Source: Accumulibacter sp. (GTDB taxonomy: Bacteria; Pseudomonadota; Gammaproteobacteria; Burkholderiales; Rhodocyclaceae). From it: a stretch of DNA of 64,000 nucleotides. The notes under the pieces were generated by a model. That model worked only from the letters and a program-made list of their open reading frames with translations. It was not told where the DNA came from and searched no databases. The DNA lies in contig JACKLX010000005.1 in NCBI GenBank assembly GCA_024235695.1, positions 124,001 through 188,000 on the forward strand. The letters run 5' to 3'. Positions 1 to 64,000 of this stretch are shown here, in pieces. Within the stretch, counting starts at the first letter, position 1. Every line of letters starts with the position of its first letter. The position numbers were made by a program, and so were the translations under genes.

Positions 1-1
1 C

Positions 2-130
2 AACGCCCTGCTGACTGGCGACAAGGCACGCGCCAGGCATTTCTATCGTTGCGCGTGGCGACTGAGCGCTTTGCAGGCCCTGCGCTGGAGCTACCTGCGC
101 AAGGCCATTCGTCTGCTCGGCGGAGGCTGA
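2..130 (+). CDS. C-terminal end of an unidentified protein (truncated by window start)
   Basis: An open frame of 42 codons runs from the first bases to a TGA at 128-130. The end is rich in Arg, Leu and Trp with a basic, amphipathic tail (YLRKAIRLLGG). Such tails are common on membrane-associated glycosyltransferases, and the next gene is a polytopic membrane protein of the kind found beside them, but that is only a guess. The next gene starts 4 bases after the stop, so the two are probably co-transcribed. Confidence 0.55.
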   Translation, partial: NALLTGDKARARHFYRCAWRLSALQALRWSYLRKAIRLLGGG

Positions 131-134
131 GGCC

Positions 135-1616
135 GTGCCGCACCTGACTCCGCCGAGATCCTGGAAAGCCGATCCGTCGCGACTGCTGGCACGTCTGCCG
201 CCGGTGACGCTGGCGTTCGTCGCCAGCCTGCTGCTGTCGCTGGTCGCTGTTGGCGACGAGATCACGGTCGGCCGGGACGCGACGCTTTATCTGCACGCCG
301 CCCAGCAGGCGCTTGCGCTGGGACCCGGGGCGGCTTTCCAGGTCTACGCCTGGCCCTGGTTTTCGCTGTTGCTGGCCGCGACGCATTGGCTTCTTGGCCT
401 GCCGCTCGAAGTCGCGGCCTACCTGTGGTGCGCACTGTTCATGGCCGGCAGCTGTGCCCTGTTGGTCGCGCTGACACAGAGGGCACTTCCCGCGAGTGGC
501 TATTGGGCCTGCCTGGTGGTCCTGTCGGTGCCGGCCTTCAACCAGTTTCGTGACGACATCATCCGCGAGTTCGGCTTCTGGTTCTTCTCGATTCTCGCCT
601 TGTGGCTGGCGCTGCGCTGGCTGGAGCGTGGCGGCTGGCTGCGCGCCGGACTGCTGCAGCTGGCGATCGTCCTGGCGGCGCTCTTTCGCCTCGAAGCGGT
701 GATCGTGTTCGCGGCCGTCGGCCTGTGCCTGCTCGGCGAGCTGCGGACGCGCGACGGCTGGCTGCGGCTGCTGCAGATCAACGCCCTGCCGCTTGCCGCC
801 CTCGTCATGGCGGCGGCGGTTCTGCTTGCCGGCGACGGCTTGTCGCAACCGCGCGTCGCTTATACCCTGTCGCTGCTCGACCCGCATCGGCTGTGGGAGC
901 GTTTCGACCTGATGGCGACGCGATTCGCCGCAGCGGCGCTGGAGAAATACTCCTGGGACGACGCCCGACAGATCGTTTTCCTGGGGCTGTCGGGAACCGT
1001 TCTGCTCAAGTTCGTGACCCTCAGCGGGCCCTTTGCGCTGCCGCTGCTGTATCGCGGCAGTTGGCCTCTGCTTGCCGACTTCTGGCGCTGGCTGAAACCC
1101 CTTGCCTGCTGCTGGCTGCTCTATTTCTGCGTGCTGCTGGTGTTCTTCGTGCAGGAGCGCTTCGTCAATTCGCGCTATGTCAGCTTCCTGCACTGGCTGG
1201 CGGTGCCGCTGCTGACCATGGCGACGGTCCTCTTCGTGCAGCGCTTTCCGCGCTTCACGAAGCTGTTCGTGGTGCTGGTGATGGCCGTGATGGTGCACAA
1301 CGTGCTGCCGTCCGGCGCCAAGAAGACGCACTTTCGCGAAGCGAGCGCCTGGGTGGCGGAACACACGCAACCGTCTGACGCGATCTTCTATGACGATTCA
1401 CGGATCGCCTATTACGCCGGCAGAGGCTTTCCAATGACCGGCCTGACTCGCGAACAGGCGATGCTCCCGGAGCAGGCGCAGCGTTTCCGCTATTTCGTCA
1501 TGCAGGCGAAGCCAGACGATCCGGATGTGCAACGGTGGCTGAGCGAGCAACACAAGCGGGTGCTGCGCCAGTTCGCCAATCGCAAGGGCCAGACGGTGCT
1601 GATCATCGGCGATTGA
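135..1616 (+). CDS. Polytopic inner-membrane protein, possible GT39/ArnT-like glycosyltransferase
   Basis: A 493-residue protein with a short cytoplasmic N-terminus and about ten hydrophobic segments, followed by a soluble C-terminal part from about residue 395. An acidic pair (D41-E42) follows the first membrane segment, and a charged RDDIIRE motif sits at 139-145. This resembles GT-C fold enzymes of the ArnT/GT39 type, which use lipid-linked sugars and carry catalytic acids in the first periplasmic loop. The GTG start lies 4 bases after the preceding stop, which supports co-transcription. The glycosyltransferase assignment is inference from topology and the acidic loop; a plain conserved membrane protein is the alternative. 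Confidence 0.6.
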   Translation: MPHLTPPRSWKADPSRLLARLPPVTLAFVASLLLSLVAVGDEITVGRDATLYLHAAQQALALGPGAAFQVYAWPWFSLLLAATHWLLGLPLEVAAYLWCALFMAGSCALLVALTQRALPASGYWACLVVLSVPAFNQFRDDIIREFGFWFFSILALWLALRWLERGGWLRAGLLQLAIVLAALFRLEAVIVFAAVGLCLLGELRTRDGWLRLLQINALPLAALVMAAAVLLAGDGLSQPRVAYTLSLLDPHRLWERFDLMATRFAAAALEKYSWDDARQIVFLGLSGTVLLKFVTLSGPFALPLLYRGSWPLLADFWRWLKPLACCWLLYFCVLLVFFVQERFVNSRYVSFLHWLAVPLLTMATVLFVQRFPRFTKLFVVLVMAVMVHNVLPSGAKKTHFREASAWVAEHTQPSDAIFYDDSRIAYYAGRGFPMTGLTREQAMLPEQAQRFRYFVMQAKPDDPDVQRWLSEQHKRVLRQFANRKGQTVLIIGD

Positions 1617-1656
1617 GCCGACGCGCCGCCGGCGTCATCGGCCACGCTCGCCCTGT

Positions 1657-2106
1657 TCAGGGCGCTTTGATAAGCTGCCAGCGCTCGAGGCGCTGGCGCA
1701 TCCGTCGCACGTGCCCACCATGCCAATAGGTTTTCGAGCACCGTGGGCAGCGGCAGACGCGCCCGACATCGGGCGGCAGTTCCGGCGGCGGCGCGCTGTC
1801 GACCAGCCGCGTGTTGCACAACAGGCAGCGGCTGAAGGGCGCGTGCAGCCAATCGATGCCGAGCTTGCGATCGACTTCGCGGACACAGCCTTCGAGGTCA
1901 ACGCCGCTCAGCAGAACGACCACCGACGAAGCGCCGCGGATCGCCAGAAGCTGGCGGTCGCGCGTCAGCAACAGGCGACCGTCGCGCGCGGCGCAGTCGA
2001 TCAGCAGCCGGTCTGGGCTGCCGTCCGGCGCCATTTCGACATCGTGGCCGGCGGCACGCAGCCATCGCGCGAGACCCTTGAGCATTTCGTCGCAGAGCAG
2101 CTTCAT
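1657..2106 (-). CDS. Mut7-C RNase domain-like protein with zinc ribbon
   Basis: A 149-residue protein. The N-terminal half is PIN-like, with an acidic D6-E7 motif (LLCDEMLKGLARWLRAAGHD) and a TRDRQL stretch at 49-54 matching the Mut7-C family of predicted RNases. The C-terminal third carries C94-x2-C97 and C120-x2-C123, a likely zinc ribbon. Length and domain order match the usual stand-alone bacterial Mut7-C protein. No characterised bacterial substrate is known to me. It is convergent with the membrane protein upstream and stands alone. Confidence 0.72.
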   Translation of the reverse strand: MKLLCDEMLKGLARWLRAAGHDVEMAPDGSPDRLLIDCAARDGRLLLTRDRQLLAIRGASSVVVLLSGVDLEGCVREVDRKLGIDWLHAPFSRCLLCNTRLVDSAPPPELPPDVGRVCRCPRCSKTYWHGGHVRRMRQRLERWQLIKAP

Positions 2107-2194
2107 CCTTCGCCAGGCCGATTGCCATGCGCTTCAATTGACCGATGCGCGCCATCGCCAGCGGCCAGCGAACTTCGGCGGCAAAGCGGCGTAC

Positions 2195-3319
2195 TCAGGC
2201 GGCGGTGATCGCCGCGGCGTCGAGCGTCGGGTAGTCAATATAGCCCTTGGCGCCGCCCTTGTAGATCGTCGTCGAGTTCCAGGGCGCCAGCGGCGCGCCG
2301 ATGCGCAGCCGCTCGACGAGGTCGGGATTGGCGATGAAATGCTTGCCGAAGGCGATCAGGTCGCCGTAACCGGCGCGCAGCGCGGTTTCGGCGCGCTCGC
2401 GGTCGAAACCGCCGCAGAGGATGATGGTGCGGTCGAAGCACGCCCGCAGCTGCGGCAGCAGATCGCCCTGACGATCGTGGATCCAGGTCCCGTCCTGATC
2501 GTAGACGTGCAGATGACCGATTCCCAGCTGCTGCAGACGACCGGCGAGATAGCCGTAGGTGACCAGGGGATCGGGGTCCGGCAGCATCTCGTGCGCGCTA
2601 CCGAGCGGCGAGATGCGGACACCGACGCGTGCGCCGCCGACCGCTTCGGCGACGGCCTGCACCGTTTCCAGGAGGAAGCGCCAGCGCTTCGATGTCGTAC
2701 CGCCGTACTCGTCGCGGCGATCGTTGAGATAGGGGCAGCGGAACTGATCGAACAGATAGCCGTTGGCGGCATGGATTTCGACGCCGTCGAAACCCGCGGC
2801 GATGGCATTGCGCGCGGCGCGAACGAAATCGGCAACGATCAGCCGCACTTCGTCGGTGGCCAGCGCACGCGGCGGGTCGCAGCGGACCAACACCGGCTCG
2901 TTGCGGTCGTTGAGGATCGGCACCCGGTCGTGCAGCAAGCGGATGGCGCTCGGACCGACCGGCGGCGAACCGTCGGCGCGCAGGCTGCGGTGACCGACCC
3001 GCCCGACGTGCCAGAGCTGCAGATAGATGCGGCCACCGGCGTGATGCACCGCTTTGGTCACCCGCCGCCAGCCGGCGACCTGGGCGCCGCTGTAGATTCC
3101 CGGCGTCAGCGCGCAGCCGCGCGCCTGTGGCGACACCGGCGTACCCTCGGCGATGATCAGCCCGGCCGAAGCGCGCTGGGCATAGTACTTGGCGGTGATC
3201 GCGCGCGGCGCGAGCCGCCAGTCCGTGGCGCGATTGCGGTTCATCGGCGCCATGACGACGCGGTTCGGCAGCAGGCGGCCGCCGAGCGAGTGACGAGAAA
3301 ACAGTTTTCTGGATACCAT
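2195..3319 (-). CDS. Old yellow enzyme family alkene reductase (NADH:flavin oxidoreductase)
   Basis: A 374-residue FMN-dependent reductase of the OYE/NemA type, which uses NAD(P)H to reduce activated C=C bonds or nitro groups. Motifs: VVMAPMNR at 21-28 (FMN site), QLWHVGR at 101-107, the substrate-anion pair H183/N186 in HAANGY, NDRRDEYGG at 199-207, and a C-terminal GGAKGYIDYP typical of NemA. I chose the internal ATG at 3319 because a GGAGG lies 7-8 bases upstream of it; the frame is open further upstream but without a ribosome site. Physiological substrate unknown. Confidence 0.88.
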   Translation of the reverse strand: MVSRKLFSRHSLGGRLLPNRVVMAPMNRNRATDWRLAPRAITAKYYAQRASAGLIIAEGTPVSPQARGCALTPGIYSGAQVAGWRRVTKAVHHAGGRIYLQLWHVGRVGHRSLRADGSPPVGPSAIRLLHDRVPILNDRNEPVLVRCDPPRALATDEVRLIVADFVRAARNAIAAGFDGVEIHAANGYLFDQFRCPYLNDRRDEYGGTTSKRWRFLLETVQAVAEAVGGARVGVRISPLGSAHEMLPDPDPLVTYGYLAGRLQQLGIGHLHVYDQDGTWIHDRQGDLLPQLRACFDRTIILCGGFDRERAETALRAGYGDLIAFGKHFIANPDLVERLRIGAPLAPWNSTTIYKGGAKGYIDYPTLDAAAITAA

Positions 3320-3758
3320 TTGCTTACCTCCAATGATGGCTGGGGCATGTTGGCTACGAAGCAATTTTCGTGCCCGAACACCATCAATCAAATCAAGAAA
3401 TGACGGACGCTTCGCCGACGGCGTCGCGTGACCGGAGCAGCAAGCGCATGCGCTGCGGCCGCAAGATCAGCGAGTTGGGCAAGCGCCCGTGATCACCGCC
3501 GCGCTGGCTAGCGCGCGGCGGTGAAAACAAGGGGCCACGGATTTCGGCTTCGTGTCCGTGGCGAGGGTGAGGCCTGATCATTCGTGCGGATAACGCGCCC
3601 CGGCGCTTGCCTGGCGGCGAAAGCCTCGATCAGGCCCGGAAAGTGTCAGACGCCATCAGACGCTCAACGACGAAAAAAGTTGCATGCACAAAGTGAATGG
3701 CCCGCTGCGGCAAGCGCCGGCAGCCAAAGGCGGCAGCGCTCGCCGGGGTTCTGTGGGT
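3320..3758. other. Hairpin-rich intergenic region without a convincing gene
   Basis: About 440 bases between two minus-strand genes. I see no reading frame worth calling. The middle (3406-3637) holds several inverted repeats in a row, listed separately. It may hold the leader or promoter of the reductase gene on the minus strand and the 3' end of the gpsA operon. Confidence 0.6.
3406..3637. repeat. Series of inverted repeats (possible structured RNA or REP-like element)
   Basis: Consecutive inverted repeats: GACGC (3406-3410)/GCGTC (3421-3425); the perfect palindrome AGCGCATGCGCT (3443-3454), also framed by GCAGC/GCTGC; a perfect 12-bp stem TCACCGCCGCGC (3493-3504)/GCGCGGCGGTGA (3513-3524) with an 8-base loop; GCCACGGA/TCCGTGGC starting near 3535; and GGCCTGATC (3571-3579) with its complement GATCAGGCC near 3629. 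None is followed by a T-run on either strand, so simple intrinsic termination is unlikely. Function unknown. Confidence 0.5.
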
Positions 3759-4748
3759 TCAGCTCGCCTCGCTCCTGGGATCGCGGCGCAGCAGCTTGTC
3801 GACCGCCGACGCCACCGGTTCGTCGTGGTAGAGGATCGCCTCGACGGCCTCGGTGATCGGCATCTCGATCGCCAGCCGACGCGCCAGGCCGGCGACTTCG
3901 CGCGTCGTGCCGACTCCTTCGGCAACATGGCCCAGTTCGCGCAGGATCTGCGGCAGCGTCTTGCCGCTGGCCAGGCCAAGGCCGACGCGCCGATTGCGCG
4001 ACAGCTCGCCGGTACAGGTGAGGATCAGGTCGCCCATTCCCGCCAGGCCCATGAAGGTTTGCGGCTGGCCGCCAAGGGCCACGCCGAAGCGTGCGATCTC
4101 GGCAAGACCACGGGTGATCAGCGCGGCGCGCGCGTTGAGGCCAAGGCCAAGACCGTCGCAAACGCCGGTGGCAATGGCCATCACGTTCTTCACGGCGCCG
4201 CCGACCTCGACGCCCGGCAGGTCGTCGTTGGCATAGATGCGAAAGCGCGGACTGTGCAGCGCCAGCGCCGTCCGTTGCGCGAAAGTGGCGTCGTTGGCCG
4301 CCAGCGTGACTGCCGTCGGCAAACCGCGCGCCACTTCCTCGGCGAAGCTGGGGCCCGACAGCGCGCCGCAGGGAAGCTGTGCGCCAAGTTCTTCGGCGAC
4401 GATCTGGTGCGGCAGTCTGGCCGTTGCCGCCTCGAGACCCTTGCACGCCCAGATCAACGGACGCACCAGGCCAACGTCGCGCAGGCCGCAGACGGTCGGC
4501 CGCAAGCCGGCGAGCGGCGTGGCAATGAGCAGCAGATCGGCATCGGCTAGCGCGCTCGCGAAATCGTCAGCGATCAACAGCGCGTCGGGAAAGCGCTGGC
4601 CGGGGAGAAAGCGCGGGTTCTCGCGGTCGTCGCGCAAAGCGCGTCTGACCTCCGCCTGGCGCGCCCAGAGGGTGACCTGATGCCGGCCACTGAAGGCGAT
4701 CGCCAGCGCGCTACCCCAGGCGCCGGCGCCCAGTACGGTCAGTTTCAT
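3759..4748 (-). CDS. gpsA: NAD(P)-dependent glycerol-3-phosphate dehydrogenase
   Basis: A 329-residue cytosolic enzyme that reduces dihydroxyacetone phosphate to sn-glycerol 3-phosphate for phospholipid synthesis. GAGAWG at 7-12 is the dinucleotide-binding loop, SGPSFA is at 131-136, the catalytic lysine is K187 in [10 protein letters not shown], and GMGDL (237-241) with SRNR (250-253) forms the phosphate site. Length is normal for GpsA. It is the last gene of a minus-strand run; the SH3 gene ends only 6 bases upstream. The secB-gpsA neighbourhood is common in proteobacteria. Confidence 0.96.
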
Positions 4749-4754
4749 GGCCGC

Positions 4755-5189
4755 TCAAAGCCCCCAGATCTGATCGGCGCGAACGAAACCCGTTTGCCCG
4801 TCTCGGTGGCGCACCTGCAGCCAGCCGCCCGGCACCGTTTCGAGATAGTCGAGGACGACATCCCTCTCGGCTTCGAAAACCACCGGCGCCGCCTCGTCGG
4901 CGCGCTCGCGAACCTGCGCGCGCGGCGCGGTGACGATCACCGAATGCCGCTTCGCGAGGTAGCGCGTCTCGAGCCAGGCCAGGCCCCCTTCCGAATCGCG
5001 AACCTTGGCCCAACCTTCGAGGTGGACGACCATTTCGACCGGCGTGCCGCGCTTGATGACGAACAGCTTGCGCCCGCGCTGCGAAGGCGCGTCGTAGAGG
5101 ATCGTCGCCACATCGACGGTGCGATACTCGATCGCCAGCACCGGCGTCGCCAATGCTGCGGCGAGCAGCAATCCGAGCAGTCGCTTCAT
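4755..5189 (-). CDS. Exported SH3-domain protein
   Basis: A 144-residue protein with a signal peptide (MKRLLGLLLAAALATPVLA) and two bacterial SH3-like repeats: one at about 25-80 (VATILYDAPS ... GWAKVRDSEG) and one at about 85-144 (AQVRERADEA ... GWLQVRHRDG ... GFVRADQIWGL). Bacterial SH3 domains commonly bind peptidoglycan or protein partners in the periplasm; the specific role here is unknown. It sits between secB and gpsA with gaps of 30 and 6 bases, so it is probably in the same transcript. Confidence 0.8.
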   Translation of the reverse strand: MKRLLGLLLAAALATPVLAIEYRTVDVATILYDAPSQRGRKLFVIKRGTPVEMVVHLEGWAKVRDSEGGLAWLETRYLAKRHSVIVTAPRAQVRERADEAAPVVFEAERDVVLDYLETVPGGWLQVRHRDGQTGFVRADQIWGL

Positions 5190-5219
5190 CGGCCGACGGG
5201 CTTGCCGGCCCGGCCCCGG

Positions 5220-5690
5220 CTACTGGACGGTTGGCTCGCCTGGCGCATCCTTTTCCGCCTCTTGCTGTTGTTGCAGGCGCGACATGTAGAGCGCCTCGAA
5301 ATTGACCGGCTGCAGCATCACCGGCGCAAAACCGGCACGCGTCACGGTGTCGGAAATGACTTCGCGTGCGTAGGGATAGAGAATGTTCGGACAGGCGATC
5401 GACAGCAGCGGATCCATGTTCTCGTCGGGAACGTTCTGGACGCGGAAAATTCCCGCCTGCCCGACTTCGACCAGAAAGACCGTCTTTTCTTCGATCTTCG
5501 ACGTCACCGTAGCGGTCAGGGTCACCTCGAAGATGCCGTCACCGATTCCCTGCGCTTTCGTCTGCAACTGGATGCCGACGTTCGGCGTGTCGCGGTCGAG
5601 AAAGATCTGCGGGGCGTTGGGCACTTCAACCGAAAGATCCTTGATGTAGATCTTCTCGATGGCAAATACGGGGTTTTCTTGTTCGCTCAT
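5220..5690 (-). CDS. secB: Protein-export chaperone SecB
   Basis: A 156-residue acidic protein with the SecB pattern: FAIEKIYIKDLSVEVPNAP near residues 9-27, the central beta-sheet (TATVTSKIEEKTVFLVEVGQ), and LLSIACPNILYPYAREVISD with GFAPVMLQPVNFEALY near the C-terminus. SecB forms a tetramer that holds preproteins unfolded and delivers them to SecA. Upstream lies grxC (55-base gap), downstream the SH3 protein. The rhodanese-grxC-secB order is typical of betaproteobacteria and gammaproteobacteria. Confidence 0.97.
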   Translation of the reverse strand: MSEQENPVFAIEKIYIKDLSVEVPNAPQIFLDRDTPNVGIQLQTKAQGIGDGIFEVTLTATVTSKIEEKTVFLVEVGQAGIFRVQNVPDENMDPLLSIACPNILYPYAREVISDTVTRAGFAPVMLQPVNFEALYMSRLQQQQEAEKDAPGEPTVQ

Positions 5691-5745
5691 ATCAATGTCT
5701 CGGCCAATGGAACGGGATTATCAACAGACACTCGGAGCGCAGCGA

Positions 5746-6030
5746 TCAGACGCTGTCGCCCGCGAGCAGGGGTAACAACTTGCCCGCACGATCGCAAGCG
5801 AGCAGATCGTCGAAACCGCCGACGTGCGTCTCGCCGATGTAGATCTGCGGAACAGTGCGCCGGGTGGTCCTGGCAAGCATCTCGCTACGACGCTGCGGAT
5901 CGAGATCGATGCGCACCTTCTCGATGTCGACGACCCCGCGCGCGTGCAGCAACTGCTCGGCGCGAACGCAGTAGGGGCAGACGGCGGTCGCGTACATCAC
6001 CACCCGCGGCACGCCGTTTCCGCTACTCAT
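5746..6030 (-). CDS. grxC: Glutaredoxin 3
   Basis: A 94-residue class I glutaredoxin with the CPYC dithiol active site at residues 18-21 (AVCPYCVRAEQLL), the cis-proline segment TVPQIYIG and the GGFDDL glutathione-binding loop. The ATG at 6030 overlaps the stop of the upstream rhodanese gene by 4 bases (ATGA), indicating translational coupling. The frame is open further upstream, but that stretch is a shadow of the rhodanese gene. Cytosolic thiol reductant for ribonucleotide reductase and mixed disulfides. Confidence 0.95.
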   Translation of the reverse strand: MSSGNGVPRVVMYATAVCPYCVRAEQLLHARGVVDIEKVRIDLDPQRRSEMLARTTRRTVPQIYIGETHVGGFDDLLACDRAGKLLPLLAGDSV

Positions 6031-6446
6031 TTGCGCGCGCCCTTCTTCAGCGGCAGGCCAGCCTCGACCCACGCCGCAATACCGCCATCGAGCGTATGCA
6101 GTTTGGCGAAGCCCAGCTTGGCCAGTTTGGCACAGGCGGCGGACGAGCGCGCGCCCGACTGGCAGATGAGAATCAGTGGCGTGTCCTTGAATTGCCCCAG
6201 TTCGCCGGCGCGCTCCTCGAGCGATCCCGAGGGAATGTTGCGGCAATCGGCAGGGTGCCCGGCAAGGTACTCGTTGGGCTCACGAATGTCGAGCAGTTGC
6301 GCGTTCTCGCGGTTGATCAGCATCGTTGCCTGGGCGGCCGTGACCGAACGTGCACCGCCGGGGCGGCGCAGCGAAAGCCCCAGCAGCAGCGTGCCGCTGA
6401 CCACGGCAACGGCCACCAGAAGAAGATTCTGCTGTATGAATTCCAA
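6027..6446 (-). CDS. Membrane-anchored rhodanese-like protein
   Basis: With a TTG start at 6446 the protein has 139 residues: an N-terminal membrane helix (IQQNLLLVAVAVVSG) and one rhodanese domain with the active-site loop CQSGARS (Cys95), DIREPNEY at 53-60 and HTLDGGIAAW at 117-126. I chose TTG because a GGAG lies 6 bases upstream and the resulting start EFIQQN fits this YibN-like family; a longer upstream start would add a non-hydrophobic tail. It is probably a sulfurtransferase or persulfide carrier. It overlaps grxC by 4 bases. Confidence 0.85.
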   Translation of the reverse strand: MEFIQQNLLLVAVAVVSGTLLLGLSLRRPGGARSVTAAQATMLINRENAQLLDIREPNEYLAGHPADCRNIPSGSLEERAGELGQFKDTPLILICQSGARSSAACAKLAKLGFAKLHTLDGGIAAWVEAGLPLKKGARK

Positions 6447-6539
6447 TCGAAGCTCCAGAAATTGAGGCGGCAGGAGGGACCAGACCCGGCCGCCCCCCGC
6501 CAACGCAGGGGCAGGCGGGATGACGACTGCGCCGCGCCG

Positions 6540-6848
6540 CTAGTCGCCGCAGAACACCTCGCGCATCATGCCGATCAGCTGCAAGGTTCGAGCGTCGCCA
6601 ACGCGATAGTAGACCCGGTTGGCGTCCTTGCGTGCGAGCAGCACGCCCTTCTCGCGAAGGATGGCAAGATGCTGGGAGATATTGCTTTGCGAAGTCCCCA
6701 CCGCGTCGACGATCTCTTGCACACAGGCATCCTGATCACCGATCACGCAGAGGATCTTGAGACGCAAGGGATGCGAAATCGACTTCAGCGCCCGTGCCGC
6801 CTGTTCGATGTGTTCCTGCTTGTCGATGATGCTGGTCCGGATGGGCAC
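6540..6848 (-). CDS. ArsR-family regulator, BigR/SqrR/YgaV-like (candidate persulfide sensor)
   Basis: A winged-helix repressor of the ArsR family: SHPLRLKIL (25-33), helix-turn-helix TSQSNISQHLAILREKG (52-68), wing DANRVYY (75-81). Taking the GTG at 6848 gives 102 residues. Two cysteines lie at C34 (KILC) and C100 (REVFC), the same places as the Cys pair of the persulfide-sensing BigR/SqrR/YgaV group; a third, C42, is extra. The frame extends to a TTG at 6896, but a TATAAT on this strand lies downstream of that codon, so the GTG is preferred. It precedes rhodanese-grxC, which fits sulfur or thiol control. Confidence 0.82.
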   Translation of the reverse strand: MPIRTSIIDKQEHIEQAARALKSISHPLRLKILCVIGDQDACVQEIVDAVGTSQSNISQHLAILREKGVLLARKDANRVYYRVGDARTLQLIGMMREVFCGD

Positions 6849-6873
6849 GATACGCCAGAGTCGCCGTTTATCA

Positions 6874-6890
6874 TATAATCGGCCATTATA
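6874..6890. promoter_or_regulatory. 17-bp palindrome overlapping the arsR promoter (candidate operator and -10 boxes)
   Basis: TATAAT (6874-6879), a 5-base spacer CGGCC, and ATTATA (6885-6890) form a perfect inverted repeat, AT-rich in a GC-rich setting. Each arm is a consensus -10 box, one for each strand, so it may serve as a divergent promoter (arsR left, envC right) and as the operator of the ArsR-type protein. I see no good -35 box on either side. Confidence 0.6.
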
Positions 6891-7051
6891 AGACAAAACC
6901 CCGAGTGACGGTGGTGCTGCACACGCCTGTGAGCTGGCCGCAACCGCACCGGCCTGCCCGTCCGGCCAGCAAACTCACGTTTCTGCAAGGTGGTTGCCGC
7001 TCGTTGACCAAGAACACCGCAATCTCCTGCCGCGACGCCACACCGAAAGCC

Positions 7052-8533
7052 GTGCGAACTTACCCCAGCCCTGCCCCGCGGCCGCCGTCAGATGCCGCGC
7101 CGCGCCCGGTTGCGGCGTTCGACCGGGGATCTGGTCGACGGCTCCGGCGTACCCTGTCGATGGCGCTGCTCGCCGCGGCGCTGACCGCGCCGGCACTTGC
7201 CGCCAACGACCGGCAGCGTGGCGATGACAGCGAATCGACGTCGTCGGGCGAGGTCGCCGCAAAGCAGAGCGACCTGAAGTCGCTGCGCGCTCAGATCGAG
7301 GCGATGCGCCGGGAAATGGCCGCCGCGGAAGGCTCACGCAAGGATTCGCTGGACCAGTTGAAGGACGCCGACCGGGCGATCTCGTCGACGCAGCGCGAAC
7401 TGCACGAATTGTCGGCGCAGATCGCCGCGCTGCAGGCAACGATCAAGGAACTCGAACGGCAGTCGCGCGCCCTCGAGGAGGAACTGGGCGCGCAGCAGGA
7501 GCAACTGGCGAAGCTCCTCTATCGACAATACCTGCGCGGCAAGCCCGACCCCCTGCGCTTGTTCCTCAATGGCGACGACGCGCACCAGTTGGCACGCGAT
7601 CTGTACTACCTGGAGGCGATCGGTCGGGCACGCAGCGCGCTGCTGGCCAGTATCGAATCAAGCCTGCGGCGTCAGCAGGCGCTGGCCGCCGACAGCCGGC
7701 AACAGGCAGCGCTGCTCGCCGCTGCCGAAAGCCGGCAGGCGGATGAGCACGCCAAGCTGCTGGTCCAGCGCGAGCAGCGGCAAGCGACACTCGACAGGCT
7801 GTCGAAACAGATCACCGCGCAGCGGCGCGAAATAGGCAACCTCGAACGCGACGAGAAGCGTTTGACGGAGCTTGTCGACCGCCTGGCGAAAATCATCGCC
7901 GCCAAGGCCGCCGAGGCACGCCGGGAAGCGCAACGACAGGAACTGGCGCGGCAGGAACGAGCGCGGCGACTGGAGCGCGCACGGCAGGAGCACGAGCGAC
8001 ACGAACGTGAGCGACAGGAGGCCAGCCAGGAGAAACCGGCACGGGCGACAGCGCCACCGGCCACGGAGGAGGCCGCGAGCAAACGCCAGGCTAGTGAAAC
8101 GCGCCGCGACATGCCGCCGGAAGCGCCGGTCGCCGGCAATCTGGCGAAGATGAAGGGCGCCCTGCGCCTGCCGACCAACGGCTCGATAAGCAATCGCTTC
8201 GGCGCCGCGCGACAGGAGGGCAGCACCTGGAAAGGCTTGTTCATCCGGGCCAGCGCCGGCAGCGCCGTGCACAGCGTCGCCGGCGGCCGCGTGGTGTTCG
8301 CCGAATGGATGCGCGGCTTCGGCAACCTGCTGATCGTCGATCATGGCAGCGACTACCTGTCGATCTACGCCAACAACGATTCGCTGCTCAAAGAGGTGGG
8401 TGACGACGTGCGCGCGGGTGAAAGCGTTGCCACGGTTGGCAACACCGGTAGCAATCCGGAATCCGGTTTATACTTTGAGATTCGTTATCAAGGGAAACCG
8501 CTTGACCCACTCGCCTGGATCAACGGCAAATAA
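7052..8533 (+). CDS. envC: Murein hydrolase activator EnvC
   Basis: An exported protein with a signal segment around 7130-7205 (RRTLSMALLAAALTAPALA), a long coiled coil rich in Gln, Arg and Glu, and a C-terminal degenerate LytM/M23 domain (about the last 125 residues). The usual zinc ligands of M23 peptidases are gone: KGLFIR where H-x-G-x-D is expected, YANN instead of HxH, LYFEIR instead of LHFEIR. This matches EnvC, which activates amidases at the septum rather than cutting. The start is uncertain: GTG 7052 is used here, but the frame opens at GTG 6905 and an ATG lies at 7160. The ctpA gene follows closely. Confidence 0.87.
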   Translation: MRTYPSPAPRPPSDAAPRPVAAFDRGSGRRLRRTLSMALLAAALTAPALAANDRQRGDDSESTSSGEVAAKQSDLKSLRAQIEAMRREMAAAEGSRKDSLDQLKDADRAISSTQRELHELSAQIAALQATIKELERQSRALEEELGAQQEQLAKLLYRQYLRGKPDPLRLFLNGDDAHQLARDLYYLEAIGRARSALLASIESSLRRQQALAADSRQQAALLAAAESRQADEHAKLLVQREQRQATLDRLSKQITAQRREIGNLERDEKRLTELVDRLAKIIAAKAAEARREAQRQELARQERARRLERARQEHERHERERQEASQEKPARATAPPATEEAASKRQASETRRDMPPEAPVAGNLAKMKGALRLPTNGSISNRFGAARQEGSTWKGLFIRASAGSAVHSVAGGRVVFAEWMRGFGNLLIVDHGSDYLSIYANNDSLLKEVGDDVRAGESVATVGNTGSNPESGLYFEIRYQGKPLDPLAWINGK

Positions 8534-8547
8534 GAGGTGCGCAAAGA

Positions 8548-9984
8548 GTGAGACAAATGGGTAAGTTGAAACAGGCTGGGCTGGTTTGCGCCGGGTTGCT
8601 TGGCGGCGTCCTGCTGAGCCTGCAGTTCTCGGCGCTGGCCGAAAAGGAGTCGCGCGCCGGCCTGCCCGTCGAGGAGCTGCGCACCTTTGCCGAGGTATTC
8701 AATGCGATCAAGAAGGGCTACGTCGAACCCGTCGAAGACAAGAAACTGATCACGCACGCGATCAGCGGCATGCTCTCGAACCTCGATCCGCACTCGACCT
8801 ACCTCGACGCCGACGCGTTCAAGGACCTGCAGGTCGGCACGCAGGGCGAATTCGGCGGCATCGGCATCGAAGTCGGCATGGAAGACGGCCTGGTCAAGGT
8901 CGTTTCGCCGATCGAGGACACCCCCGCCGACCGCGCCGGCGTCAAGCCCGGCGACCTGATCTTCAAGATCGACGACACGCTGGTCAAGGGCCTGACGCTG
9001 ACCGAAGCGGTCAAACGCATGCGCGGCAAGCCCAAGTCCCAGATTCGCCTGTCGATCCTTCGCAAGGGGATGGCCAAACCGCTCGATATCACGCTGACGC
9101 GCGAAGTGATCAAGGTTCAGAGCGTCAAGTCCAAGCTGGTCGAGGACGGCTATGGCTACCTGCGCATCACCTCCTTCCAGGAGAACACCGGCGCGTCGGT
9201 CGTCAAGCACCTCAACGACCTGACCAAGACCGGCCCGCTCAAGGGGCTGGTGCTCGACCTGCGCAACGATCCGGGGGGACTGCTGAACAGCGCCGTCGGC
9301 GTTTCCGCCGCGTTCCTGCCCGCCGACGCGCTGGTCACCTCGACCGATGGCCGCGCACCCGACGCCAAGCACGAGTTCCACGCCTCGCCCGCCGATTATC
9401 TGCGCGGCAGCCGCGACGACTACATCAAGAGGCTGCCGCCGACGGCACGGACGGTGCCGATGGTGGTGCTGGTCAATGGCGGCTCGGCGTCGGCATCCGA
9501 AATCGTCGCCGGCGCGCTGCAGGACCACAAGCGCGCCGTCGTGCTCGGCACCACGACCTTCGGCAAGGGCTCGGTGCAGACCGTGCTGCCGCTGCCCGGG
9601 AACACCGCGATCAAGCTGACCACCGCTCGCTACTTCACGCCATCGGGCCGTTCAATCCAGGCCAAGGGCATCGTCCCGGATATCGTCGCCGAGGAAAGCG
9701 CCAACGGCAACTCGGCGCAACGACTGCGCGAAGCCAACCTCGACCATCATCTCGAAAACAATACCGACACCGACAAGGAAGCGGCGGCGCCTGCCAAGGA
9801 GCTTCCCATCAAGCCGTCGAGCAAGGCACCGGCAACGCCAAAACCGAAGAACAACGCGCCCAAGGACGACGGCGAAGAGTCTGCCGAGCTCTCGAGCCGC
9901 GAACTGGCGTCGAAAAAGGATTATCAGCTGACGCAGGCGCTGAACCTGCTCAAGGGCATGCAGATCATGCGCAGCAGCCAGTGA
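8548..9984 (+). CDS. ctpA: Carboxy-terminal processing protease, S41 family
   Basis: A 478-residue periplasmic serine protease. It has an N-terminal signal or anchor (LVCAGLLGGVLLSLQFSALA), a PDZ domain at about 95-175 (GGIGIEVGMEDG ... PGDLIFKIDD), and the S41 catalytic part with Ser in GGSASASE (about residue 315) and Lys in FGKGSVQTV (about 341). The tail from 390 is low-complexity and lysine-rich. Two starts are possible: GTG 8548 (GAGG 10 bases upstream) or ATG 8557. It follows envC by 14 bases; envC-ctpA is a common pair in proteobacteria and points to cell-wall turnover. Confidence 0.94.
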   Translation: MRQMGKLKQAGLVCAGLLGGVLLSLQFSALAEKESRAGLPVEELRTFAEVFNAIKKGYVEPVEDKKLITHAISGMLSNLDPHSTYLDADAFKDLQVGTQGEFGGIGIEVGMEDGLVKVVSPIEDTPADRAGVKPGDLIFKIDDTLVKGLTLTEAVKRMRGKPKSQIRLSILRKGMAKPLDITLTREVIKVQSVKSKLVEDGYGYLRITSFQENTGASVVKHLNDLTKTGPLKGLVLDLRNDPGGLLNSAVGVSAAFLPADALVTSTDGRAPDAKHEFHASPADYLRGSRDDYIKRLPPTARTVPMVVLVNGGSASASEIVAGALQDHKRAVVLGTTTFGKGSVQTVLPLPGNTAIKLTTARYFTPSGRSIQAKGIVPDIVAEESANGNSAQRLREANLDHHLENNTDTDKEAAAPAKELPIKPSSKAPATPKPKNNAPKDDGEESAELSSRELASKKDYQLTQALNLLKGMQIMRSSQ

Positions 9985-10010
9985 CCTTTCTCTCCGAGGG
10001 AGGAGAGTGA

Positions 10011-10436
10011 ATGAAGCGAGCCGCGGCAGCGACGCAAAAGACGGCGCCGATCCGCAAGGAACGGAGCATTCTGTTCGCCAGGTTTCCGCCGGATCAGGTG
10101 CCGCAAGCCGCTGATTGTCTCGCCCAGATCGATCAACTGGAGGTCGAAAGGCGCGACCAGGCGCGGGCCGTCGGCGTCGCCTATGATCTCCACCAGCACA
10201 GCCTCGAGGAGCTCGAAGGCACGCTGCAGGACAAGGGCTACCACCTCGACAACACCCTGATGAGCAAGATGATGCGGGCGTTGATCTACTACGTCGAAGA
10301 GACTCAGCTGCACAATCTCGAGGCCCCGGTGCGGCCGATGAAACGCTCGCAATCGGAGGCCTACACGCACGCCTGGGAACGCCATCCGCATGGCGACCAC
10401 GACGACACCCCGCCGGAGTGGCGCGAGTACAAGTAG
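10011..10436 (+). CDS. Conserved hypothetical cytosolic protein
   Basis: A 141-residue protein with no signal peptide or membrane helix. It looks mostly helical: VPQAADCLAQIDQLEVE, VAYDLHQHSLEELEGTL, then YHLDNTLMSKMMRALIYYVE, with a His-rich and acidic C-terminus (HPHGDHDDTPPEWREYK). I do not recognise a named domain. An AGGAGAG just before the ATG gives good support for the start, and it lies between ctpA and the moeB/thiF-like gene with gaps of 26 and 4 bases, so it is probably co-transcribed with both. Confidence 0.75.
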   Translation: MKRAAAATQKTAPIRKERSILFARFPPDQVPQAADCLAQIDQLEVERRDQARAVGVAYDLHQHSLEELEGTLQDKGYHLDNTLMSKMMRALIYYVEETQLHNLEAPVRPMKRSQSEAYTHAWERHPHGDHDDTPPEWREYK

Positions 10437-10440
10437 CACC

Positions 10441-11205
10441 ATGGCGATGAACGACGGGCAGTTGCTTCGCTACAGCCGCCACATCCTGCTCGACGAAATC
10501 GGCATCGAAGGCCAGCAGAGGATACTCGATGGCAGCGCGCTGATCGTCGGCGCTGGCGGCCTGGGCTCACCGGCGGCGCTCTATCTCGCCTCCGCCGGCT
10601 TGGGAAGAATCGTTCTCGCCGACGGCGACACGGTCGACCTGACCAACCTGCAGCGCCAGATCCTGCACACACAGGAGCGGCTCGACCAGCCGAAAGCGCT
10701 GTCGGGCCGGGTCGCGCTGGCGCAGATCAACCCCGAGGTGCGCGTCGAGGCGATCACCAGCCGCCTGGCCGGCGACGCCCTGACCGCGCTGGTCGCCGAC
10801 ACCGACGTCGTTCTCGATTGTTGTGACAACTTCGCGACGCGGCACGCGGTCAATCGCGCCTGCGTCAGCCAGCGCACGCCGCTGGTTTCGGGAGCAGCGA
10901 TCCGCTTTGCCGGGCAGCTGGCGGTATTCGACAGCCGCCAACGCGACACGCCCTGTTATCACTGCCTGTTCCCGGAAGGTGACGACATCGAGGACTTGCG
11001 CTGCGCGGTGACCGGCGTATTCGCACCGCTCACCGGCATCATCGGCGCGATGCAGGCCGCCGAAGCGCTGAAGCTGGTCGCCGGTGCCGGCGAGGTCGCA
11101 CTTGGCCGGCTGTGGCTGCTCGATGGCCTGTCGATGGAATGGCGGAGCGTCAGATTCGGCCAGGATCCGTCGTGCCCGGTTTGTACGCCGGCCGGCGTCA
11201 GCTGA
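10441..11205 (+). CDS. moeB: E1-like adenylyltransferase, MoeB/ThiF/HesA family
   Basis: A 254-residue enzyme that adenylates the C-terminal Gly-Gly of a ubiquitin-like sulfur carrier (MoaD or ThiS). Visible motifs: GAGGLGSPAALYLASAG near residue 38, DGDTVDLTNLQRQ near 60, a Cys4 zinc site (CYHC and CPVC), and a Cys in DLRCAVTGVFAPLTG in the catalytic position. The start was set at the ATG at 10441, just after the preceding stop; 10447 is also possible. The symbol is a best guess, since MoeB and ThiF cannot be separated reliably by eye and no moa or thi gene is adjacent. Confidence 0.86.
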   Translation: MAMNDGQLLRYSRHILLDEIGIEGQQRILDGSALIVGAGGLGSPAALYLASAGLGRIVLADGDTVDLTNLQRQILHTQERLDQPKALSGRVALAQINPEVRVEAITSRLAGDALTALVADTDVVLDCCDNFATRHAVNRACVSQRTPLVSGAAIRFAGQLAVFDSRQRDTPCYHCLFPEGDDIEDLRCAVTGVFAPLTGIIGAMQAAEALKLVAGAGEVALGRLWLLDGLSMEWRSVRFGQDPSCPVCTPAGVS

Positions 11206-12304
11206 AGCGGGCCAGCAGACGAAGGTCGGGACCGACCAGGCGCTGGTCGCGGATCGCCAGCGCACGCCTGCCGGCCAGCGCCTCGAGAGCGGGCAGGGCG
11301 AACATCCCTTGTGCCGCGTCACCGAGCAGGCACGGCGCCAGGTAGAGCAGCAGTTCGTCGACCAGACCGGCAGCAAGCAGCGCACCGCTCAGTCCCAGGC
11401 CGGCTTCGGCGTGCACTTCGTTGATTCCGCGACGCGCCAGTTCGCCGAGCAAGGCGTCGAGATCGACCCGACCGTCGCGGCCTGGCAGCAACAGTACTTC
11501 GGCGCCACGCTGTTCGAGGGCGGCGATCCGGTCGTGGTCGCCGACCGCGGCCGCCACCAGGACGCTGCCGCCGTGCAGCAATCGGGCCGCCGGCGACAGT
11601 TCGAGCCGACCATCGACGACCACCCTCAACGGCTGTCGCAATTCCCCCGTCATGGCGTCGAAAGCGCGCACGTTGAGTTGCGGGTCGTCATGGCGAATGG
11701 TGCCGATACCGGTCAGGATGGCGCAGGCACGGGCCCGCCAGCGATGGCCGTCCTGGCGGGCGGCGGGACCGGTCAGCCACTGGCTGACGCCATTCTCAAG
11801 GGCCGTCTTGCCGTCCAGGCTGGCGGCCATTTTTAGCCGCAGCCACGGCCGCGAACGCGTCATGCGTGCGACGAAACCGATGTTGAGTTCGCGCGCCTCG
11901 GCCGCCAGCAGGCCGCACTGCGCCAGCACTCCGGCGTTGCGCAAGGCAGACAGGCCCTGCCCGGAAACCAGCGGATTGGGATCCTCCATCGCCGCCACGA
12001 GGCGCCCGATGCCCGCCGCCAGCAGCGCTTCAACGCAGGGTGGCGTGCGGCCATGATGGCTGCACGGTTCGAGCGTGACGTAGGCGGTCGCGCCGCGGGC
12101 CCGCTCACCGGCGATTCGCAGCGCATGCACTTCGGCGTGCTCGCCGCCAGCCCGGCGATGCCAGCCTTCGCCGACGATCTCGCCGTCGCTGACGACGACG
12201 CAGCCGACACGGGGATTGGGAGTGGTGGTGTGAAGACCGAGTTCGGCCAGGCGCAGCGCCCGCGCCATCGACTGGTGATCGGTGGCGCTGAACGGCGCCG
12301 GCAT
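11198..12304 (-). CDS. ribD: Bifunctional riboflavin deaminase/reductase RibD
   Basis: A 368-residue two-domain enzyme of riboflavin synthesis. The N-terminal zinc deaminase has HAEVHAL (His56-Ala-Glu) and PCSHHGRTPPC (Cys81, Cys90). The C-terminal reductase begins near residue 150 (RPWLRLKMAASLDGK) and ends with an FSRAS-like, Leu-rich stretch. It acts on the pyrimidine product of GTP cyclohydrolase II. The ATG shares one base with the stop of nrdR (TGATG), so the two are coupled. It overlaps the 3' end of the convergent moeB by 8 bases. Confidence 0.95.
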   Translation of the reverse strand: MPAPFSATDHQSMARALRLAELGLHTTTPNPRVGCVVVSDGEIVGEGWHRRAGGEHAEVHALRIAGERARGATAYVTLEPCSHHGRTPPCVEALLAAGIGRLVAAMEDPNPLVSGQGLSALRNAGVLAQCGLLAAEARELNIGFVARMTRSRPWLRLKMAASLDGKTALENGVSQWLTGPAARQDGHRWRARACAILTGIGTIRHDDPQLNVRAFDAMTGELRQPLRVVVDGRLELSPAARLLHGGSVLVAAAVGDHDRIAALEQRGAEVLLLPGRDGRVDLDALLGELARRGINEVHAEAGLGLSGALLAAGLVDELLLYLAPCLLGDAAQGMFALPALEALAGRRALAIRDQRLVGPDLRLLARFS

Positions 12305-12774
12305 CAGCGGCCCAGTTTCTGCGGCGAACGCGAGACTTCGCGAATCAGCTTCGAGAACTCATCGACATCCTCGAAGTTGCGATAGACCGAAGCGAAGCGT
12401 ACATACGCCACCTTGTCGAGCTTCTTCAACTCGAGCATCACCATTTCACCGATCTTCTCCGACGCCAGCTCGCGCTCGCCAAGCGCCAGCAGCTTTCCCT
12501 CGATGCGGGCGATCGCCGCCTCGACCGCCTCGGTGCCGACCGGTCGCTTGCGCAGCGCCAGCCACAGGCTGGCGGCGAGTTTCTCGGCATCGAAGTCAAC
12601 CCGCGAGCCGTTCTTCTTGATCACCTGCGGCATGCGCAGTTCGGCCCGCTCGTAGGTCGTGAAGCGCTTGTCGCATTTCAGGCAGCGTCGGCGGCGGCGG
12701 ACGATGTCGCCGTCGTCATTGATCCGGGTGTCGGCGACGGTCGTCTCGTCGGCACCGCAGAACGGGCACTTCAT
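12304..12774 (-). CDS. nrdR: Transcriptional repressor NrdR
   Basis: A 156-residue repressor of ribonucleotide reductase genes. The zinc ribbon is C3-x2-C6 with C31-x2-C34 ([25 protein letters not shown]), and the ATP-cone domain spans about 49-139. The start at 12774 removes a short non-conserved upstream extension and places the CPFC motif at the N-terminus as in all NrdR proteins. It overlaps glyA upstream by 4 bases and touches ribD downstream; glyA-nrdR-ribD is a standard proteobacterial order. Confidence 0.97.
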
Positions 12775-14030
12775 CCTGCCCGACCACCGTAGACCGGAAA
12801 CTTCTTGCACAGCGCCGCGCCTTCGGCACGAACGCGCGCGAGGACCGTTTCGTCGCCGGGGGCGTCAAGCACGTCGGCAATCAGGTGCGCCACCTGCTCG
12901 GACTCGATCTCGGTGAAGCCACGGGTGGTCATCGCCGGCGAACCGATGCGGATCCCGGACGTGACGAAGGGCTTCTCGGGATCGTTGGGGATGGCGTTCT
13001 TGTTGACCGTGATGTGCGCAGCGCCGAGCGCCGCTTCGGCTTCCTTGCCGGTAATCTTCTTGGCCCGCAGATCGACCAGAAAAACGTGCGATTCGGTGCG
13101 GCCCGAGACGATGCGCATGCCCCGCTCCTCGGACAGCACGCGCGACAGAACGCGCGCATTGGCCACCACCTGCTCCTGGTACTTGACGAAGCCAGGCGTC
13201 AGCGCCTCCCTGAAAGCCACCGCCTTGGCGGCGATGACGTGCATCAGCGGGCCGCCCTGCAGGCCTGGAAAGACGGCCGAGTTGATCGCTTTCTCGTGCT
13301 CGGCCTTCATCAGGATGACGCCACCACGCGGACCACGCAGCGTCTTGTGCGTCGTCGAGGTCACGACGTCGGCGTGCGGCACCGGGTTCGGGTAGCAGTC
13401 GGCGGCGATCAGGCCGGCGTAATGCGCCATATCGACCATGAAGATCGCACCGATCTCCCTGGCGACGCGCGCAAAGCGTTCGAAGTCGATGCGCAGCGAG
13501 TACGCCGACGCACCGGCGATCAGGATCCGTGGCTTGTGTTCGCGCGCCAGCGCTTCCATCTTCGCGTAATCGATCGCTTCATGCCGGTCGAGACCGTAGG
13601 CAACGACGTTGAACCACTTGCCCGACATGTTGAGCGGCATGCCGTGCGTCAGGTGTCCGCCTTCGGCGAGGCTCATTCCCATGATCGTGTCGCCCGGCCT
13701 GGCGAAAGCCATCAGCACCGCCTGATTGGCCTGCGATCCGGAATTCGGCTGGACGTTGGCGGCCTCGGCGGAAAACAGCTTCTTGAGACGTGCAATCGCC
13801 AGTTGCTCGGCGACATCGACGTGTTCGCAGCCGCCGTAGTAGCGCTTGCCGGGGTAGCCTTCGGCGTACTTGTTGGTCAGCTGCGAGCCCTGTGCGGCCA
13901 TCACCGCGTGGCTGACATAATTCTCGGAAGCGATCAGCTCGATGTGTTCTTCCTGGCGACGATTCTCGTTTTCGATCGCCCGCCAGATCTCGGGATCCAC
14001 CTTCGCCAGTGTGTCGTTAGCCGAAAACAT
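12771..14030 (-). CDS. glyA: Serine hydroxymethyltransferase
   Basis: A 419-residue PLP enzyme that converts serine and tetrahydrofolate to glycine and methylene-tetrahydrofolate. Visible: [10 protein letters not shown] near residue 31, [11 protein letters not shown] near 60, and the PLP lysine in [15 protein letters not shown] near 228. The ATG at 14030 ([16 protein letters not shown]) matches the family N-terminus; the frame is open 14 codons upstream without support. First gene of the glyA-nrdR-ribD group. Confidence 0.97.
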
Positions 14031-14062
14031 GTTGTGCCTCTCGAGCCCTGAAAAAGAAGGGG

Positions 14063-14071
14063 ATTGTAGCA
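14063..14071 (-). promoter_or_regulatory. Extended -10 promoter element before glyA
   Basis: On the minus strand the sequence reads TGC-TACAAT, an extended -10 box 32 bases upstream of the glyA start codon. A -35 box at the usual distance is poor, which is tolerated by extended -10 promoters. Confidence 0.45.
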
Positions 14072-14178
14072 TGCAGCGGGCAGCCAGCAGGACCCTGCAC
14101 GGCCGCCGGCGCGCTCCCTGCCGGCCGACAACGAGGCACCCCGAGCGGCGGCAAGCGGCGCGCCGCGGGCGACCGTGT

Positions 14179-15369
14179 TCAGTCGCCGGGCAGCGGCGAC
14201 AGTCGCTGACGGTAGTTGATCGACAGCGACCGCAGCGGCGGACAGCCGCTCAGGCAGGCGGCGAAGTCGCTTTCGGCCCGACTGACCAGCGCCGGGTCGG
14301 CAAGCATCTCGCAAGGGAGAAAGACCTCGGCTTCGACACGACCCTTGAGGTAGTGCAGGACCAGTCGATGCGGCTTGGGCAGACCGGCCAGGACCGGCGC
14401 CAGGTGGCGCAGGAGTTCGCTGCGGTCCGGCAGGTTCTGGCTGCTGCTGTCGTGGTCGAGATCGTCTTCGACGTCGACATGGACGAGCACATCGGAAACC
14501 GTCGGATGGCTGTCGAGCACCCGCTTGCGTGTCGCTTCGGCGATGCGGTGGCCCTCCGAAACACTGATCCGCGGGTTGACGCAGACGTGCGCGTCGACCA
14601 GCGAGCGATGGGCCATACGGCGGGTGCGCAACTCGTGCAGGCTGCCGACGCCGGGCGTGTCGATGATCACCTGGCGGATGCTGTCGACTTCCTCCACCGA
14701 CAGTCCGGTGTCGATCAATTCCTGCAACGCCTCCCAGGAGAAGACCACGCCCATCCGGACGATCATGAAGCCGACGATCACCGCGGCGACCGAATCGGCA
14801 AAGACGAAACCCATCAGATTGCCGCCGATGCCGACCGCGACGACCAGCGACGAGGCGGCATCGGAGCGCGCATGCCAGGCGTTGGCGACCAGCATCGGCG
14901 AGCGCAGGCGCTCGCCGACGTGCAGCATGTAGCGAAACAAGCCCTCTTTGGCAAACAGCGCCAGCATCGCCGTCCACAGGGCTAGCGGCGCCACCGGCGG
15001 CAGTTTGCCGAGATCCTGCAGCTTCATGCCGGCGCTCCAGATGATCGCCGCCCCGGTCGCCGCGAGAATCGCGCCGAGGGCGAACGACGCCGCGGTCTCG
15101 ATGCGTGCATGACCGTAAGGGTGACTCTCGTCGGCCGGGTCCTTGCTGTGGTGCGCGGCGAACAGCACCAGGAAGTCGCAAACCAGATCGGACAGCGAAT
15201 GCATGCCATCGGCGACCAGCGCCTGCGAATTGGCGATGATGCCGGCGACCACCTGGGCGGCGGTCAGCAGCACGTTGACCGCGACGCTGATCCACGTACA
15301 GCGCTGCGTCATCGCGTGTCGCCCGGGGTCATCGAAGGAGATCTCCGGCAAGTCCTTACGGCTGTTCAT
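14179..15369 (-). CDS. Cation diffusion facilitator family transporter
   Basis: A 396-residue inner-membrane metal/proton antiporter. Six membrane helices lie between about residues 20 and 225, with the metal-site patterns [16 protein letters not shown] (helix 2) and [13 protein letters not shown] (helix 5). A cytosolic ferredoxin-like domain follows (about 235-315), with an additional C-terminal piece. HSLSD plus HARSD suggests divalent metals such as Zn, Mn or Fe, but the substrate cannot be fixed from this. It stands alone, upstream of glyA on the same strand with about 150 bases between. Confidence 0.9.
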
Positions 15370-15667
15370 GTTCTCGGTCGCTTCTCGAAGAGGGGTCCGT
15401 CATATTCTATCGCCATCGCGGCCGACGGCGCAGCGGTCGTCGACGCGCGGGTCGCGAGCGTCGGCAAACGCCGGCCGCGAAGAATCGAGTCGCGGCCAGG
15501 TCGGCGGCAAACGCTTGCTGGCGCCGCTGGCCGAGGGCCGCCGTCGCCGGCACGAGATGGTGCGGTCAACAGCTTACGACAGGCTTAACGCGCAGCGCTC
15601 GGCGTTACTGCTGCGACCCCTGCCAGCCGCCAACCATCCAGCTGCCCGGCGCGCAACAGGCACCGTC
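15370..15667. other. Intergenic region between divergent genes, no gene seen
   Basis: About 300 bases between the divergent efflux gene and the sugar-acid island. I see no conserved reading frame. The right-hand end passes into the promoter and palindrome at 15668-15697. Confidence 0.5.
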
Positions 15668-15696
15668 TTGACAATGTCGAAAATAACGCATACGTT
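15668..15696 (+). promoter_or_regulatory. Candidate sigma-70 promoter of the sugar-acid island
   Basis: TTGACA at 15668-15673 is a perfect -35 box; 17 bases later TACGTT (15691-15696) is a plausible -10. The first gene starts at 15729 with a strong GGAGG. Confidence 0.6.
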
Positions 15697-15697
15697 A
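15684..15697. promoter_or_regulatory. Palindrome TAACG-N4-CGTTA over the -10 box (candidate operator)
   Basis: TAACG (15684-15688) and CGTTA (15693-15697) form a perfect 5-bp inverted repeat overlapping the -10 box of the island promoter, the expected place for a repressor. The natural candidate is the GntR-family regulator at the end of the island. Confidence 0.45.
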
Positions 15698-15728
15698 GCG
15701 CACACGAATCACCGGAGGCGTCGTCGCG

Positions 15729-16709
15729 ATGACAACCGAAACCATTGCCGCCCGCATTTCGCTCGCTGCCCTGAGCTTTGCCGGCAGCGACCTGCAACGC
15801 CCCGAATGCGTCCTGACGACGGCCAGCGGTGCCTTGTATACCTCTGACTGGCGCGGCGGCGTCGCGCGCACGCTGCCTGACGGCAGCCAGAAGCTGTTTG
15901 CGGCCAGGCTGCCCGATGGCCGGCCGCTCAAGCCCAACGGCATCGCCCTGCGGGCCGACGGCAGCTTCCTGCTGGCCGACCTCGGTGACCATCAGGGCGG
16001 CATTTTCCATCTCCAGCGCGACGGCACGGTGACGCCCTTTCTCGAGGCCGTCGACGGGGTACCGCTGCCACCGTCGAACTACGTCGTCGAGGACGGCCAG
16101 CGCACCTGGCTCACCGTCAGTACCCGCCAGCAGCCGCGTGCCCTGGCCTATCGCAGCGACATCGCCGACGGCTTCGTGGCGGTGATCGACCAGCGCGGTG
16201 CGCGCATCGTCGCCGACGGCCTCGGCTACACCAACGAAGCGGTGCCGAGTCCCGACGGTCAGTGGCTGTACGTCAATGAAACCTTCGCCCGCCGCTTGAC
16301 GCGCTTTCGCATTGCCGCCGACGGCAGCCTGTCGGGTCGCGAAACGGTCACCACTTTCGGTCACGGCACCTATCCGGACGGCCTCAGTTTCGACGTCGAG
16401 GGCGCTGTCTGGATCACCTCCATCGTCTCCAATCGCGTCCTTCGCGTCCTCCCTGACGGCAGTCAGGTGTTGATGCTGGAAGACTGCGATCAGCAACATG
16501 TGAACTGGGTGGAGGAGGCCTTCCAGGCCGGCGAAATGGGCCGCCCGCATCTCGACAAGGCACGCGGTCGCTTTCTGAAAAACATCTCCAGCCTGGCTTT
16601 TGGCGGTCCCGGCCTGCGTACCGCCTACCTCGGCTGCCTGCTCGACGATCGCATCGCCTTCTTCGACTCGCCGGTGGCCGGGCATCCGCCCTACCACTGG
16701 CACTTCTGA
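15729..16709 (+). CDS. SMP-30/gluconolactonase-like protein
   Basis: A 326-residue beta-propeller protein of the SMP-30/gluconolactonase/LRE family, with a divalent-metal site. Motifs: PECV near residue 23, LKPNGIALRADGSFLLAD near 62-79, GLGYTNEAVPSPDGQWLYV near 160-178 and GTYPDGLSFDVEGAVW near 215-230. In sugar catabolism these enzymes hydrolyse aldonolactones to aldonic acids; family members also have other hydrolase roles. The start has CCGGAGG 7-8 bases upstream. First gene of the island that includes TRAP transporter, kinase and aldolase, which supports a lactonase role. Confidence 0.82.
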   Translation: MTTETIAARISLAALSFAGSDLQRPECVLTTASGALYTSDWRGGVARTLPDGSQKLFAARLPDGRPLKPNGIALRADGSFLLADLGDHQGGIFHLQRDGTVTPFLEAVDGVPLPPSNYVVEDGQRTWLTVSTRQQPRALAYRSDIADGFVAVIDQRGARIVADGLGYTNEAVPSPDGQWLYVNETFARRLTRFRIAADGSLSGRETVTTFGHGTYPDGLSFDVEGAVWITSIVSNRVLRVLPDGSQVLMLEDCDQQHVNWVEEAFQAGEMGRPHLDKARGRFLKNISSLAFGGPGLRTAYLGCLLDDRIAFFDSPVAGHPPYHWHF

Positions 16710-16761
16710 CACCGCCCATTGCCGCTGTCACGCTGGCAACGCTACCGGGGAACGACCGATT

Positions 16762-17880
16762 GTGAGCAAGCAGCTTTTCAAGATAGCCGTCCTGCCCGGC
16801 GACGGCATCGGCAGCGAGATCATGCGCGCCTGCATCGACGTCCTGCAGCGCCTGCTGGCCGACCAGGCAGCTTTCGCGCTGACCTACGTCGATTGTCCCG
16901 GTGGTGCGCAGCACTACGCCGACAAGGGCGTGGCCCTGCCCGACAGCACGCTGCGCCATTGCGAAAGCGCCGATGCCATTCTCTTCGGCGCCATGGGGCT
17001 GCCGCACATTCGCTACCCGGATGGCACGGAAGTGAATCCGCAACTCGGCCTGCGCAAGGATTTCGATCTCTATGCCGGCGTCCGGCCGATCCGTTCGATC
17101 CCCGGCGTACCCTCGACGCTCGCCGATCCGCGTGCGGCAGAGATCGACCTGGTGCTGATCCGCGAACAGTCGGAGGGCCTTTTCTACGGCCGCCTGTATC
17201 CGGAAAAGCAGCCGCCGGCGAACGACGACGAGGCCTTTGACCTTGGCCGCATCTCGCGCAAGGGTTCCGAGCGACTATTCGATTACGCCTTTCGCTTGGC
17301 GCGCCAGCGACGCGCAGCCAATCCCGCGAAGGGCCGCGTCACTTGCGTGGACAAGGCCAACGTGCTGAACAGCATGGCCTTCTTCCACCAGATCTACTGG
17401 CAGCGCGCCAGGCTCAACCCGGACATCGCTGCCGATCACTGCTACGTCGACGCGATGGCGCTGAACCTGCTCAAGCGGCCCTGGGACTACGACGTGCTGC
17501 CGACCGAAAACCAGTTCGGCGACATTCTTTCGGATCTCGCCGCGGGCCTGGTCGGCGGTCTCGGAATGTCGCCATCCGGCGACATTGGCGACCGCTACGG
17601 GCTGTTCCAACCCAGCCACGGCAGTGCCCCGGATATCGCCGGACAGGGCAAGGCCAACCCGACCGCGATGATCCTCTCGGCGGCGATGATGCTCGAATGG
17701 CTGGGCGAAAAACACGCCCTGCCGGAAAGCACGGCGGCGGCTGCCCGCCTCGGCCGGGCAGTCGATGCGGCCTTCGCCACCGGTCGGCTGCGCTCGGTCG
17801 AAATGGGTGGCAGCGACGGCACGCAACGCATCGCGGCAGCGATCTGCGACGCCCTCGCCCGACAGTCCGTCGTGGCGTAG
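16762..17880 (+). CDS. Isocitrate/isopropylmalate dehydrogenase family enzyme
   Basis: A 372-residue NAD-dependent decarboxylating dehydrogenase of the LeuB/tartrate dehydrogenase type. Visible: [10 protein letters not shown] at 11-20, the substrate-arginine region [17 protein letters not shown] near 93-110, [11 protein letters not shown] near 133, the catalytic Lys in VDKANVL near 197, [17 protein letters not shown] near 232-248 and [15 protein letters not shown] near 290. GTG start at 16762. No leuC or leuD is nearby, so leucine synthesis is unlikely; in this island it probably oxidises a hydroxy acid. It could be a malate or tartrate dehydrogenase-like enzyme or act on a sugar acid. Confidence 0.85.
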
Positions 17881-17884
17881 AACG

Positions 17885-18964
17885 GTGGCCACGACCCTCA
17901 AGGTGGTCGCCGTTGGCGCCGGCTACTTCAGCCAGTTTCAGTATCAGGGCTGGCGCAACATCGACACCGTCGACATCGCCGCGCTGACCAACCGCGACGT
18001 CATCAAGGGACAGGCGCTGGCCGCTCGTTACGGCGTTCCCCGGGTGTACGGCCAGGTCGAGGAGATGCTCGACCGCGAACGGCCCGACCTGCTCGACATC
18101 ATCACCACGCCGGCGACCTATCGCCAATACATCACCGCCGCGGCCGAACGCGGCATCGCGGTGATCTGCCAGAAGCCCTTCGGCCGCAGCTTCGGCGAAG
18201 CCGTGCAACTGATCGAGATCGCCGAGCAGGCCGGCATCCCGCTGGTGGTGCACGAGAATTTCCGCTGGCAACCCTGGTATCGCGAAGCCAGACGGCTCAT
18301 CGACAGCGGCCTGCTGGGGACGCTGCACAGTGCCGCTTTCCGCCTGCGTCCGGGTGACGGACAGGGTCCGCAGGCGTATCTCGACCGCCAACCCTATTTC
18401 CAGCAAATGCCGCGCCTGCTGGTTTACGAAACGGCAATCCACTGGATCGATACCTTTCGCTTTCTGCTCGGCGAGGTAGCGGCGGTATATGCGCGCCTTC
18501 GCCGGATCAATCCGGTGATCGCCGGCGAGGATGCGGCGTACATCGTCTTCGAGTACGACTCGGGCGCCACCGGCTTGTTCGATGGCAACCGCCTCAACGA
18601 TCACGTTGCCGACAACCCGCGCCGAACGATGGGCGAGCTGTGGCTGGAAGGCAGCGGCGGCGTGCTGCGTCTCGATGGCGACGCGCGCCTGTGGTGGAAA
18701 CCGCATCACGGTGACGAGCGCCAGCACCTCTACCACCAGGGGCAGAGCGACAGCTTTGGTGGCGGCGCCTGCGAGTGGCTGCAGCGCCACGTCGTCGAAC
18801 ACCTGTTGCATGGCGGGTCACTGGAAAACACCGCGCGCGAGTACCTCGCCAATCTCGCGGTGCAGGAAGCGATCTATCGCTCCCACGTGGAAGGGCGAAG
18901 GATCGAGATGGCCGGCTTCGATCCCGAGCAAACCCCGGCAGGGCCAACTTTCGACGGCCAATGA
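17885..18964 (+). CDS. Gfo/Idh/MocA family oxidoreductase
   Basis: A 359-residue NAD(P)-dependent dehydrogenase with an N-terminal Rossmann fold ([19 protein letters not shown] near residues 5-23) and the family EKP-like motif as [12 protein letters not shown] near 97-108. The second domain carries [13 protein letters not shown] near 123-135 and [17 protein letters not shown] near 180-196. Family members oxidise sugars, inositols or their derivatives. GTG start, 4 bases after the dehydrogenase upstream, so probably one operon. Substrate unknown. Confidence 0.86.
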
Positions 18965-18989
18965 GCACACCACCAAGGAGGAAAACACC

Positions 18990-20003
18990 ATGAAACGCAG
19001 AACATTCTTTGCTCGCAGCTTGCTCACCGCCAGTCTGGCAGCGCTCTTTGCCCTGCCGCTGTCGGCCAGTGCGGCGACCGTCCTCAAGTTCAGCCATACC
19101 GACCAGCCCGGCGGCGCCCGCCAGAAAGCCGCCGAGATGTTCGCGCAGAAGGTTGCCGAATACACCCAGGGGCGATACGAGGTGAAGGTGTATCCGGCCG
19201 GCCAGCTTGCCAACGACCCCAAGGCGGTCGAGCAGCTGCAACTGGGCGGCATCGATTTCACGGTCTCCAGCACCGGCACCTACGCAACGCACCTGCCAAC
19301 GCTCAACCTTTCGCTGCTGCCGTATCTGGTCGAGAACTACGAACAGGGCTGGAAGCTCTACGACGACTCGAAGTGGCTGCAGGCGCAGTTCGCCAAGGCA
19401 CCGGCCAAGGGCTTCCGCTTCCTCGCCACCTGGGAAGCCGGTTTCCGCGACATGACCACCAAGGATCCACTGGCCTCGCCGGCTGATGCCGATGGCAAGA
19501 AGCTGCGCAGCTTCCCGAACGAGATGATGCGCTGGACCCTGGAGGCGATCGGCTTCAACGTCGTCATCCTGCCGTTGCCCGAGGTCTACCTGGCGATCCA
19601 GCAGGGTGCGGTCAGCGGTCAGGAAAACCCGATCGACACGATCTTTGCGAACAAGTTCTACGAGGTCGCGCCGAACGTCACGCTGACCCACCACGTCTAC
19701 AGTCCGATCCCGCTGACGATGTCCGAGAAGACCTGGGCGAAACTCTCTGCCGCCGACCAGGCGGCGGTGGTGAAGGCTGGAGCGGAAACCGCCACCTGGA
19801 TCCGCAACGAGATCCGCAGCAACGACGACCGCCAACTGGCCGAAATGCAGAGCAAGGGAGCCAAGATCGCGCGCCCGAACCTCGGCGCGTTCCGCGACGC
19901 CGTCAAGCCGGTCTACGCCAAGGCGCGGGAGAAATACGGTGCCGACGTCGACGCCTTCATCGCCGACGCTGACGCCGTACGCAAAGCGCTGCCGGCGAAG
20001 TAG
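18990..20003 (+). CDS. dctP: TRAP transporter substrate-binding protein, DctP type
   Basis: A 337-residue periplasmic binding protein. Signal peptide MKRRTFFARSLLTASLAALF followed by ALPLSASA; then a DctP pattern: LKFSHTDQPGGARQKAAEMF, YEVKVYPAGQLANDPKAVEQ, FRDMTTKDPLASPADADGKK, LPLPEVYLAIQQGAVSGQEN (the segment around the conserved Arg/Gly-rich ligand site). AAGGAGG lies upstream of the ATG. Binds an organic acid and passes it to the DctQM membrane parts encoded next. The ligand is probably a sugar acid, from context. Confidence 0.92.
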   Translation: MKRRTFFARSLLTASLAALFALPLSASAATVLKFSHTDQPGGARQKAAEMFAQKVAEYTQGRYEVKVYPAGQLANDPKAVEQLQLGGIDFTVSSTGTYATHLPTLNLSLLPYLVENYEQGWKLYDDSKWLQAQFAKAPAKGFRFLATWEAGFRDMTTKDPLASPADADGKKLRSFPNEMMRWTLEAIGFNVVILPLPEVYLAIQQGAVSGQENPIDTIFANKFYEVAPNVTLTHHVYSPIPLTMSEKTWAKLSAADQAAVVKAGAETATWIRNEIRSNDDRQLAEMQSKGAKIARPNLGAFRDAVKPVYAKAREKYGADVDAFIADADAVRKALPAK

Positions 20004-20576
20004 ATGGATCAGGCGCTTGCCGATCAAGGTCAGGGTGCGGCCGCGGCGGCAGCGCGGCTGCTGCCCGCCGGACCACCGGCGCCGCTGCCGATCCGCTGGC
20101 TTGGCCGGCTGGTGGACTGGAGCGTCGTGCTGATCGGCGCCGCGATGGCCACGCTGGTCTTTGCCAACGTCATCGTGCACAACGTCTTTCACGGCGACAT
20201 CGCCTGGACAACCGAACTCTGCGAGTTGCTGATGGTCTGGGTGACCTTTCTCGGCGGCGCCTCGGCGACGCGGCGGGGCGCGCACATGGTGATTGGCGAA
20301 CTGCTCGATCGCCTAGCGCCGCCATCGCGACGGTTTGCCGACGCCGCAATCCAGGTTCTCGTGCTGCTCACCCTGGGCTTGCTCGTCTGGTACGGCATCG
20401 GCATCGCCGAGGCCGGACTGATGAGCCAACTGACCGTGCTGGGCTGGCCGATCGCGACCCAGTACGCGGCGCTGCCGATCGCCTCGGCGATCACCATGGT
20501 CTTCGTTGCCTGGGACATCGTCGAGATTCTCCGCGGCCGCCCACACGACGAGCGCTACGGGACGCAACAGCCATGA
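20004..20576 (+). CDS. dctQ: TRAP transporter small membrane subunit, DctQ type
   Basis: A 190-residue protein with four predicted membrane helices between about residues 40 and 175, and the DctQ core TTELCELLMVWVTFLGGASATRRGAHM (given in parts: TTELCELLMVWVTFLGG, then RRGAHM) near 70-96. It starts directly after the dctP stop (no gap) and overlaps dctM by 4 bases (ATGA). Together they form a sodium-coupled secondary uptake system. Confidence 0.92.
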   Translation: MDQALADQGQGAAAAAARLLPAGPPAPLPIRWLGRLVDWSVVLIGAAMATLVFANVIVHNVFHGDIAWTTELCELLMVWVTFLGGASATRRGAHMVIGELLDRLAPPSRRFADAAIQVLVLLTLGLLVWYGIGIAEAGLMSQLTVLGWPIATQYAALPIASAITMVFVAWDIVEILRGRPHDERYGTQQP

Positions 20577-21856
20577 TTCTTTTCGAGACCTTCGGCCTGT
20601 TCATGCTCGCCGGCCTGCTTGGCGTGCCGCTGGTCTACGGCCTGCTGCTGGCAACGGCAACGATGATCTGGTTGAAAGACCTCGGACATCCGCTGACGTC
20701 GGTCTTCCTGAGCTACATCGGCGGTGTCGAGCCCTTCGTGCTGATCGCCGTGCCACTGTTCATGCTGGCCGGCGAAATCCTCTCCCGCGGCGGCGTCGGC
20801 ATGCGCATTGTCACCTTCGCGACCACGCTGCTCGGCTTCCTGCCCGGCGGCCTCGGCATCGCCACCGTCTCCTCGTGTCTGATTTTCGGCGGCGTCTCCG
20901 GTTCGGCGATCGCCGACACCGCGGCGATCGGCTCGGTAATGACGCCGGCCATGGTTCGCAAAGGCTACAAGGCCGCGTTCGCCGGCGCCCTGATGTCGAC
21001 CGCCGGAACGCTGGCGGTGGTGATGCCACCGTCAATCCCGATGCTGGTCTATGCCTTCGTCTCGGGAGCGTCGGTTCGCGACCTCTTTCTCGCCGGGGTG
21101 GTTCCGGCGTTCGCATTCGCCATCGGCCTGTCGATCGACTGCGTGTGGACCGGCAAGCGTACCGGCTGCGACAGGGGCGGAGAACGGGCACCGGCGAGCG
21201 AGATCTGGGCGGCATTTCTCAAGGCCTTCCCGGCTCTCTTGATGCCGGTCGTCATCCTCGGTGGCATCTGGTCAGGATATTTCACGCCCACCGAAGCGGC
21301 AGCCGTTGCCGCCGCCTATGGCTTGTTCGTCTCGATGGTGATCTACCGCGACCTGCGGCCGCGCGACCTGCCGGCGCTGCTGCTCAAGTCCTTCACCACC
21401 AGCGCCGTGGTAATGGTGGTCATCGGCGCGACCTCCTGCCTGGCGTGGCTGATCACGGTCGAACAGGTGCCGGCACAGATTGCCGGTTTCGTCGAGCATT
21501 ACGCGCACTCGCAGTGGACTTTCCTGCTGCTGGTCAACTTTTCGCTGCTGGCACTTGGCTGCTTCATCGAGCCGGTTCCGGCGCTGCTGCTGGCGGCACC
21601 ACTGCTGGTGCCGCTCTCCGCCCCCTTCCATATCGACCCCGTTCACCTCGGTCTGATCATGACCTGCAACCTGGCAATCGGCTTGTACACGCCGCCGGTC
21701 GGTGGCACGCTGATGGTCGGTGCGCGGCTGGCGGGGGTTGGCATGGGTGCCGTCGTCAAGCATCTGATTCCGCAGATGATGATCAGCATCTGCATCCTGC
21801 TGGTGGTCACCTATATCCCGGCGATCAGCATGTCGCTGGTTCATCTGGTGCGCTGA
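20573..21856 (+). CDS. dctM: TRAP transporter large permease, DctM type
   Basis: A 427-residue membrane protein with about 12 helices. DctM patterns: AVPLFMLAGEILSRGGVG near 57-75, FGGVSGSAIADTAAIGSVMTP near 105-125, MPPSIPMLVYAFVSGASV near 150-168, GIWSGYFTPTEAAAVAAAYG near 230-250. It carries the transport channel. It overlaps dctQ by 4 bases and is followed 2 bases later by the DUF1537 kinase, so transport and catabolism are transcribed together. Confidence 0.94.
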   Translation: MILFETFGLFMLAGLLGVPLVYGLLLATATMIWLKDLGHPLTSVFLSYIGGVEPFVLIAVPLFMLAGEILSRGGVGMRIVTFATTLLGFLPGGLGIATVSSCLIFGGVSGSAIADTAAIGSVMTPAMVRKGYKAAFAGALMSTAGTLAVVMPPSIPMLVYAFVSGASVRDLFLAGVVPAFAFAIGLSIDCVWTGKRTGCDRGGERAPASEIWAAFLKAFPALLMPVVILGGIWSGYFTPTEAAAVAAAYGLFVSMVIYRDLRPRDLPALLLKSFTTSAVVMVVIGATSCLAWLITVEQVPAQIAGFVEHYAHSQWTFLLLVNFSLLALGCFIEPVPALLLAAPLLVPLSAPFHIDPVHLGLIMTCNLAIGLYTPPVGGTLMVGARLAGVGMGAVVKHLIPQMMISICILLVVTYIPAISMSLVHLVR

Positions 21857-21858
21857 CC

Positions 21859-23130
21859 ATGACCGTCCTGCTCGGTTGCATTGCCGACGATTTCACCGGC
21901 GCCACGGACCTTGCCAACATCCTGGTGCGCGGCGGCATGCGCACCGTCCAGACGATCGGCGTGCCGACGGCGGGAACCGATCTGCCCGCTTGCGATGCCC
22001 TGGTCGTTGCGCTGAAATCGCGCACCATCCCGGCCGCCGACGCCGTCGCCCAGTCACTGGCAGCACTCGCATGGCTGCAAGCGCACGGCGCGCGGCAGTT
22101 CTTCTTCAAGGTCTGCTCGACCTTCGACTCGACCGATGCCGGCAATATCGGTCCGGTCGCCGACGCCCTGCTCGAAGCCCTCGGCGAGAGGATCGCGGTG
22201 GTCTGTCCGGCGTACCCGGCCAACCGCCGCACGGTGTTTCAGGGCCATCTGTTTGTCGGCGAGGTTCTGCTGTCGGATTCGCCGATGCGCAATCACCCGC
22301 TGACACCGATGACCGACGCCAGCCTGGTGCGTGTCCTGGGCCGTCAAAGCCGCCACCCCGTCGGCCTGCTGCCCTGGTCGGCAGTCAGCGCGGGCGGCCC
22401 GGCGATCGAGCAGGCGCTGGCCGCGCTGGTCGCGCAGGGAGCGCGCCATGCCGTGGCCGACGCGGTGCGCGACGAAGACCTGTTCACGCTTGGCGCCGCG
22501 TGCCGCCAACGGCGCCTGCTGACCGGCGGCGCCGGACTGGCGCTCGGCCTGCCGCAGAACTTTCGCGCCGCCGGGCTGCTGCCCGAACGAGCGGACAGCG
22601 ATCCGCTGCTTGGCGTCGGCGGCGGCGCGGCAGTTCTCGCCGGCAGCTGCTCGGAAGCCACCCGGAGTCAAGTGGCCGAGATGGCTAGCCGCCAGCCGAG
22701 CGTGCTGATCGACCCGCTTGCCGGAGGGACTCCCGTCGAGCTCGCGGCCAGCGCGCTGCGCCAGGCGAGCGGCGCGCTTGGCCGCGGCGAGACAGTGCTG
22801 TTCTACTCCAGCGCCGACCCGGCAACGATCGCCAAGGTCCAGTCACGGCTCGGCCAGGAGCAGGCCGCAACACTGGTCGAGCAGACCTTCGCCGAACTGG
22901 CGAAAGGCCTGCTCGCGCAGCAGGTGCGCCGGCTGATCGTCGCTGGTGGCGAAACCTCCGGCGCGGTGGTCGCGGCACTCGGCGTGCAAGCGCTGGCGAT
23001 TGGCCCGCAGATCGACCCCGGCGTTCCGTGGACACGCGTGCTTGGCGAGCAACCGCTGTTGCTGGCGCTCAAGTCCGGCAACTTCGGCCGTCCCGACTTT
23101 TTCAGCCGGGCGCTGGAGATGCTGCGATGA
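21859..23130 (+). CDS. otnK: Four-carbon acid sugar kinase family protein (DUF1537), OtnK/DtnK-like
   Basis: A 423-residue protein of the DUF1537 family, shown in the literature to phosphorylate four-carbon sugar acids such as 3-oxo-tetronate or D-threonate. N-terminal motif LGCIADDFTGATDLAN at 4-19, FKVCSTFDSTDAGNIGPVAD near 83-102, YPANRRTVFQGHLFVGE near 117-133, and the C-terminal nucleotide half with VAGGETSGAVVAALG near 359-373 and LKSGNFGRPDFF near 400-411. It overlaps the next gene, a class II aldolase, by 4 bases; kinase plus aldolase/decarboxylase is the OtnK-OtnC arrangement. The symbol is by analogy; the exact substrate is not shown. Confidence 0.85.
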   Translation: MTVLLGCIADDFTGATDLANILVRGGMRTVQTIGVPTAGTDLPACDALVVALKSRTIPAADAVAQSLAALAWLQAHGARQFFFKVCSTFDSTDAGNIGPVADALLEALGERIAVVCPAYPANRRTVFQGHLFVGEVLLSDSPMRNHPLTPMTDASLVRVLGRQSRHPVGLLPWSAVSAGGPAIEQALAALVAQGARHAVADAVRDEDLFTLGAACRQRRLLTGGAGLALGLPQNFRAAGLLPERADSDPLLGVGGGAAVLAGSCSEATRSQVAEMASRQPSVLIDPLAGGTPVELAASALRQASGALGRGETVLFYSSADPATIAKVQSRLGQEQAATLVEQTFAELAKGLLAQQVRRLIVAGGETSGAVVAALGVQALAIGPQIDPGVPWTRVLGEQPLLLALKSGNFGRPDFFSRALEMLR

Positions 23131-23759
23131 GCGCCGAATCGGCGGCACGCGAAGCTCTCTGCCGCACCGCCCGCTCGCTGTACGAACGCGGCCTGACGCA
23201 TGGCTCGACCGGCAATCTCAGTCTCCGCCTGGACGATGGCTACCTGCTGACACCGACCGGCGCGTCGCTCGGCGAACTCGATCCGGCCCGGCTGGCACGG
23301 CTGGACGGCAGCGGTCGGCACCTCGCCGGCGACCAGCCGACCAAGGAATCCTTCCTGCATCTGGCGATGTATCGGCAGCGGCCGGCCAGCGGCGCGGTGG
23401 TGCACCTGCATTCGACGCATTCGGTGGCGGTGTCGGTACTCGCCGAGCTCGACGCGAGCGACCTGCTGCCACCGCTGACCGCCTACTACGTGATGCGCAT
23501 TGGCTGCCTGCCGCTGGTGCCCTATTTTCCGCCGGGCGATGCCGCGCTGGCCGACGCGGTCTGCGGCCTGGCCGGCAAACACCACGCGCTGCTGCTCGCC
23601 AACCACGGCCCGGTCGTTGCCGGCAGCTCGCTGTCGGCAGCCACCGATGCGGTCGAGGAACTCGAGGCGACGGCACGGCTCTACCTGCTGCTGCGCGGTC
23701 AGCCGCTACGCCTGCTCTCGCCGGCGCAGGTTGCGGAACTGCGCCGGCGCTATCCTTGA
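23127..23759 (+). CDS. otnC: Class II aldolase/adducin family protein, OtnC-like decarboxylase
   Basis: A 210-residue zinc enzyme with HGSTGNLSLRL near 25-35, the catalytic Glu74 in PTKES, metal ligands His93 and His95 in VVHLHSTHS, and a third His in LANHGPVVAG near 159. OtnC decarboxylates 3-oxo-tetronate 4-phosphate to dihydroxyacetone phosphate; L-fuculose-phosphate aldolase-like activity is the alternative. The ATG overlaps the kinase stop by 4 bases, so the two products should be made together. Confidence 0.86.
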   Translation: MSAESAAREALCRTARSLYERGLTHGSTGNLSLRLDDGYLLTPTGASLGELDPARLARLDGSGRHLAGDQPTKESFLHLAMYRQRPASGAVVHLHSTHSVAVSVLAELDASDLLPPLTAYYVMRIGCLPLVPYFPPGDAALADAVCGLAGKHHALLLANHGPVVAGSSLSAATDAVEELEATARLYLLLRGQPLRLLSPAQVAELRRRYP

Positions 23760-23770
23760 GGACAGCCACC

Positions 23771-24061
23771 ATGTATGTCATTGCCGTCGACTTGACGATT
23801 CACCCGCAGCATCTGCCGGCGTTCATGCCCTTGCTGCTCGAGAACGCGCGGCTCTCGCGCGAACGCGAGGCGGCTTGCCGGCGCTTCGACGTCTGCCAGG
23901 ATCCGCTGCAGCCCGAGCACGTCTTTCTCTACGAACTGTACGACGACCGTGCGGCCTTCGACGCGCACCTGGCAAGCGCACACTTCAAGGCCTTTGACAC
24001 GGCCGCGCAAGGAATGCCGGCGAGCAAGACGGTCCATGCCTATCAACTGATCGGCGCGTAA
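23771..24061 (+). CDS. ABM-fold small protein, LsrG-like (putative quinol monooxygenase family)
   Basis: A 96-residue single-domain protein of the antibiotic biosynthesis monooxygenase fold. It opens MYVIAVDLTIHPQHLPAF and then has FDVCQDPLQPEHVFLYELYD followed by an AFDAHLASAHFKAF stretch; this order matches LsrG (FDVLQDP ... FYIYEAY ... AFHKTTPHYK). LsrG is an isomerase of phospho-AI-2, so family membership does not imply oxygenase activity. It follows otnC by 11 bases and is probably part of the same pathway. Confidence 0.82.
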   Translation: MYVIAVDLTIHPQHLPAFMPLLLENARLSREREAACRRFDVCQDPLQPEHVFLYELYDDRAAFDAHLASAHFKAFDTAAQGMPASKTVHAYQLIGA

Positions 24062-24110
24062 ACGCCGCCAGCGGATACAATCCGGCCCTTCGACGCCAGG
24101 CTTGAGGTCA

Positions 24111-24878
24111 ATGAAATCATCCACTCCGCGCACCACCAGCGCACCGCGCAGCGCCGCCCGGCCGGCGACCCCGGCCGCCGGCAAGGCCGCGGGCGCGCTA
24201 CGGCCGAGCGCCCGTCGCGCCCGCGAACCCTTCGCCGATCAGGCCTACCGCGACCTGCGCGCGCGCATCCTCGACAACCGCATGCCGTCTGGCGAGCAAT
24301 ACACCGAAGCGGAACTGGCGGCCCTCCTGCACATGAGTCGAACGCCGACCCGTGAAGCGATGCTGCGCCTGGCCAGCGAAGGCCTGGTTGAAGTTCGTCC
24401 GCGGCACGGCATGCGCGTCAAGCCGGTGTCGACCGTCGACATGCGCGAAATCTACGAGGTGCTGACCGCGCTGGAATCAACGGCGGCCGCGCTGGCGGCG
24501 GCGCGTGCCGACCACGGCGACGCGATTCGCCAGTTGCGTGCCGCGATCAGCGACATGGACGCGGCGCTCGCGAGCGATGACCTGCCGGCCTGGGCAGCGG
24601 CCGACGAGCGCTTTCATACCTTGCTGGTCGCCGCGGCCGGCAACCGGCGGCTGAGCGAGCTGGTGCAAACCTACGTCGGCCAGTCACATCGGGTGCGCAT
24701 GCAGACCTTGCGCCTGCGCCCGAAACCCCTCACCTCCAATCGCGATCACGAGAGCGTCGTCGACGCTGTCGAGGCTCACGACGCGGCGCGCGCACGCGAG
24801 ATTCACTACGCCCACCGCGAGCAAAGCGGGCGCATGCTGGTCGAGTTGCTGGCCAGGCACGGCCTGACACAGCTCTGA
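24111..24878 (+). CDS. GntR-family regulator with FCD domain
   Basis: A 255-residue protein. After a Ser/Ala/Pro/Arg-rich N-terminal tail comes a winged helix-turn-helix (YRDLRARILDNRMPSGEQYT, then ALLHMSRTPTREAMLRLASE) and an FCD ligand-binding domain from about residue 115 (ALESTAAALAAARADHGD, with metal-site-like DERFHTLLV and the HxxxH-type C-terminal helix). FCD regulators sense small organic acids and usually repress neighbouring genes. It closes the island with a 49-base gap, so it probably regulates it. Start could also be TTG 24102. Confidence 0.86.
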   Translation: MKSSTPRTTSAPRSAARPATPAAGKAAGALRPSARRAREPFADQAYRDLRARILDNRMPSGEQYTEAELAALLHMSRTPTREAMLRLASEGLVEVRPRHGMRVKPVSTVDMREIYEVLTALESTAAALAAARADHGDAIRQLRAAISDMDAALASDDLPAWAAADERFHTLLVAAAGNRRLSELVQTYVGQSHRVRMQTLRLRPKPLTSNRDHESVVDAVEAHDAARAREIHYAHREQSGRMLVELLARHGLTQL

Positions 24879-24895
24879 GCCACCGCCGGGCCGGC

Positions 24896-25492
24896 TCAGC
24901 GTCCGAGCGAGCTCACCACTTGCGAGAAGGTGTGCGCGACTTCGTCGGTCTGCGGGTCGCGCCCCAGCTGACGTTCGATCTGTGCCAGCAGGAAGACACC
25001 GCACAGGACGTGATTGTCGTTCTCGTCGTGTTCGACGACCAGGCAGTTGGGCGTCGCCAACTCCTTGAGCGTCGCCACGACATTGCCGACCTTGGCTCCG
25101 ACGACATCCTTCAGGTGCATGACCTCGGCATCATCGTGCTTGTTGATCATGACATCGCCGACCACCAGCTCACCGGGTCGAATTCCCTTCGCATGGGCGG
25201 TGGCGAGCGGCCGATGGCCCCGCGTACCGGCCTCGGTGACGATTCCGAGCAACTGCTGCCCGTCGCTGACCAACAGGTAGTGCGCCTTGCAGAGCGTCAT
25301 CACCCGGTTCGCCTCGTCGAGCGAAGCGTCGCGCGCAATCGTCACCGGCGTCAGGCGACGGAAATCGATCATCACCTCGAGCGCCGGCGAATTGACGTCA
25401 ACCGATGGGCGCGAAGCGGGCTTCGGAAGGTAGCACGGCACACCTCTCCTGAGCCGGGTCCAGGGCAACAGCTTGAAGTAACTATCTGGCAT
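24896..25492 (-). CDS. CBS domain protein
   Basis: A 198-residue cytosolic protein with two CBS motifs in tandem: residues about 40-105 (RRLTPVTIARDASLDEANRV ... HYLLVSDGQQLLGIVTEAG) and about 112-185 (VVGDVMINKHDDAEV ... NCLVVEHDENDNHVLCGVF). CBS pairs bind adenine nucleotides as energy sensors. No catalytic domain is attached. It is divergent from secA with about 330 bases between; no partner is evident. Confidence 0.83.
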   Translation of the reverse strand: MPDSYFKLLPWTRLRRGVPCYLPKPASRPSVDVNSPALEVMIDFRRLTPVTIARDASLDEANRVMTLCKAHYLLVSDGQQLLGIVTEAGTRGHRPLATAHAKGIRPGELVVGDVMINKHDDAEVMHLKDVVGAKVGNVVATLKELATPNCLVVEHDENDNHVLCGVFLLAQIERQLGRDPQTDEVAHTFSQVVSSLGR

Positions 25493-25530
25493 CTCACTGA
25501 CTCCTCAAGGTGGCTGACGGTAGGGGGATT

Positions 25531-25550
25531 AAAGCACCCGCCCGTGCTTT
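25531..25550. repeat. Inverted repeat in the CBS/secA intergenic region
   Basis: AAAGCAC (25531-25537), spacer CCGCCC, GTGCTTT (25544-25550): a perfect 7-bp stem about 40 bases upstream of the CBS gene start. It could be an operator or a leader hairpin; there is no T-run for termination. Confidence 0.4.
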
Positions 25551-25632
25551 CTGACAAGTTTAGCGCCACTTCCGCCGGCGCCTGCCGATGATTGGTGCAC
25601 ATTGCCGAGGCGGCCGCACGGGCATGGCAGAA

Positions 25633-25661
25633 TTGCGTCGATCGAGTCTTGAAGGTAGTAT
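25633..25661 (+). promoter_or_regulatory. Candidate secA promoter
   Basis: TTGCGT at 25633-25638 and TAGTAT at 25656-25661 are separated by exactly 17 bases, which fits sigma-70. Transcription would start near 25668, giving a leader of about 150 bases before secA. Confidence 0.5.
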
Positions 25662-25677
25662 CCATGCCGCGCGCCGG

Positions 25678-25791
25678 ATGATTGCGTTGATCCTGTCATC
25701 TTGCCTGTTCGGCGGTCCGATCCGAAGTGCCTTCTACGCGTGGCAGCAAACAGGCGTCACCTCCGCGACCTGGCAAGGATCGCCATTTTAA
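25678..25791 (+). CDS. Possible short leader ORF upstream of secA
   Basis: A 37-codon frame beginning ATG at 25678 and ending TAA 29 bases before the secA start. It encodes a hydrophobic N-terminus ([13 protein letters not shown]) followed by a polar tail ending ATWQGSPF. It lies just inside the transcript predicted from the promoter at 25633-25661. In E. coli the secretion monitor SecM sits upstream of secA, but I see no SecM arrest sequence here and no clear ribosome site. The frame could be chance; an in-frame ATG at 25624 would add 18 residues. Confidence 0.25.
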
Positions 25792-25819
25792 CTTCGCAAC
25801 TTCCTCTACCGTTCCCAGA

Positions 25820-28534
<2,715 letters not shown>

Positions 28535-28655
28535 GGCAGGCCGCCGGCCCACCGATCACCGGCTGCCGGGACTTCGCCTGGCGGCCGGGCGATATCCCGG
28601 CAGGCAAGCCGCTGCTACCCGTCACCGCCAGTCAGTCTCCGTTCGTCAGGTTGCC

Positions 28656-29894
28656 ATGCCCGTCAATTACCGTACCCCTGCCGCCAGCGCGCTGTTGCCC
28701 GTGGCCGGCGTTCGTCTCGGCGTTGCCGAGGCGGCCATTCGCAAGCTCGAGCGACGTGATCTGACCGTGCTGGCGCTCGACCCCGGCTGCCGCGTCGCCG
28801 GCGTGTTCACTGCCAACCGTTTCTGCGCCGCGCCGGTGGCGGTCTGCCGCCGCCATCTCGAACTTGGCAGCGACATCCGCGCGCTGGTGATCAATACCGG
28901 CGTTGCCAACGCCGGCACCGGCGAGCCGGGCTGGCGTGCGGCCAGCGAAACCTGCGCGGCGCTCGGCCGCCTGCTCGGCGTCGAAGACCGGCAGGTGCTG
29001 CCGTTCTCGACCGGCGTGATCCTCGAACCCTTGCCGGTCGATCGCCTGATCGCCGGCCTGCCATCGTGTCTCGCCGATCTGCGGCCCGACAACTGGCACG
29101 CCGCCGCGCAGGCGATCATGACCACCGACACCGTCGCCAAGGCAGCCTCGCGAGATCTCGATATCGGCGGCCACCGCGTCACCGTCACCGGCATCAGCAA
29201 GGGTGCCGGGATGATTCGCCCGAACATGGCGACCATGCTCGCCTTCATCGCCACCGACGCGGCCATCGCGACGCCCTTGCTGCAGCAGTTGCTGCGTGAC
29301 GCCGCCGACGAATCGTTCAACTGCATCACCGTCGACGGCGACACCTCGACCAATGATTCATTCATCCTGATCGCCAGCGGTCAGGCCGGTGTCGAGTTTT
29401 CCGACGCCACCGCACCCGGCTACGCGGCGCTGCGCCAGGCGGTGATTGCCGTCGCGATGGAACTGGCGCAAGCGATCGTCCGCGATGGCGAAGGTGCCAG
29501 CAAGTTCATCACGATTACCGTCGAAGGGGGTCGCGACCGCTCCGAATGCCGGCGCGTCGGCTACGCCATTGGGCACTCGCCGCTGGTCAAGACCGCTTTC
29601 TTCGCCTCCGACCCCAACCTCGGCCGCATCCTGGCGGCGATCGGCTACGCCGAGGTCGACGATCTCGACGTCGAGCGGATCCGCGTCTGGCTGGGCAGCG
29701 CCGGCAGCGAGATTCTGGTTGCCGACAAGGGTGGCCGCGCCGCCTCGTATCGTGAGGAAGATGGCGCGCGCATCATGCAGCAGCCGGAAATCGACGTCCG
29801 CGTCACGCTCGAACGCGGCACCGCCCGCGCCACGGTCTACACCTGCGACCTGTCCTACGAATACGTCAGGATCAACGCCGACTACCGCAGCTAG
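28656..29894 (+). CDS. argJ: Bifunctional glutamate N-acetyltransferase / ornithine acetyltransferase ArgJ
   Basis: A 412-residue arginine-pathway enzyme that transfers acetyl from N-acetylornithine to glutamate. It self-cleaves at the conserved Thr in [13 protein letters not shown]; that Thr is residue 193 and becomes the nucleophile of the beta chain. TTDTVAKAA near 151, [13 protein letters not shown] near 225 and [14 protein letters not shown] near 306 also match. Start at MPVNYRTPA. 121 bases after secA, possibly co-transcribed. The C-terminal stop overlaps that of the convergent methyltransferase. Confidence 0.96.
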
Positions 29895-30484
29895 GCGCGC
29901 CGTAGCCGGATCAGCCGGAACCAGCCGCCGGCCAGCACCGCCTCATCGCTGACCACCCGCAGCGGCGGGACTTTCGCCAGGACCTCTTCGAAAACCACGT
30001 CCAGTCGCGTCGCGACACGCCGGACCAGCGGGTTGAGCAGGCGCCGCGTCGGCGCCCGTTGCCCTGGCTGCAGGAACTTGTCGAAGATCAGGACCCTGCC
30101 GCCGGGCGCCAGGACGCGCGCCGTCTCGCGCAGACAAGCGACCGGGTCGGGCAGCACGGCGAGGATCAGGTGCAGGATGGCGTGGTCGAAGCTGCCGTCG
30201 GCAAATGGCAGGCACTGGGCGTCGCCCTGGACACTGCGGAAATCGAGCGAGGCGGCGCGCGGCAGCGCGCGCCGCAGCATGGCGTGCGTCAGATCGATTC
30301 CGGTGTAGCGGTGCTGCGCCGGCAGCAGCGGCAGGTCAAGGCCGGTACCGACGCCGGTCAGCAGCACCCGCGCCGGCGACGCCGGCAAGAACTCGAGGCT
30401 CTTCAGGCGCGCCGCGCGGCTAGCCCGGGCAAGCGCCGCATCGTAGAAGGGTGAGATCAGCGTGTAGCTGTGTTTGAGGCTCAA
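29891..30484 (-). CDS. Class I SAM-dependent methyltransferase
   Basis: A 197-residue cytosolic enzyme. Motif I is [18 protein letters not shown] at about 40-57, motif II has [14 protein letters not shown], and motif [23 protein letters not shown] near 95-114. The pattern resembles UbiE/PhnE-type methyltransferases acting on small or lipid substrates. The usual motif I starts with a D/E-x-G-x-G; here it is TGVGTG, a mild deviation. Substrate unknown. Its stop overlaps the argJ stop on the other strand; apaG lies 9 bases upstream on the same strand. Confidence 0.8.
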
Positions 30485-30493
30485 GGCGGCGAA

Positions 30494-30877
30494 TCAATGC
30501 AGGACGCGCGGCACCGCCAGCGTGAACTCGCCGATCGTCGCGTCGAACTGCTTGCCGTCCACGGCCGTCATCTGGTAACTGCCACGCATCGTCCCGACCG
30601 CCGTCCGGAGCTGGCAGCCGCTGGTGTATTCGAAGATCTCACCCGGCTGCAGCAGCGGTTGCCGACCGACCACACCGAGGCCTCGCACCTCCTGAATCTC
30701 GCCGTTGGCATCGCTGATGATCCAGTGTCGCGAAATCAGCTGTGCCGCCACGGTGCCGACATTCTCGATGGTCATGGCATAGGCAAAGACGTAGCTGTCA
30801 TTGTCGGGATCCGACTGCTCGGCGACGTATTGCGGGACCGCGCGAACGGCAATCTCGTATTTCTTGCTCTCGGCCAT
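30494..30877 (-). CDS. apaG: ApaG family protein
   Basis: A 127-residue fibronectin-III-like protein. Characteristic stretches: AVPQYVAEQSDPDNDSYVFA (residues about 13-32), TIENVGTVAAQLISRHWIIS, and GVVGRQPLLQPGEIFEYTSG with MRGSYQMTAVDG near the end. ApaG is linked with Co/Mg homeostasis and, in the apaH operon, with dinucleoside tetraphosphate metabolism; its precise role is unclear. Here it is next to a methyltransferase gene and divergent from rpe. Confidence 0.93.
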   Translation of the reverse strand: MAESKKYEIAVRAVPQYVAEQSDPDNDSYVFAYAMTIENVGTVAAQLISRHWIISDANGEIQEVRGLGVVGRQPLLQPGEIFEYTSGCQLRTAVGTMRGSYQMTAVDGKQFDATIGEFTLAVPRVLH

Positions 30878-31037
30878 GTTTGCTCGATGTCGGGGCGATC
30901 AGAAGCGGCATTGCACACCAAAGTACGCGGGCTGACAAGCCCATTACCGCCCCGCTGCCCGAATCGACGGCCCCGGCCAGGGCGGCCGGCGCCCTTTCGC
31001 GGTAGAATAAAACCCGCCTTCCATAGGGGTTCCTGTC

Positions 31038-31727
31038 ATGCATGTCATTGCTCCGAGCATTCTTTCAGCCAATTTCGCCAGGCTCGGCGAGGAAGTGGTC
31101 AACGTGATCGCGGCCGGCGCTGACTGGATTCACTTCGACGTGATGGATAACCATTACGTGCCCAACCTGACCATCGGCCCACTGGTCTGCGAGGCGATCC
31201 GCCCGCTGACTTCGGCGCCGATCGACGTCCACCTGATGGTCAAGCCGGTCGATCGGATCATCCCGGACTTCGCCAGGGCCGGCGCGAACATCATCACCTT
31301 TCACCCGGAGGCCTCGGAACACGTCGACCGGACGCTGGCATTGATCCATGAAAGCGGCTGCCAGGCCGGCCTGGTCTTCAACCCGGCGACGCCGCTGCAC
31401 CATATGGAGCACGTCATGGACAAGCTCGACATCGTCCTGCTGATGAGCGTCAACCCCGGCTTTGGCGGCCAGAAGTTCATTCCTTCGACCCTCGCCAAGC
31501 TGCAAGCCGCACGCGCCCGGATCGACGCCCACCAGCGTGAAGGCGGCCGCCGAATCCGGCTCGAGGTCGATGGCGGCGTCAAGGTGGACAACATCGCCGA
31601 AGTCGCCCGAGCCGGCGCCGACGCCTTCGTCGCCGGCTCGGCCGTGTTCGGCGCCGCCAGCGACAGCGACGCCAATCGCTACGACACGGTCATCGCCGCC
31701 CTGCGCCGCCAGCTGGAGCAAGCCTGA
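31038..31727 (+). CDS. rpe: Ribulose-phosphate 3-epimerase
   Basis: A 229-residue TIM-barrel enzyme interconverting ribulose 5-phosphate and xylulose 5-phosphate. Visible: [17 protein letters not shown] at 4-20, [19 protein letters not shown] near 32-50 (metal His and Asp), VDVHLMV-like [22 protein letters not shown] near 137-148, and [11 protein letters not shown] near 175. The gph gene starts on the last base of the stop (TGATG), so rpe-gph are coupled, with the trp genes following. Confidence 0.97.
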
Positions 31728-32410
31728 TGTCGCAGCTGCTGGCGGTACGCGCGATTCTGCTCGACCTCGACGGCACGCTGATCGACACGGTGCTCGACCT
31801 GCATGCCGCCGCCAATGCCATGCTGCGCGACCTCGGCCGCGCCGCGGTGTCGGTGGACGAGGTGCGCAGCTATGTCGGCCGCGGCATCGCCAATCTGGTC
31901 AAGCGGGTGCTGGCCGGCAGCATGGTCGCTGCCGAAGACCCGGCGCCGCCACCGCCGGCGGCGCTGGCCAGCTTCCGGCAGCACTACGCCAGGGAGAACG
32001 GCCGTCACGCGGTGCTTTTCCCCGGCGTGCTTGACGGTCTGGAAGGATTCCGCGCGCTGGGCCTGCCGCTCGGCGTGATCACCAACAAGGCCGAGGCCTT
32101 CGCCTTGCCACTGCTCGAACACGTCGGCCTGGCACCGTTCTTCAAGGTGGTGGTCAGCGGCGACGTCCTGCCGCGCCCGAAGCCCGACCCGATGCCGCTG
32201 GTCTGGGCCAGCGGTCGTCTCGGCGCATCGCCGGCCCGGGTCCTGATGATCGGCGACTCGGTGCACGATTTCCACGCCGCGCGCGCCGCCGCCTGCCACG
32301 TCTTTCTCGTCCCCTACGGCTACAACGAAGGCCGCGATGTCCGCGACCTCGCCTGCGATGGTATAGTCTCGACCCTCGCCGACGCCGTTGTCCGCATCCG
32401 TCCCGAATGA
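31727..32410 (+). CDS. gph: Phosphoglycolate phosphatase, HAD family
   Basis: A 227-residue HAD phosphatase. The catalytic motif I is LDLDGTLIDT at 12-21, motif II ITNK near 107-110, and motif III plus IV RPKPDPMPL and MIGDSVHDFHAA near 148 and 165. It hydrolyses 2-phosphoglycolate from DNA repair or oxygenation reactions. rpe-gph-trpE is a recurrent order in proteobacteria. Its TGA overlaps the ATG of the short Trp-rich frame (ATGA). Confidence 0.95.
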   Translation: MSQLLAVRAILLDLDGTLIDTVLDLHAAANAMLRDLGRAAVSVDEVRSYVGRGIANLVKRVLAGSMVAAEDPAPPPPAALASFRQHYARENGRHAVLFPGVLDGLEGFRALGLPLGVITNKAEAFALPLLEHVGLAPFFKVVVSGDVLPRPKPDPMPLVWASGRLGASPARVLMIGDSVHDFHAARAAACHVFLVPYGYNEGRDVRDLACDGIVSTLADAVVRIRPE

Positions 32411-32481
32411 ACGCTCTCCACCACCATCCGCAGCCCGCCTGGCGGGCGGAGGCCTGGCCCTGGCGCCGCTGGCGCCACTAG
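32407..32481 (+). CDS. trpL: Candidate trp leader peptide (24 residues, four Trp)
   Basis: ATG at 32407 overlaps the gph stop by 4 bases; the frame ends with TAG at 32479-32481. It encodes 24 residues with Trp at positions 12, 17, 19 and 22, and starts with MNALHHH. Four Trp in 24 residues, three of them within the last eight, just before trpE is the pattern of an attenuation leader, in which ribosome stalling at Trp codons reports charged tRNA-Trp. No strong ribosome site is visible; translation may be coupled to gph. Confidence 0.6.
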   Translation: MNALHHHPQPAWRAEAWPWRRWRH

Positions 32482-32532
32482 GCGACCTCGTCGCCGCCGC
32501 GCCCCGCGATCTGCATCGCTGTGATGCGCATC
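32433..32532 (+). promoter_or_regulatory. Set of alternative hairpins between gph and trpE (candidate attenuator)
   Basis: Hairpins visible: GCCCGCC/GGCGGGC (32433-32447); TGGCGCC/GGCGCCA (32461-32477, loop GCT), which contains the last two Trp codons; GGCGAC/GTCGCC (32481-32495, loop CTC); GCGAT/ATCGC (32506-32519), which competes with GCATC/GATGC (32513-32527). A ribosome waiting at the last Trp codons would open the second stem. There is no U-tract after any hairpin, so a classical intrinsic attenuator is not seen; Rho-dependent or translational control are alternatives. Confidence 0.4.
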
Positions 32533-32563
32533 GCCCACCGCCCCGATCTCTTGTGGAGTTCCC

Positions 32564-34036
32564 ATGACTGCAGCGTATTTCAATCGGCTGGCTGCCGAAG
32601 GCTACAACCGCATCCCGGTGACGCTCGAAACCTTCGCCGATCTCGACACCCCGCTGTCGATCTACCTCAAGCTGGCCAACGGCCCCTACACCTACCTGCT
32701 TGAATCGGTGCAGGGCGGCGAGCGCTTCGGCCGCTACTCGATCATCGGCCTGGCCAGTCCGACGCGGATCGTCGTCAACGCCCATCAGGTGCTGGTCCTC
32801 AACGGCAATCGCATCGCCGAACGCGAAGACGACACCAACCCGCTGGACTTCATCGCCAAGTACATGCGGCGCTTTCGCGCCGCCCCGACCACCGATCTGC
32901 CACGCTTCTGCGGCGGCCTGGTCGGTTGCTTCGGCTACGACACCGTACGCTACATCGAAACCCGGCTGACCCGCTCGCAGAAACCGGACGACCTCGGAAT
33001 ACCCGACATCGTGCTGCTGCTCTCGGAAGAAATCGCCGTGGTCGACAACCTGTCGGGCAAGCTGACGCTGGTCGTCTATGCCGAGCCGGGCGTTCCCGGC
33101 GCCTACCAGAAGGCGCAGGCACGGCTCAGGGAACTGCTCGCCAGGCTCCGCGAACCGGTGAACATCCCGGCCGAAAAGCCGCAAGCGTCGCTGCCGGCCA
33201 CGTCGATGTTCGGCGAGGCGCAGTTCAAGCGGGCGGTGGTCAAGGCCAAGCGCTACATCACCGAAGGCGACATCATGCAGGTCGTCCTTTCGCAGCGCAT
33301 GAGCAAGCCGCTGGCCGCCAGCCCGATGGCCCTGTACCGCTCCTTGCGCTCGCTCAACCCGTCGCCTTACATGTTCTACTTCGATTTCGAGGATTTCCAC
33401 GTCGTCGGCGCTTCGCCGGAGATTCTCGTCCGTCTCGAAGGTGACACGGTGACTGTCCGGCCGATCGCCGGCACCCGCCGGCGAGGCGTTTCCTTCGAGG
33501 AGGATCAGGCGCTCGCCGACGAGTTGCTGGCCGACGAAAAGGAACGCGCCGAGCACGTGCAACTGCTCGACCTCGGCCGCAACGACGCCGGTCGCGTCGC
33601 GCGCGTCGGCACCATCAAGCTGACCGAGAACATGATCGTCGAGCGCTACTCTCACGTCATGCACATCGTCTCCAACGTCGAAGCGAAACTGCGACCCGAG
33701 CTGACCGCCCTCGACGTGCTCAAGGCCACTTTCCCGGCCGGCACCGTATCCGGGGCGGCCAAGGTACGGGCGATGGAAATCATCGACGAACTCGAACCCG
33801 TCAAACGCGGCATCTACGCCGGTGCCGTCGGCTACCTCGGTTTCAACGGCGACATGGACCTGGCGATCGCGATTCGCACGGCGATCGTCAAGGACGGCCA
33901 GTTGCACGTCCAGGCCGGCGCCGGTATCGTCGCCGATTCCGAGCCGTCTGCGGAGTGGCAGGAAACGCAGAACAAGGCGCGCGCCGTGCTGCGCGCCGCG
34001 GAACTGGCCGAACAAGGCCTCGACACCCGCTTCTGA
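32564..34036 (+). CDS. trpE: Anthranilate synthase component I
   Basis: A 490-residue chorismate-using enzyme, first step of tryptophan synthesis, working with TrpG. N-terminal: LANGPYTYLLESVQGGERFGR (shown in two parts: LANGPYTYLLES, then VQGGERFGR near 38-55) and the Trp-feedback element LLES near 46-49. C-terminal: GDIMQVVLSQRMSKPL near 235, FHVVGASPEILVRLEG near 280, RPIAGTRRRG near 300 and VSGAAKVRAMEIIDELEP near 398. Start has GGAG 5 bases upstream of the ATG. Its partner trpG lies 8 kb away, beyond unrelated genes. Confidence 0.97.
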   Translation: MTAAYFNRLAAEGYNRIPVTLETFADLDTPLSIYLKLANGPYTYLLESVQGGERFGRYSIIGLASPTRIVVNAHQVLVLNGNRIAEREDDTNPLDFIAKYMRRFRAAPTTDLPRFCGGLVGCFGYDTVRYIETRLTRSQKPDDLGIPDIVLLLSEEIAVVDNLSGKLTLVVYAEPGVPGAYQKAQARLRELLARLREPVNIPAEKPQASLPATSMFGEAQFKRAVVKAKRYITEGDIMQVVLSQRMSKPLAASPMALYRSLRSLNPSPYMFYFDFEDFHVVGASPEILVRLEGDTVTVRPIAGTRRRGVSFEEDQALADELLADEKERAEHVQLLDLGRNDAGRVARVGTIKLTENMIVERYSHVMHIVSNVEAKLRPELTALDVLKATFPAGTVSGAAKVRAMEIIDELEPVKRGIYAGAVGYLGFNGDMDLAIAIRTAIVKDGQLHVQAGAGIVADSEPSAEWQETQNKARAVLRAAELAEQGLDTRF

Positions 34037-34189
34037 GCCGCCGCCCGGCGGCCGGCAAGGGACCCGAGCAAGTGTTCGCGCCGGCGCGCGCGGCACGCGG
34101 CCGGCGCCTCGCCGCGGCTGGCGCCTGCCCGGCAGCTGCTCTACACTGCTGCGAGAACCTACCAACCACCAGAAAAAGGGGAGATCAAG

Positions 34190-35707
34190 ATGAGTGAAGT
34201 CGTGCATCCAATCAGAGAAGCGATCGGGCAGTTCAGCCCGAGCCTGCTGGGCGCGGTATTGATTCTGGCGGTCGGCTGGGTGATCGCCACGATGGCGTCC
34301 ACGGTCGTCCGCAAGCTGCTGCAGAAGACCTCGGTCGAGAACCGGGTGGCGCAATGGATCGCCGGCGACAAGGCGCGCGGCGAACTGCCGGTGGAGGACT
34401 GGATCAGCAAGGCGGTGTTCTATCTGTTGATGCTGTTCGTGCTGGTCGCCTTCTTCCAGGCGGTCAGACTGCCGGTGCTGTCGGACAACCTCAATCACCT
34501 GACCGACAGCATCATGGCCTTTCTCCCCAACCTGCTCGCCGCCAGCGTCCTGGTGCTGGTCGCCTGGGTGATCGGGACGATGCTCAAGCGGATCACCGCA
34601 GGCGCCTTGAAGGCCGCCGACTTCGACCGGAAATTCGGCCAGCCCGCCGTCGACGGCAAGTTGCCGTCGCCGCCGATCTCGGTGATGCTCGCCGAGGCGC
34701 TCTATTGGCTGGTCTTTGCGCTTTTCCTGCCGGCGATCCTCGGAGCCCTGAAGCTGCAGGCCGTCCTCGAACCGGTGAACGAGATGTTCAACAAGTTCAT
34801 GGCCTACGTGCCGCAGCTGGTCGGCGCCGCGGTCATCCTGATCGTCGGCTGGTTCGTCGCGCGCATCGTTCAACGACTGGTCGGCAGCCTGCTGGCATCG
34901 GCCGGTGCCGATGCCGCGGCCGAGCGCTGGGGACTGACGACGACCCTCGGCAAGACGACGCTCTCCGGCCTGATCGGCCTGCTGCTGTACTTCGTGATCC
35001 TCGTTCCGGTGATCATCTCGGCACTCGGCGCGCTGCAACTCGACGCTGTCACCCGGCCCGCCACCGACATGCTGGCGAAGGTCATGGAGATGCTGCCGGC
35101 GATCTTCAGCGCCGGCCTGCTGCTCCTGCTGTCGGTCGTCATCGGCCGCGTCGTCGCCGGTCTGCTGGCCAATGTCCTGGCCGGCGTCGGCTTCAACAAG
35201 CTGCCGGTCAAGCTCGGCCTTGCCCGGACCGTTAGCCGGGGCGAGCACGCGCCAGCGGCACTGGCCGGCAAACTGGCGCTGGCGGCGATCGTCCTCTTCG
35301 CGGCCATCGAGGCCAGCAACCTGGTCGGCTTCGTCGGCCTGGCGGAGATCATCAGGAGCTTCACCGGCTTTGCCGGACACGTCCTGCTCGGCCTGGTGAT
35401 CTTCGCCTTCGGCCTGCTGCTGGCCAACTTCGTCGCCGGCATCGTCCGTGCCAGTGACGCCGCCAACGCCCCGCTGCTGGCACTGGGCACGCGCGTCGTG
35501 ATCCTGCTGCTGTCGGCGGCGATGGCGCTGCGTCAGATGGAACTGGCCAACGACATCGTCAACCTGGCTTTCGGTTTCATCGTCGGCGCCGCGGCGGTCG
35601 CGCTGGCTCTGGCTTTCGGCCTCGGCGGGCGGGATTCCGCCGCGGCACTGCTCGCCGACTGGCGACAGCGCAGCCAGCAGCCGGCGTCGAAAGACGCGTC
35701 CGAATAG
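34190..35707 (+). CDS. CmpX-like mechanosensitive channel family protein
   Basis: A 505-residue inner-membrane protein built of repeated conserved membrane-helix units: LLGAVLILAVGWVIATM near 20-36, LLAASVLVLVAWVIGTML near 117-134, LVGAAVILIVGWFVARIV near 207-224 and AGLLLLLSVVIGRVVAGLL near 305-323. This repeat arrangement marks the TM-helix-repeat/CmpX branch of mechanosensitive channel relatives. I do not see the MscS C-terminal beta domain. Presumed ion conductance, role unknown. It is between trpE and the rest, with a 153-base gap. Confidence 0.72.
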   Translation: MSEVVHPIREAIGQFSPSLLGAVLILAVGWVIATMASTVVRKLLQKTSVENRVAQWIAGDKARGELPVEDWISKAVFYLLMLFVLVAFFQAVRLPVLSDNLNHLTDSIMAFLPNLLAASVLVLVAWVIGTMLKRITAGALKAADFDRKFGQPAVDGKLPSPPISVMLAEALYWLVFALFLPAILGALKLQAVLEPVNEMFNKFMAYVPQLVGAAVILIVGWFVARIVQRLVGSLLASAGADAAAERWGLTTTLGKTTLSGLIGLLLYFVILVPVIISALGALQLDAVTRPATDMLAKVMEMLPAIFSAGLLLLLSVVIGRVVAGLLANVLAGVGFNKLPVKLGLARTVSRGEHAPAALAGKLALAAIVLFAAIEASNLVGFVGLAEIIRSFTGFAGHVLLGLVIFAFGLLLANFVAGIVRASDAANAPLLALGTRVVILLLSAAMALRQMELANDIVNLAFGFIVGAAAVALALAFGLGGRDSAAALLADWRQRSQQPASKDASE

Positions 35708-35807
35708 GCGTCGTCGGACGTCTTGCCGCCGCGGTTGGCAGTTCAGCCCGGCCGCCGTCGGCCACCACATCGACTCCTTGACCAGGCTCACGCGCACGGA
35801 GGCAGTC

Positions 35808-36521
35808 ATGAATGCAGGCGCAGGGAAACGGACCTCGCTGGCCGTCGCGCTGGCCTTGATCGGCGGCCTGGAGATCGCCGCGGCGGCGGGCGCCGCGAGC
35901 GAGTGGCTGGCGGTGTGCGGCAAGTGCATCAGCCCGACGATCTTCGCAAAATCGGGCGTCGGCACCGCCAATGCGCGTGCCGAAGCGCGCATCACGCGCG
36001 CCGAGATCGAGGACTGGTGCGCAAACTGGCAGCCCGGTGACGGCAACTGCGTGCCGCAACAACTGAAGAGCAGCGACCTCGACAAGGTCTATCGTGCCAG
36101 CGCCGACTGCCCGGGGGGAAGGATCACGCCGATCGACGGCAAGACCTACCAGCTGGCCGGCAAGTGGGACAACAGCGACATCGGCGGCGGCCGCAGCAAG
36201 TGGCGCGATGGATCGGGAAGGATCGTCGGCCGGGACAATGCCAGTGGCGGATTGGCCATTTCGCAGCAATGGGAAATCCTCTGTCCGAACACGGCCGGCC
36301 GGACGGCCAAGAGCGCGGCCACTGCCGGCAAACGCCTGCCGGCCGCCGAATACGCCGTCGGCCAGGTCGTCCTGGCCCGCTACGGCCGGGACTGGGTGCG
36401 CGCGCGGATCACCGGGATTCGCCACAGCAATGGCCCCGCTGGTCCGCAAGTCAGCTACGACGTCAGCCTCGACAATGGCCAGCGCGGCATCGTCCCGGCC
36501 AGCATGTTGCGCGCCAAGTAG
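35808..36521 (+). CDS. Exported protein with C-terminal Tudor/agenet-like domain
   Basis: A 237-residue protein with a signal peptide (SLAVALALIGGLEIAAAAGA), then a Cys-containing central region (WLAVCGKCI, WCANW, GNC, ADCPGG) that could form disulfides in the periplasm, and a C-terminal domain at about 185-235 (VGQVVLARYGRDWVRARITG ... SYDVSLDNGQRGIVPASML) resembling Tudor/agenet-type barrels. The middle KTYQLAGKWDNSDIGGGRSK is a possible WD-like or lectin-like stretch. GGAGG lies 5 bases upstream of the ATG at 35808. I do not recognise a family; function unknown. Confidence 0.7.
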   Translation: MNAGAGKRTSLAVALALIGGLEIAAAAGAASEWLAVCGKCISPTIFAKSGVGTANARAEARITRAEIEDWCANWQPGDGNCVPQQLKSSDLDKVYRASADCPGGRITPIDGKTYQLAGKWDNSDIGGGRSKWRDGSGRIVGRDNASGGLAISQQWEILCPNTAGRTAKSAATAGKRLPAAEYAVGQVVLARYGRDWVRARITGIRHSNGPAGPQVSYDVSLDNGQRGIVPASMLRAK

Positions 36522-36581
36522 CGGCGCGCCGCCGGCGAGCAGCCAGTTTCTGCCGCATCCTGTTCCTTTGTTGCTTGTTGC

Positions 36582-37019
36582 TTATTCGCCCTGCCAGTAA
36601 AAATATGCGTCGTGACGCCGATCGGCGGCCAGCCGCACGGATCGGCTGAGGACGATGCCCCGGTATTCGGCGGCGACGCGGTACTGCCCGGGCGGCAGAC
36701 GCACGAAGAAGAGCGGCCCGGGCGACAGGGCCGCGAGCACCCTCTCGCCGGCGGCGTTGTCGATGCCGACCTTGACATCGGCCAGGTACGCACCGCTGCC
36801 TTTCAGCGCGAACACCAGTTGCAGGTTGTAATCGTGCCGCAGGGCCTCGAGCTCGATCGGGTCGTCGTCGCCGATTCCCGTGCTGACATGGGCGAATCCC
36901 GTTGCTGCCTGCGCCTGGACCCACTGCGGCAACAGCGGTCCCGACAGACAAAGGCTCAGCATCAGCAGGCGCGATGCCAGGCACCGCAAGCGTGACGACA
37001 GTCCGTGCCGGCGTTTCAT
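36582..37019 (-). CDS. Exported small hypothetical protein
   Basis: A 145-residue protein with an arginine-rich start and signal peptide (RLLMLSLCLSGPLLPQWVQA). The mature part has a beta-rich repeat-like region: LQLVFALKGSGAYLADVKVG, LFFVRLPPGQYRVAAEYRG and a hydrophilic C-terminus (RRHDAYFYWQGE). LPPGQYRVAAEYRG resembles carboxypeptidase-regulatory-like or PEGA beta-sandwich folds. It is last in the minus-strand cluster with the aldo/keto reductase; gap 65 bases. Confidence 0.68.
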   Translation of the reverse strand: MKRRHGLSSRLRCLASRLLMLSLCLSGPLLPQWVQAQAATGFAHVSTGIGDDDPIELEALRHDYNLQLVFALKGSGAYLADVKVGIDNAAGERVLAALSPGPLFFVRLPPGQYRVAAEYRGIVLSRSVRLAADRRHDAYFYWQGE

Positions 37020-37084
37020 CTTCGCTCACCTCCAGGGTCGTTCGGAATCGCGACTCCCACCACCACGTTTGCCTGCCTCGGTCG

Positions 37085-38047
37085 TCAAAGCCGCGCCAGA
37101 TAGTCGGCCATTCGCTGCCGTTGTCGCGCGTCGGGCAGGCGGCCGCGACCGGCGACCAGATTGTCTTCCAGGTGAGCGAGCTTGCCGGTCGCCGGGATGA
37201 CGCAGCTCACCGCCGGCTCGGCGAGGATGAACTTGAGGAAGAACTGCGCCCAGCTCGCACAATCGAAATCCGCCGCCCATACGGGCAGCGGCTGGCCACG
37301 CACGCGCGAGAACAGCGAGGCCTTGGCAAAAGGCCTGTTGATGATCACCGCGATACCGAGATCCCGCGCCAGCGGCAGCAGGCGCACTTCGGCGTCGCGT
37401 TCGGCCATGCTGTAGTTGATCTGTAGGAAATCAGGTCTTTCGGCCTGCAAGACGCTTTCGACTTCGCCGTAGGCGCCTTCATGATAGTGCGTCACGCCGA
37501 GATAGCGAATGCGTCCCTGTTGCTGCCATTCGCGCAGGGTCGGCAACTGCACCCGCCAGTCGAGCAGATTGTGAACCTGCAGCAAGTCCAGGCGTCTGGT
37601 CCGCAACCGTGTCAGCGAGGTCTCCATCTGCCGGATACCGTCGGCCCGGCCGCTGGTCCACACCTTGGTCGCCAGAAACAGCCGGTCGCGCAGGCCGAGT
37701 CTTGCCGAAAGATCGCCCAGTACCGATTCGGAACGCCCGTACATCGGCGAACTGTCGACCACTTGCCCGTCCAGTGCGACGAAACGCTCCAGCACCTCCG
37801 CCAGCGCGGGGCTGGCGGCATCGGCGACGTCGAAAGTCTGGTAGGTGCCAAGCCCGACGGCGGCGATCAGCTCGCCCGACGAAGGGATGCGCCGCCGCAG
37901 CATGCCGCCGTCAGCGCTGCCGGGGACTGCTCCGGGCGCTGCCGCCAGACCGCCAGCCGCCAGCGCCAGCCCGCCGGCGGCAAGCGCTTTCAGCGCCGCC
38001 CGCCGCCCGCCGGCGGCCGTGTCGCTATCACCTGCTTTCATCATCAT
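37085..38047 (-). CDS. Tat-exported aldo/keto reductase
   Basis: A 320-residue aldo/keto reductase with a twin-arginine type leader (GGRRAALKALAAGGLALAAGG, shown here as two pieces RRAALK and a hydrophobic run, residues 15-40). The AKR tetrad is present: Asp98, Tyr103 (SSPMYGRSES), Lys128 (LATKVW), and His159 (LLQVHNLLD). YLGVTHYHEGAY near 183-194 and VCSQ-like VSCVIPATGK near the end also match. Export of an NADPH enzyme is unusual; a periplasmic AKR would need a folded, cofactor-loaded form, which the Tat route provides. Gap of 6 bases to the carrier gene upstream. Confidence 0.82.
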   Translation of the reverse strand: MMMKAGDSDTAAGGRRAALKALAAGGLALAAGGLAAAPGAVPGSADGGMLRRRIPSSGELIAAVGLGTYQTFDVADAASPALAEVLERFVALDGQVVDSSPMYGRSESVLGDLSARLGLRDRLFLATKVWTSGRADGIRQMETSLTRLRTRRLDLLQVHNLLDWRVQLPTLREWQQQGRIRYLGVTHYHEGAYGEVESVLQAERPDFLQINYSMAERDAEVRLLPLARDLGIAVIINRPFAKASLFSRVRGQPLPVWAADFDCASWAQFFLKFILAEPAVSCVIPATGKLAHLEDNLVAGRGRLPDARQRQRMADYLARL

Positions 38048-38053
38048 CTCCTT

Positions 38054-39340
38054 TCAGCTCGCGGCCGCTTTCGCGGCATCGTCTGCGGCGGCTGTCCCTG
38101 CCACCTGCCGCTGGTAGCGCCGGCCAAGTCGCCGACCCAGCCAGGCGAGCGCCAGGGCAGCGGGAATTGCCGCCAGGGCGACGCCCGGCGTGGCCAGGCC
38201 GGCGGCGGCGTGCAACCAGGCGCCGAGGGCGTCGCCGGCCCGCGAGACGACGGTGTCGAGGACGTTCTTGGCCTTGTAGCGGGATTCCCGGTCGACGGCG
38301 GTGAACAGCGCCTCGCGGGCCGGCCGCATCAGGCCGTGGCCGCCAGCCCGCGAAAGGAGCTGGATCAGCAGCAGCACGGTCAGCACCGGCATCGCCGCCA
38401 GTATCGCCAGCGGCACCAGCAGCAGCAGCGGTACCGCCGCCAGCGTCAGGCCAACGCCCAGCTTCTGCATCAGCCGGCCGGCAAGCAGCGCCTGCAGGCC
38501 AAGCGCCAGCAGGTTGACCGCCAGATCAATCGCCGCGAAGAGCTGGGTGCGCGCTTCGGCCGACAGGGCGGCGGCCTTGACCAGGCGCGCCTGCTCGAAG
38601 TAGACGAAGGTGCCGAGCACGCTTTGCAGCACGATCAGCAGCCCGATCATCGCCAGATAGGGTGACGCGGCGACCTCGGCCAGCCCGGCCCAGATGCTGC
38701 CGCCGAGTGGCTGGCCGGCAGCCACCTCGGGCTGCCGGTCCACCACCTGCAGGAGGCACAACAACGAAAGCATCAGCAAGGCCGCAGAGACCAGCAACAG
38801 GCCATGCACCCCGACGGCGTGCACCGACAGGGCAGTGATCGTCGGACCGACCAGCGCCCCGCTGCTGCCGCCAGCGGCAATCATCCCGAACAGCCGCCGC
38901 GCCTGCGCGTGCTCGAAGCGGTCGGCCATCGTCGTCCAGAACAGCGAGACGACGACCAGGTTGAAGACGCTGACCCAGACGAAGAGCGCCAGCGCCGCGG
39001 CAGTCGAAGCGCCGCCGGCGATCGACGCCTGAAAGCCGGCCAGCACCGCCGCCGTGATCCCGAACACCGTCGCCAGCAGCCGCCGCCGTCGCAGGCGCGC
39101 CGCCGCCCAGCCATACAGCGGCACGATCGCCAGCATGCCGGCCAGGGTCAGCGTGAATGCCCATTGCAGCTTGTCCGGCCCGATCTCGACGCCCATCTCC
39201 TCGCGTACCGGGCGCAGCACGTAATAGCCGGCCAGCAGCAGAAAAAAACCGGTGAACGCCCAGAACAGGAGGCGCCCCTCGCCCGGACGGCAGTCGACCA
39301 GCCGCGCGCCAAGTGCAGCCGCTGCCGACGGCACGCTCAC
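38054..39340 (-). CDS. MFS-type carrier resembling ATP/ADP translocase family
   Basis: A 428-residue protein with about 12 membrane helices. The N-terminus LLFWAFTGFFLLLAGYYVLRPVREEM with the loop VLRPVREEMG near residues 41-50 and the FNLVVVSLFWTTMADRF segment near 125-141 match bacterial members of the ATP:ADP antiporter (AAA)-like MFS group, which includes non-parasite proteins of unknown substrate. Start overlaps the dioxygenase stop by 4 bases. Substrate unknown. Confidence 0.75.
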   Translation of the reverse strand: MSVPSAAAALGARLVDCRPGEGRLLFWAFTGFFLLLAGYYVLRPVREEMGVEIGPDKLQWAFTLTLAGMLAIVPLYGWAAARLRRRRLLATVFGITAAVLAGFQASIAGGASTAAALALFVWVSVFNLVVVSLFWTTMADRFEHAQARRLFGMIAAGGSSGALVGPTITALSVHAVGVHGLLLVSAALLMLSLLCLLQVVDRQPEVAAGQPLGGSIWAGLAEVAASPYLAMIGLLIVLQSVLGTFVYFEQARLVKAAALSAEARTQLFAAIDLAVNLLALGLQALLAGRLMQKLGVGLTLAAVPLLLLVPLAILAAMPVLTVLLLIQLLSRAGGHGLMRPAREALFTAVDRESRYKAKNVLDTVVSRAGDALGAWLHAAAGLATPGVALAAIPAALALAWLGRRLGRRYQRQVAGTAAADDAAKAAAS

Positions 39341-39993
39341 CCCTTGCCCGACCCGGCCGGCGCGATGGCTCCGAGGACGATGTCGAAGCGGGCGAGCAAC
39401 TCACCGCCAGCCGCCGGCCGCTCGAAGGTCGCCAGCAGGGCGGCGCGTGCCTGCGGCTGACGGACACTGCGGAGCAGTCCGTCGCCGGCGTTCTCCAGCG
39501 CCCCGGCGACATACATCTGGGTGACCAGCGGCGCACGGTCGGCAACGGTAACGGCGAAATGGACGTGCGGCGCGCGGCCGGGATAGGCCACCGGTTTGAT
39601 GGTGCGAAATCGGTAGCCGCCATCGCTGCCGGTGGTAAAGCGCCCGTAGCCCTGAAAGTTGGCATCCAGCGGACGGTCACTGCCGTCGTCGGGGTGGTGG
39701 TAGCGGCCGAAAGCGTTGCACTGCCAGATTTCCACCCGCGCCGCGGCGACCGGCTGGCCCGCTTCATCGACGACGCGACCGTGCAGGTGGCAGATCTCGC
39801 CCTGCGCGATGCCCCGCTGGCCGGCGACGCTGACCAGATCGTTGTCACTGTCCAGTGGCAGTTGCCGCGGGAAAAAAGGCCCCAGCGCCTGCGCCGGGGT
39901 TCGCAACAGCCGGGCCCAGGCGGGCAGCGCGAGCGACAGTCCGGTAGTGCCGGCGGTCGCCAGCAGAATGCGGCGTCGGGTTGAACTCGACAT
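39337..39993 (-). CDS. Exported intradiol ring-cleavage dioxygenase
   Basis: A 218-residue enzyme of the protocatechuate 3,4-dioxygenase/catechol 1,2-dioxygenase family with an iron(III) site: Tyr98 in GRYHHP, Tyr137 in VAYPGR and His143/His145 in APHVHF. The N-terminus (SSTRRRILLATAGTTGLSLA) is a Tat-like leader. GGAG lies 6 bases before the ATG at 39993, which excludes a longer start. Secreted dioxygenases of this size are known in some bacteria; substrate unknown. First gene of the minus-strand cluster, overlapping the carrier gene by 4 bases. Confidence 0.84.
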   Translation of the reverse strand: MSSSTRRRILLATAGTTGLSLALPAWARLLRTPAQALGPFFPRQLPLDSDNDLVSVAGQRGIAQGEICHLHGRVVDEAGQPVAAARVEIWQCNAFGRYHHPDDGSDRPLDANFQGYGRFTTGSDGGYRFRTIKPVAYPGRAPHVHFAVTVADRAPLVTQMYVAGALENAGDGLLRSVRQPQARAALLATFERPAAGGELLARFDIVLGAIAPAGSGKG

Positions 39994-40079
39994 CGGGATC
40001 TCCAGGGCTTCGGGCATTCGACCGGGGCCACCGCCGATGATTCAGTCGGCCAGTCCGCTGGCAGCGCGCGCCGCGCCGG

Positions 40080-40841
40080 CTAGCTCTTGAGCCGGTAGCC
40101 GGTCTTGAAGATCCACGCCACGATTGCCAGGAACACCGCGAGGAACAACAGCGTCATCGCCAGGCTGATGCCGACACTGACGTCGGCGACGTCGTAGAAG
40201 CTCCAGCGGAAGCCACTGACCAGATAGACCACCGGGTTGAACAGGGTGATCGTCTGCCAGATCGGCGGCAGCATGTTGATCGAGTAGAAGCTGCCGCCAA
40301 GGAAGGTCAGGGGCGTGATGATCAGCAGCGGAACGAGTTGCAGCTTCTCGAAATTGTCGGCCCAGATGCCGATGATGAAACCGAACAGACTGAAGGTCAC
40401 CGCCGTCAGCACCAGGAAGAGCAGCATCCAGACCGGGTGCGCGACGTGGATCGGCACGAACAGGCCGGCCGTGGCGAGGATGATCAGGCCGAGGATCGTC
40501 GACTTGGTCGCCGCCGCGCCGACGTAACTGGCGGCAATCTCGAGATACGACACCGGCGCCGACAGCAATTCGTAGATCGTGCCGGTGAACTTCGGAAAGT
40601 AGATACCGAAGGACGCGTTGGAGACGCTCTGGGTCAGCAGCGACAACATGATCAGCCCCGGCACGATGAACGCACCGTAGCTGATGCCGTCGATCTCGGC
40701 GATGCGCGAGCCGATCGCGGCGCCGAAGACGACGAAGTACAGCGAGGTAGAGATCACCGGCGAGACGATGCTCTGCAGCAGCGTTCGGCGGGTACGCGCC
40801 ATCTCGAAGAGGTAGATCGCACGCATCGCCTGCACGTTCAT
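40080..40841 (-). CDS. ABC-2 type transporter permease
   Basis: A 253-residue permease with six membrane helices: [20 protein letters not shown] (cytoplasmic N-terminus), [33 protein letters not shown], and the ABC-2 signature-like [17 protein letters not shown] near 90-107, then [14 protein letters not shown] at the end. This is the membrane half of an exporter of the YadH/DrrB class. The ATG overlaps the stop of the ATPase gene by 4 bases. Substrate unknown (lipid, polysaccharide or drug). Confidence 0.9.
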
Positions 40842-41764
40842 TTGGCGTCCTTCACCAGGCTGACGAAGATCTCTTCCAGGGAACTCTGCGTGGTGTGCAG
40901 ATCCTTGAACTCGATCGCCGCGTCGTTGAGCGCCTTGAGCAGCGCAATGATGCCGGTGTGTTCGCCCTGCGCGTCGTAGGTATAGGTCAGCTCGCTGCCG
41001 TCGCTCGACAGCTCGAGCTGGTAGGCGGCAAGCGCCGGCGGGATGCGGTCGACAGCGGTCTGCAGCTGCAGCGTCAGCTGCTTCTTGCCGAGCTTGCGCA
41101 TCAACTCGGCCTTTTCTTCGACGAGAATGATCTCGCCCTTGCTGATCACGCCGATCCGGTCGGCCATCTCTTCCGCCTCGTCGATGTAGTGGGTGGTCAG
41201 GATGATGGTTACCCCGGTGGCCTTGAGCGAGCGCACCAGCTGCCACATGTCGCGGCGCAGGTTGACGTCGACACCGGCGGTCGGTTCGTCGAGAAAGAGA
41301 ATGTCGGGCTCGTGCGACAGAGCCTTGGCGATCAGCAGACGGCGCTTCATGCCACCGGAAAGGGTGATGATGCGGCTGTCCTTCCTGTCCCACAGCGACA
41401 GATCGCGCAACAGCTTTTCGAGGTAGCCGGGATTGGCGCGCTTGCCGAACAGGCCACGGCTGAACGACACCGTCGCCCACACCGACTCGAAAGCGTCCGT
41501 GGTCAGTTCCTGCGGCACCAGGCCGATCCGGGCGCGGGCGGCACGGTAATCGGCGACGATGTCGTGGCCGTCGACCCGCACGCTGCCGGCGCTGGCCGTG
41601 ACGATCCCGCAGATGATGCTGATCAAGGTCGTCTTGCCGGCACCGTTGGGGCCCAACAAGGCGAAGATTTCGCCACGGCGAATATCCAGATTGACGCTCT
41701 TGAGGGCCTGGAAACGCGAGGCGTAGGTCTTGGAGAGGTCGCTTACGGCGATGATGGTCTGCAT
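40838..41764 (-). CDS. ABC transporter ATP-binding protein (CcmA/YadG class)
   Basis: A 308-residue ATPase. Walker [10 protein letters not shown] near 38-46, Q-loop LVPQEL near 87, signature LSGGMKRRL near 141, Walker [14 protein letters not shown] near 160, H-loop TTHY near 197. A C-terminal extension of about 80 residues ([20 protein letters not shown] ...) is typical of the DrrA/YadG class. The frame runs far upstream, but the conserved start is [14 protein letters not shown]. Coupled by a 4-base overlap to the permease. Divergent from trpG. Confidence 0.92.
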
Positions 41765-41870
41765 CAGCGTGACCATAGCAGATCGCGGCGATGCGTTGGC
41801 GACGTCGGCGACGAATCCCCGGCGGTCGCCGCCGAAGTGGTGTTGAGCCGGCGTCGATCCGGCATCGAAC

Positions 41871-41899
41871 TTGAGCCGCACTCTCGTGCAGGCGATAAT
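41871..41899 (+). promoter_or_regulatory. Candidate promoter of trpG-trpD-uma2-trpC
   Basis: TTGAGC (41871-41876) and GATAAT (41894-41899) are 17 bases apart. Transcription would begin near 41906, about 120 bases before trpG, so the trpGDC block probably has its own promoter, separate from trpE. Confidence 0.6.
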
Positions 41900-42024
41900 A
41901 CGCGCGCGCCGGGTGGGCGATGCCGGCGCGGTCGGCAAACGACCAGGACGCGTCACCGGACAGCGGCCAGCAGCCCCGACCGTCGTCGGCAATTCATACA
42001 CCATATCAACGGGATGGCCAGCAA

Positions 42025-42597
42025 ATGCTGCTGATGATCGATAACTACGACTCCTTCACCTACAATCTCGTCCAGTACTTCGGCGAATTGGGGCAGCAGG
42101 TCAGGGTGGTCCGCAACGACGCCATCTCGATTGCCGAGATCGCCCGCCTCGACCCGGCATTGCTGGTGATCTCTCCCGGGCCCTGCGCACCGGGGCAGGC
42201 CGGCATTTCGCTGGCGGCGATTCGCGAGTTTTCCGGCCGGATTCCCCTGCTGGGCGTCTGCCTGGGCCACCAGGCGATTGGCGAGGCCTTCGGTGGCCGC
42301 GTCGTCCATGCCCGCAAGCTGATGCACGGCAAGGTATCGGCGGTGCATCACAGCGGACAGGGGGTCTTTCGCGGTCTGCCCAATCCCCTGACCTGCACGC
42401 GCTATCATTCGCTGGCGATCGAGCGCGAGTCGCTGCCGGACTGTCTGGAGATCACCGCCTGGACCGACGACGGCGAGATCATGGCCCTGCGCCATCGCCA
42501 GCTGGCCGTCGAGGGAGTCCAGTTCCACCCGGAATCGATTCTCACCGAGCGCGGCCACGATCTGTTGAAGAACTTTCTCGAGGAGCACGGCCAATGA
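42025..42597 (+). CDS. trpG: Anthranilate synthase component II (glutamine amidotransferase)
   Basis: A 190-residue class I amidotransferase that supplies ammonia to Trp[15 protein letters not shown] near 6-19; nucleophile Cys79 in [15 protein letters not shown]; His168 and Glu170 in [11 protein letters not shown]. In many bacteria it also serves p-aminobenzoate synthase; the single copy seen here could serve both. Stop overlaps trpD start by 4 bases. Confidence 0.96.
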
Positions 42598-43619
42598 AGC
42601 CGCAGGAAGCCCTGGCGCGGGTCATCGAACACCGCGAAATCTTTCATGACGAGATGGTCTCGCTGATGCGCCAGATCATGGGCGGCGAAGTGACGCCGGT
42701 GATGATCGCGGCGATCATCGTCGGGCTGCGCGTGAAGAAGGAAACGATCGGCGAAATCGCCGCCGCGGCGGCGGTGATGCGTGAGCTGTCGACCAAGGTG
42801 ACGGTCAGCGACCGCGAACGCCTGGTCGACACCTGCGGCACCGGTGGCGACGGTGCGCAGACCTTCAACATCTCGACCGCGGCGATGTTCGTCGCCGCTG
42901 CCGCCGGCGCCCGCGTCGCCAAGCATGGCGGCCGCTCGGTGTCGTCGCAATCGGGCAGCGCCGACGTCCTCGAAGCACTTGGCGTCAATATCAACCTGAC
43001 GCCCGAGCAGGTCGGACAGAGCGTGGACGAGGTCGGCATCGGCTTCATGTTCGCGCCCAATCACCACAGCGCGATGAAACACGCGGCGCCGGTCCGTCGC
43101 GAACTCGGCGTGCGCACGCTGTTCAACATACTCGGACCGCTGACCAACCCCGCCGGCGCCGCCAACCAGCTGCTTGGCGTCTTTCACCCCGACCTGGTCG
43201 GCATCCAGGTGCGCGTCCTGCAGCGGCTCGGCAGTTCGCACGCCCTGACCGTTTTCGGCCGCGAGGGCCTTGACGAGATCTCGATTTCCGGCGAGACGCT
43301 GGTCGGCGAACTGAAGAACGGCCGCATCGACGAATACACCATCCACCCCGAGCAGTTCAACCTGCCGGTGCACGACCCCGGCGTCCTGCGCGTCGCCAAC
43401 GTCGAGGAATCGAAGGCGATGCTGCTGGCGACGCTGCAGAACCGGAAAGGCGCCGCGCGCGACATCGTCGCGCTCAACGCCGGCGCCAGCATCTACGTCA
43501 GCGGTCTGAGCGAGACGCTCGCCGGCGGCGTCGAGCGGGCCTTCGAGGCCATCGCTTCGGGCGCCGCGCTCGCCCGGCTTGACGAGCTGATTGCCTTCAG
43601 CCGCGGCTTTTCGGCCTGA
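42594..43619 (+). CDS. trpD: Anthranilate phosphoribosyltransferase
   Basis: A 341-residue enzyme transferring phosphoribose to anthranilate. [17 protein letters not shown] near 78-94 (phosphate-binding), [19 protein letters not shown] near 104-122 and [13 protein letters not shown] near 175-187 match. ATGA overlap with trpG. It is followed after 26 bases not by trpC but by a Uma2 family gene. Confidence 0.97.
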
Positions 43620-43645
43620 CCGGCGGCGTCACCAGGGAGACAGCG

Positions 43646-44281
43646 ATGGCCACCGAGCAGGCTGAACAGCGCTTCGACGCTGCCGCTTACCTTGCCTGGG
43701 AGGAAACCCGGGCCGAACGCCACGAGCACCTTGCCGGCGAGGTCCTGGCGATGGTCGGTGTCCGCCAGTCGCACAATGTCGCGACGCCGAACCTGGCGAC
43801 CGCGCTACGAACCGAACCCAGGGGCAGTCGCTGTCGCGTCTTCAGCGAATCGGTCAAGGCGCGGGGCGAAGCGGCGGGCCGTTTTTTCTGCCCGGACGTC
43901 CTGGTCACCTGCAACCCGCGCAACCGCCTGACGCCGGCCTACGCCAGCCACCCGCTGCTGCGTGCCGAACTGCTGTCGCAAAGCACCGCGGCCTTCGACC
44001 GTGGCGGCAGGTTTGCCGCCTATCGCAAGCTGGCGAGCCTGCAGGAATACGTGCTGATCGACATCGCTGCGCGGCGCGTCGAAGCCTTCCGGCGCGACCC
44101 CGAGAATCACTGGCTGCTGCATGACCATGCTCCGGGCGACAGCGTCGCGTTCGCTTCGCTGGCCCGGCGGCTGCCGGTTGAGCAACTGCTCGAAGATGCG
44201 GGCGAAGGCTACCAGGGCGACCAGGCGATCCAGGCCATCCAGGCCAAGGCCGCAGCGTCGCCGGCAACAGCGCCGCGATGA
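43646..44281 (+). CDS. Uma2 family protein (putative PD-(D/E)XK nuclease), inserted in the trp operon
   Basis: A 211-residue Uma2/DUF820 protein. Motifs: [21 protein letters not shown] near 18-38, [19 protein letters not shown] near 54-72, the acidic FCPDVLVTC near 80-88, and [23 protein letters not shown] followed by [15 protein letters not shown] (about 108-150). The PD-(D/E)XK-like acids are kept. The C-terminus has an odd repeat [15 protein letters not shown]. The gene has GGAGA before the ATG and its stop overlaps trpC by 4 bases. Uma2 proteins multiply in some genomes and may be mobile; function unknown. Confidence 0.85.
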
Positions 44282-45066
44282 GCGACATCCTCGAGCGGAT
44301 TCTCGCCGTCAAGCGTGACGAAGTCGCCGCGGCACGGGCGACGACGCCATTGCAGGAGGTGCGCGCGGTGGCCGAGAGGCAGCCCCCGGCGCGCGACTTC
44401 GTCGGCGCGATACGCGGCAAGATCGCCGCTGGCCAAGCGGCGGTGATCGCCGAAATCAAGAAGGCCAGCCCATCGCGGGGAGTGCTGCGGGCCGACTTTC
44501 GGCCGGCCGAAATCGCCGCCAGCTACCAGCGGCACGGCGCCGCCTGCCTGTCGGTGCTCACCGACGCGCCGTTCTTCCAGGGCGCCGCGGCCTATCTGCA
44601 GGCCGCCCGGGCAGCCTGCGCCCTGCCGGTCTTGCGCAAGGACTTCCTGGTGGACGCCTATCAGGTGTACCAGGCGCGCGCGATGGGCGCCGACGCGATC
44701 CTCCTGATCGCCGCCGCGCTCGACCTCGCCGTCATGCGCGACTTCGAGGCGATTGCCGACAGCCTCGGCATGGCGGTGCTCGTCGAAGTGCACAACGGCC
44801 AGGAACTCGATCTGGCGCTGCAGCTCGCAACACCGCTGATCGGCATCAACAACCGCAACCTGCGCAGCTTCGAAGTCAGACTCGCGACGACGCTCGAGCT
44901 CCTGCCATCGATTGCCGGCGATCGCGTCGTCGTCACCGAAAGCGGCATTCTCGCCAGGCGCGACGTGCAGCTGATGCGCGACCACGGCGTCAATGCCTTT
45001 CTCGTCGGCGAAGCCTTCATGCGCGCGGCCGAACCGGGGCAGGCGCTGGCCGAGCTGTTTTCCTGA
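44278..45066 (+). CDS. trpC: Indole-3-glycerol-phosphate synthase
   Basis: A 262-residue TIM-barrel enzyme closing the indole ring. [18 protein letters not shown] near 56-73, [21 protein letters not shown] near 121-141, [14 protein letters not shown] near 188-201 and [15 protein letters not shown] near 220-234 match. The ATG overlaps the Uma2 stop by 4 bases, so its translation depends on the inserted gene. It is the last trp gene in this window. Confidence 0.97.
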
Positions 45067-45669
45067 AACCGGCAGCGAAAGGCCGCCCGACGCCGACGCT
45101 CAGGCCGTCGACGGAGCGATCAGCGGCACCGCCGGCGCCGGGCCCACGGCCGCTTCAAGCTTCTTTCGCGTGTCGTGTCGGGCCGGACGAACGACGACCT
45201 GATCGTTCTCGCAGACGAATTCGACCGCGGCCGGTGGCAGCCATCCGGCCGCAGCGCGGAACGCCTGCGGGATGGTGACCTGACCTTTGCCGCTGAAGCG
45301 CCTGCTGACGCCCCGTCGGCAAGCCGCAAGAGCCGCAGGAAACACGAGCAGGAAACGAGTGGGAATCCTGCCTGCGGCTCATCCGGCGAGCAGGCTGGTC
45401 GCGCAGCGACTGACCGGGCTCGCCCGACCGTGTCGAAAGTCCGCGGATGGTCGCCCAATTCGCCGTCAGCGCAGCTTCCCCATACGAATCATCAGGTCTG
45501 TGGCAAAAAACCAACATCTGCTGCCCGATAGTCGGTGAAAGCGCTCGGCGCGCTTGCCCCGCCTGTCGGCGCTTGCCACAATCGCCTCAACTTCTCGTCG
45601 ATAGCGAGAGGCCCAGTTTGATGAAGCACCAGTTGTATTCATTGATCGCAAACCTAGAGGAGATTCACC
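45067..45669. other. Intergenic region after trpC, no clear gene except a weak AbrB-like frame
   Basis: About 600 bases. Several overlapping frames here have no recognisable domain apart from the AbrB-like one on the minus strand. The region ends with the first porin's ribosome site (AGAGGAG). Confidence 0.5.
45100..45345 (-). CDS. Possible AbrB/SpoVT-like DNA-binding fragment
   Basis: An 81-residue frame with a stretch like the swapped-hairpin AbrB domain: FSGKGQVTIPQAFRAAAGW near 17-35 and VCENDQVVVRPA near 44-55. AbrB-type antitoxins have SKGQVTIPK, so the similarity is real but the N-terminus (FPAALAACRRGVSRR) is not typical, the start is a GTG without a ribosome site, and no toxin gene lies beside it. 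It may be a decayed or solitary antitoxin. Confidence 0.4.
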   Translation of the reverse strand: MFPAALAACRRGVSRRFSGKGQVTIPQAFRAAAGWLPPAAVEFVCENDQVVVRPARHDTRKKLEAAVGPAPAVPLIAPSTA

Positions 45670-46794
45670 ATGCAAAAGAAACTGATCGCCCTGGCCGTCG
45701 CCGGCCTGGCTTCGGGCGCTGCCATTGCCCAGACCAACGTCACCATTTACGGCATCGCTGACGCCGGCTACATCTACAGCTCGGGTGGCACCCCCACCGG
45801 CGTCCCGGGTACCTACACCTTCAGCGGCATCCAGTCGGGCCTGCTGAGCGGTTCGCGTCTTGGCTTCAAGGGCGAGGAAGCCCTCGGCAACGGCCTCAAG
45901 GCGATCTTCACCCTTGAGTACTCGCTGACCATCGACAACAACACCGGTATCGGCAGCACCGGCGGCCTCAACGCCCGGCAGCAATTCGTCGGCCTGTCGA
46001 GCGACAAGCTCGGTACCGTCGCCCTCGGTCGTCAATATGCTCCCGGCTTCGGCGCCACGGTCCGCAACGACGCTTTCGGCGGCGCTGTTTTCGCACCGCA
46101 GTCCTTCCTGAGCAACCAGGCCGGCAACACCATCACGCCGAACAGCCCGGCGCGCTGGGACAACGCCGTCTCCTACGCGTCGCCGAACTGGACCGGCTTC
46201 ACCGCTTCGGCGATCTACGGTTTCGGTGAAAGCAGCCTCGGCGGTTACAACAACGCCAGCACCTCCGACAACGGCAAGTTCGGCATCGGCGGCAACTATG
46301 CCAACGGCCCGATCAACCTCGACCTCGTCTACCAGACCCGTCAGAACGTCGTCACCAGCTTCCCGACCCCGATCACCCAGGGCAACGACATCAACGAGTA
46401 CTACATCGGCGGTAGCTATGACTTCAAGATGGCCAAGGTGATGGGTTCGTGGCAGCAGCAGAACGACAAGAACTCGGCCAACCTCGACAACTCGGTCTGG
46501 TCGCTGGGCGTCGTCGTGCCGGTGCTGGCCGCCAGCAACATCCACTTCAGCTACGCCCAACTGCTGTGGGATCAGGGCAAGATCCTCGGCATCCCGGGTA
46601 CCGGCCTGAACAACAACAGCCAGTCGGCCGCGCTGGGCTGGACGACCAACATGTCCAAGCGCACGACGCTCTACGCCGGCTACGTCTGGACGAAGAACGA
46701 CAACAACAGCACGGGTAACGGTCCGGTCGCGGGCATCGGTGCCCCGGGCGAGACCAACAACACGTTCCTGGCGGGTGTGCGTCACGCTTTCTGA
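45670..46794 (+). CDS. Gram-negative general porin (first of two)
   Basis: A 374-residue outer-membrane beta-barrel. Signal peptide MQKKLIALAVAGLASGAAIA ending before QTNVTIYG. Typical of betaproteobacterial porins: IYGIADAGYIYSSGG, SRLGFKGEEALGNGLKAIFT near 57-76, ARQQFVGLSSDKLGTVALGRQ near 100-120 and a terminal Phe (VRHAF). GAGGAG precedes the ATG by 6-7 bases. Followed by a strong terminator. Presumed nonspecific uptake of small solutes. Confidence 0.95.
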   Translation: MQKKLIALAVAGLASGAAIAQTNVTIYGIADAGYIYSSGGTPTGVPGTYTFSGIQSGLLSGSRLGFKGEEALGNGLKAIFTLEYSLTIDNNTGIGSTGGLNARQQFVGLSSDKLGTVALGRQYAPGFGATVRNDAFGGAVFAPQSFLSNQAGNTITPNSPARWDNAVSYASPNWTGFTASAIYGFGESSLGGYNNASTSDNGKFGIGGNYANGPINLDLVYQTRQNVVTSFPTPITQGNDINEYYIGGSYDFKMAKVMGSWQQQNDKNSANLDNSVWSLGVVVPVLAASNIHFSYAQLLWDQGKILGIPGTGLNNNSQSAALGWTTNMSKRTTLYAGYVWTKNDNNSTGNGPVAGIGAPGETNNTFLAGVRHAF

Positions 46795-46821
46795 TTTCGA
46801 CCAGGGTCATTGCTTCTTTGA

Positions 46822-46848
46822 ACGGGCGCTTCGGCGCCCGTTTTTTTT
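46822..46848 (+). terminator. Intrinsic terminator after porin 1
   Basis: ACGGGCGC (46822-46829), loop TTCG, GCGCCCGT (46834-46841), followed by a run of T. An 8-bp GC-rich stem with a UUCG-type tetraloop and T-tract: a strong Rho-independent terminator. Confidence 0.92.
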
Positions 46849-47157
46849 CCACCGAACCACCCACCGCAAGCGTCCGCTCTGCCGGCGGGGCTCGAGGCAG
46901 TGAAGCCGGACGCCGGACGGTCGTGCCAGACCACCGAACCCGGCGGCAGAGCTTTCCCATGGCGCCACAACGACTGTGGTGCAAACACAACAAAGCGGCC
47001 GACGAGCGCCGATCGACGCCCGTCGCACTTGCCGACGCCGACCACTGGCTGCGAGAATTCGCTCAAGGACTTCGCACCCGGCCCCGCTTCGCAGCGGACC
47101 AGTACGGCGGACCGGTTCCAGCCCAATCGATTGCACGACACACAGGAGATCACTGAC
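46849..47157. other. Spacer between the two porin genes, no gene seen
   Basis: About 310 bases between the first porin's terminator and the second porin's start. No convincing frame. It should contain the promoter of the second porin. ACAGGAG precedes the ATG at 47158. Confidence 0.5.
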
Positions 47158-48291
47158 ATGCAGAAAAAACTCATCGCACTGGCCGTCGCCGGCCTGGCTT
47201 CCGGCGCTGCTGCCGCGCAGAGCAACGTCACCATCTACGGCGTCGTCGACGCCGGTTACATCTACAGCTCGGGCGACGCCGGCCGCTTGCGCACGGGAAC
47301 CAACACCTTCAGCGGCATCGCCTCGGGTATTGCCGCCGGCAACCGTCTCGGTTTCCGCGGTGAAGAAGCCCTTGGCAACGGCCTCAAGGCGGTGTTTACG
47401 CTGGAATACGGTCTGGACATCGACACCAACCAGGGCATCGGCACCGGTGGTCTGAATGCCCGCCAGCAGTTCGTCGGCCTCGCCAGCGACAAGCTCGGCA
47501 CCGTCGCGCTGGGTCGCCAGTACTCGCCCGGTTTCAACGCATCAGCACGCAACGACGCACTCGACGCCACCGACATGGCCATCCAGTCAAGCCTCAGCGC
47601 CCTGTCGGGGATGACCATCACGCCGAACAGCCCGGCCCGCTTCGACAACGCCGTGACCTATACCAGCAACAACTACTCGGGTTTCACCTTCAGCGCGATC
47701 TACGGTTTCGGCGAAAGCAACCTCGGCGGCTACAACAACACCAGCGTCTACGACAATGGCAAGGCCGGCGTCGGCCTCAACTACGCCAACGGCCCGGTCA
47801 ACGTCGACGTCGTCTACCAGTCGCGCACCAATGTCGTTCTGCCCAACCCGACGCCGCCACCGTTCAAGGCACCGGGTAGCGACAAGAGCATCAACGAGTG
47901 GTACGTCGGTGGCTCGTGGGACTTCAAGGTCGTGAAAGCCTTTGCCAGCTACCAGGCGATGGACAACAACACCAACTTCCGTGTCAACCCGGTCGATGAC
48001 GCCAAGCTCTGGACCCTCGGTGTCAATGCCCCGGTCGGTCCCGGCACGCTGGCGTTCAGCTACGGCAAGCTGACGCTCGACCGCAACAGCGCTCCCGACG
48101 GCGACAGCTGGGGTGCGGGTACGATGTACACCTACCCGCTCTCGAAGCGCACCGCGGTGTACGCGGCCTACAGCTACTTCAGCAACGACAAGTACTCGAT
48201 TCCCGGCCAGGCGATCATCACTCCCGGCCTGATCGGCGCACCGGGCGAGAACAACTACACGGTCGGCGCCGGCCTGATGCACAGCTTCTGA
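47158..48291 (+). CDS. Gram-negative general porin (second of two)
   Basis: A 377-residue porin with almost the same signal peptide as its neighbour (MQKKLIALAVAGLASGAAAA). IYGVVDAGYIYSSGD, GNRLGFRGEEALGNGLKAVF and ARQQFVGLASDKLGTVALGRQ repeat the first porin closely, while the middle and C-terminal loops (IQSSLSALSGMTITPNSPA ... NFRVNPVDDAKLW) diverge. The C-terminal residue is Phe (LMHSF). A tandem duplicate, each with its own promoter region and terminator, so expression can differ. Confidence 0.95.
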   Translation: MQKKLIALAVAGLASGAAAAQSNVTIYGVVDAGYIYSSGDAGRLRTGTNTFSGIASGIAAGNRLGFRGEEALGNGLKAVFTLEYGLDIDTNQGIGTGGLNARQQFVGLASDKLGTVALGRQYSPGFNASARNDALDATDMAIQSSLSALSGMTITPNSPARFDNAVTYTSNNYSGFTFSAIYGFGESNLGGYNNTSVYDNGKAGVGLNYANGPVNVDVVYQSRTNVVLPNPTPPPFKAPGSDKSINEWYVGGSWDFKVVKAFASYQAMDNNTNFRVNPVDDAKLWTLGVNAPVGPGTLAFSYGKLTLDRNSAPDGDSWGAGTMYTYPLSKRTAVYAAYSYFSNDKYSIPGQAIITPGLIGAPGENNYTVGAGLMHSF

Positions 48292-48317
48292 GCTGGCTCT
48301 GCCGCCAGCCACGGGGA

Positions 48318-48346
48318 CAACGGGCGCATGCGCCCGTTGTTTTTTT
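48318..48346 (+). terminator. Intrinsic terminator after porin 2
   Basis: CAACGGGCGCATGCGCCCGTTG (given in halves: CAACGGGCGCA and TGCGCCCGTTG) is a perfect 22-base palindrome at 48318-48339 followed by TTTTTTT. Strong Rho-independent terminator. Confidence 0.92.
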
Positions 48347-48399
48347 GCCGGGTCGAGCACGCGCCGTTCGGCAAGAAGCCACGGATCGATGGCGGTGGC

Positions 48400-48428
48400 T
48401 TGCGCAGCGGTCGTGGATTCGGTAGAAT
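48400..48428 (+). promoter_or_regulatory. Promoter of rpsT
   Basis: TTGCGC (48400-48405) and TAGAAT (48423-48428) are separated by 17 bases. Transcription would start near 48435, about 40 bases before rpsT. Confidence 0.65.
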
Positions 48429-48474
48429 CCGCGCCTTTCGACCTCCTCCACAGTTTTCATAGGGACAGACATCA

Positions 48475-48741
48475 ATGGCCAATAGCGCACAAGCTCGCAA
48501 GCGGGCCCGCCAAGCCGTCAAGCAACGCATCCACAACGCCGGGCTGCGCTCGACCCTGCGTACCGCTGTCAAGCGTGTGCAAAAGGCAATTGTGGCGGGT
48601 GACAAGGCCGCGGCGCAGAGCGTTTTCCAGCAGTCGGTCGCGGTAATCGACCGTATCGCCGACAAGAACATCATCCATAAGAACAAGGCCGCCCGCCAGA
48701 AGAGCCGGCTGTCTGCCCAGATCAAGCTGCTGTCCGCCTAG
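48475..48741 (+). CDS. rpsT: 30S ribosomal protein S20
   Basis: An 88-residue basic protein: [20 protein letters not shown], then [14 protein letters not shown], and a C-terminal [16 protein letters not shown]. Binds 16S rRNA early in 30S assembly. Single-gene transcript with own promoter and terminator. A mild AGGGA precedes the ATG. Confidence 0.97.
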
Positions 48742-48771
48742 CGGCCGCTTGCTGCCGGCGAAACGAAGCCG

Positions 48772-48800
48772 AACGGCGCCTTGCGGCGCCGTTTCCTTTT
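48772..48800 (+). terminator. Intrinsic terminator after rpsT
   Basis: AACGGCGCC (48772-48780), loop TTGC, GGCGCCGTT (48785-48793), then TTCCTTTT. A 9-bp stem with a modest U-tract. Confidence 0.85.
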
Positions 48801-49018
48801 GTCTCCTGCTGTCTCCTTTTCCAGGCAAGCGCGCTGCTGACCGCCGCGCATGAATGCCTGGCACACTTCCCGGGACACCTTCGCTGCACCCGCCAGCGGT
48901 CGCTCCTGGCGTCACCTGCGCGCGCATCGCCGGCGCCCTCCCTGCCCGCCGCACCCTCCCTGCCGACCTCCGACGCCATCCGCGGCGCTCCGCGCACGAC
49001 CCATTACGGATAGAAGCG

Positions 49019-49024
49019 TATAAT
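49019..49024 (+). promoter_or_regulatory. -10 box of the pcm-rhodanese-tolC promoter
   Basis: A perfect TATAAT in an otherwise GC-rich region 60 bases before pcm. I find no good -35 at 17 bases, so it may need an activator. Confidence 0.5.
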
Positions 49025-49040
49025 CTTGCGCTGGAGACGC

Positions 49041-49062
49041 AATATTAGAGTGCGCTAATATT
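49041..49062. promoter_or_regulatory. Palindrome AATATTAG-N6-CTAATATT before pcm (candidate operator)
   Basis: Perfect 8-bp inverted repeat (AATATTAG 49041-49048, CTAATATT 49055-49062) with a 6-base spacer AGTGCG, placed just downstream of the TATAAT, in the position of a repressor site or a leader hairpin. The binding protein is unknown. Confidence 0.55.
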
Positions 49063-49083
49063 ACTGTGCTGATGAGGAATGCT

Positions 49084-49752
49084 ATGTCTGCGGCAAAGAT
49101 GGATATGGAACAGGCTCGCTTCAACATGATCGAGCAACAGATCCGCCCCTGGGAGGTGCTGGATCCGGAGGTACTTAGGCTCCTTGGGACAGTCAGGCGC
49201 GAGGACTTCGTGCCCGCCGCCCACCGAGCGCTGGCGTTTGCCGACATCGAACTGCCGATAGGCAACGGCCAGAAGATGCTGGCGCCGAAGATCGAGGCGC
49301 GTGTCCTGCAGGAACTGGCGATCAGGAATACCGACATCGTCCTCGAGATCGGCACCGGCAGCGGCTATATGGCCGCCCTGCTGGCGTCCAAGGCCGAGTA
49401 TGTCTATAGCGTCGAGATCGATCCGCTGCTCGCCGACACCGCCAGGCGGAACCTGCAGCAGGCGGGCGTTGCCAACGTCACGGTCGAAACCGGCGACGCC
49501 TCGGCAGGATGGCCCGACCCCGGACCGTTCGACGTCATCGTCGTCTCGGGTTCGCTGCCGGAGTTGCCGCAAGCGCTGCTGCAGCAGTTGAAGATCGGCG
49601 GCCGGCTCGCGGCGTTCGTCGGCGAACCGCCGGTGATGCAGGCGCGTCTGGTGACGCGCACCGGCGAACAGGCGTTTAACACCATCAATCTTTTCGAGAC
49701 GGTGGTGCCGCCACTGACCACCGCCCGACCCCGCCAGCGCTTCGTCTTCTGA
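49084..49752 (+). CDS. pcm: Protein-L-isoaspartate O-methyltransferase
   Basis: A 222-residue SAM-dependent enzyme that repairs isoaspartyl residues. Motif I is VLEIGTGSGYMAALLA near 77-92, with YSVEIDPLLADTARRNL near 100 and the typical start ARFNMIEQQIRPWEVLD near 10-26. GAGG lies 6-7 bases before the ATG at 49084; the frame also opens at 49066. First gene of a plus-strand run with rhodanese and tolC. Confidence 0.93.
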   Translation: MSAAKMDMEQARFNMIEQQIRPWEVLDPEVLRLLGTVRREDFVPAAHRALAFADIELPIGNGQKMLAPKIEARVLQELAIRNTDIVLEIGTGSGYMAALLASKAEYVYSVEIDPLLADTARRNLQQAGVANVTVETGDASAGWPDPGPFDVIVVSGSLPELPQALLQQLKIGGRLAAFVGEPPVMQARLVTRTGEQAFNTINLFETVVPPLTTARPRQRFVF

Positions 49753-49762
49753 CGACGACGCG

Positions 49763-50113
49763 ATGCAGCAGATCACGGCCGTCCGCCTGGCAGCGTGGCT
49801 GACGGACAGCGCCGGCACTGCTGCGGATGAAGCCGAGGCGCCTAGGCGCCCGCTGCTGCTTGACGTGCGGGAACCCTGGGAGTACGAACTGTGCCGGCTC
49901 CCCGACTCGCTCCTGCTGCCGATGCAGACGCTCGCCGCGCGCGTGGATGAGCTCGATCGCCAGGCCGATATCGTGGTGATCTGCCACCACGGGGTGCGCA
50001 GCCGGCAAGTGGCCAGCTTTCTCGACCGCCAGGGCTTCAATTCGATCTACAATCTCGCCGGTGGGGTCGACGCTTGGGCGCGCGAAGTCGATCCGGCGAT
50101 GCGCAGGTATTGA
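49763..50113 (+). CDS. Rhodanese-like domain protein
   Basis: A 116-residue single-domain protein. LLLDVREPWEYELCRLPDS near 31-49, the active-site loop CHHGVRSRQVASFL (Cys at about 75), and NLAGGVDAWAREVDP near 95-109. The loop is CHHGVRS rather than CxxGxRS with Gln or Lys, still a plausible sulfurtransferase loop. 10-base gap after pcm and 27 bases before tolC. Together with the other rhodanese gene, two separate types occur in this window. Confidence 0.9.
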   Translation: MQQITAVRLAAWLTDSAGTAADEAEAPRRPLLLDVREPWEYELCRLPDSLLLPMQTLAARVDELDRQADIVVICHHGVRSRQVASFLDRQGFNSIYNLAGGVDAWAREVDPAMRRY

Positions 50114-50140
50114 AAAAATCATTGAACGAAAGGTAGTGTC

Positions 50141-51484
50141 ATGTCCGTGAAAGCCACGACCGGAAAAATCGCTCTCGTACTGGCCGCCCTTTTCGTGGCA
50201 CCTGCTGCGCCTGCCGCCGATCTGCTGCAGGTGTATCGCGATGCGCTGGCCTACGACGCACAGTACGCGGCGGCGCGCGCGACCGCGGCGGCCGGTCGCG
50301 AGAAGCAGCCACAGGCCCTCGCCGGCTTGCTGCCGACGGTTGGCGTAACGGGCAACAGCTACTGGAACGACACCCGCTACAAGGTCAACGTCGGCACGGT
50401 CAATGACTCGTACAACAACAAGTACAACAGCAACGCCTACGGCGTGAACCTGACGCAGCCGCTGTTTCGCTGGCAGAATTTCGTCCAGTACGATCAGTCG
50501 AAGCTGCTGGTCATGCAGACCGAGGCCAACCTGGCGCAGGCCGGCCAGGACCTGATCGTGCGCGTTGCGCAGGCCTATTTCGACGTTCTCTTCGCGATCG
50601 AAAATCTGCGCGCCGTGCAGGCCAACAAGACGGCCATCGGGCAGCAGCTGGCGCAAGCCAAGAAGAACTTCGAGGTCGGCATCTCGACCATCACCGACAC
50701 CTATGAATCACAGTCGCGTTTCGACCTCGCGGCGGCGCAGGAAATCGCCGCCGAGAATGAACTCGAGGTCAAGCGCTATGCCCTGCGCGTGCTGGTCGGC
50801 AAGGATCCGGGCGAGCTGCATCGCCTGAAGCCGAAAACGGTCATGGAGCCGCCGCAACCGGCAAACATGGAACAGTGGGTCGACGCCGGCGAACGTGACA
50901 GCTTCCTCGTCCAGGCGCAGCAGGCCGCCACCGAGGCTGCCGAGAAGGCGATCGAGATCAACAAGGCAGGACACTATCCGACCGTCGACCTGGTCGCCAA
51001 CTACAGCCAGAACAATGGCCCGGGGCAGTTCGGCATCGGCTCGATCGACAACAATACCGGCCAGGTCGGCGTGCAGGTCAATATCCCGATCTTTCAGGGC
51101 GGCAGCGTCAACTCCAGGACCCGCGAGGCCGTCGCCAGGCGTGACGCCGAAGCGGCTTCGCTCGACAACGCCAAACGCAGCGCCGCGCTCAACGTCCGCC
51201 AGGCCTACCTCGGGGTGGTCAACGGTCTGGCCGCGGTGCGCGCGCTGGAGGCGGCACTGGTGTCCGGTCTCAGCTCGCTGGAATCGAACCGGCTCGGCTA
51301 CGAGGTTGGCGTGCGCATCAACATCGACGTTCTCAACGCCGAAAACCAGGTCTACGTGACCCGGCGTGACCTCGCCAGGACGCGTTTCGACACCCTGCTT
51401 TCGCAACTCAGGCTCAAGGCTGCCGTCGGCTCGCTCGGCGAACCCGACATCGAACGAATCAATACCCTTTTCGAGGCGCCATGA
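50141..51484 (+). CDS. tolC: TolC family outer-membrane channel protein
   Basis: A 447-residue exported protein. Signal MSVKATTGKIALVLAALFVA with APAAPA; repeat structure of TolC: DLLQVYRDALAYDAQYAAAR near 27-46, QPLFRWQNFVQYDQSK near 106-121, and the duplicated second half with QVNIPIFQGGSVNSRTREAV near 308-327 and ESNRLGYEVGVRINIDVLNA near 384-403. Forms the exit channel of type I secretion or RND efflux; the partner genes are not in this window. Its 3' end overlaps the convergent waaA by 26 bases. Confidence 0.95.
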   Translation: MSVKATTGKIALVLAALFVAPAAPAADLLQVYRDALAYDAQYAAARATAAAGREKQPQALAGLLPTVGVTGNSYWNDTRYKVNVGTVNDSYNNKYNSNAYGVNLTQPLFRWQNFVQYDQSKLLVMQTEANLAQAGQDLIVRVAQAYFDVLFAIENLRAVQANKTAIGQQLAQAKKNFEVGISTITDTYESQSRFDLAAAQEIAAENELEVKRYALRVLVGKDPGELHRLKPKTVMEPPQPANMEQWVDAGERDSFLVQAQQAATEAAEKAIEINKAGHYPTVDLVANYSQNNGPGQFGIGSIDNNTGQVGVQVNIPIFQGGSVNSRTREAVARRDAEAASLDNAKRSAALNVRQAYLGVVNGLAAVRALEAALVSGLSSLESNRLGYEVGVRINIDVLNAENQVYVTRRDLARTRFDTLLSQLRLKAAVGSLGEPDIERINTLFEAP

Positions 51485-52736
51485 CGCCTTCGATCAGGGC
51501 CAGGGTGCGCGCCGTGGCGCCGCGATGCGCCTGACTGAAACACCTTGCGGCGTCGCTCATTGCCGCCAGTCGTGAGCCATCGGCCAGCAGTTCGCTGACC
51601 GCCGCAGCGGCTTCGGCCGCGTCGCCGACCCGCCGCGCCGCGCCGCAGGCAATGGCGTCCTCGCTGGCTTGCGCGAAGTTGAAGCTGTGTGGGCCGAGCA
51701 GGACCGGGCAGCCGCAGGCCGCCGCCTCGATCAGATTCTGGCCGCCAAAGGGCAGCAGGCTGCCACCGATCAGGGCGACGTTCGCCAGCGCGTAGTAGGC
51801 CGCCATCTCGCCCATGCTGTCGCCCAGCCAGACCTGCGTCGTGCTGCCGGGCAGAGCGCCGGCACTTCGCCGGCAGAAGGCCAGGCCGCGCGCCGCAACG
51901 AGCTCGGCGACCTCGGCAAATCGTTGCGGGTGGCGCGGCACCAGCACCAGCAGCAGGTCGGCAACGCGCATCGCCGCGAAGGCGTCGAGGATCAACGCCT
52001 CCTCGCCCTCGCGGCTGCTCGCCAGCAGCCACACCGGGCGTCGCCCGAACGCCTGCCGCCAGCCGGCGCCCAACTGCAGCTGGGCGGCTCCCGGCACGAC
52101 GTCGAATTTCAGGTTGCCGCAGATCGTCGTCGCCGTCGCGCCGAGCTGCTGCAGGCGTTCGGCGTCGGCCGCGGTCTGCGCCGCAACCCCCCTCAGCGAG
52201 GCCAGCGCCGGCCGCATCAGACTCGCCAGGCGCCGGTAGCCACGCTGCGAACGCACCGACAAGCGGGCGTTGATCAACAGCATCGGTAGCCGGCGTCGGC
52301 TGGCGGCATGAAGCAGGTTGGGCCACAGCTCGGTTTCCATCAGCAAGCCGACCTGCGGCTGGAAATGGTCGAGAAAGCGTGCACTGGCACCGGGCAGGTC
52401 GTAGGGCAGGTAAGCCTGCGTCAAGCGCTCCGGAAAGCTCGCCAGCAAGGCCGCCGCGGTCGCCCGGCCGGTCGGCGTCATGTGCGTCAACAATAGACCG
52501 TGATCGGGATAGGCCTGCAGCAGCGCACGGATCAGCGGTTCCGCGGCGCGCGTCTCGCCGACCGAGACGGCGTGCAGCCAGATCAGCGGCCGTGCCGGAC
52601 GCCGCGCGTGGAAGCCGTGGCGCTCGCCAAGATGCTGCAGATACTCGCGCTGCCGGCGCGCCCGCCAGAGCAGCCGCAACCAGACCAGCGGCATCGCCAG
52701 GTAGAAGAGCAGCGAGTAGCCCAGGCGCGCGATCAC
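51459..52736 (-). CDS. waaA: Kdo transferase (3-deoxy-D-manno-octulosonic-acid transferase)
   Basis: A 425-residue inner-membrane-associated GT30 enzyme that adds Kdo to lipid IVA. N-terminal anchor (LLFYLAMPLVWLRLLWRAR), LIWLHAVSVGETRAAEPLI near 48-66 with the catalytic Glu, LLLTHMTPTGRATAA near 80, LMETELWPNLL near 125, and the C-terminal LIGGSLLPFGGQNLIEAAA near 320-338. The GTG start overlaps the waaC stop by 4 bases (GTGA). The frame extends far upstream only because of GC bias. Confidence 0.95.
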   Translation of the reverse strand: MIARLGYSLLFYLAMPLVWLRLLWRARRQREYLQHLGERHGFHARRPARPLIWLHAVSVGETRAAEPLIRALLQAYPDHGLLLTHMTPTGRATAAALLASFPERLTQAYLPYDLPGASARFLDHFQPQVGLLMETELWPNLLHAASRRRLPMLLINARLSVRSQRGYRRLASLMRPALASLRGVAAQTAADAERLQQLGATATTICGNLKFDVVPGAAQLQLGAGWRQAFGRRPVWLLASSREGEEALILDAFAAMRVADLLLVLVPRHPQRFAEVAELVAARGLAFCRRSAGALPGSTTQVWLGDSMGEMAAYYALANVALIGGSLLPFGGQNLIEAAACGCPVLLGPHSFNFAQASEDAIACGAARRVGDAAEAAAAVSELLADGSRLAAMSDAARCFSQAHRGATARTLALIEGVMAPRKGY

Positions 52737-53686
52737 CGCAGCGCCTGCCCGGCGACGGCCAGCACCTCGTCGGACGACGGCGCGGCGCCGGTGCAGCCGA
52801 GGTTGCGCACGAAGCCGCTGCCGTAGACGCCGGTAAGCGACGGCTCGGTGGCAATGTACAGGGCGATGGTCGGCACCCGCAGGGCGGCCGCCAGGTGCGC
52901 CAGGCCGGTATCGACGCCGATCACCAGCTTCGCCCCGCCGATCAGCGCGGCCACTTGGCGCAGGCTCAAGGACGGCGGCACGACGGCGCCCGCGACCGAC
53001 GCCGCGATCCGTTCGGCGCGTTGTCGCTCGAACGAATTGCCGACCGGCAGGACCGGCGTCAGCCGACGTTCGCGCAGCGCCCCGGCGACCGCACACCAGT
53101 GCGCCTCGTGCCAGAGCTTGTCGTCGCGACTGGTGGCGGTGAACAGCACCGCCAGCGGCCCGGCGGGCCACTCGCTGCGCTCGCCTGCCGGCGGCGCGAT
53201 GCCGTAATCGAGCGGCAGGTCGACCGGGTAGTCGAAAGCCGCGGCAGCCAGCCAGCGATTGCGTTGCACGGCATGGACATTTCGCGGGATGACGAAGCTG
53301 GCGTCGTAGAAACGTGCCGCGAACGGTTCGCGCGCCGCCTCGGCGGCGTAGCCACAGCGCTGTCCGTGCGCCTGGCGGGCGATCAGCGCGCTCTTCAGCA
53401 AGCCCTGCGTGTCTAGCACGACGTCGTAGTCCTCGGCCGCGATTCGCCGCCGAAAGTCGCGCAGCTCGCGCCACGTGGCGATGCGGCCGAGGTTCTTCCG
53501 CCAGCGCCGGATGGCCACCGGAATGACCTTGTCGACACCCGGGTGCAGCCGCGGAATGTCGGCAAAGGCTTCCTCGACGCACCAATCGATCCTGGCGCCG
53601 GGAAAGCTGCGGCGCAGGTCGCTGACCACCGGCAGATTGTGCACTACATCACCGAGCGACGAGGTCTTTACCAGTAGGATGCGCAT
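52733..53686 (-). CDS. waaC: Lipopolysaccharide heptosyltransferase I
   Basis: A 317-residue GT9 enzyme that adds the first heptose to Kdo. Start MRILLVKTSSLGDVVHNLPV, VVLDTQGLLKSALIARQAHG near 92-111, FTATSRDDKLWHEAHW near 188-203 and VIGVDTGLAHLAAAL near 258-272 match the family. The start was set at 53686 where the motif begins; the open frame further upstream is not conserved. Followed by waaA with 4-base overlap. Confidence 0.95.
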   Translation of the reverse strand: MRILLVKTSSLGDVVHNLPVVSDLRRSFPGARIDWCVEEAFADIPRLHPGVDKVIPVAIRRWRKNLGRIATWRELRDFRRRIAAEDYDVVLDTQGLLKSALIARQAHGQRCGYAAEAAREPFAARFYDASFVIPRNVHAVQRNRWLAAAAFDYPVDLPLDYGIAPPAGERSEWPAGPLAVLFTATSRDDKLWHEAHWCAVAGALRERRLTPVLPVGNSFERQRAERIAASVAGAVVPPSLSLRQVAALIGGAKLVIGVDTGLAHLAAALRVPTIALYIATEPSLTGVYGSGFVRNLGCTGAAPSSDEVLAVAGQALR

Positions 53687-53732
53687 CGGTGAGCCAATGT
53701 TCGGGAAATGGGACGACAGGCGACAACACCGC

Positions 53733-53738
53733 ATTATA
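53733..53738 (-). promoter_or_regulatory. -10 box of waaC-waaA
   Basis: TATAAT on the minus strand, about 47 bases before the waaC start. No strong -35 at 17 bases. Confidence 0.4.
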
Positions 53739-53850
53739 GGAGATGGCGGCGGCCGCGCTCGCTGCCGCCGGCCGACGGCAACCATTGCCGGCAGCGCACG
53801 CTCACCGCGTTGCCGCCGCCCCGGTGAGGACCGGTGGCAGCTGGCGGCGC

Positions 53851-53856
53851 TATAAT
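53851..53856 (+). promoter_or_regulatory. -10 box of manC
   Basis: TATAAT on the plus strand, 54 bases before manC, in a GC-rich region. No good -35 at 17 bases. Confidence 0.4.
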
Positions 53857-53909
53857 GCCGCCTCTCGACCCCCCTCGCGGCGAGGCTACGCCGACTGGAG
53901 ACGCTGCAA

Positions 53910-55331
53910 ATGAACGCCCCTGTCATTCGTCCGGTAATTCTCTGTGGCGGCGCCGGCACCCGCCTGTGGCCACTCTCACGGACGCATTACCCGAAGCAGT
54001 TCCTCCGCCTGGTCGATGAGTTCTCGCTCTTGCAGAACACGCTGCGGCGGCTCGACGGTGTCGCCGGACTCGGCACGACGATCGCCGTGGCCAACGAGAA
54101 TCACCGCTTCCTGGTCGCCGAGCAGTTTCTCGAGATCGGCCTGAAAGCCGACATCCTGCTCGAACCGGCGGCGCGCAACACCGCTCCGGCGGTCGCCGCC
54201 GCGGCCGTACACGCGCTCGGTGCGGGCGGCCAGCAAGCCGCACCGCTGCTTCTGGTACTGCCGTCGGATCACGTGATCGCCAATGTCGCGGCTTTCCAGG
54301 ATGCCGTCAGGGCCGCCATTCCGCACGCCGTCGCCGGCGCCCTGGTGACCTTTGGCGTGCTGCCCGACCGTGCCGAGACCGGTTACGGTTACATCCGGCG
54401 CGGCGACGCCGTCGCCGGTGGTTACGCCCTCGATCGTTTCGTCGAGAAACCCGACGCCGAAACGGCGCAGCGCTACCTCGATGCCGGCAGCTACTTCTGG
54501 AACAGCGGCATGTTCCTGTTTCGCGCCGACAGCTACCTCGAGGAGCTCGATCGCCACGCGCCGGCAATCCGCGAGTGTGTCACCGCGGCGGTGGCCGGCG
54601 ACCGCTGCGACCTCGACTTCGTGCGCCTCGATCACGACGCTTTCGTCGCCAGCCCGTCGAAGTCGATCGACTACGCGGTGATGGAAAAGACCGAACACGG
54701 CGTGGTCATCCCGCTCGATGCCGGCTGGAACGATATCGGCGCCTGGGACGCGCTGGCCGCTCTCGGCCTCGCCGACGTCGCCGGCAACACCCAGCGCGGC
54801 GACGTCCTGAGCATCGACACCCAGGACTCGATCCTGTTGTCCGAAGGGCGGCTGCTGGCCACCGTCGGCGTCAGCAAGCTGATCGTCGTCGTCACTCCCG
54901 ACGCGGTGCTGGTGGCCGACAAGTCGAAGGCACAGGAAGTCAAGGCGCTGGTCGAGCAGCTGAAACGATCGGCGCGCCAGGAGACCGAATTCCGGCACAT
55001 CGTGCACCGCCCCTGGGGCAGCTACGAGGGCGTCGCGCACGGCCCGCGCTATCAGGTCAAGCGGATCCTGGTGAAAGCCGGTGCCAGTCTCAGTCTGCAG
55101 AAACACCACCATCGCGCCGAACACTGGATCGTCGTCAAGGGCACGGCGTCGATCCAGCGCGGCGAAGAATCGCTGCTACTCTCGGAAAACCAGTCCACCT
55201 ACATCCCGCTCGGCGTCGTCCATCGGCTGGAGAACCCGGGCCGCATCGACCTCGAAATGGTCGAGGTGCAGTCCGGCAGTTATCTTGGCGAAGACGACAT
55301 CGTCCGCCTGCAGGACAGCTACGGCAGGTAA
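53910..55331 (+). CDS. manC: Bifunctional mannose-1-phosphate guanylyltransferase / mannose-6-phosphate isomerase
   Basis: A 473-residue two-domain enzyme. The nucleotidyltransferase half begins [20 protein letters not shown] near 9-28 and has [14 protein letters not shown] near 181-194 and [12 protein letters not shown] near 200. The C-terminal cupin half contains [11 protein letters not shown] near 366, [17 protein letters not shown] near 394-410 and [11 protein letters not shown] near 437. Makes GDP-mannose for exopolysaccharide or LPS. Followed by rfbB after 100 bases. Confidence 0.94.
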
Positions 55332-55431
55332 GGACCACCGCCGGACAGCGATCGACGCTGGCCGGCCCCGGCGCCTCTTGCACGGCCCCGGCCCGCGCAA
55401 CCACCCACTGCAATTTCTGAAAGGTCTGCAC

Positions 55432-56499
55432 ATGATTCTGGTTACCGGCGGCGCCGGCTTCATCGGCGCCAATTTCGTTCTTGACTGGCTGCAGCAGAGT
55501 GACGAGACGGTCATCAACCTCGACCGGCTGACCTACGCCGGAAATCGCGAGAACCTCGCGTCGCTTGCTGGCGACGACCGCCACATCTTCGTCCATGGTG
55601 ATATCGGCGACAGCCAGCTGACCAGCCGCCTGCTGGCGCAGTACCAGCCGCGCGCGATCGTCAACTTCGCTGCCGAATCGCACGTGGACCGCTCGATCCA
55701 CGGTCCGGAAGACTTCATCCAGACCAATATCGTCGGCACTTTCCACCTGCTCGAAGCGCTGCGCGGCTACTGGGGATCGCTCGCCGCTGACGCCCGGCAG
55801 GCTTGCCGTTTTCTGCACGTGTCGACCGACGAGGTCTATGGTTCGCTGACCCGGGACGAGCCGGCCTTCAGCGAGACCCACCCCTACCAGCCGAACAGCC
55901 CCTACTCGGCAAGCAAGGCCGCCAGCGACCACCTGGTACGCGCCTACCACCACACCTACGGGCTGCCGGTGTTGACCACCAACTGTTCGAACAACTACGG
56001 ACCGTACCATTTCCCGGAAAAGCTGATCCCGCTGATGATCGTCAACGCGCTGGCCGGCAAGGCGCTGCCGGTCTACGGCGACGGTCAGCAGATTCGTGAC
56101 TGGCTGTACGTCGCCGACCACTGCAGTGCGATCCGCCGGGTGCTCGACGCCGGCCGGCCCGGCGAGACCTACAACATCGGCGGCTGGAACGAAAAGCCCA
56201 ACCTGGAGATCGTCCATACCGTCTGCAGCCTGCTCGACGAACTTCGCCCGCGCGCCGACGGCAAACCCTACAGCGAACAGATCAGCTACGTCGCCGACCG
56301 GCCAGGCCACGACCGCCGCTACGCCATCGACGCCCGCAAGATCGAGCGGGAACTCGGCTGGAAGCCGGCCGAGACCTTCGCCACCGGCATCCGCAAGACG
56401 GTACATTGGTACCTCGAGAATCAGCAATGGGTCGGCAATGTCCAGTCGGGAGCGTATCGCGACTGGGTCGAGAAAAACTACGGCGAACGTAGCCAATGA
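55432..56499 (+). CDS. rfbB: dTDP-glucose 4,6-dehydratase
   Basis: A 355-residue NAD-dependent SDR-type enzyme. GGAGFIG at 6-12, catalytic Asp133-Glu134 in STDEVYG, Tyr158 and Lys162 in YSASK, and [11 protein letters not shown] near 80-90. Gives dTDP-4-keto-6-deoxyglucose for rhamnose. AAGG precedes the ATG. Overlaps rfbD by 4 bases (ATGA). Confidence 0.96.
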
Positions 56500-57392
56500 A
56501 GATCCTGCTGTTCGGCAAGCGCGGCCAGGTCGGCTGGGAGCTGCAACGCAGCCTGGCGCCGCTGGGGCAGCTGGTGGCGCTCGATCGCGACCGGGACGGT
56601 GGCCTGTGCGGTGATTTCAGCGACCTTGCCGGTCTGGCGGCCTGCGTGCGCGAGGTCGCTCCCGAGTTGATCGTCAATGCCGCCGCTCACACCGCGGTAG
56701 ACCGGGCCGAATCGGAACCCGAACTGGCGCGAACGATCAACGCCCTGGCGCCGGACGTGCTCGCCGACGAAGCCAACCGCCTGGGCGCCTGGCTGGTGCA
56801 TTACTCGACCGACTACGTCTTCGACGGCAGCGGCGCAACGCCTTGGCGCGAAGACGACGCCACCGGACCGCTGAGCGTCTACGGCCGCACCAAGCTTGCC
56901 GGCGAGCAGGCCGTTGCCCGCTGCCGCCGACATCTGATCTTTCGTACCAGCTGGGTCTACGCGGCGCGCGGCAACAACTTTGCCCGGACGATGCTGCGCC
57001 TGGCCGGCGAACGCGACCAGCTCAAGGTCATCGCCGATCAGATCGGCGCGCCGACCAGTGCCGAACTGCTGGCCGACGTCACCGCGCACGCCGTTCGCTG
57101 CGCGCGGCGGCAGCCGGCTCTCGCCGGCCTCTACCATCTGGTCGCTGGCGGCGAAACGAGTTGGCATGGCTACGCCCGGCACGTCATCGACTTCGCCCGC
57201 AACGCCGGGCAGGCGATCCGCGTCGCACCGGCCGCCGTCGAGGCGATCGCGAGCAGCGCCTATCCCCTGCCGGCGCCCCGCCCGCACAACTCGCGCCTGG
57301 ACACCGGCAAGTTGCGGTCAGCCTTCGACCTGCACCTGCCGGACTGGCGGGTCGGTGTGGACCGGATGCTCGGCGAAGTGCTCGAACGCTGA
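56496..57392 (+). CDS. rfbD: dTDP-4-dehydrorhamnose reductase
   Basis: A 298-residue enzyme. [17 protein letters not shown] at 4-20, [19 protein letters not shown] near 58-76, [10 protein letters not shown] near 104-113, and Tyr129/Lys133 in YGRTK. Last step of dTDP-rhamnose synthesis. rfbA and rfbC are not seen in this window, so the set may be completed elsewhere. Confidence 0.95.
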
Positions 57393-57487
57393 GGCGGATC
57401 GCCGAGCTGCCGGCCGTGCGCCGCCGCATGGCGGGCAATCGTGGGATGATGGCGGTCTTGGCACGCCGTTTCTGAAGGGGGTTCGAG

Positions 57488-58288
57488 TTGCTCTGGTGGT
57501 TGGCATATATCGCGCTGGGTCTGTTCACCGGGTTCTTCGCCGGCATGCTCGGGATCGGCGGCGGCCTGGTCATGGTCCCTGCCCTGACCATGATGTTCGC
57601 CGTGCAGGCGGGCTTTCCTGCGACCGAGGTGCTGCATCTGGCACTCGGCACGTCGATGGCGGCAATCCTGTTTACCTCGCTGGCCAGCCTGCGCGCCCAC
57701 CACCAGCATGGCGCCGTGCTGTGGAAGGTGGTCGTCCAGATCACTCCGGGAATTCTCGCCGGTACGCTGATCGGCACGCTGTTCGCGGGCAGCGTTCCAT
57801 CGAGGCCGCTGGCACTGTTCTTCATGGCCTTCGTCTGCCTGGTCGCGCTGCAGATGATCCTCGACCTGAAGCCGAGGCCCTCGCGCGACCTGCCCGGCGC
57901 GGTCGGCGTCTTTGGCGTCGGCACGGGCATCGGCGCGATTTCGGCCCTGGTGGCGATCGGCGGCGGCTCATTGACCGTACCTTTCCTGACCTGGTGCAAC
58001 GTCCGCGTTCAGCATGCCATCGGCACCTCGGCCGCGGTCGGCTTCCCGATCGCCATCGGCGGTTCGCTCGGCTACATCTTCAACGGCTGGGGGCACCCCG
58101 GCCTGCCGTCAGGGAGCCTCGGTTTCGTCTACCTGCCGGCACTGCTCTGGCTGGTGCCGTCGAGCATGCTGATCGCGCCACTTGGCGCCAGGCTGGCGCA
58201 CCGCTTGCCGGTCGCCACCCTGAAGCGTCTTTTTGCCGCCATCCTGATCCTGCTGGCGGCCAAGATGGCCTGGGGCCTGTTCGCCTGA
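57488..58288 (+). CDS. TauE/SafE family permease
   Basis: A 266-residue inner-membrane protein with about eight helices. Conserved repeats: FFAGMLGIGGGLVMVPAL near 17-34 and SALVAIGGGSLTVPFLTW near 154-171. TTG start. Family members export sulfite or other organic anions; substrate here unknown. Gap of 95 bases after rfbD. Confidence 0.9.
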   Translation: MLWWLAYIALGLFTGFFAGMLGIGGGLVMVPALTMMFAVQAGFPATEVLHLALGTSMAAILFTSLASLRAHHQHGAVLWKVVVQITPGILAGTLIGTLFAGSVPSRPLALFFMAFVCLVALQMILDLKPRPSRDLPGAVGVFGVGTGIGAISALVAIGGGSLTVPFLTWCNVRVQHAIGTSAAVGFPIAIGGSLGYIFNGWGHPGLPSGSLGFVYLPALLWLVPSSMLIAPLGARLAHRLPVATLKRLFAAILILLAAKMAWGLFA

Positions 58289-58297
58289 GGGCGCCGG

Positions 58298-59077
58298 TCA
58301 GCGGCCGCTGAAGGTCGGTCGGCGCTTCTCGAGGAAGGCTGCCAGCCCTTCCCGATAGTCGTCGGTCGCGAGAAACGCGAACGAGGCCCGCAACTCGTCC
58401 TGACCGAGCGGAATGTCGTTTTGCAGACGGCGTACCCAGCGCTTGTGCGAGCTGGCGACCAGCGGTGCGCCGGCGCAGATTCGCCGGGCCGTGGCGCTGG
58501 CTTCGTCAACGACCTCGGCGTCGGCGACGACACGCGTCACGAGGCCCTTGGCGAGCGCTTCCGACGCACCCAGGATACGACCTTCGAGCAGCAATTCGAG
58601 CACTGTCGCCGGACCGGCGAGCCGCAGCAGCGCCGCCATCTCGGCGGGATACATCGAGAATCCGAGCTGGTTGATCGGCACGCCGAACCGCGACGACGCG
58701 CCGCAGATCCGCAGATCGCACTGCGCGGCGATCTCCAGCCCGCCGCCGATGCACGCCCCCTGCACCAGTGCGATGGTCGGCAGGCGGCAGTCGAACAGCG
58801 CCTGCAGGGCAGCCCCCACCTGGCCATGGTAGGCCATCGCCCGATCCACCGTGTCGCGCCGGTGCAGGAACTCCTCGATGTCACCACCGGCAGCGAAAGC
58901 CTGCTCGCCTTCGCCGCGCACGATCACGCACCGCAACTGCGCGTCGGTCGACAGGTCGCCGACGATTTCCGCCAGGCGTTGCCACATCGCGAAGTCGATG
59001 GCGTTGAGTTTGCCTGGATTCGACAGCGTCACCGTTGCCACCGCCGCCGCCCGTGTGCAGGTGACGCGACCGCTCAC
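58298..59077 (-). CDS. Enoyl-CoA hydratase/isomerase family protein
   Basis: A 259-residue crotonase-fold protein. Oxyanion-hole motifs: GEQAFAAGGDIEEF near 57-70 and VQGACIGGGLEIAAQCDL near 105-122. The catalytic Glu region shows NQLGFSMYPAEMAALLRLAG near 135-154. Neither hydratase nor methylmalonyl-CoA decarboxylase can be fixed by eye. It overlaps the GntR gene upstream by 4 bases and is close to mcm, so a role in short-chain acyl-CoA turnover is likely. Confidence 0.85.
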   Translation of the reverse strand: MSGRVTCTRAAAVATVTLSNPGKLNAIDFAMWQRLAEIVGDLSTDAQLRCVIVRGEGEQAFAAGGDIEEFLHRRDTVDRAMAYHGQVGAALQALFDCRLPTIALVQGACIGGGLEIAAQCDLRICGASSRFGVPINQLGFSMYPAEMAALLRLAGPATVLELLLEGRILGASEALAKGLVTRVVADAEVVDEASATARRICAGAPLVASSHKRWVRRLQNDIPLGQDELRASFAFLATDDYREGLAAFLEKRRPTFSGR

Positions 59078-59745
59078 GTCGCCAGCTCCTGCCCGGCGTG
59101 GCTCTTGGCCAGCGCCTGGCGTCCCGACATGATGTGATCGTGCATCGCCGCCTGCGCCCGCAGCGCGTCGCCCGCCTCGATCGCTGCCAGGATGACGGCA
59201 TGTTCGGCGAGCGATTGCTGCAGACGGCCGTCGATGCTCAGCGAGAACAGGCGAGTCAGCTTGAGCACCTTGCGCAAGTCCTGGATCACCTGCCGCAAGC
59301 GGCGATTTCCCGACATCTCCTGGATCTGGAAGTGAAACGCCTGATTCGCCTCGAAGAAACGCTCGATCTCGTCATTGCCGGCAAAATGCTCGAGTTGGGC
59401 GTGAATCTCTGCCAGCCGGGCAAGGTCTGCCGGCGTTGCCCGGCGGGTTGCTTCGAGCGCACAACGCCCTTCGAGCATCGCCATCAAGGGGAAGATGTCG
59501 TCGAGATCCTGCTCCGAGATCTCGGTCACAAAACAACCACGGCGTGGCCGCAGGGTCACCAGTCCCTCGGCGGCAAGCACCTTCAACGCCTCCCGCAGGG
59601 GCGTCCGGCTGATCCCGTAGGCGACGGTCAAGGCCTGTTCGTCGATCCGCGTTCCCGGCGGCAATTCGTGCGAGAAGATTCTCTGCCGCAGTCTCTCGGC
59701 GACCTCCTCGTAGAGGGCAGTCTGGGCTATCTGGCTCGGATCCAT
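59074..59745 (-). CDS. GntR-family regulator with FCD domain
   Basis: A 223-residue repressor. Winged HTH: LRQRIFSHELPPGTRIDEQA near 18-37, TPLREALKVLAAEGLVTLRP near 52-71; FCD domain from about 88 with NQAFHFQIQEMSGNRRL near 134-150. Divergent from mcm with 200 bases between, which hold two palindromes, so it is the likely regulator of mcm and the hydratase gene. Ligand unknown, perhaps an acyl-CoA or propionate-derived acid. Confidence 0.9.
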   Translation of the reverse strand: MDPSQIAQTALYEEVAERLRQRIFSHELPPGTRIDEQALTVAYGISRTPLREALKVLAAEGLVTLRPRRGCFVTEISEQDLDDIFPLMAMLEGRCALEATRRATPADLARLAEIHAQLEHFAGNDEIERFFEANQAFHFQIQEMSGNRRLRQVIQDLRKVLKLTRLFSLSIDGRLQQSLAEHAVILAAIEAGDALRAQAAMHDHIMSGRQALAKSHAGQELAT

Positions 59746-59796
59746 CGATCTCTGTTTCGCCGCTTCGTTCAGGGTCTGCGCGAGACCTTGCGTTCA

Positions 59797-59816
59797 TAAT
59801 TATGGATACAGTATTA
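59797..59816. promoter_or_regulatory. 20-bp imperfect dyad between GntR gene and mcm (candidate operator)
   Basis: TAATTATGGATACAGTATTA reads back on the other strand with 14 of 20 positions symmetric. AT-rich in a GC-rich region, 50 bases upstream of the GntR start, it has the size and the position of a GntR-family operator. Confidence 0.55.
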
Positions 59817-59833
59817 TTCGTCGGGCGGAGTGT

Positions 59834-59849
59834 CAAGCTTTAAAGCTTG
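59834..59849. promoter_or_regulatory. Perfect 16-bp palindrome upstream of mcm
   Basis: CAAGCTTT-AAAGCTTG is a perfect palindrome, about 30 bases upstream of the TATAAT for mcm. It may be a second regulatory site. Confidence 0.5.
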
Positions 59850-59878
59850 CTGCAAGACAGCATGGCGCTCTTGGTCGG

Positions 59879-59884
59879 TATAAT
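59879..59884 (+). promoter_or_regulatory. -10 box of mcm
   Basis: A perfect TATAAT 60 bases before the mcm start; the best upstream match to -35 (AAGACA) is 19 bases away, which is weak. Confidence 0.5.
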
Positions 59885-59945
59885 CCTTGCGTCGTCCGTG
59901 ACGACAGCCCCAACCCATTCCACTGATTTCGTGAAAGGTTCCGTC

Positions 59946-62114
59946 ATGTCCAACGCGAACAACCCTGCCCTAGCCGATTCGGAAAATCTCGACGCCTGGA
60001 AGAAAGCTGCCGCCAAAGCCCTGCGCGGTGCCGAGCTCGAGACGCTGAACTGGGTAACGCCCGAAGGAGTGGTGGTCAAGCCGCTCTACACCCGCCAGGA
60101 CCTCAAGGGCCTGCAATACACCGATACCCTGCCCGGCTTCGCCCCCTTCGTCCGCGGTCCGCAGGCGACGATGTACACCGGCCGGCCCTGGACGATCCGC
60201 CAGTACGCCGGCTTCTCCACCGCCGAGGCCTCCAACGCCTTCTATCGCAAGGCCCTGGCTGCCGGCGGTCAGGGTGTCTCGGTGGCCTTCGATCTGGCCA
60301 CCCACCGCGGTTACGACTCCGATCATCCGCGGGTCACCGGCGACGTCGGCAAGGCCGGCGTGGCGATCGACTCGGTCGAAGACATGAAGATCCTGTTCGA
60401 CGGCATCCCGCTCGAGAAGATTTCGGTGTCGATGACCATGAACGGCGCCGTGCTGCCGATCCTCGCCGGCTACATCGTCGCCGCCGAAGAGCAGGGCGTG
60501 CCGCAGGAACAGCTCTCGGGGACCATCCAGAACGACATCCTCAAGGAGTTCATGGTCCGCAACACCTACATCTACCCGCCAAAGCCGTCGATGCGGATCA
60601 TCTCCGACATCATCGGCTACACCGCACAGCACATGCCGAAGTTCAACTCGATCTCGATTTCGGGTTATCACATGCAGGAAGCCGGCGCCACGCAAGCGCT
60701 CGAACTGGCGTTCACCATTGCCGACGGTCGCGACTATGTGCGCACGGCGATCGCTTCCGGCCTCGACGTCGACGCCTTTGCCGGCCGGCTGTCGTTCTTC
60801 TTCGCGATCGGCATGAACTTCTACCTCGAAGTGGCCAAGCTGCGCGCGGCGCGCCTGCTGTGGTGGCGAGCGATGCAGGAGTTCTCGCCGAAGAATGCCA
60901 AGTCGAGCATGCTGCGCACGCACTGCCAGACCTCGGGCTGGTCGCTGACCGAGCAGGATCCCTACAACAACGTCGTGCGCACGACCATCGAAGCGATGGC
61001 CGCGGTCTTCGGCGGCACCCAGTCGCTGCACACCAATGCGCTTGACGAAGCGATCGCCCTGCCGACCGAGTTCTCCTCACGCATCGCCCGCAACACCCAG
61101 CTGGTGATCCAGGAAGAGACGCACATCACCAATGTCATCGACCCGTGGGCAGGCTCCTACATGATGGAGAAGCTGACGCAGGATCTGGCCGACGAAGCCT
61201 GGAAAATCATCGAGGAAGTCGACAGCATGGGCGGCATGACGCACGCCGTCGAATCCGGCTGGGCGAAGATGAAGATCGAGGCCTGCGCAGCCGACAAGCA
61301 GGCGCGCATCGACTCCGGCAAGGACGTGATCGTCGGCGTGAACAAGTACAAGCTGGCCAAGCAGGACGCGATCGAGATCCGTGACATCGACAACAACGCC
61401 GTCCGCGAATCGCAGATCGCCCGCCTCAAGACAGTCCGGGCAAGCCGTGATTCGGACAAGGTCGACGCGGCGCTGGCCGATCTGACGCGCTGCGCCGAAA
61501 CGGGTGAAGGCAATCTCCTCGACTTCGCGGTCAAGGCGATGCGCCTGCGCGCTTCGGTCGGCGAGGTCTCCGATGCGATGGAAAAAATCTTCGGGCGTTT
61601 CCGCGCCACCCAGCAGACCGTCTCCGGCGTCTATGGCGCCGTGGTCGATGGCATTTCGAGTTGGGAAACCCTGAAAGCCGAAATCGCCAGGTTCAACGAG
61701 GACGAGGGCCGCCGGCCGCGGATCATGGTCGCCAAGCTCGGTCAGGACGGTCACGACCGCGGCGCCAAGGTGGTCGCCACCGCTTTTGCCGACCTCGGTT
61801 TCGACATCGACGTCGGACCGCTTTTCCAGACCCCCGAAGAAGCCGCGCGTCTGGCGATCGAGAACGACGTACACGCGGTCGGTGTCTCGTCGCTGGCCGC
61901 CGGCCACAAGACGCTGTTGCCGGCGCTGGTCAAGGCGCTCAAGGATCAGGGTGCCGACGACATCATCGTCTTTGCTGGCGGGGTGATCCCGGCACAGGAC
62001 TACGATTTCCTGTTCAAGTCCGGCGCCAAGGCCATTTTCGGGCCGGGAACGCGGATCGAGGACTCGGCGATGACCGTCCTCAAGGAAATCCGCAAGGCAC
62101 GCGCCGCCGCCTGA
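59946..62114 (+). CDS. scpA: Methylmalonyl-CoA mutase
   Basis: A 722-residue coenzyme-B12 enzyme that interconverts succinyl-CoA and methylmalonyl-CoA. Catalytic barrel N-terminal ([20 protein letters not shown] near 39-58, [20 protein letters not shown] near 80-99), C-terminal cobalamin domain with the ligand His603 in GHDRGAKV and [15 protein letters not shown] near 648. Length like single-chain ScpA/Mut. Start at 59946 has AAAGG upstream. Followed by meaB and pccB, as in propionate metabolism. Confidence 0.97.
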
Positions 62115-62139
62115 GCAGTTCCGCCAACAGCCATCAACC

Positions 62140-63153
62140 ATGGATATGATGAGCCACACATCCACATCCACCAGCGGCATGGCTCCTGCTGACCAGCATC
62201 TCGTCGACGGCGTTCTCGCGCGTCGTCGGCGAGCGCTGGCCAAAGCCATCACGCTCGTCGAATCGACGCGCAGCGATCACCAGCGTCGTGCCCGGCAGGT
62301 GCTGACGGCGCTGCTGCCGCACACCGGCCAGACCATGCGGATCGGCATCTCCGGCGCCCCCGGTGCCGGCAAGTCGACCTTCATCGAATCGCTCGGCCTT
62401 TATCTGATCGAAGCGGGCAAGCGGGTTGCGGTGCTCGCCGTAGACCCGTCCTCGTCTGTTTCCGGCGGTTCGATTCTCGGCGACAAGACGCGCATGGAGC
62501 TTCTTTGCCAGCGCGACGAGGCGTTCATCCGGCCCAGCCCGTCGTCCGGTTCATTGGGCGGCGTGGCCGACAAGACGCGCGAAGCGATGCTGCTTTGCGA
62601 AGCCGGCGGTTTTGACGTGATCATCGTCGAAACCGTCGGCGTCGGCCAATCGGAAACGACGGTCGCCGGCATGGTCGATGCGTTCGTCCTGCTGCAGCTG
62701 CCCAGCCAGGGCGACGATCTGCAGGCGATCAAGAAGGGGATTGTCGAAATCGCCGACCTGATCGTCTTCAACAAGGCCGATATCGACGAACGCGCCGCGG
62801 CCGCCGCGCGCAGCCAGATGCGTACGGCGCTGACCATGCTGCGCAGCGCCAGCCCCAACTGGCGGCCACCGGTACTTACCTGCAGCGCGCTGGGCAAGCG
62901 CGGCATCGCCGAGTTCTGGGCCGAAATCGAGCGCTACCAGGCGGCCATGACGGCCAGCGGCGAATTCGAGCAGAAGCGTCGGCGGCAAGCCGTGGACTGG
63001 ATGTGGAGCCTGATCGATTCCGGCCTGCGGCGCTATTTCCGCGGCCACACCGCGGTCCGCGCGGCCTTGCCGGAGCTGTCCAATGACGTCGCCGAGGGAC
63101 GGACGACGCCGGGCGCGGCGGCTTCGCGGCTGCTCGGCTACCTGAAGCACTGA
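62140..63153 (+). CDS. meaB: MeaB/ArgK-type GTPase chaperone of methylmalonyl-CoA mutase
   Basis: A 337-residue G3E GTPase that loads and protects the B12 cofactor of the mutase. P-loop GISGAPGAGKSTFIESLG at 69-86 (Lys78), LAVDPSSSVSGGSILGDKTRM near 103-123, IIVETVGVGQSE near 164-175 and NKAD near 209. 25 bases after mcm, so co-transcribed. C-terminal dimer helix SLIDSGLRRYFRGH. Confidence 0.95.
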   Translation: MDMMSHTSTSTSGMAPADQHLVDGVLARRRRALAKAITLVESTRSDHQRRARQVLTALLPHTGQTMRIGISGAPGAGKSTFIESLGLYLIEAGKRVAVLAVDPSSSVSGGSILGDKTRMELLCQRDEAFIRPSPSSGSLGGVADKTREAMLLCEAGGFDVIIVETVGVGQSETTVAGMVDAFVLLQLPSQGDDLQAIKKGIVEIADLIVFNKADIDERAAAAARSQMRTALTMLRSASPNWRPPVLTCSALGKRGIAEFWAEIERYQAAMTASGEFEQKRRRQAVDWMWSLIDSGLRRYFRGHTAVRAALPELSNDVAEGRTTPGAAASRLLGYLKH

Positions 63154-63188
63154 TTGCCGGGGTTGGACCAGGATAGTCCGCCCTCGTG

Positions 63189-63240
63189 GAGTAGTTCCGT
63201 TGTTTGAGTAGTTCTGATTGACCCGACCGTTAGGGAGTAG
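63189..63240 (+). repeat. Short direct repeats before pccB
   Basis: GAGTAGTTC occurs at 63189-63197 and 63206-63214 (17-base period), and GAGTAG again at 63235-63240, where it forms part of the ribosome site region. Possibly a regulatory repeat, possibly chance. Confidence 0.35.
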
Positions 63241-63245
63241 ACCTT

Positions 63246-64000
63246 ATGCACGACATCATTCGCCAGCTTGCAGAAAAGCGTGCGGCGGCGTGTCTGGGTG
63301 GTGGCCAGAAACGCATCGATAACCAGCACAGCAAGGGCAAACTGTCCGCCCGCGAGCGCATCGAGCTGCTGCTCGACAGTGGTTCCTTCGAGGAATGGGA
63401 CATGTTCAAGGAGCACCGCTGCCACGACTTCGGCATGGCCGATCAGTCGGTTCCCGGCGACGGCGTGGTGATCGGCTGCGGCACCATCAACGGTCGCCTG
63501 ATGTTCGTCTTTTCGCAGGATTTCACCGTCTTCGGCGGCTCGCTGTCGGAAGCACACGCCGAGAAGATCTGCAAGGTGATGGATCACGCGATCAAGGTCG
63601 GAGCGCCGGTCATCGGCCTCAACGACTCGGGCGGCGCGCGCATCCAGGAAGGGGTCGCTTCGCTGGCCGGTTACGCCGACGTCTTCCAGCGCAATGTCCT
63701 GGCCTCCGGCGTCGTACCGCAGATCTCGCTGATCATGGGGCCCTGCGCCGGCGGCGCGGTCTACAGCCCGTCGATGACCGACTTCATCTTCATGGTCAAG
63801 GATTCGTCGTACATGTTCGTCACCGGCCCGGAAGTGGTCAAGACGGTGACCCACGAAGACGTCACCGCCGAGGAACTCGGCGGCGCGGTCACCCATACCA
63901 GCAAGTCCGGGGTCGCCGACCTGGCGTTCGAGAACGACGTCGAGGCGCTGATGATGCTGCGCCGCTTCATCAGCTTCCTGCCGTCGAACAACCGCGAGAA
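63246..64000 (+). CDS. pccB: Propionyl-CoA carboxylase beta subunit (5' part, runs off the window)
   Basis: The first 251 codons of a carboxyltransferase. N-terminal [39 protein letters not shown] near 30-48, [20 protein letters not shown] near 72-91, [20 protein letters not shown] near 124-143, and the acyl-CoA site [16 protein letters not shown] near 168-183. Carboxylates propionyl-CoA to methylmalonyl-CoA with a biotinylated alpha subunit that is not seen here. GGGAG precedes the ATG. The end is outside the window. Confidence 0.93.

Follow-up and report, generated by a model that had tools for sequence, protein, structure and literature searches.

The canonical pathway for L-threonate and D-erythronate runs through LtnD (or DenD), OtnI, OtnK and OtnC, and its E. 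coli counterpart is ygbJKLM (Zhang et al. 2016, as cited in passages of PMC12540250 and PMC10580937). The same passages of PMC12540250 tie the Aldolase_II type of OtnC to the 3-oxo route, in which an isomerase is required, and cite a three-step L-threonate bypass, LtnD-2-OtnK-2-OtnC (Guo et al. 2024). The locus described here shares OtnK and an Aldolase_II-type OtnC with the canonical pathway, both above curated cut-offs, but is without LtnD, DenD and OtnI and has an isopropylmalate-dehydrogenase-like enzyme, an ABM-fold protein, a Gfo/Idh/MocA dehydrogenase, a lactonase and a TRAP transporter. What it has in common with the bypass, as presented in those passages, is the lack of OtnI; the bypass keeps LtnD and its OtnC is of the F_bP_aldolase type, in contrast to the Aldolase_II type found here.

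A third point of comparison is the D-apiose and D-apionate pathways, reportedly described by Carter et al. in 2018, with which the locus shares a lactonase, a Gfo/Idh/MocA enzyme related to the solved structure 5uhw and a DUF1537 kinase. The kinase is OtnK-like, however, and not OiaK (138.4 bits against the OiaK model's cut-off of 700). These pathways are mentioned in a passage of PMC11747546. Among the matches listed from the open-licence PMC literature, none connected tetronates with either an ABM protein or a dehydrogenase of the isopropylmalate type; an earlier report elsewhere is possible.

Organization of the island

The window, by which we mean the whole stretch of 64,000 nucleotides analyzed, contains an island of ten genes at 15729–24878, all on the + strand and separated from their neighbors by −4 to +52 bases (Table 1). 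The Pfam profile search assigned them to SGL/SMP-30, Iso_dh, GFO_IDH_MocA, DctP, DctQ, DctM, DUF1537 kinase (SBD_N and NBD_C), Aldolase_II, ABM (LsrG-like) and GntR-FCD, bearing out every gene family that an earlier note on this DNA had named. With DctP, DctQ and DctM all present, the TRAP transporter is complete.

Table 1. Genes of the island and the predicted operator, with positions in the window.
Feature	Position	Strand	Remarks
Palindrome, 14 bp, TAACGCATACGTTA (consensus TAAYGYATRCRTTA)	15684..15697	.	Predicted GntR operator; before first gene
SMP-30/gluconolactonase-family lactonase	15729..16709	+	Pfam SGL 73 bits
IPM-F, isopropylmalate-dehydrogenase-like	16762..17880	+	Phe141 at catalytic Tyr site; Pfam Iso_dh 283.7 bits; GTG start assumed
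Gfo/Idh/MocA dehydrogenase	17885..18964	+	GTG start assumed; nearest solved structure 5uhw
DctP, TRAP solute-binding protein	18990..20003	+	
DctQ, TRAP small permease	20004..20576	+	Pfam
DctM, TRAP large permease	20573..21856	+	Pfam
OtnK (DUF1537), 3-oxo-tetronate kinase	21859..23130	+	NF043035 590.6 bits, cut-off 350
OtnC, Aldolase_II type (PF00596)	23127..23759	+	NF043034 310.2 bits, cut-off 250
ABM-fold LsrG-like protein	23771..24061	+	Proposed 2-oxo-tetronate isomerase; Pfam ABM 65 bits
GntR/FCD regulator	24111..24878	+	ATG start; longer TTG start at 24102

The assignment of the kinase and the decarboxylase as an OtnK/OtnC pair, proposed in the earlier note, is supported by scores above the NCBIfam equivalog cut-offs. 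OtnC matched PF00596 only, which does not place it in the F_bP_aldolase type. On a 123-row tree, a quick one with some long branches on which rows with neither label were left uncounted, the kinases from loci with IPM-F were scattered among canonical OtnKs with at least 12 changes, as expected if the intermediate is shared.

The earlier note had seen neither LtnD nor OtnI in the island. This was confirmed, and both were also absent from the ten flanking proteins scanned (8557–30484), which are unrelated and include cation efflux, SHMT, NrdR and RibD proteins on the left and a weak CBS match, SecA and ArgJ on the right. Contig C5 gave no NAD_binding_11 match. Searched across the genome, the OtnI model (NF043033) gave just two short fragments, which differ in reading frame, at C5:30979–31342, 93 kb before the window; PF01261 had no match above cut-off in the whole assembly, and DenD had only matches below cut-off, the best at 70 bits against 325. 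The bin is 83.7% complete, so genes not found in the assembly may still exist in the genome. The DenD model gave a weak match, at 35 bits, to an SDR/GalE-like protein; this hints at an SDR-type DenD, where the earlier note had grouped it with the 3-hydroxyisobutyrate-dehydrogenase type.

An isopropylmalate dehydrogenase relative with Phe for Tyr

The island's IPM-F matched 16 NCBIfam models, each with a score under the model's cut-off. Like LeuB, Icd and DmlA/tartrate dehydrogenase, it belongs to Pfam Iso_dh and has the Arg trio, the Lys and the metal-binding Asp residues, of which there are three; all of these were kept in 43/43 aligned rows. It differs from those enzymes at the pocket position of LeuB Leu95, which is Gln in 38 and His in 5 of the 43 rows, and at the catalytic Tyr, which in this family serves the decarboxylation/protonation step. 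At this site (LeuB Y145), Phe was found in 99/99 sequences of the IPM-F clade that were compared, whereas Tyr was retained in the six other isopropylmalate-dehydrogenase-like homologues of the loci and in E. coli Icd, LeuB and DmlA. The tree of these proteins was a quick one with some long branches, in which 101 rows were thinned to 45 at 82% identity and the window's row was dropped in favor of locus L018. Phe is also present in a homologue from a Rhodococcus plasmid, whose surroundings have no annotated OtnK; this was counted against a role in tetronate catabolism. An apparent tandem IPM-F pair in L087 turned out to be a labeling artefact, with one segment only.

The ABM protein

Five solved relatives of the ABM protein were found, among them LsrG (3qmq, 2gff), and 17 residues were invariant across 19 homologues. 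LsrG, of the same ABM family, shares nine of the 16 invariant residues that were aligned, including E33, D40, E55, H66 and H71. The island protein nevertheless reached only 37.3 bits against the LsrG model's cut-off of 135, and its neighbors are OtnK and OtnC instead. The NCBIfam name of that model is (4S)-4-hydroxy-5-phosphonooxypentane-2,3-dione isomerase. An older view of LsrG, given in a passage of PMC2728841 (2009), had 2-phosphoglycolate as the product and no isomer, which counts against an isomerase role.

Co-occurrence in other genomes

Among 94 OtnK loci picked by the kinase alone, regardless of the dehydrogenase, six had IPM-F; these spanned three families and five genera. OtnI was present in 0/6 of them and in 70/88 of the loci without IPM-F (Fisher p = 1.7e-4), LtnD in 0/6 and 56/88 (p = 0.0034), and ABM in 5/6 and 0/88 (p = 1.1e-7), all three p values ignoring kinship. 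None of the 70 loci with OtnI had IPM-F or ABM. A homologue with Tyr occurred in 4/94, and three of those four held both OtnI and LtnD. These counts support the view that LtnD and OtnI are avoided where IPM-F is present.

We also tabulated 77 IPM-F loci with more than 5.5 kb on each side, omitting the 22 of 99 that lay nearer an end; L012 was entered among the loci without OtnK despite an OtnK fragment. OtnK was present in 16/77, and 15 of these 16 had ABM or OtnI (17/18 without the flank filter); the locus with IPM-F and OtnK but neither isomerase was L149. In the 61 loci without OtnK, ABM was found in four and an OtnI-like gene near IPM-F in another four, two of them scoring 297 and 299 against the OtnI cut-off of 325. 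IPM-F may have other roles, since 53/77 loci had none of OtnK, ABM, OtnI and LtnD nearby. Nor is the replacement strict, as both sets occur together: L023, from Variovorax, has ABM, OtnI and LtnD alongside IPM-F, and L050 has OtnI and LtnD. L016, L020 and L024 have ABM with IPM-F and no OtnK in the locus, with a canonical OtnI elsewhere in their genomes, which we counted against the replacement.

The gene set is more than chance, as IPM-F together with at least one partner gene was found in 39 loci, the window included. The combination, which the earlier note thought unusual, proved to be recurrent: its core was seen again in Burkholderiales, in Sulfitobacter, on rhizobial plasmids and elsewhere. 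Co-occurrence of IPM-F and OtnK at the genome level (16/17 against 81/398) was rejected as proof: OtnK was also found in 15/20 genomes with the Bradyrhizobium-type IPM-F set, making such co-occurrence weak evidence.

A conserved palindrome

With up to one mismatch allowed, the palindrome before the first gene was the sole match to TAAYGYATRCRTTA in the assembly of 3.83 Mb. Within one mismatch, it was present in 30/39 core loci (window included), 1/90 loci with OtnK only and 2/60 other IPM-F loci, and in 0–1/39 in each of five shuffles. It is probably bound by the GntR protein. Consensus searches gave nothing above chance for sigma-70 promoters (0 found, 1.0 in shuffles) or terminators (6 found, 5.6 in shuffles). 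By eye, both the window and L016–L018 have a TTGACA ahead of the palindrome.

Proposed pathway and alternatives

We tentatively read the island as a TRAP-fed operon, probably under GntR control, that may convert a tetronate, or the corresponding lactone or aldose, to dihydroxyacetone phosphate. The acid would be imported by the TRAP transporter. If an aldose is the starting point, the Gfo/Idh/MocA enzyme would oxidize it at C1 to a lactone, which the SMP-30 lactonase would open to the tetronate; this is the weakest step. IPM-F could then oxidize the C2 hydroxyl with NAD and Mg, with no decarboxylation, replacing LtnD/DenD, and the ABM protein could shift the carbonyl from C2 to C3, replacing OtnI; this exchange of both enzymes is again a tentative proposal, with a little less than an even chance of being right. 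By family assignment, OtnK would phosphorylate the resulting 3-oxo-tetronate and OtnC would decarboxylate the product to dihydroxyacetone phosphate. The earlier note had suggested that other enzymes feed OtnK by a different route, perhaps from a longer aldonate. The different route is consistent with the usual partners being missing here and avoided elsewhere, but a longer aldonate is not needed: a four-carbon acid would suffice given Phe in all IPM-F sequences and an ABM protein that offers the isomerase step.

The role of the Gfo/Idh/MocA enzyme fits least well. TRAP systems are acid importers, which makes aldose oxidation and a lactonase odd, and 5uhw, which we take to be an Mg/NAD aldonate (apionate) oxidoisomerase, is a poor match for an aldose dehydrogenase. 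The enzyme might instead be a one-step tetronate oxidoisomerase, leaving IPM-F and ABM to act on other compounds. This is improbable: its identity to 5uhw is just 30%, and it was not found in OtnK loci L009, L010, L015, L030 and L145, all of which keep IPM-F and ABM, so that it is not a general source of 3-oxo-tetronate. A lactonase, of the SMP-30 or metallo-beta-lactamase type, does accompany it in 27/29 loci, which together with the Arg trio, Lys and metal Asp of a decarboxylating family suits a C5/C6 or carboxy-branched substrate, its lactone opened by the lactonase, oxidized by the Gfo/Idh/MocA enzyme and oxidatively decarboxylated by IPM-F to 3-oxo- or 2-oxo-tetronate. A Lichenicola plasmid likewise has a homologue with Tyr beside a beta-propeller lactonase, an amidohydrolase and OtnK, a set that resembles an ascorbate route with a carboxy-branched intermediate, reportedly described by Stack et al. 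in 2020. We nevertheless consider such a substrate unlikely, though a serious contender, because the decarboxylation/protonation Tyr is Phe throughout IPM-F and because neither a lactonase nor the Gfo/Idh/MocA enzyme was detected by profile search in L030 and L145, although an SDR and an IlvD/Edd dehydratase lie close by in L030.

Canonical catabolism is a further alternative: 2-oxo-tetronate would come from an LtnD on contig C13 and be isomerized by an OtnI that the incomplete bin lacks, while the remaining enzymes of the island would belong to an unrelated neighboring pathway. C13, which is not near the island, does encode an LtnD (458 bits on the NCBIfam L-threonate dehydrogenase model, cut-off 350) adjoining a second OtnK that is truncated by the contig end, and L023 and L050 carry both gene sets. 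We give this little credence, as the palindrome occurs once in the assembly, ahead of the island only, and IPM-F and ABM in other genomes occur together and keep apart from OtnI and LtnD. Solved relatives of DctP did not help to choose a substrate: 4pdd, 4pdh and 4p9k are presumably D-erythronate-bound, but sialic-acid binders rank equally high, and no ligand was assigned.

A broader evolutionary reading of the favored tetronate route is possible but more doubtful. The IPM-F branch would have given up decarboxylation through the change from Tyr to Phe, with ABM as a second, unrelated isomerase; the two would jointly stand in for LtnD and OtnI, and OtnK/OtnC would have come to accompany them more than once in Alphaproteobacteria, Burkholderiales and their relatives, with a single conserved GntR operator in control. 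If the tetronate route is correct, it provides candidate enzymes for two missing steps in four-carbon sugar-acid catabolism and, within a textbook family of enzymes, a natural Tyr-to-Phe switch that parts the oxidation step from decarboxylation. It would also mean that annotations mislead in many genomes: IPM-F genes are publicly annotated as isocitrate/isopropylmalate dehydrogenase family, and ABM genes as antibiotic biosynthesis or quinol monooxygenase.

Gene content of the island

The island had been described in the earlier note as sugar-acid genes packed on a single strand and ending in a GntR regulator, and this description held: all ten genes were found, with intergenic gaps of −4 to +52 bases. 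In an Accumulibacter bin (locus L018), a version of the island lies between what appear to be equivalent neighbors, as judged by called-gene order and length. This near relative is without TRAP and has a single 819-residue open frame, of which the first 230 residues correspond to Gfo (92% identical) and the end to OtnC (90%), reflecting either a deletion or an assembly fault.

Features of the island and of related loci
Feature	Sequence	Position	Strand	Content
Island	window	15729–24878	+	SMP-30 lactonase, IPM-like dehydrogenase, Gfo/Idh/MocA dehydrogenase, DctP, DctQ, DctM, DUF1537 kinase, class II aldolase, ABM-fold LsrG-like protein, GntR/FCD regulator
OtnI-like fragments	C5 (contig of the window)	30979–31342 (L219 about 6980–7343)		two fragments, each in its own frame, that align with residues 2–132 of the OtnI model
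Near relative of island	L018 (JACKLW010000006.1)	11056–13512		fused Gfo–OtnC frame
Shortened OtnK	L018	frame 11759–12880		between Gfo and OtnC parts, different reading frame
Tyr-type locus	L230 (Lichenicola cladoniae plasmid)	4748–11456		Tyr-type IPM homologue, beta-propeller lactonase, amidohydrolase, gene annotated arylsulfatase, OtnK (549 bits)

A known second half without the usual first half

The island kinase scored 590.6 bits on the 3-oxo-tetronate kinase (OtnK) model (cut-off 350) and 138 bits on the 3-oxo-isoapionate kinase model, under its cut-off of 700. The aldolase scored 310.2 bits on the model of the decarboxylase OtnC (cut-off 250), the only gene in the assembly above that cut-off. 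On these family assignments, the late steps of the predicted pathway are already known. As set out in PMC12540250, the four-step bacterial pathway comprises LtnD, OtnI, 3-OtnK and 3-OtnC, with an OtnC of the Aldolase_II type, while in a three-step bypass, which lacks OtnI, OtnC belongs to the F_bP_aldolase type. Being of the Aldolase_II type, the OtnC of the island resembles that of the four-step pathway and not that of the bypass, so by this rule 3-oxo-tetronate would be needed.

The dehydrogenase LtnD and the isomerase OtnI are absent from the island, as the earlier note had it. The genes scanned on either side were unrelated and mostly housekeeping (cation efflux, SHMT, NrdR, RibD; SecA, ArgJ). 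NAD_binding_11 had no match on the window's contig, PF01261 had none above cut-off in the assembly, and DenD was below cut-off. On another contig, C13, an LtnD gene (L-threonate dehydrogenase, 458 bits, cut-off 350) adjoins a second OtnK at the contig end. OtnI-like matches were limited to two fragments that lie 93 kb ahead of the window and look like a decayed isomerase gene. The island route thus differs from the textbook tetronate route.

Candidate enzymes for the missing steps

Both missing steps now have candidates: the IPM-like dehydrogenase, of the clade IPM-F, and the ABM-fold protein (ABM). An alignment of IPM-F proteins to LeuB and DmlA of E. coli showed the Arg trio, the Lys and the three metal-binding Asp residues conserved in 43/43 thinned rows. 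LeuB, DmlA and E. coli Icd have a catalytic Tyr, whereas the LeuB Tyr145 site was Phe in all 43 rows (Phe141 in the window), and where LeuB has its substrate-pocket Leu95, 38 rows had Gln and 5 had His. Among all sequences collected, Phe was found in 99/99 clade members and Tyr in 6/6 other IPM-like homologues of the loci; seven more distant plasmid homologues had Tyr in six cases and Phe in one (Rhodococcus). In the isopropylmalate/isocitrate dehydrogenase family, the Tyr serves decarboxylation and enol protonation and the Lys hydride transfer. Loss of the Tyr with retention of the Lys fits, without proving, oxidation of a 2-hydroxy acid that has no beta-carboxylate, such as a tetronate; Gfo and the lactonase presumably also have a role in the route. 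Locus L230, with a Tyr-type homologue, possibly represents a different, decarboxylating route into 3-oxo-tetronate.

In ABM, 17 residues were invariant in 19 homologues, and 9 of the 16 that aligned with LsrG were identical, including E33, D40, E55, H66 and H71. LsrG isomerization is a carbonyl shift between neighboring carbons. NCBIfam names the LsrG model an isomerase, and an older paper assigns LsrG another product (PMC2728841). The window protein is ruled out as LsrG itself by its score on the LsrG model (37 bits, cut-off 135).

Partners of IPM-F and OtnK

The earlier note had also considered the gene combination unusual, a view not borne out in that form. In a first locus set, made up of plasmid records and 80 loci (the best of more) found by searching a collection for the IPM-like protein, an IPM-like gene with a GntR gene recurred among the matches listed and the plasmid records, with or without OtnK and OtnC; frequent companions were Gfo, lactonase, ABM and TRAP, Tct or ABC transport. 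Of 99 IPM-F loci collected, 77 had over 5.5 kb of sequence to each side, and 16 of these carried OtnK: 13 with ABM alone, L023 with ABM, OtnI and LtnD, L050 with OtnI and LtnD, and L149 with neither isomerase. The 61 loci without OtnK had ABM in 4, an OtnI-like gene in 4 and none of these in 53. L044 and L090 each have an OtnI-like gene beside IPM-F; with scores of 297 and 299, these fall short of the OtnI model's cut-off of 325. That IPM-F beside OtnK is nearly always accompanied by ABM or OtnI argues for ABM taking over the role of OtnI. A strict replacement is contradicted by L023 and by the ABM loci L016, L020 and L024, whose genomes also carry the canonical operon.

OtnK loci were also drawn so that the dehydrogenase played no part in selection. 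OtnK was present in 81/398 Pseudomonadota genomes, and profiles derived from the first, IPM-based set were used to score 94 loci, omitting the window genome's own two. OtnI occurred in 70 and LtnD in 56. The six loci with IPM-F had neither; five had ABM, which was found in none of the others. The Fisher p values (OtnI, 1.7e-4; LtnD, 0.0034; ABM, 1.1e-7) are too small, since the six loci, from three families and five genera, are partly related (L176 and L179 are of one genus). OtnI and LtnD are thus avoided where IPM-F is present. Tyr-type IPM homologues occurred in four loci, three of them with both OtnI and LtnD. Eighteen loci of the 94 had neither OtnI nor IPM-F, so further routes exist. Several of the eighteen, including L107, L114, L120, L127, L150 and L154 (OtnK, mostly with OtnC), lacked OtnI, IPM-F and ABM out to about 9 kb, and such loci may hold first-half enzymes awaiting names.

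In a quick-method kinase tree (123 rows), IPM-F-linked kinases were scattered among canonical ones, with at least 12 partner changes, rows without a label being left uncounted. By path length, the window kinase was nearest to that of L018 and next to that of L204, a canonical locus in the same genome as L016, itself a core locus (IPM-F plus at least one partner gene) without OtnK. Such repeated recruitment of OtnK argues for one intermediate common to IPM-F and canonical loci, which would be 3-oxo-tetronate.

A conserved palindrome

The palindrome TAACGCATACGTTA, a putative GntR binding site, lies 32–45 bases upstream of the lactonase start. Its degenerate form, at ≤1 mismatch, had one match in the 3.83-Mb assembly (backward control, 0). 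At the same tolerance it occurred in 30/39 core loci (21 exact), part of which is built in because the motif was derived from some of these loci; the single genomic match is free of this circularity. It was found in 1/90 OtnK-only loci, 2/60 other IPM-F loci and 0/37 others, and in 0–1 of 39 in five shuffles of the core loci. In rhizobial loci the palindrome stands just upstream of an ABC sugar transporter, which suggests that import belongs to the same regulon. Three loci on Rhizobium, Agrobacterium and Sinorhizobium plasmids (L009, L010, L015; 3/3 typed conjugative by PLSDB) have the IPM-F/ABM/OtnK/OtnC core together with an ABC sugar transporter, an aldehyde dehydrogenase, an SDR and a protein resembling type II haloacid dehalogenases.
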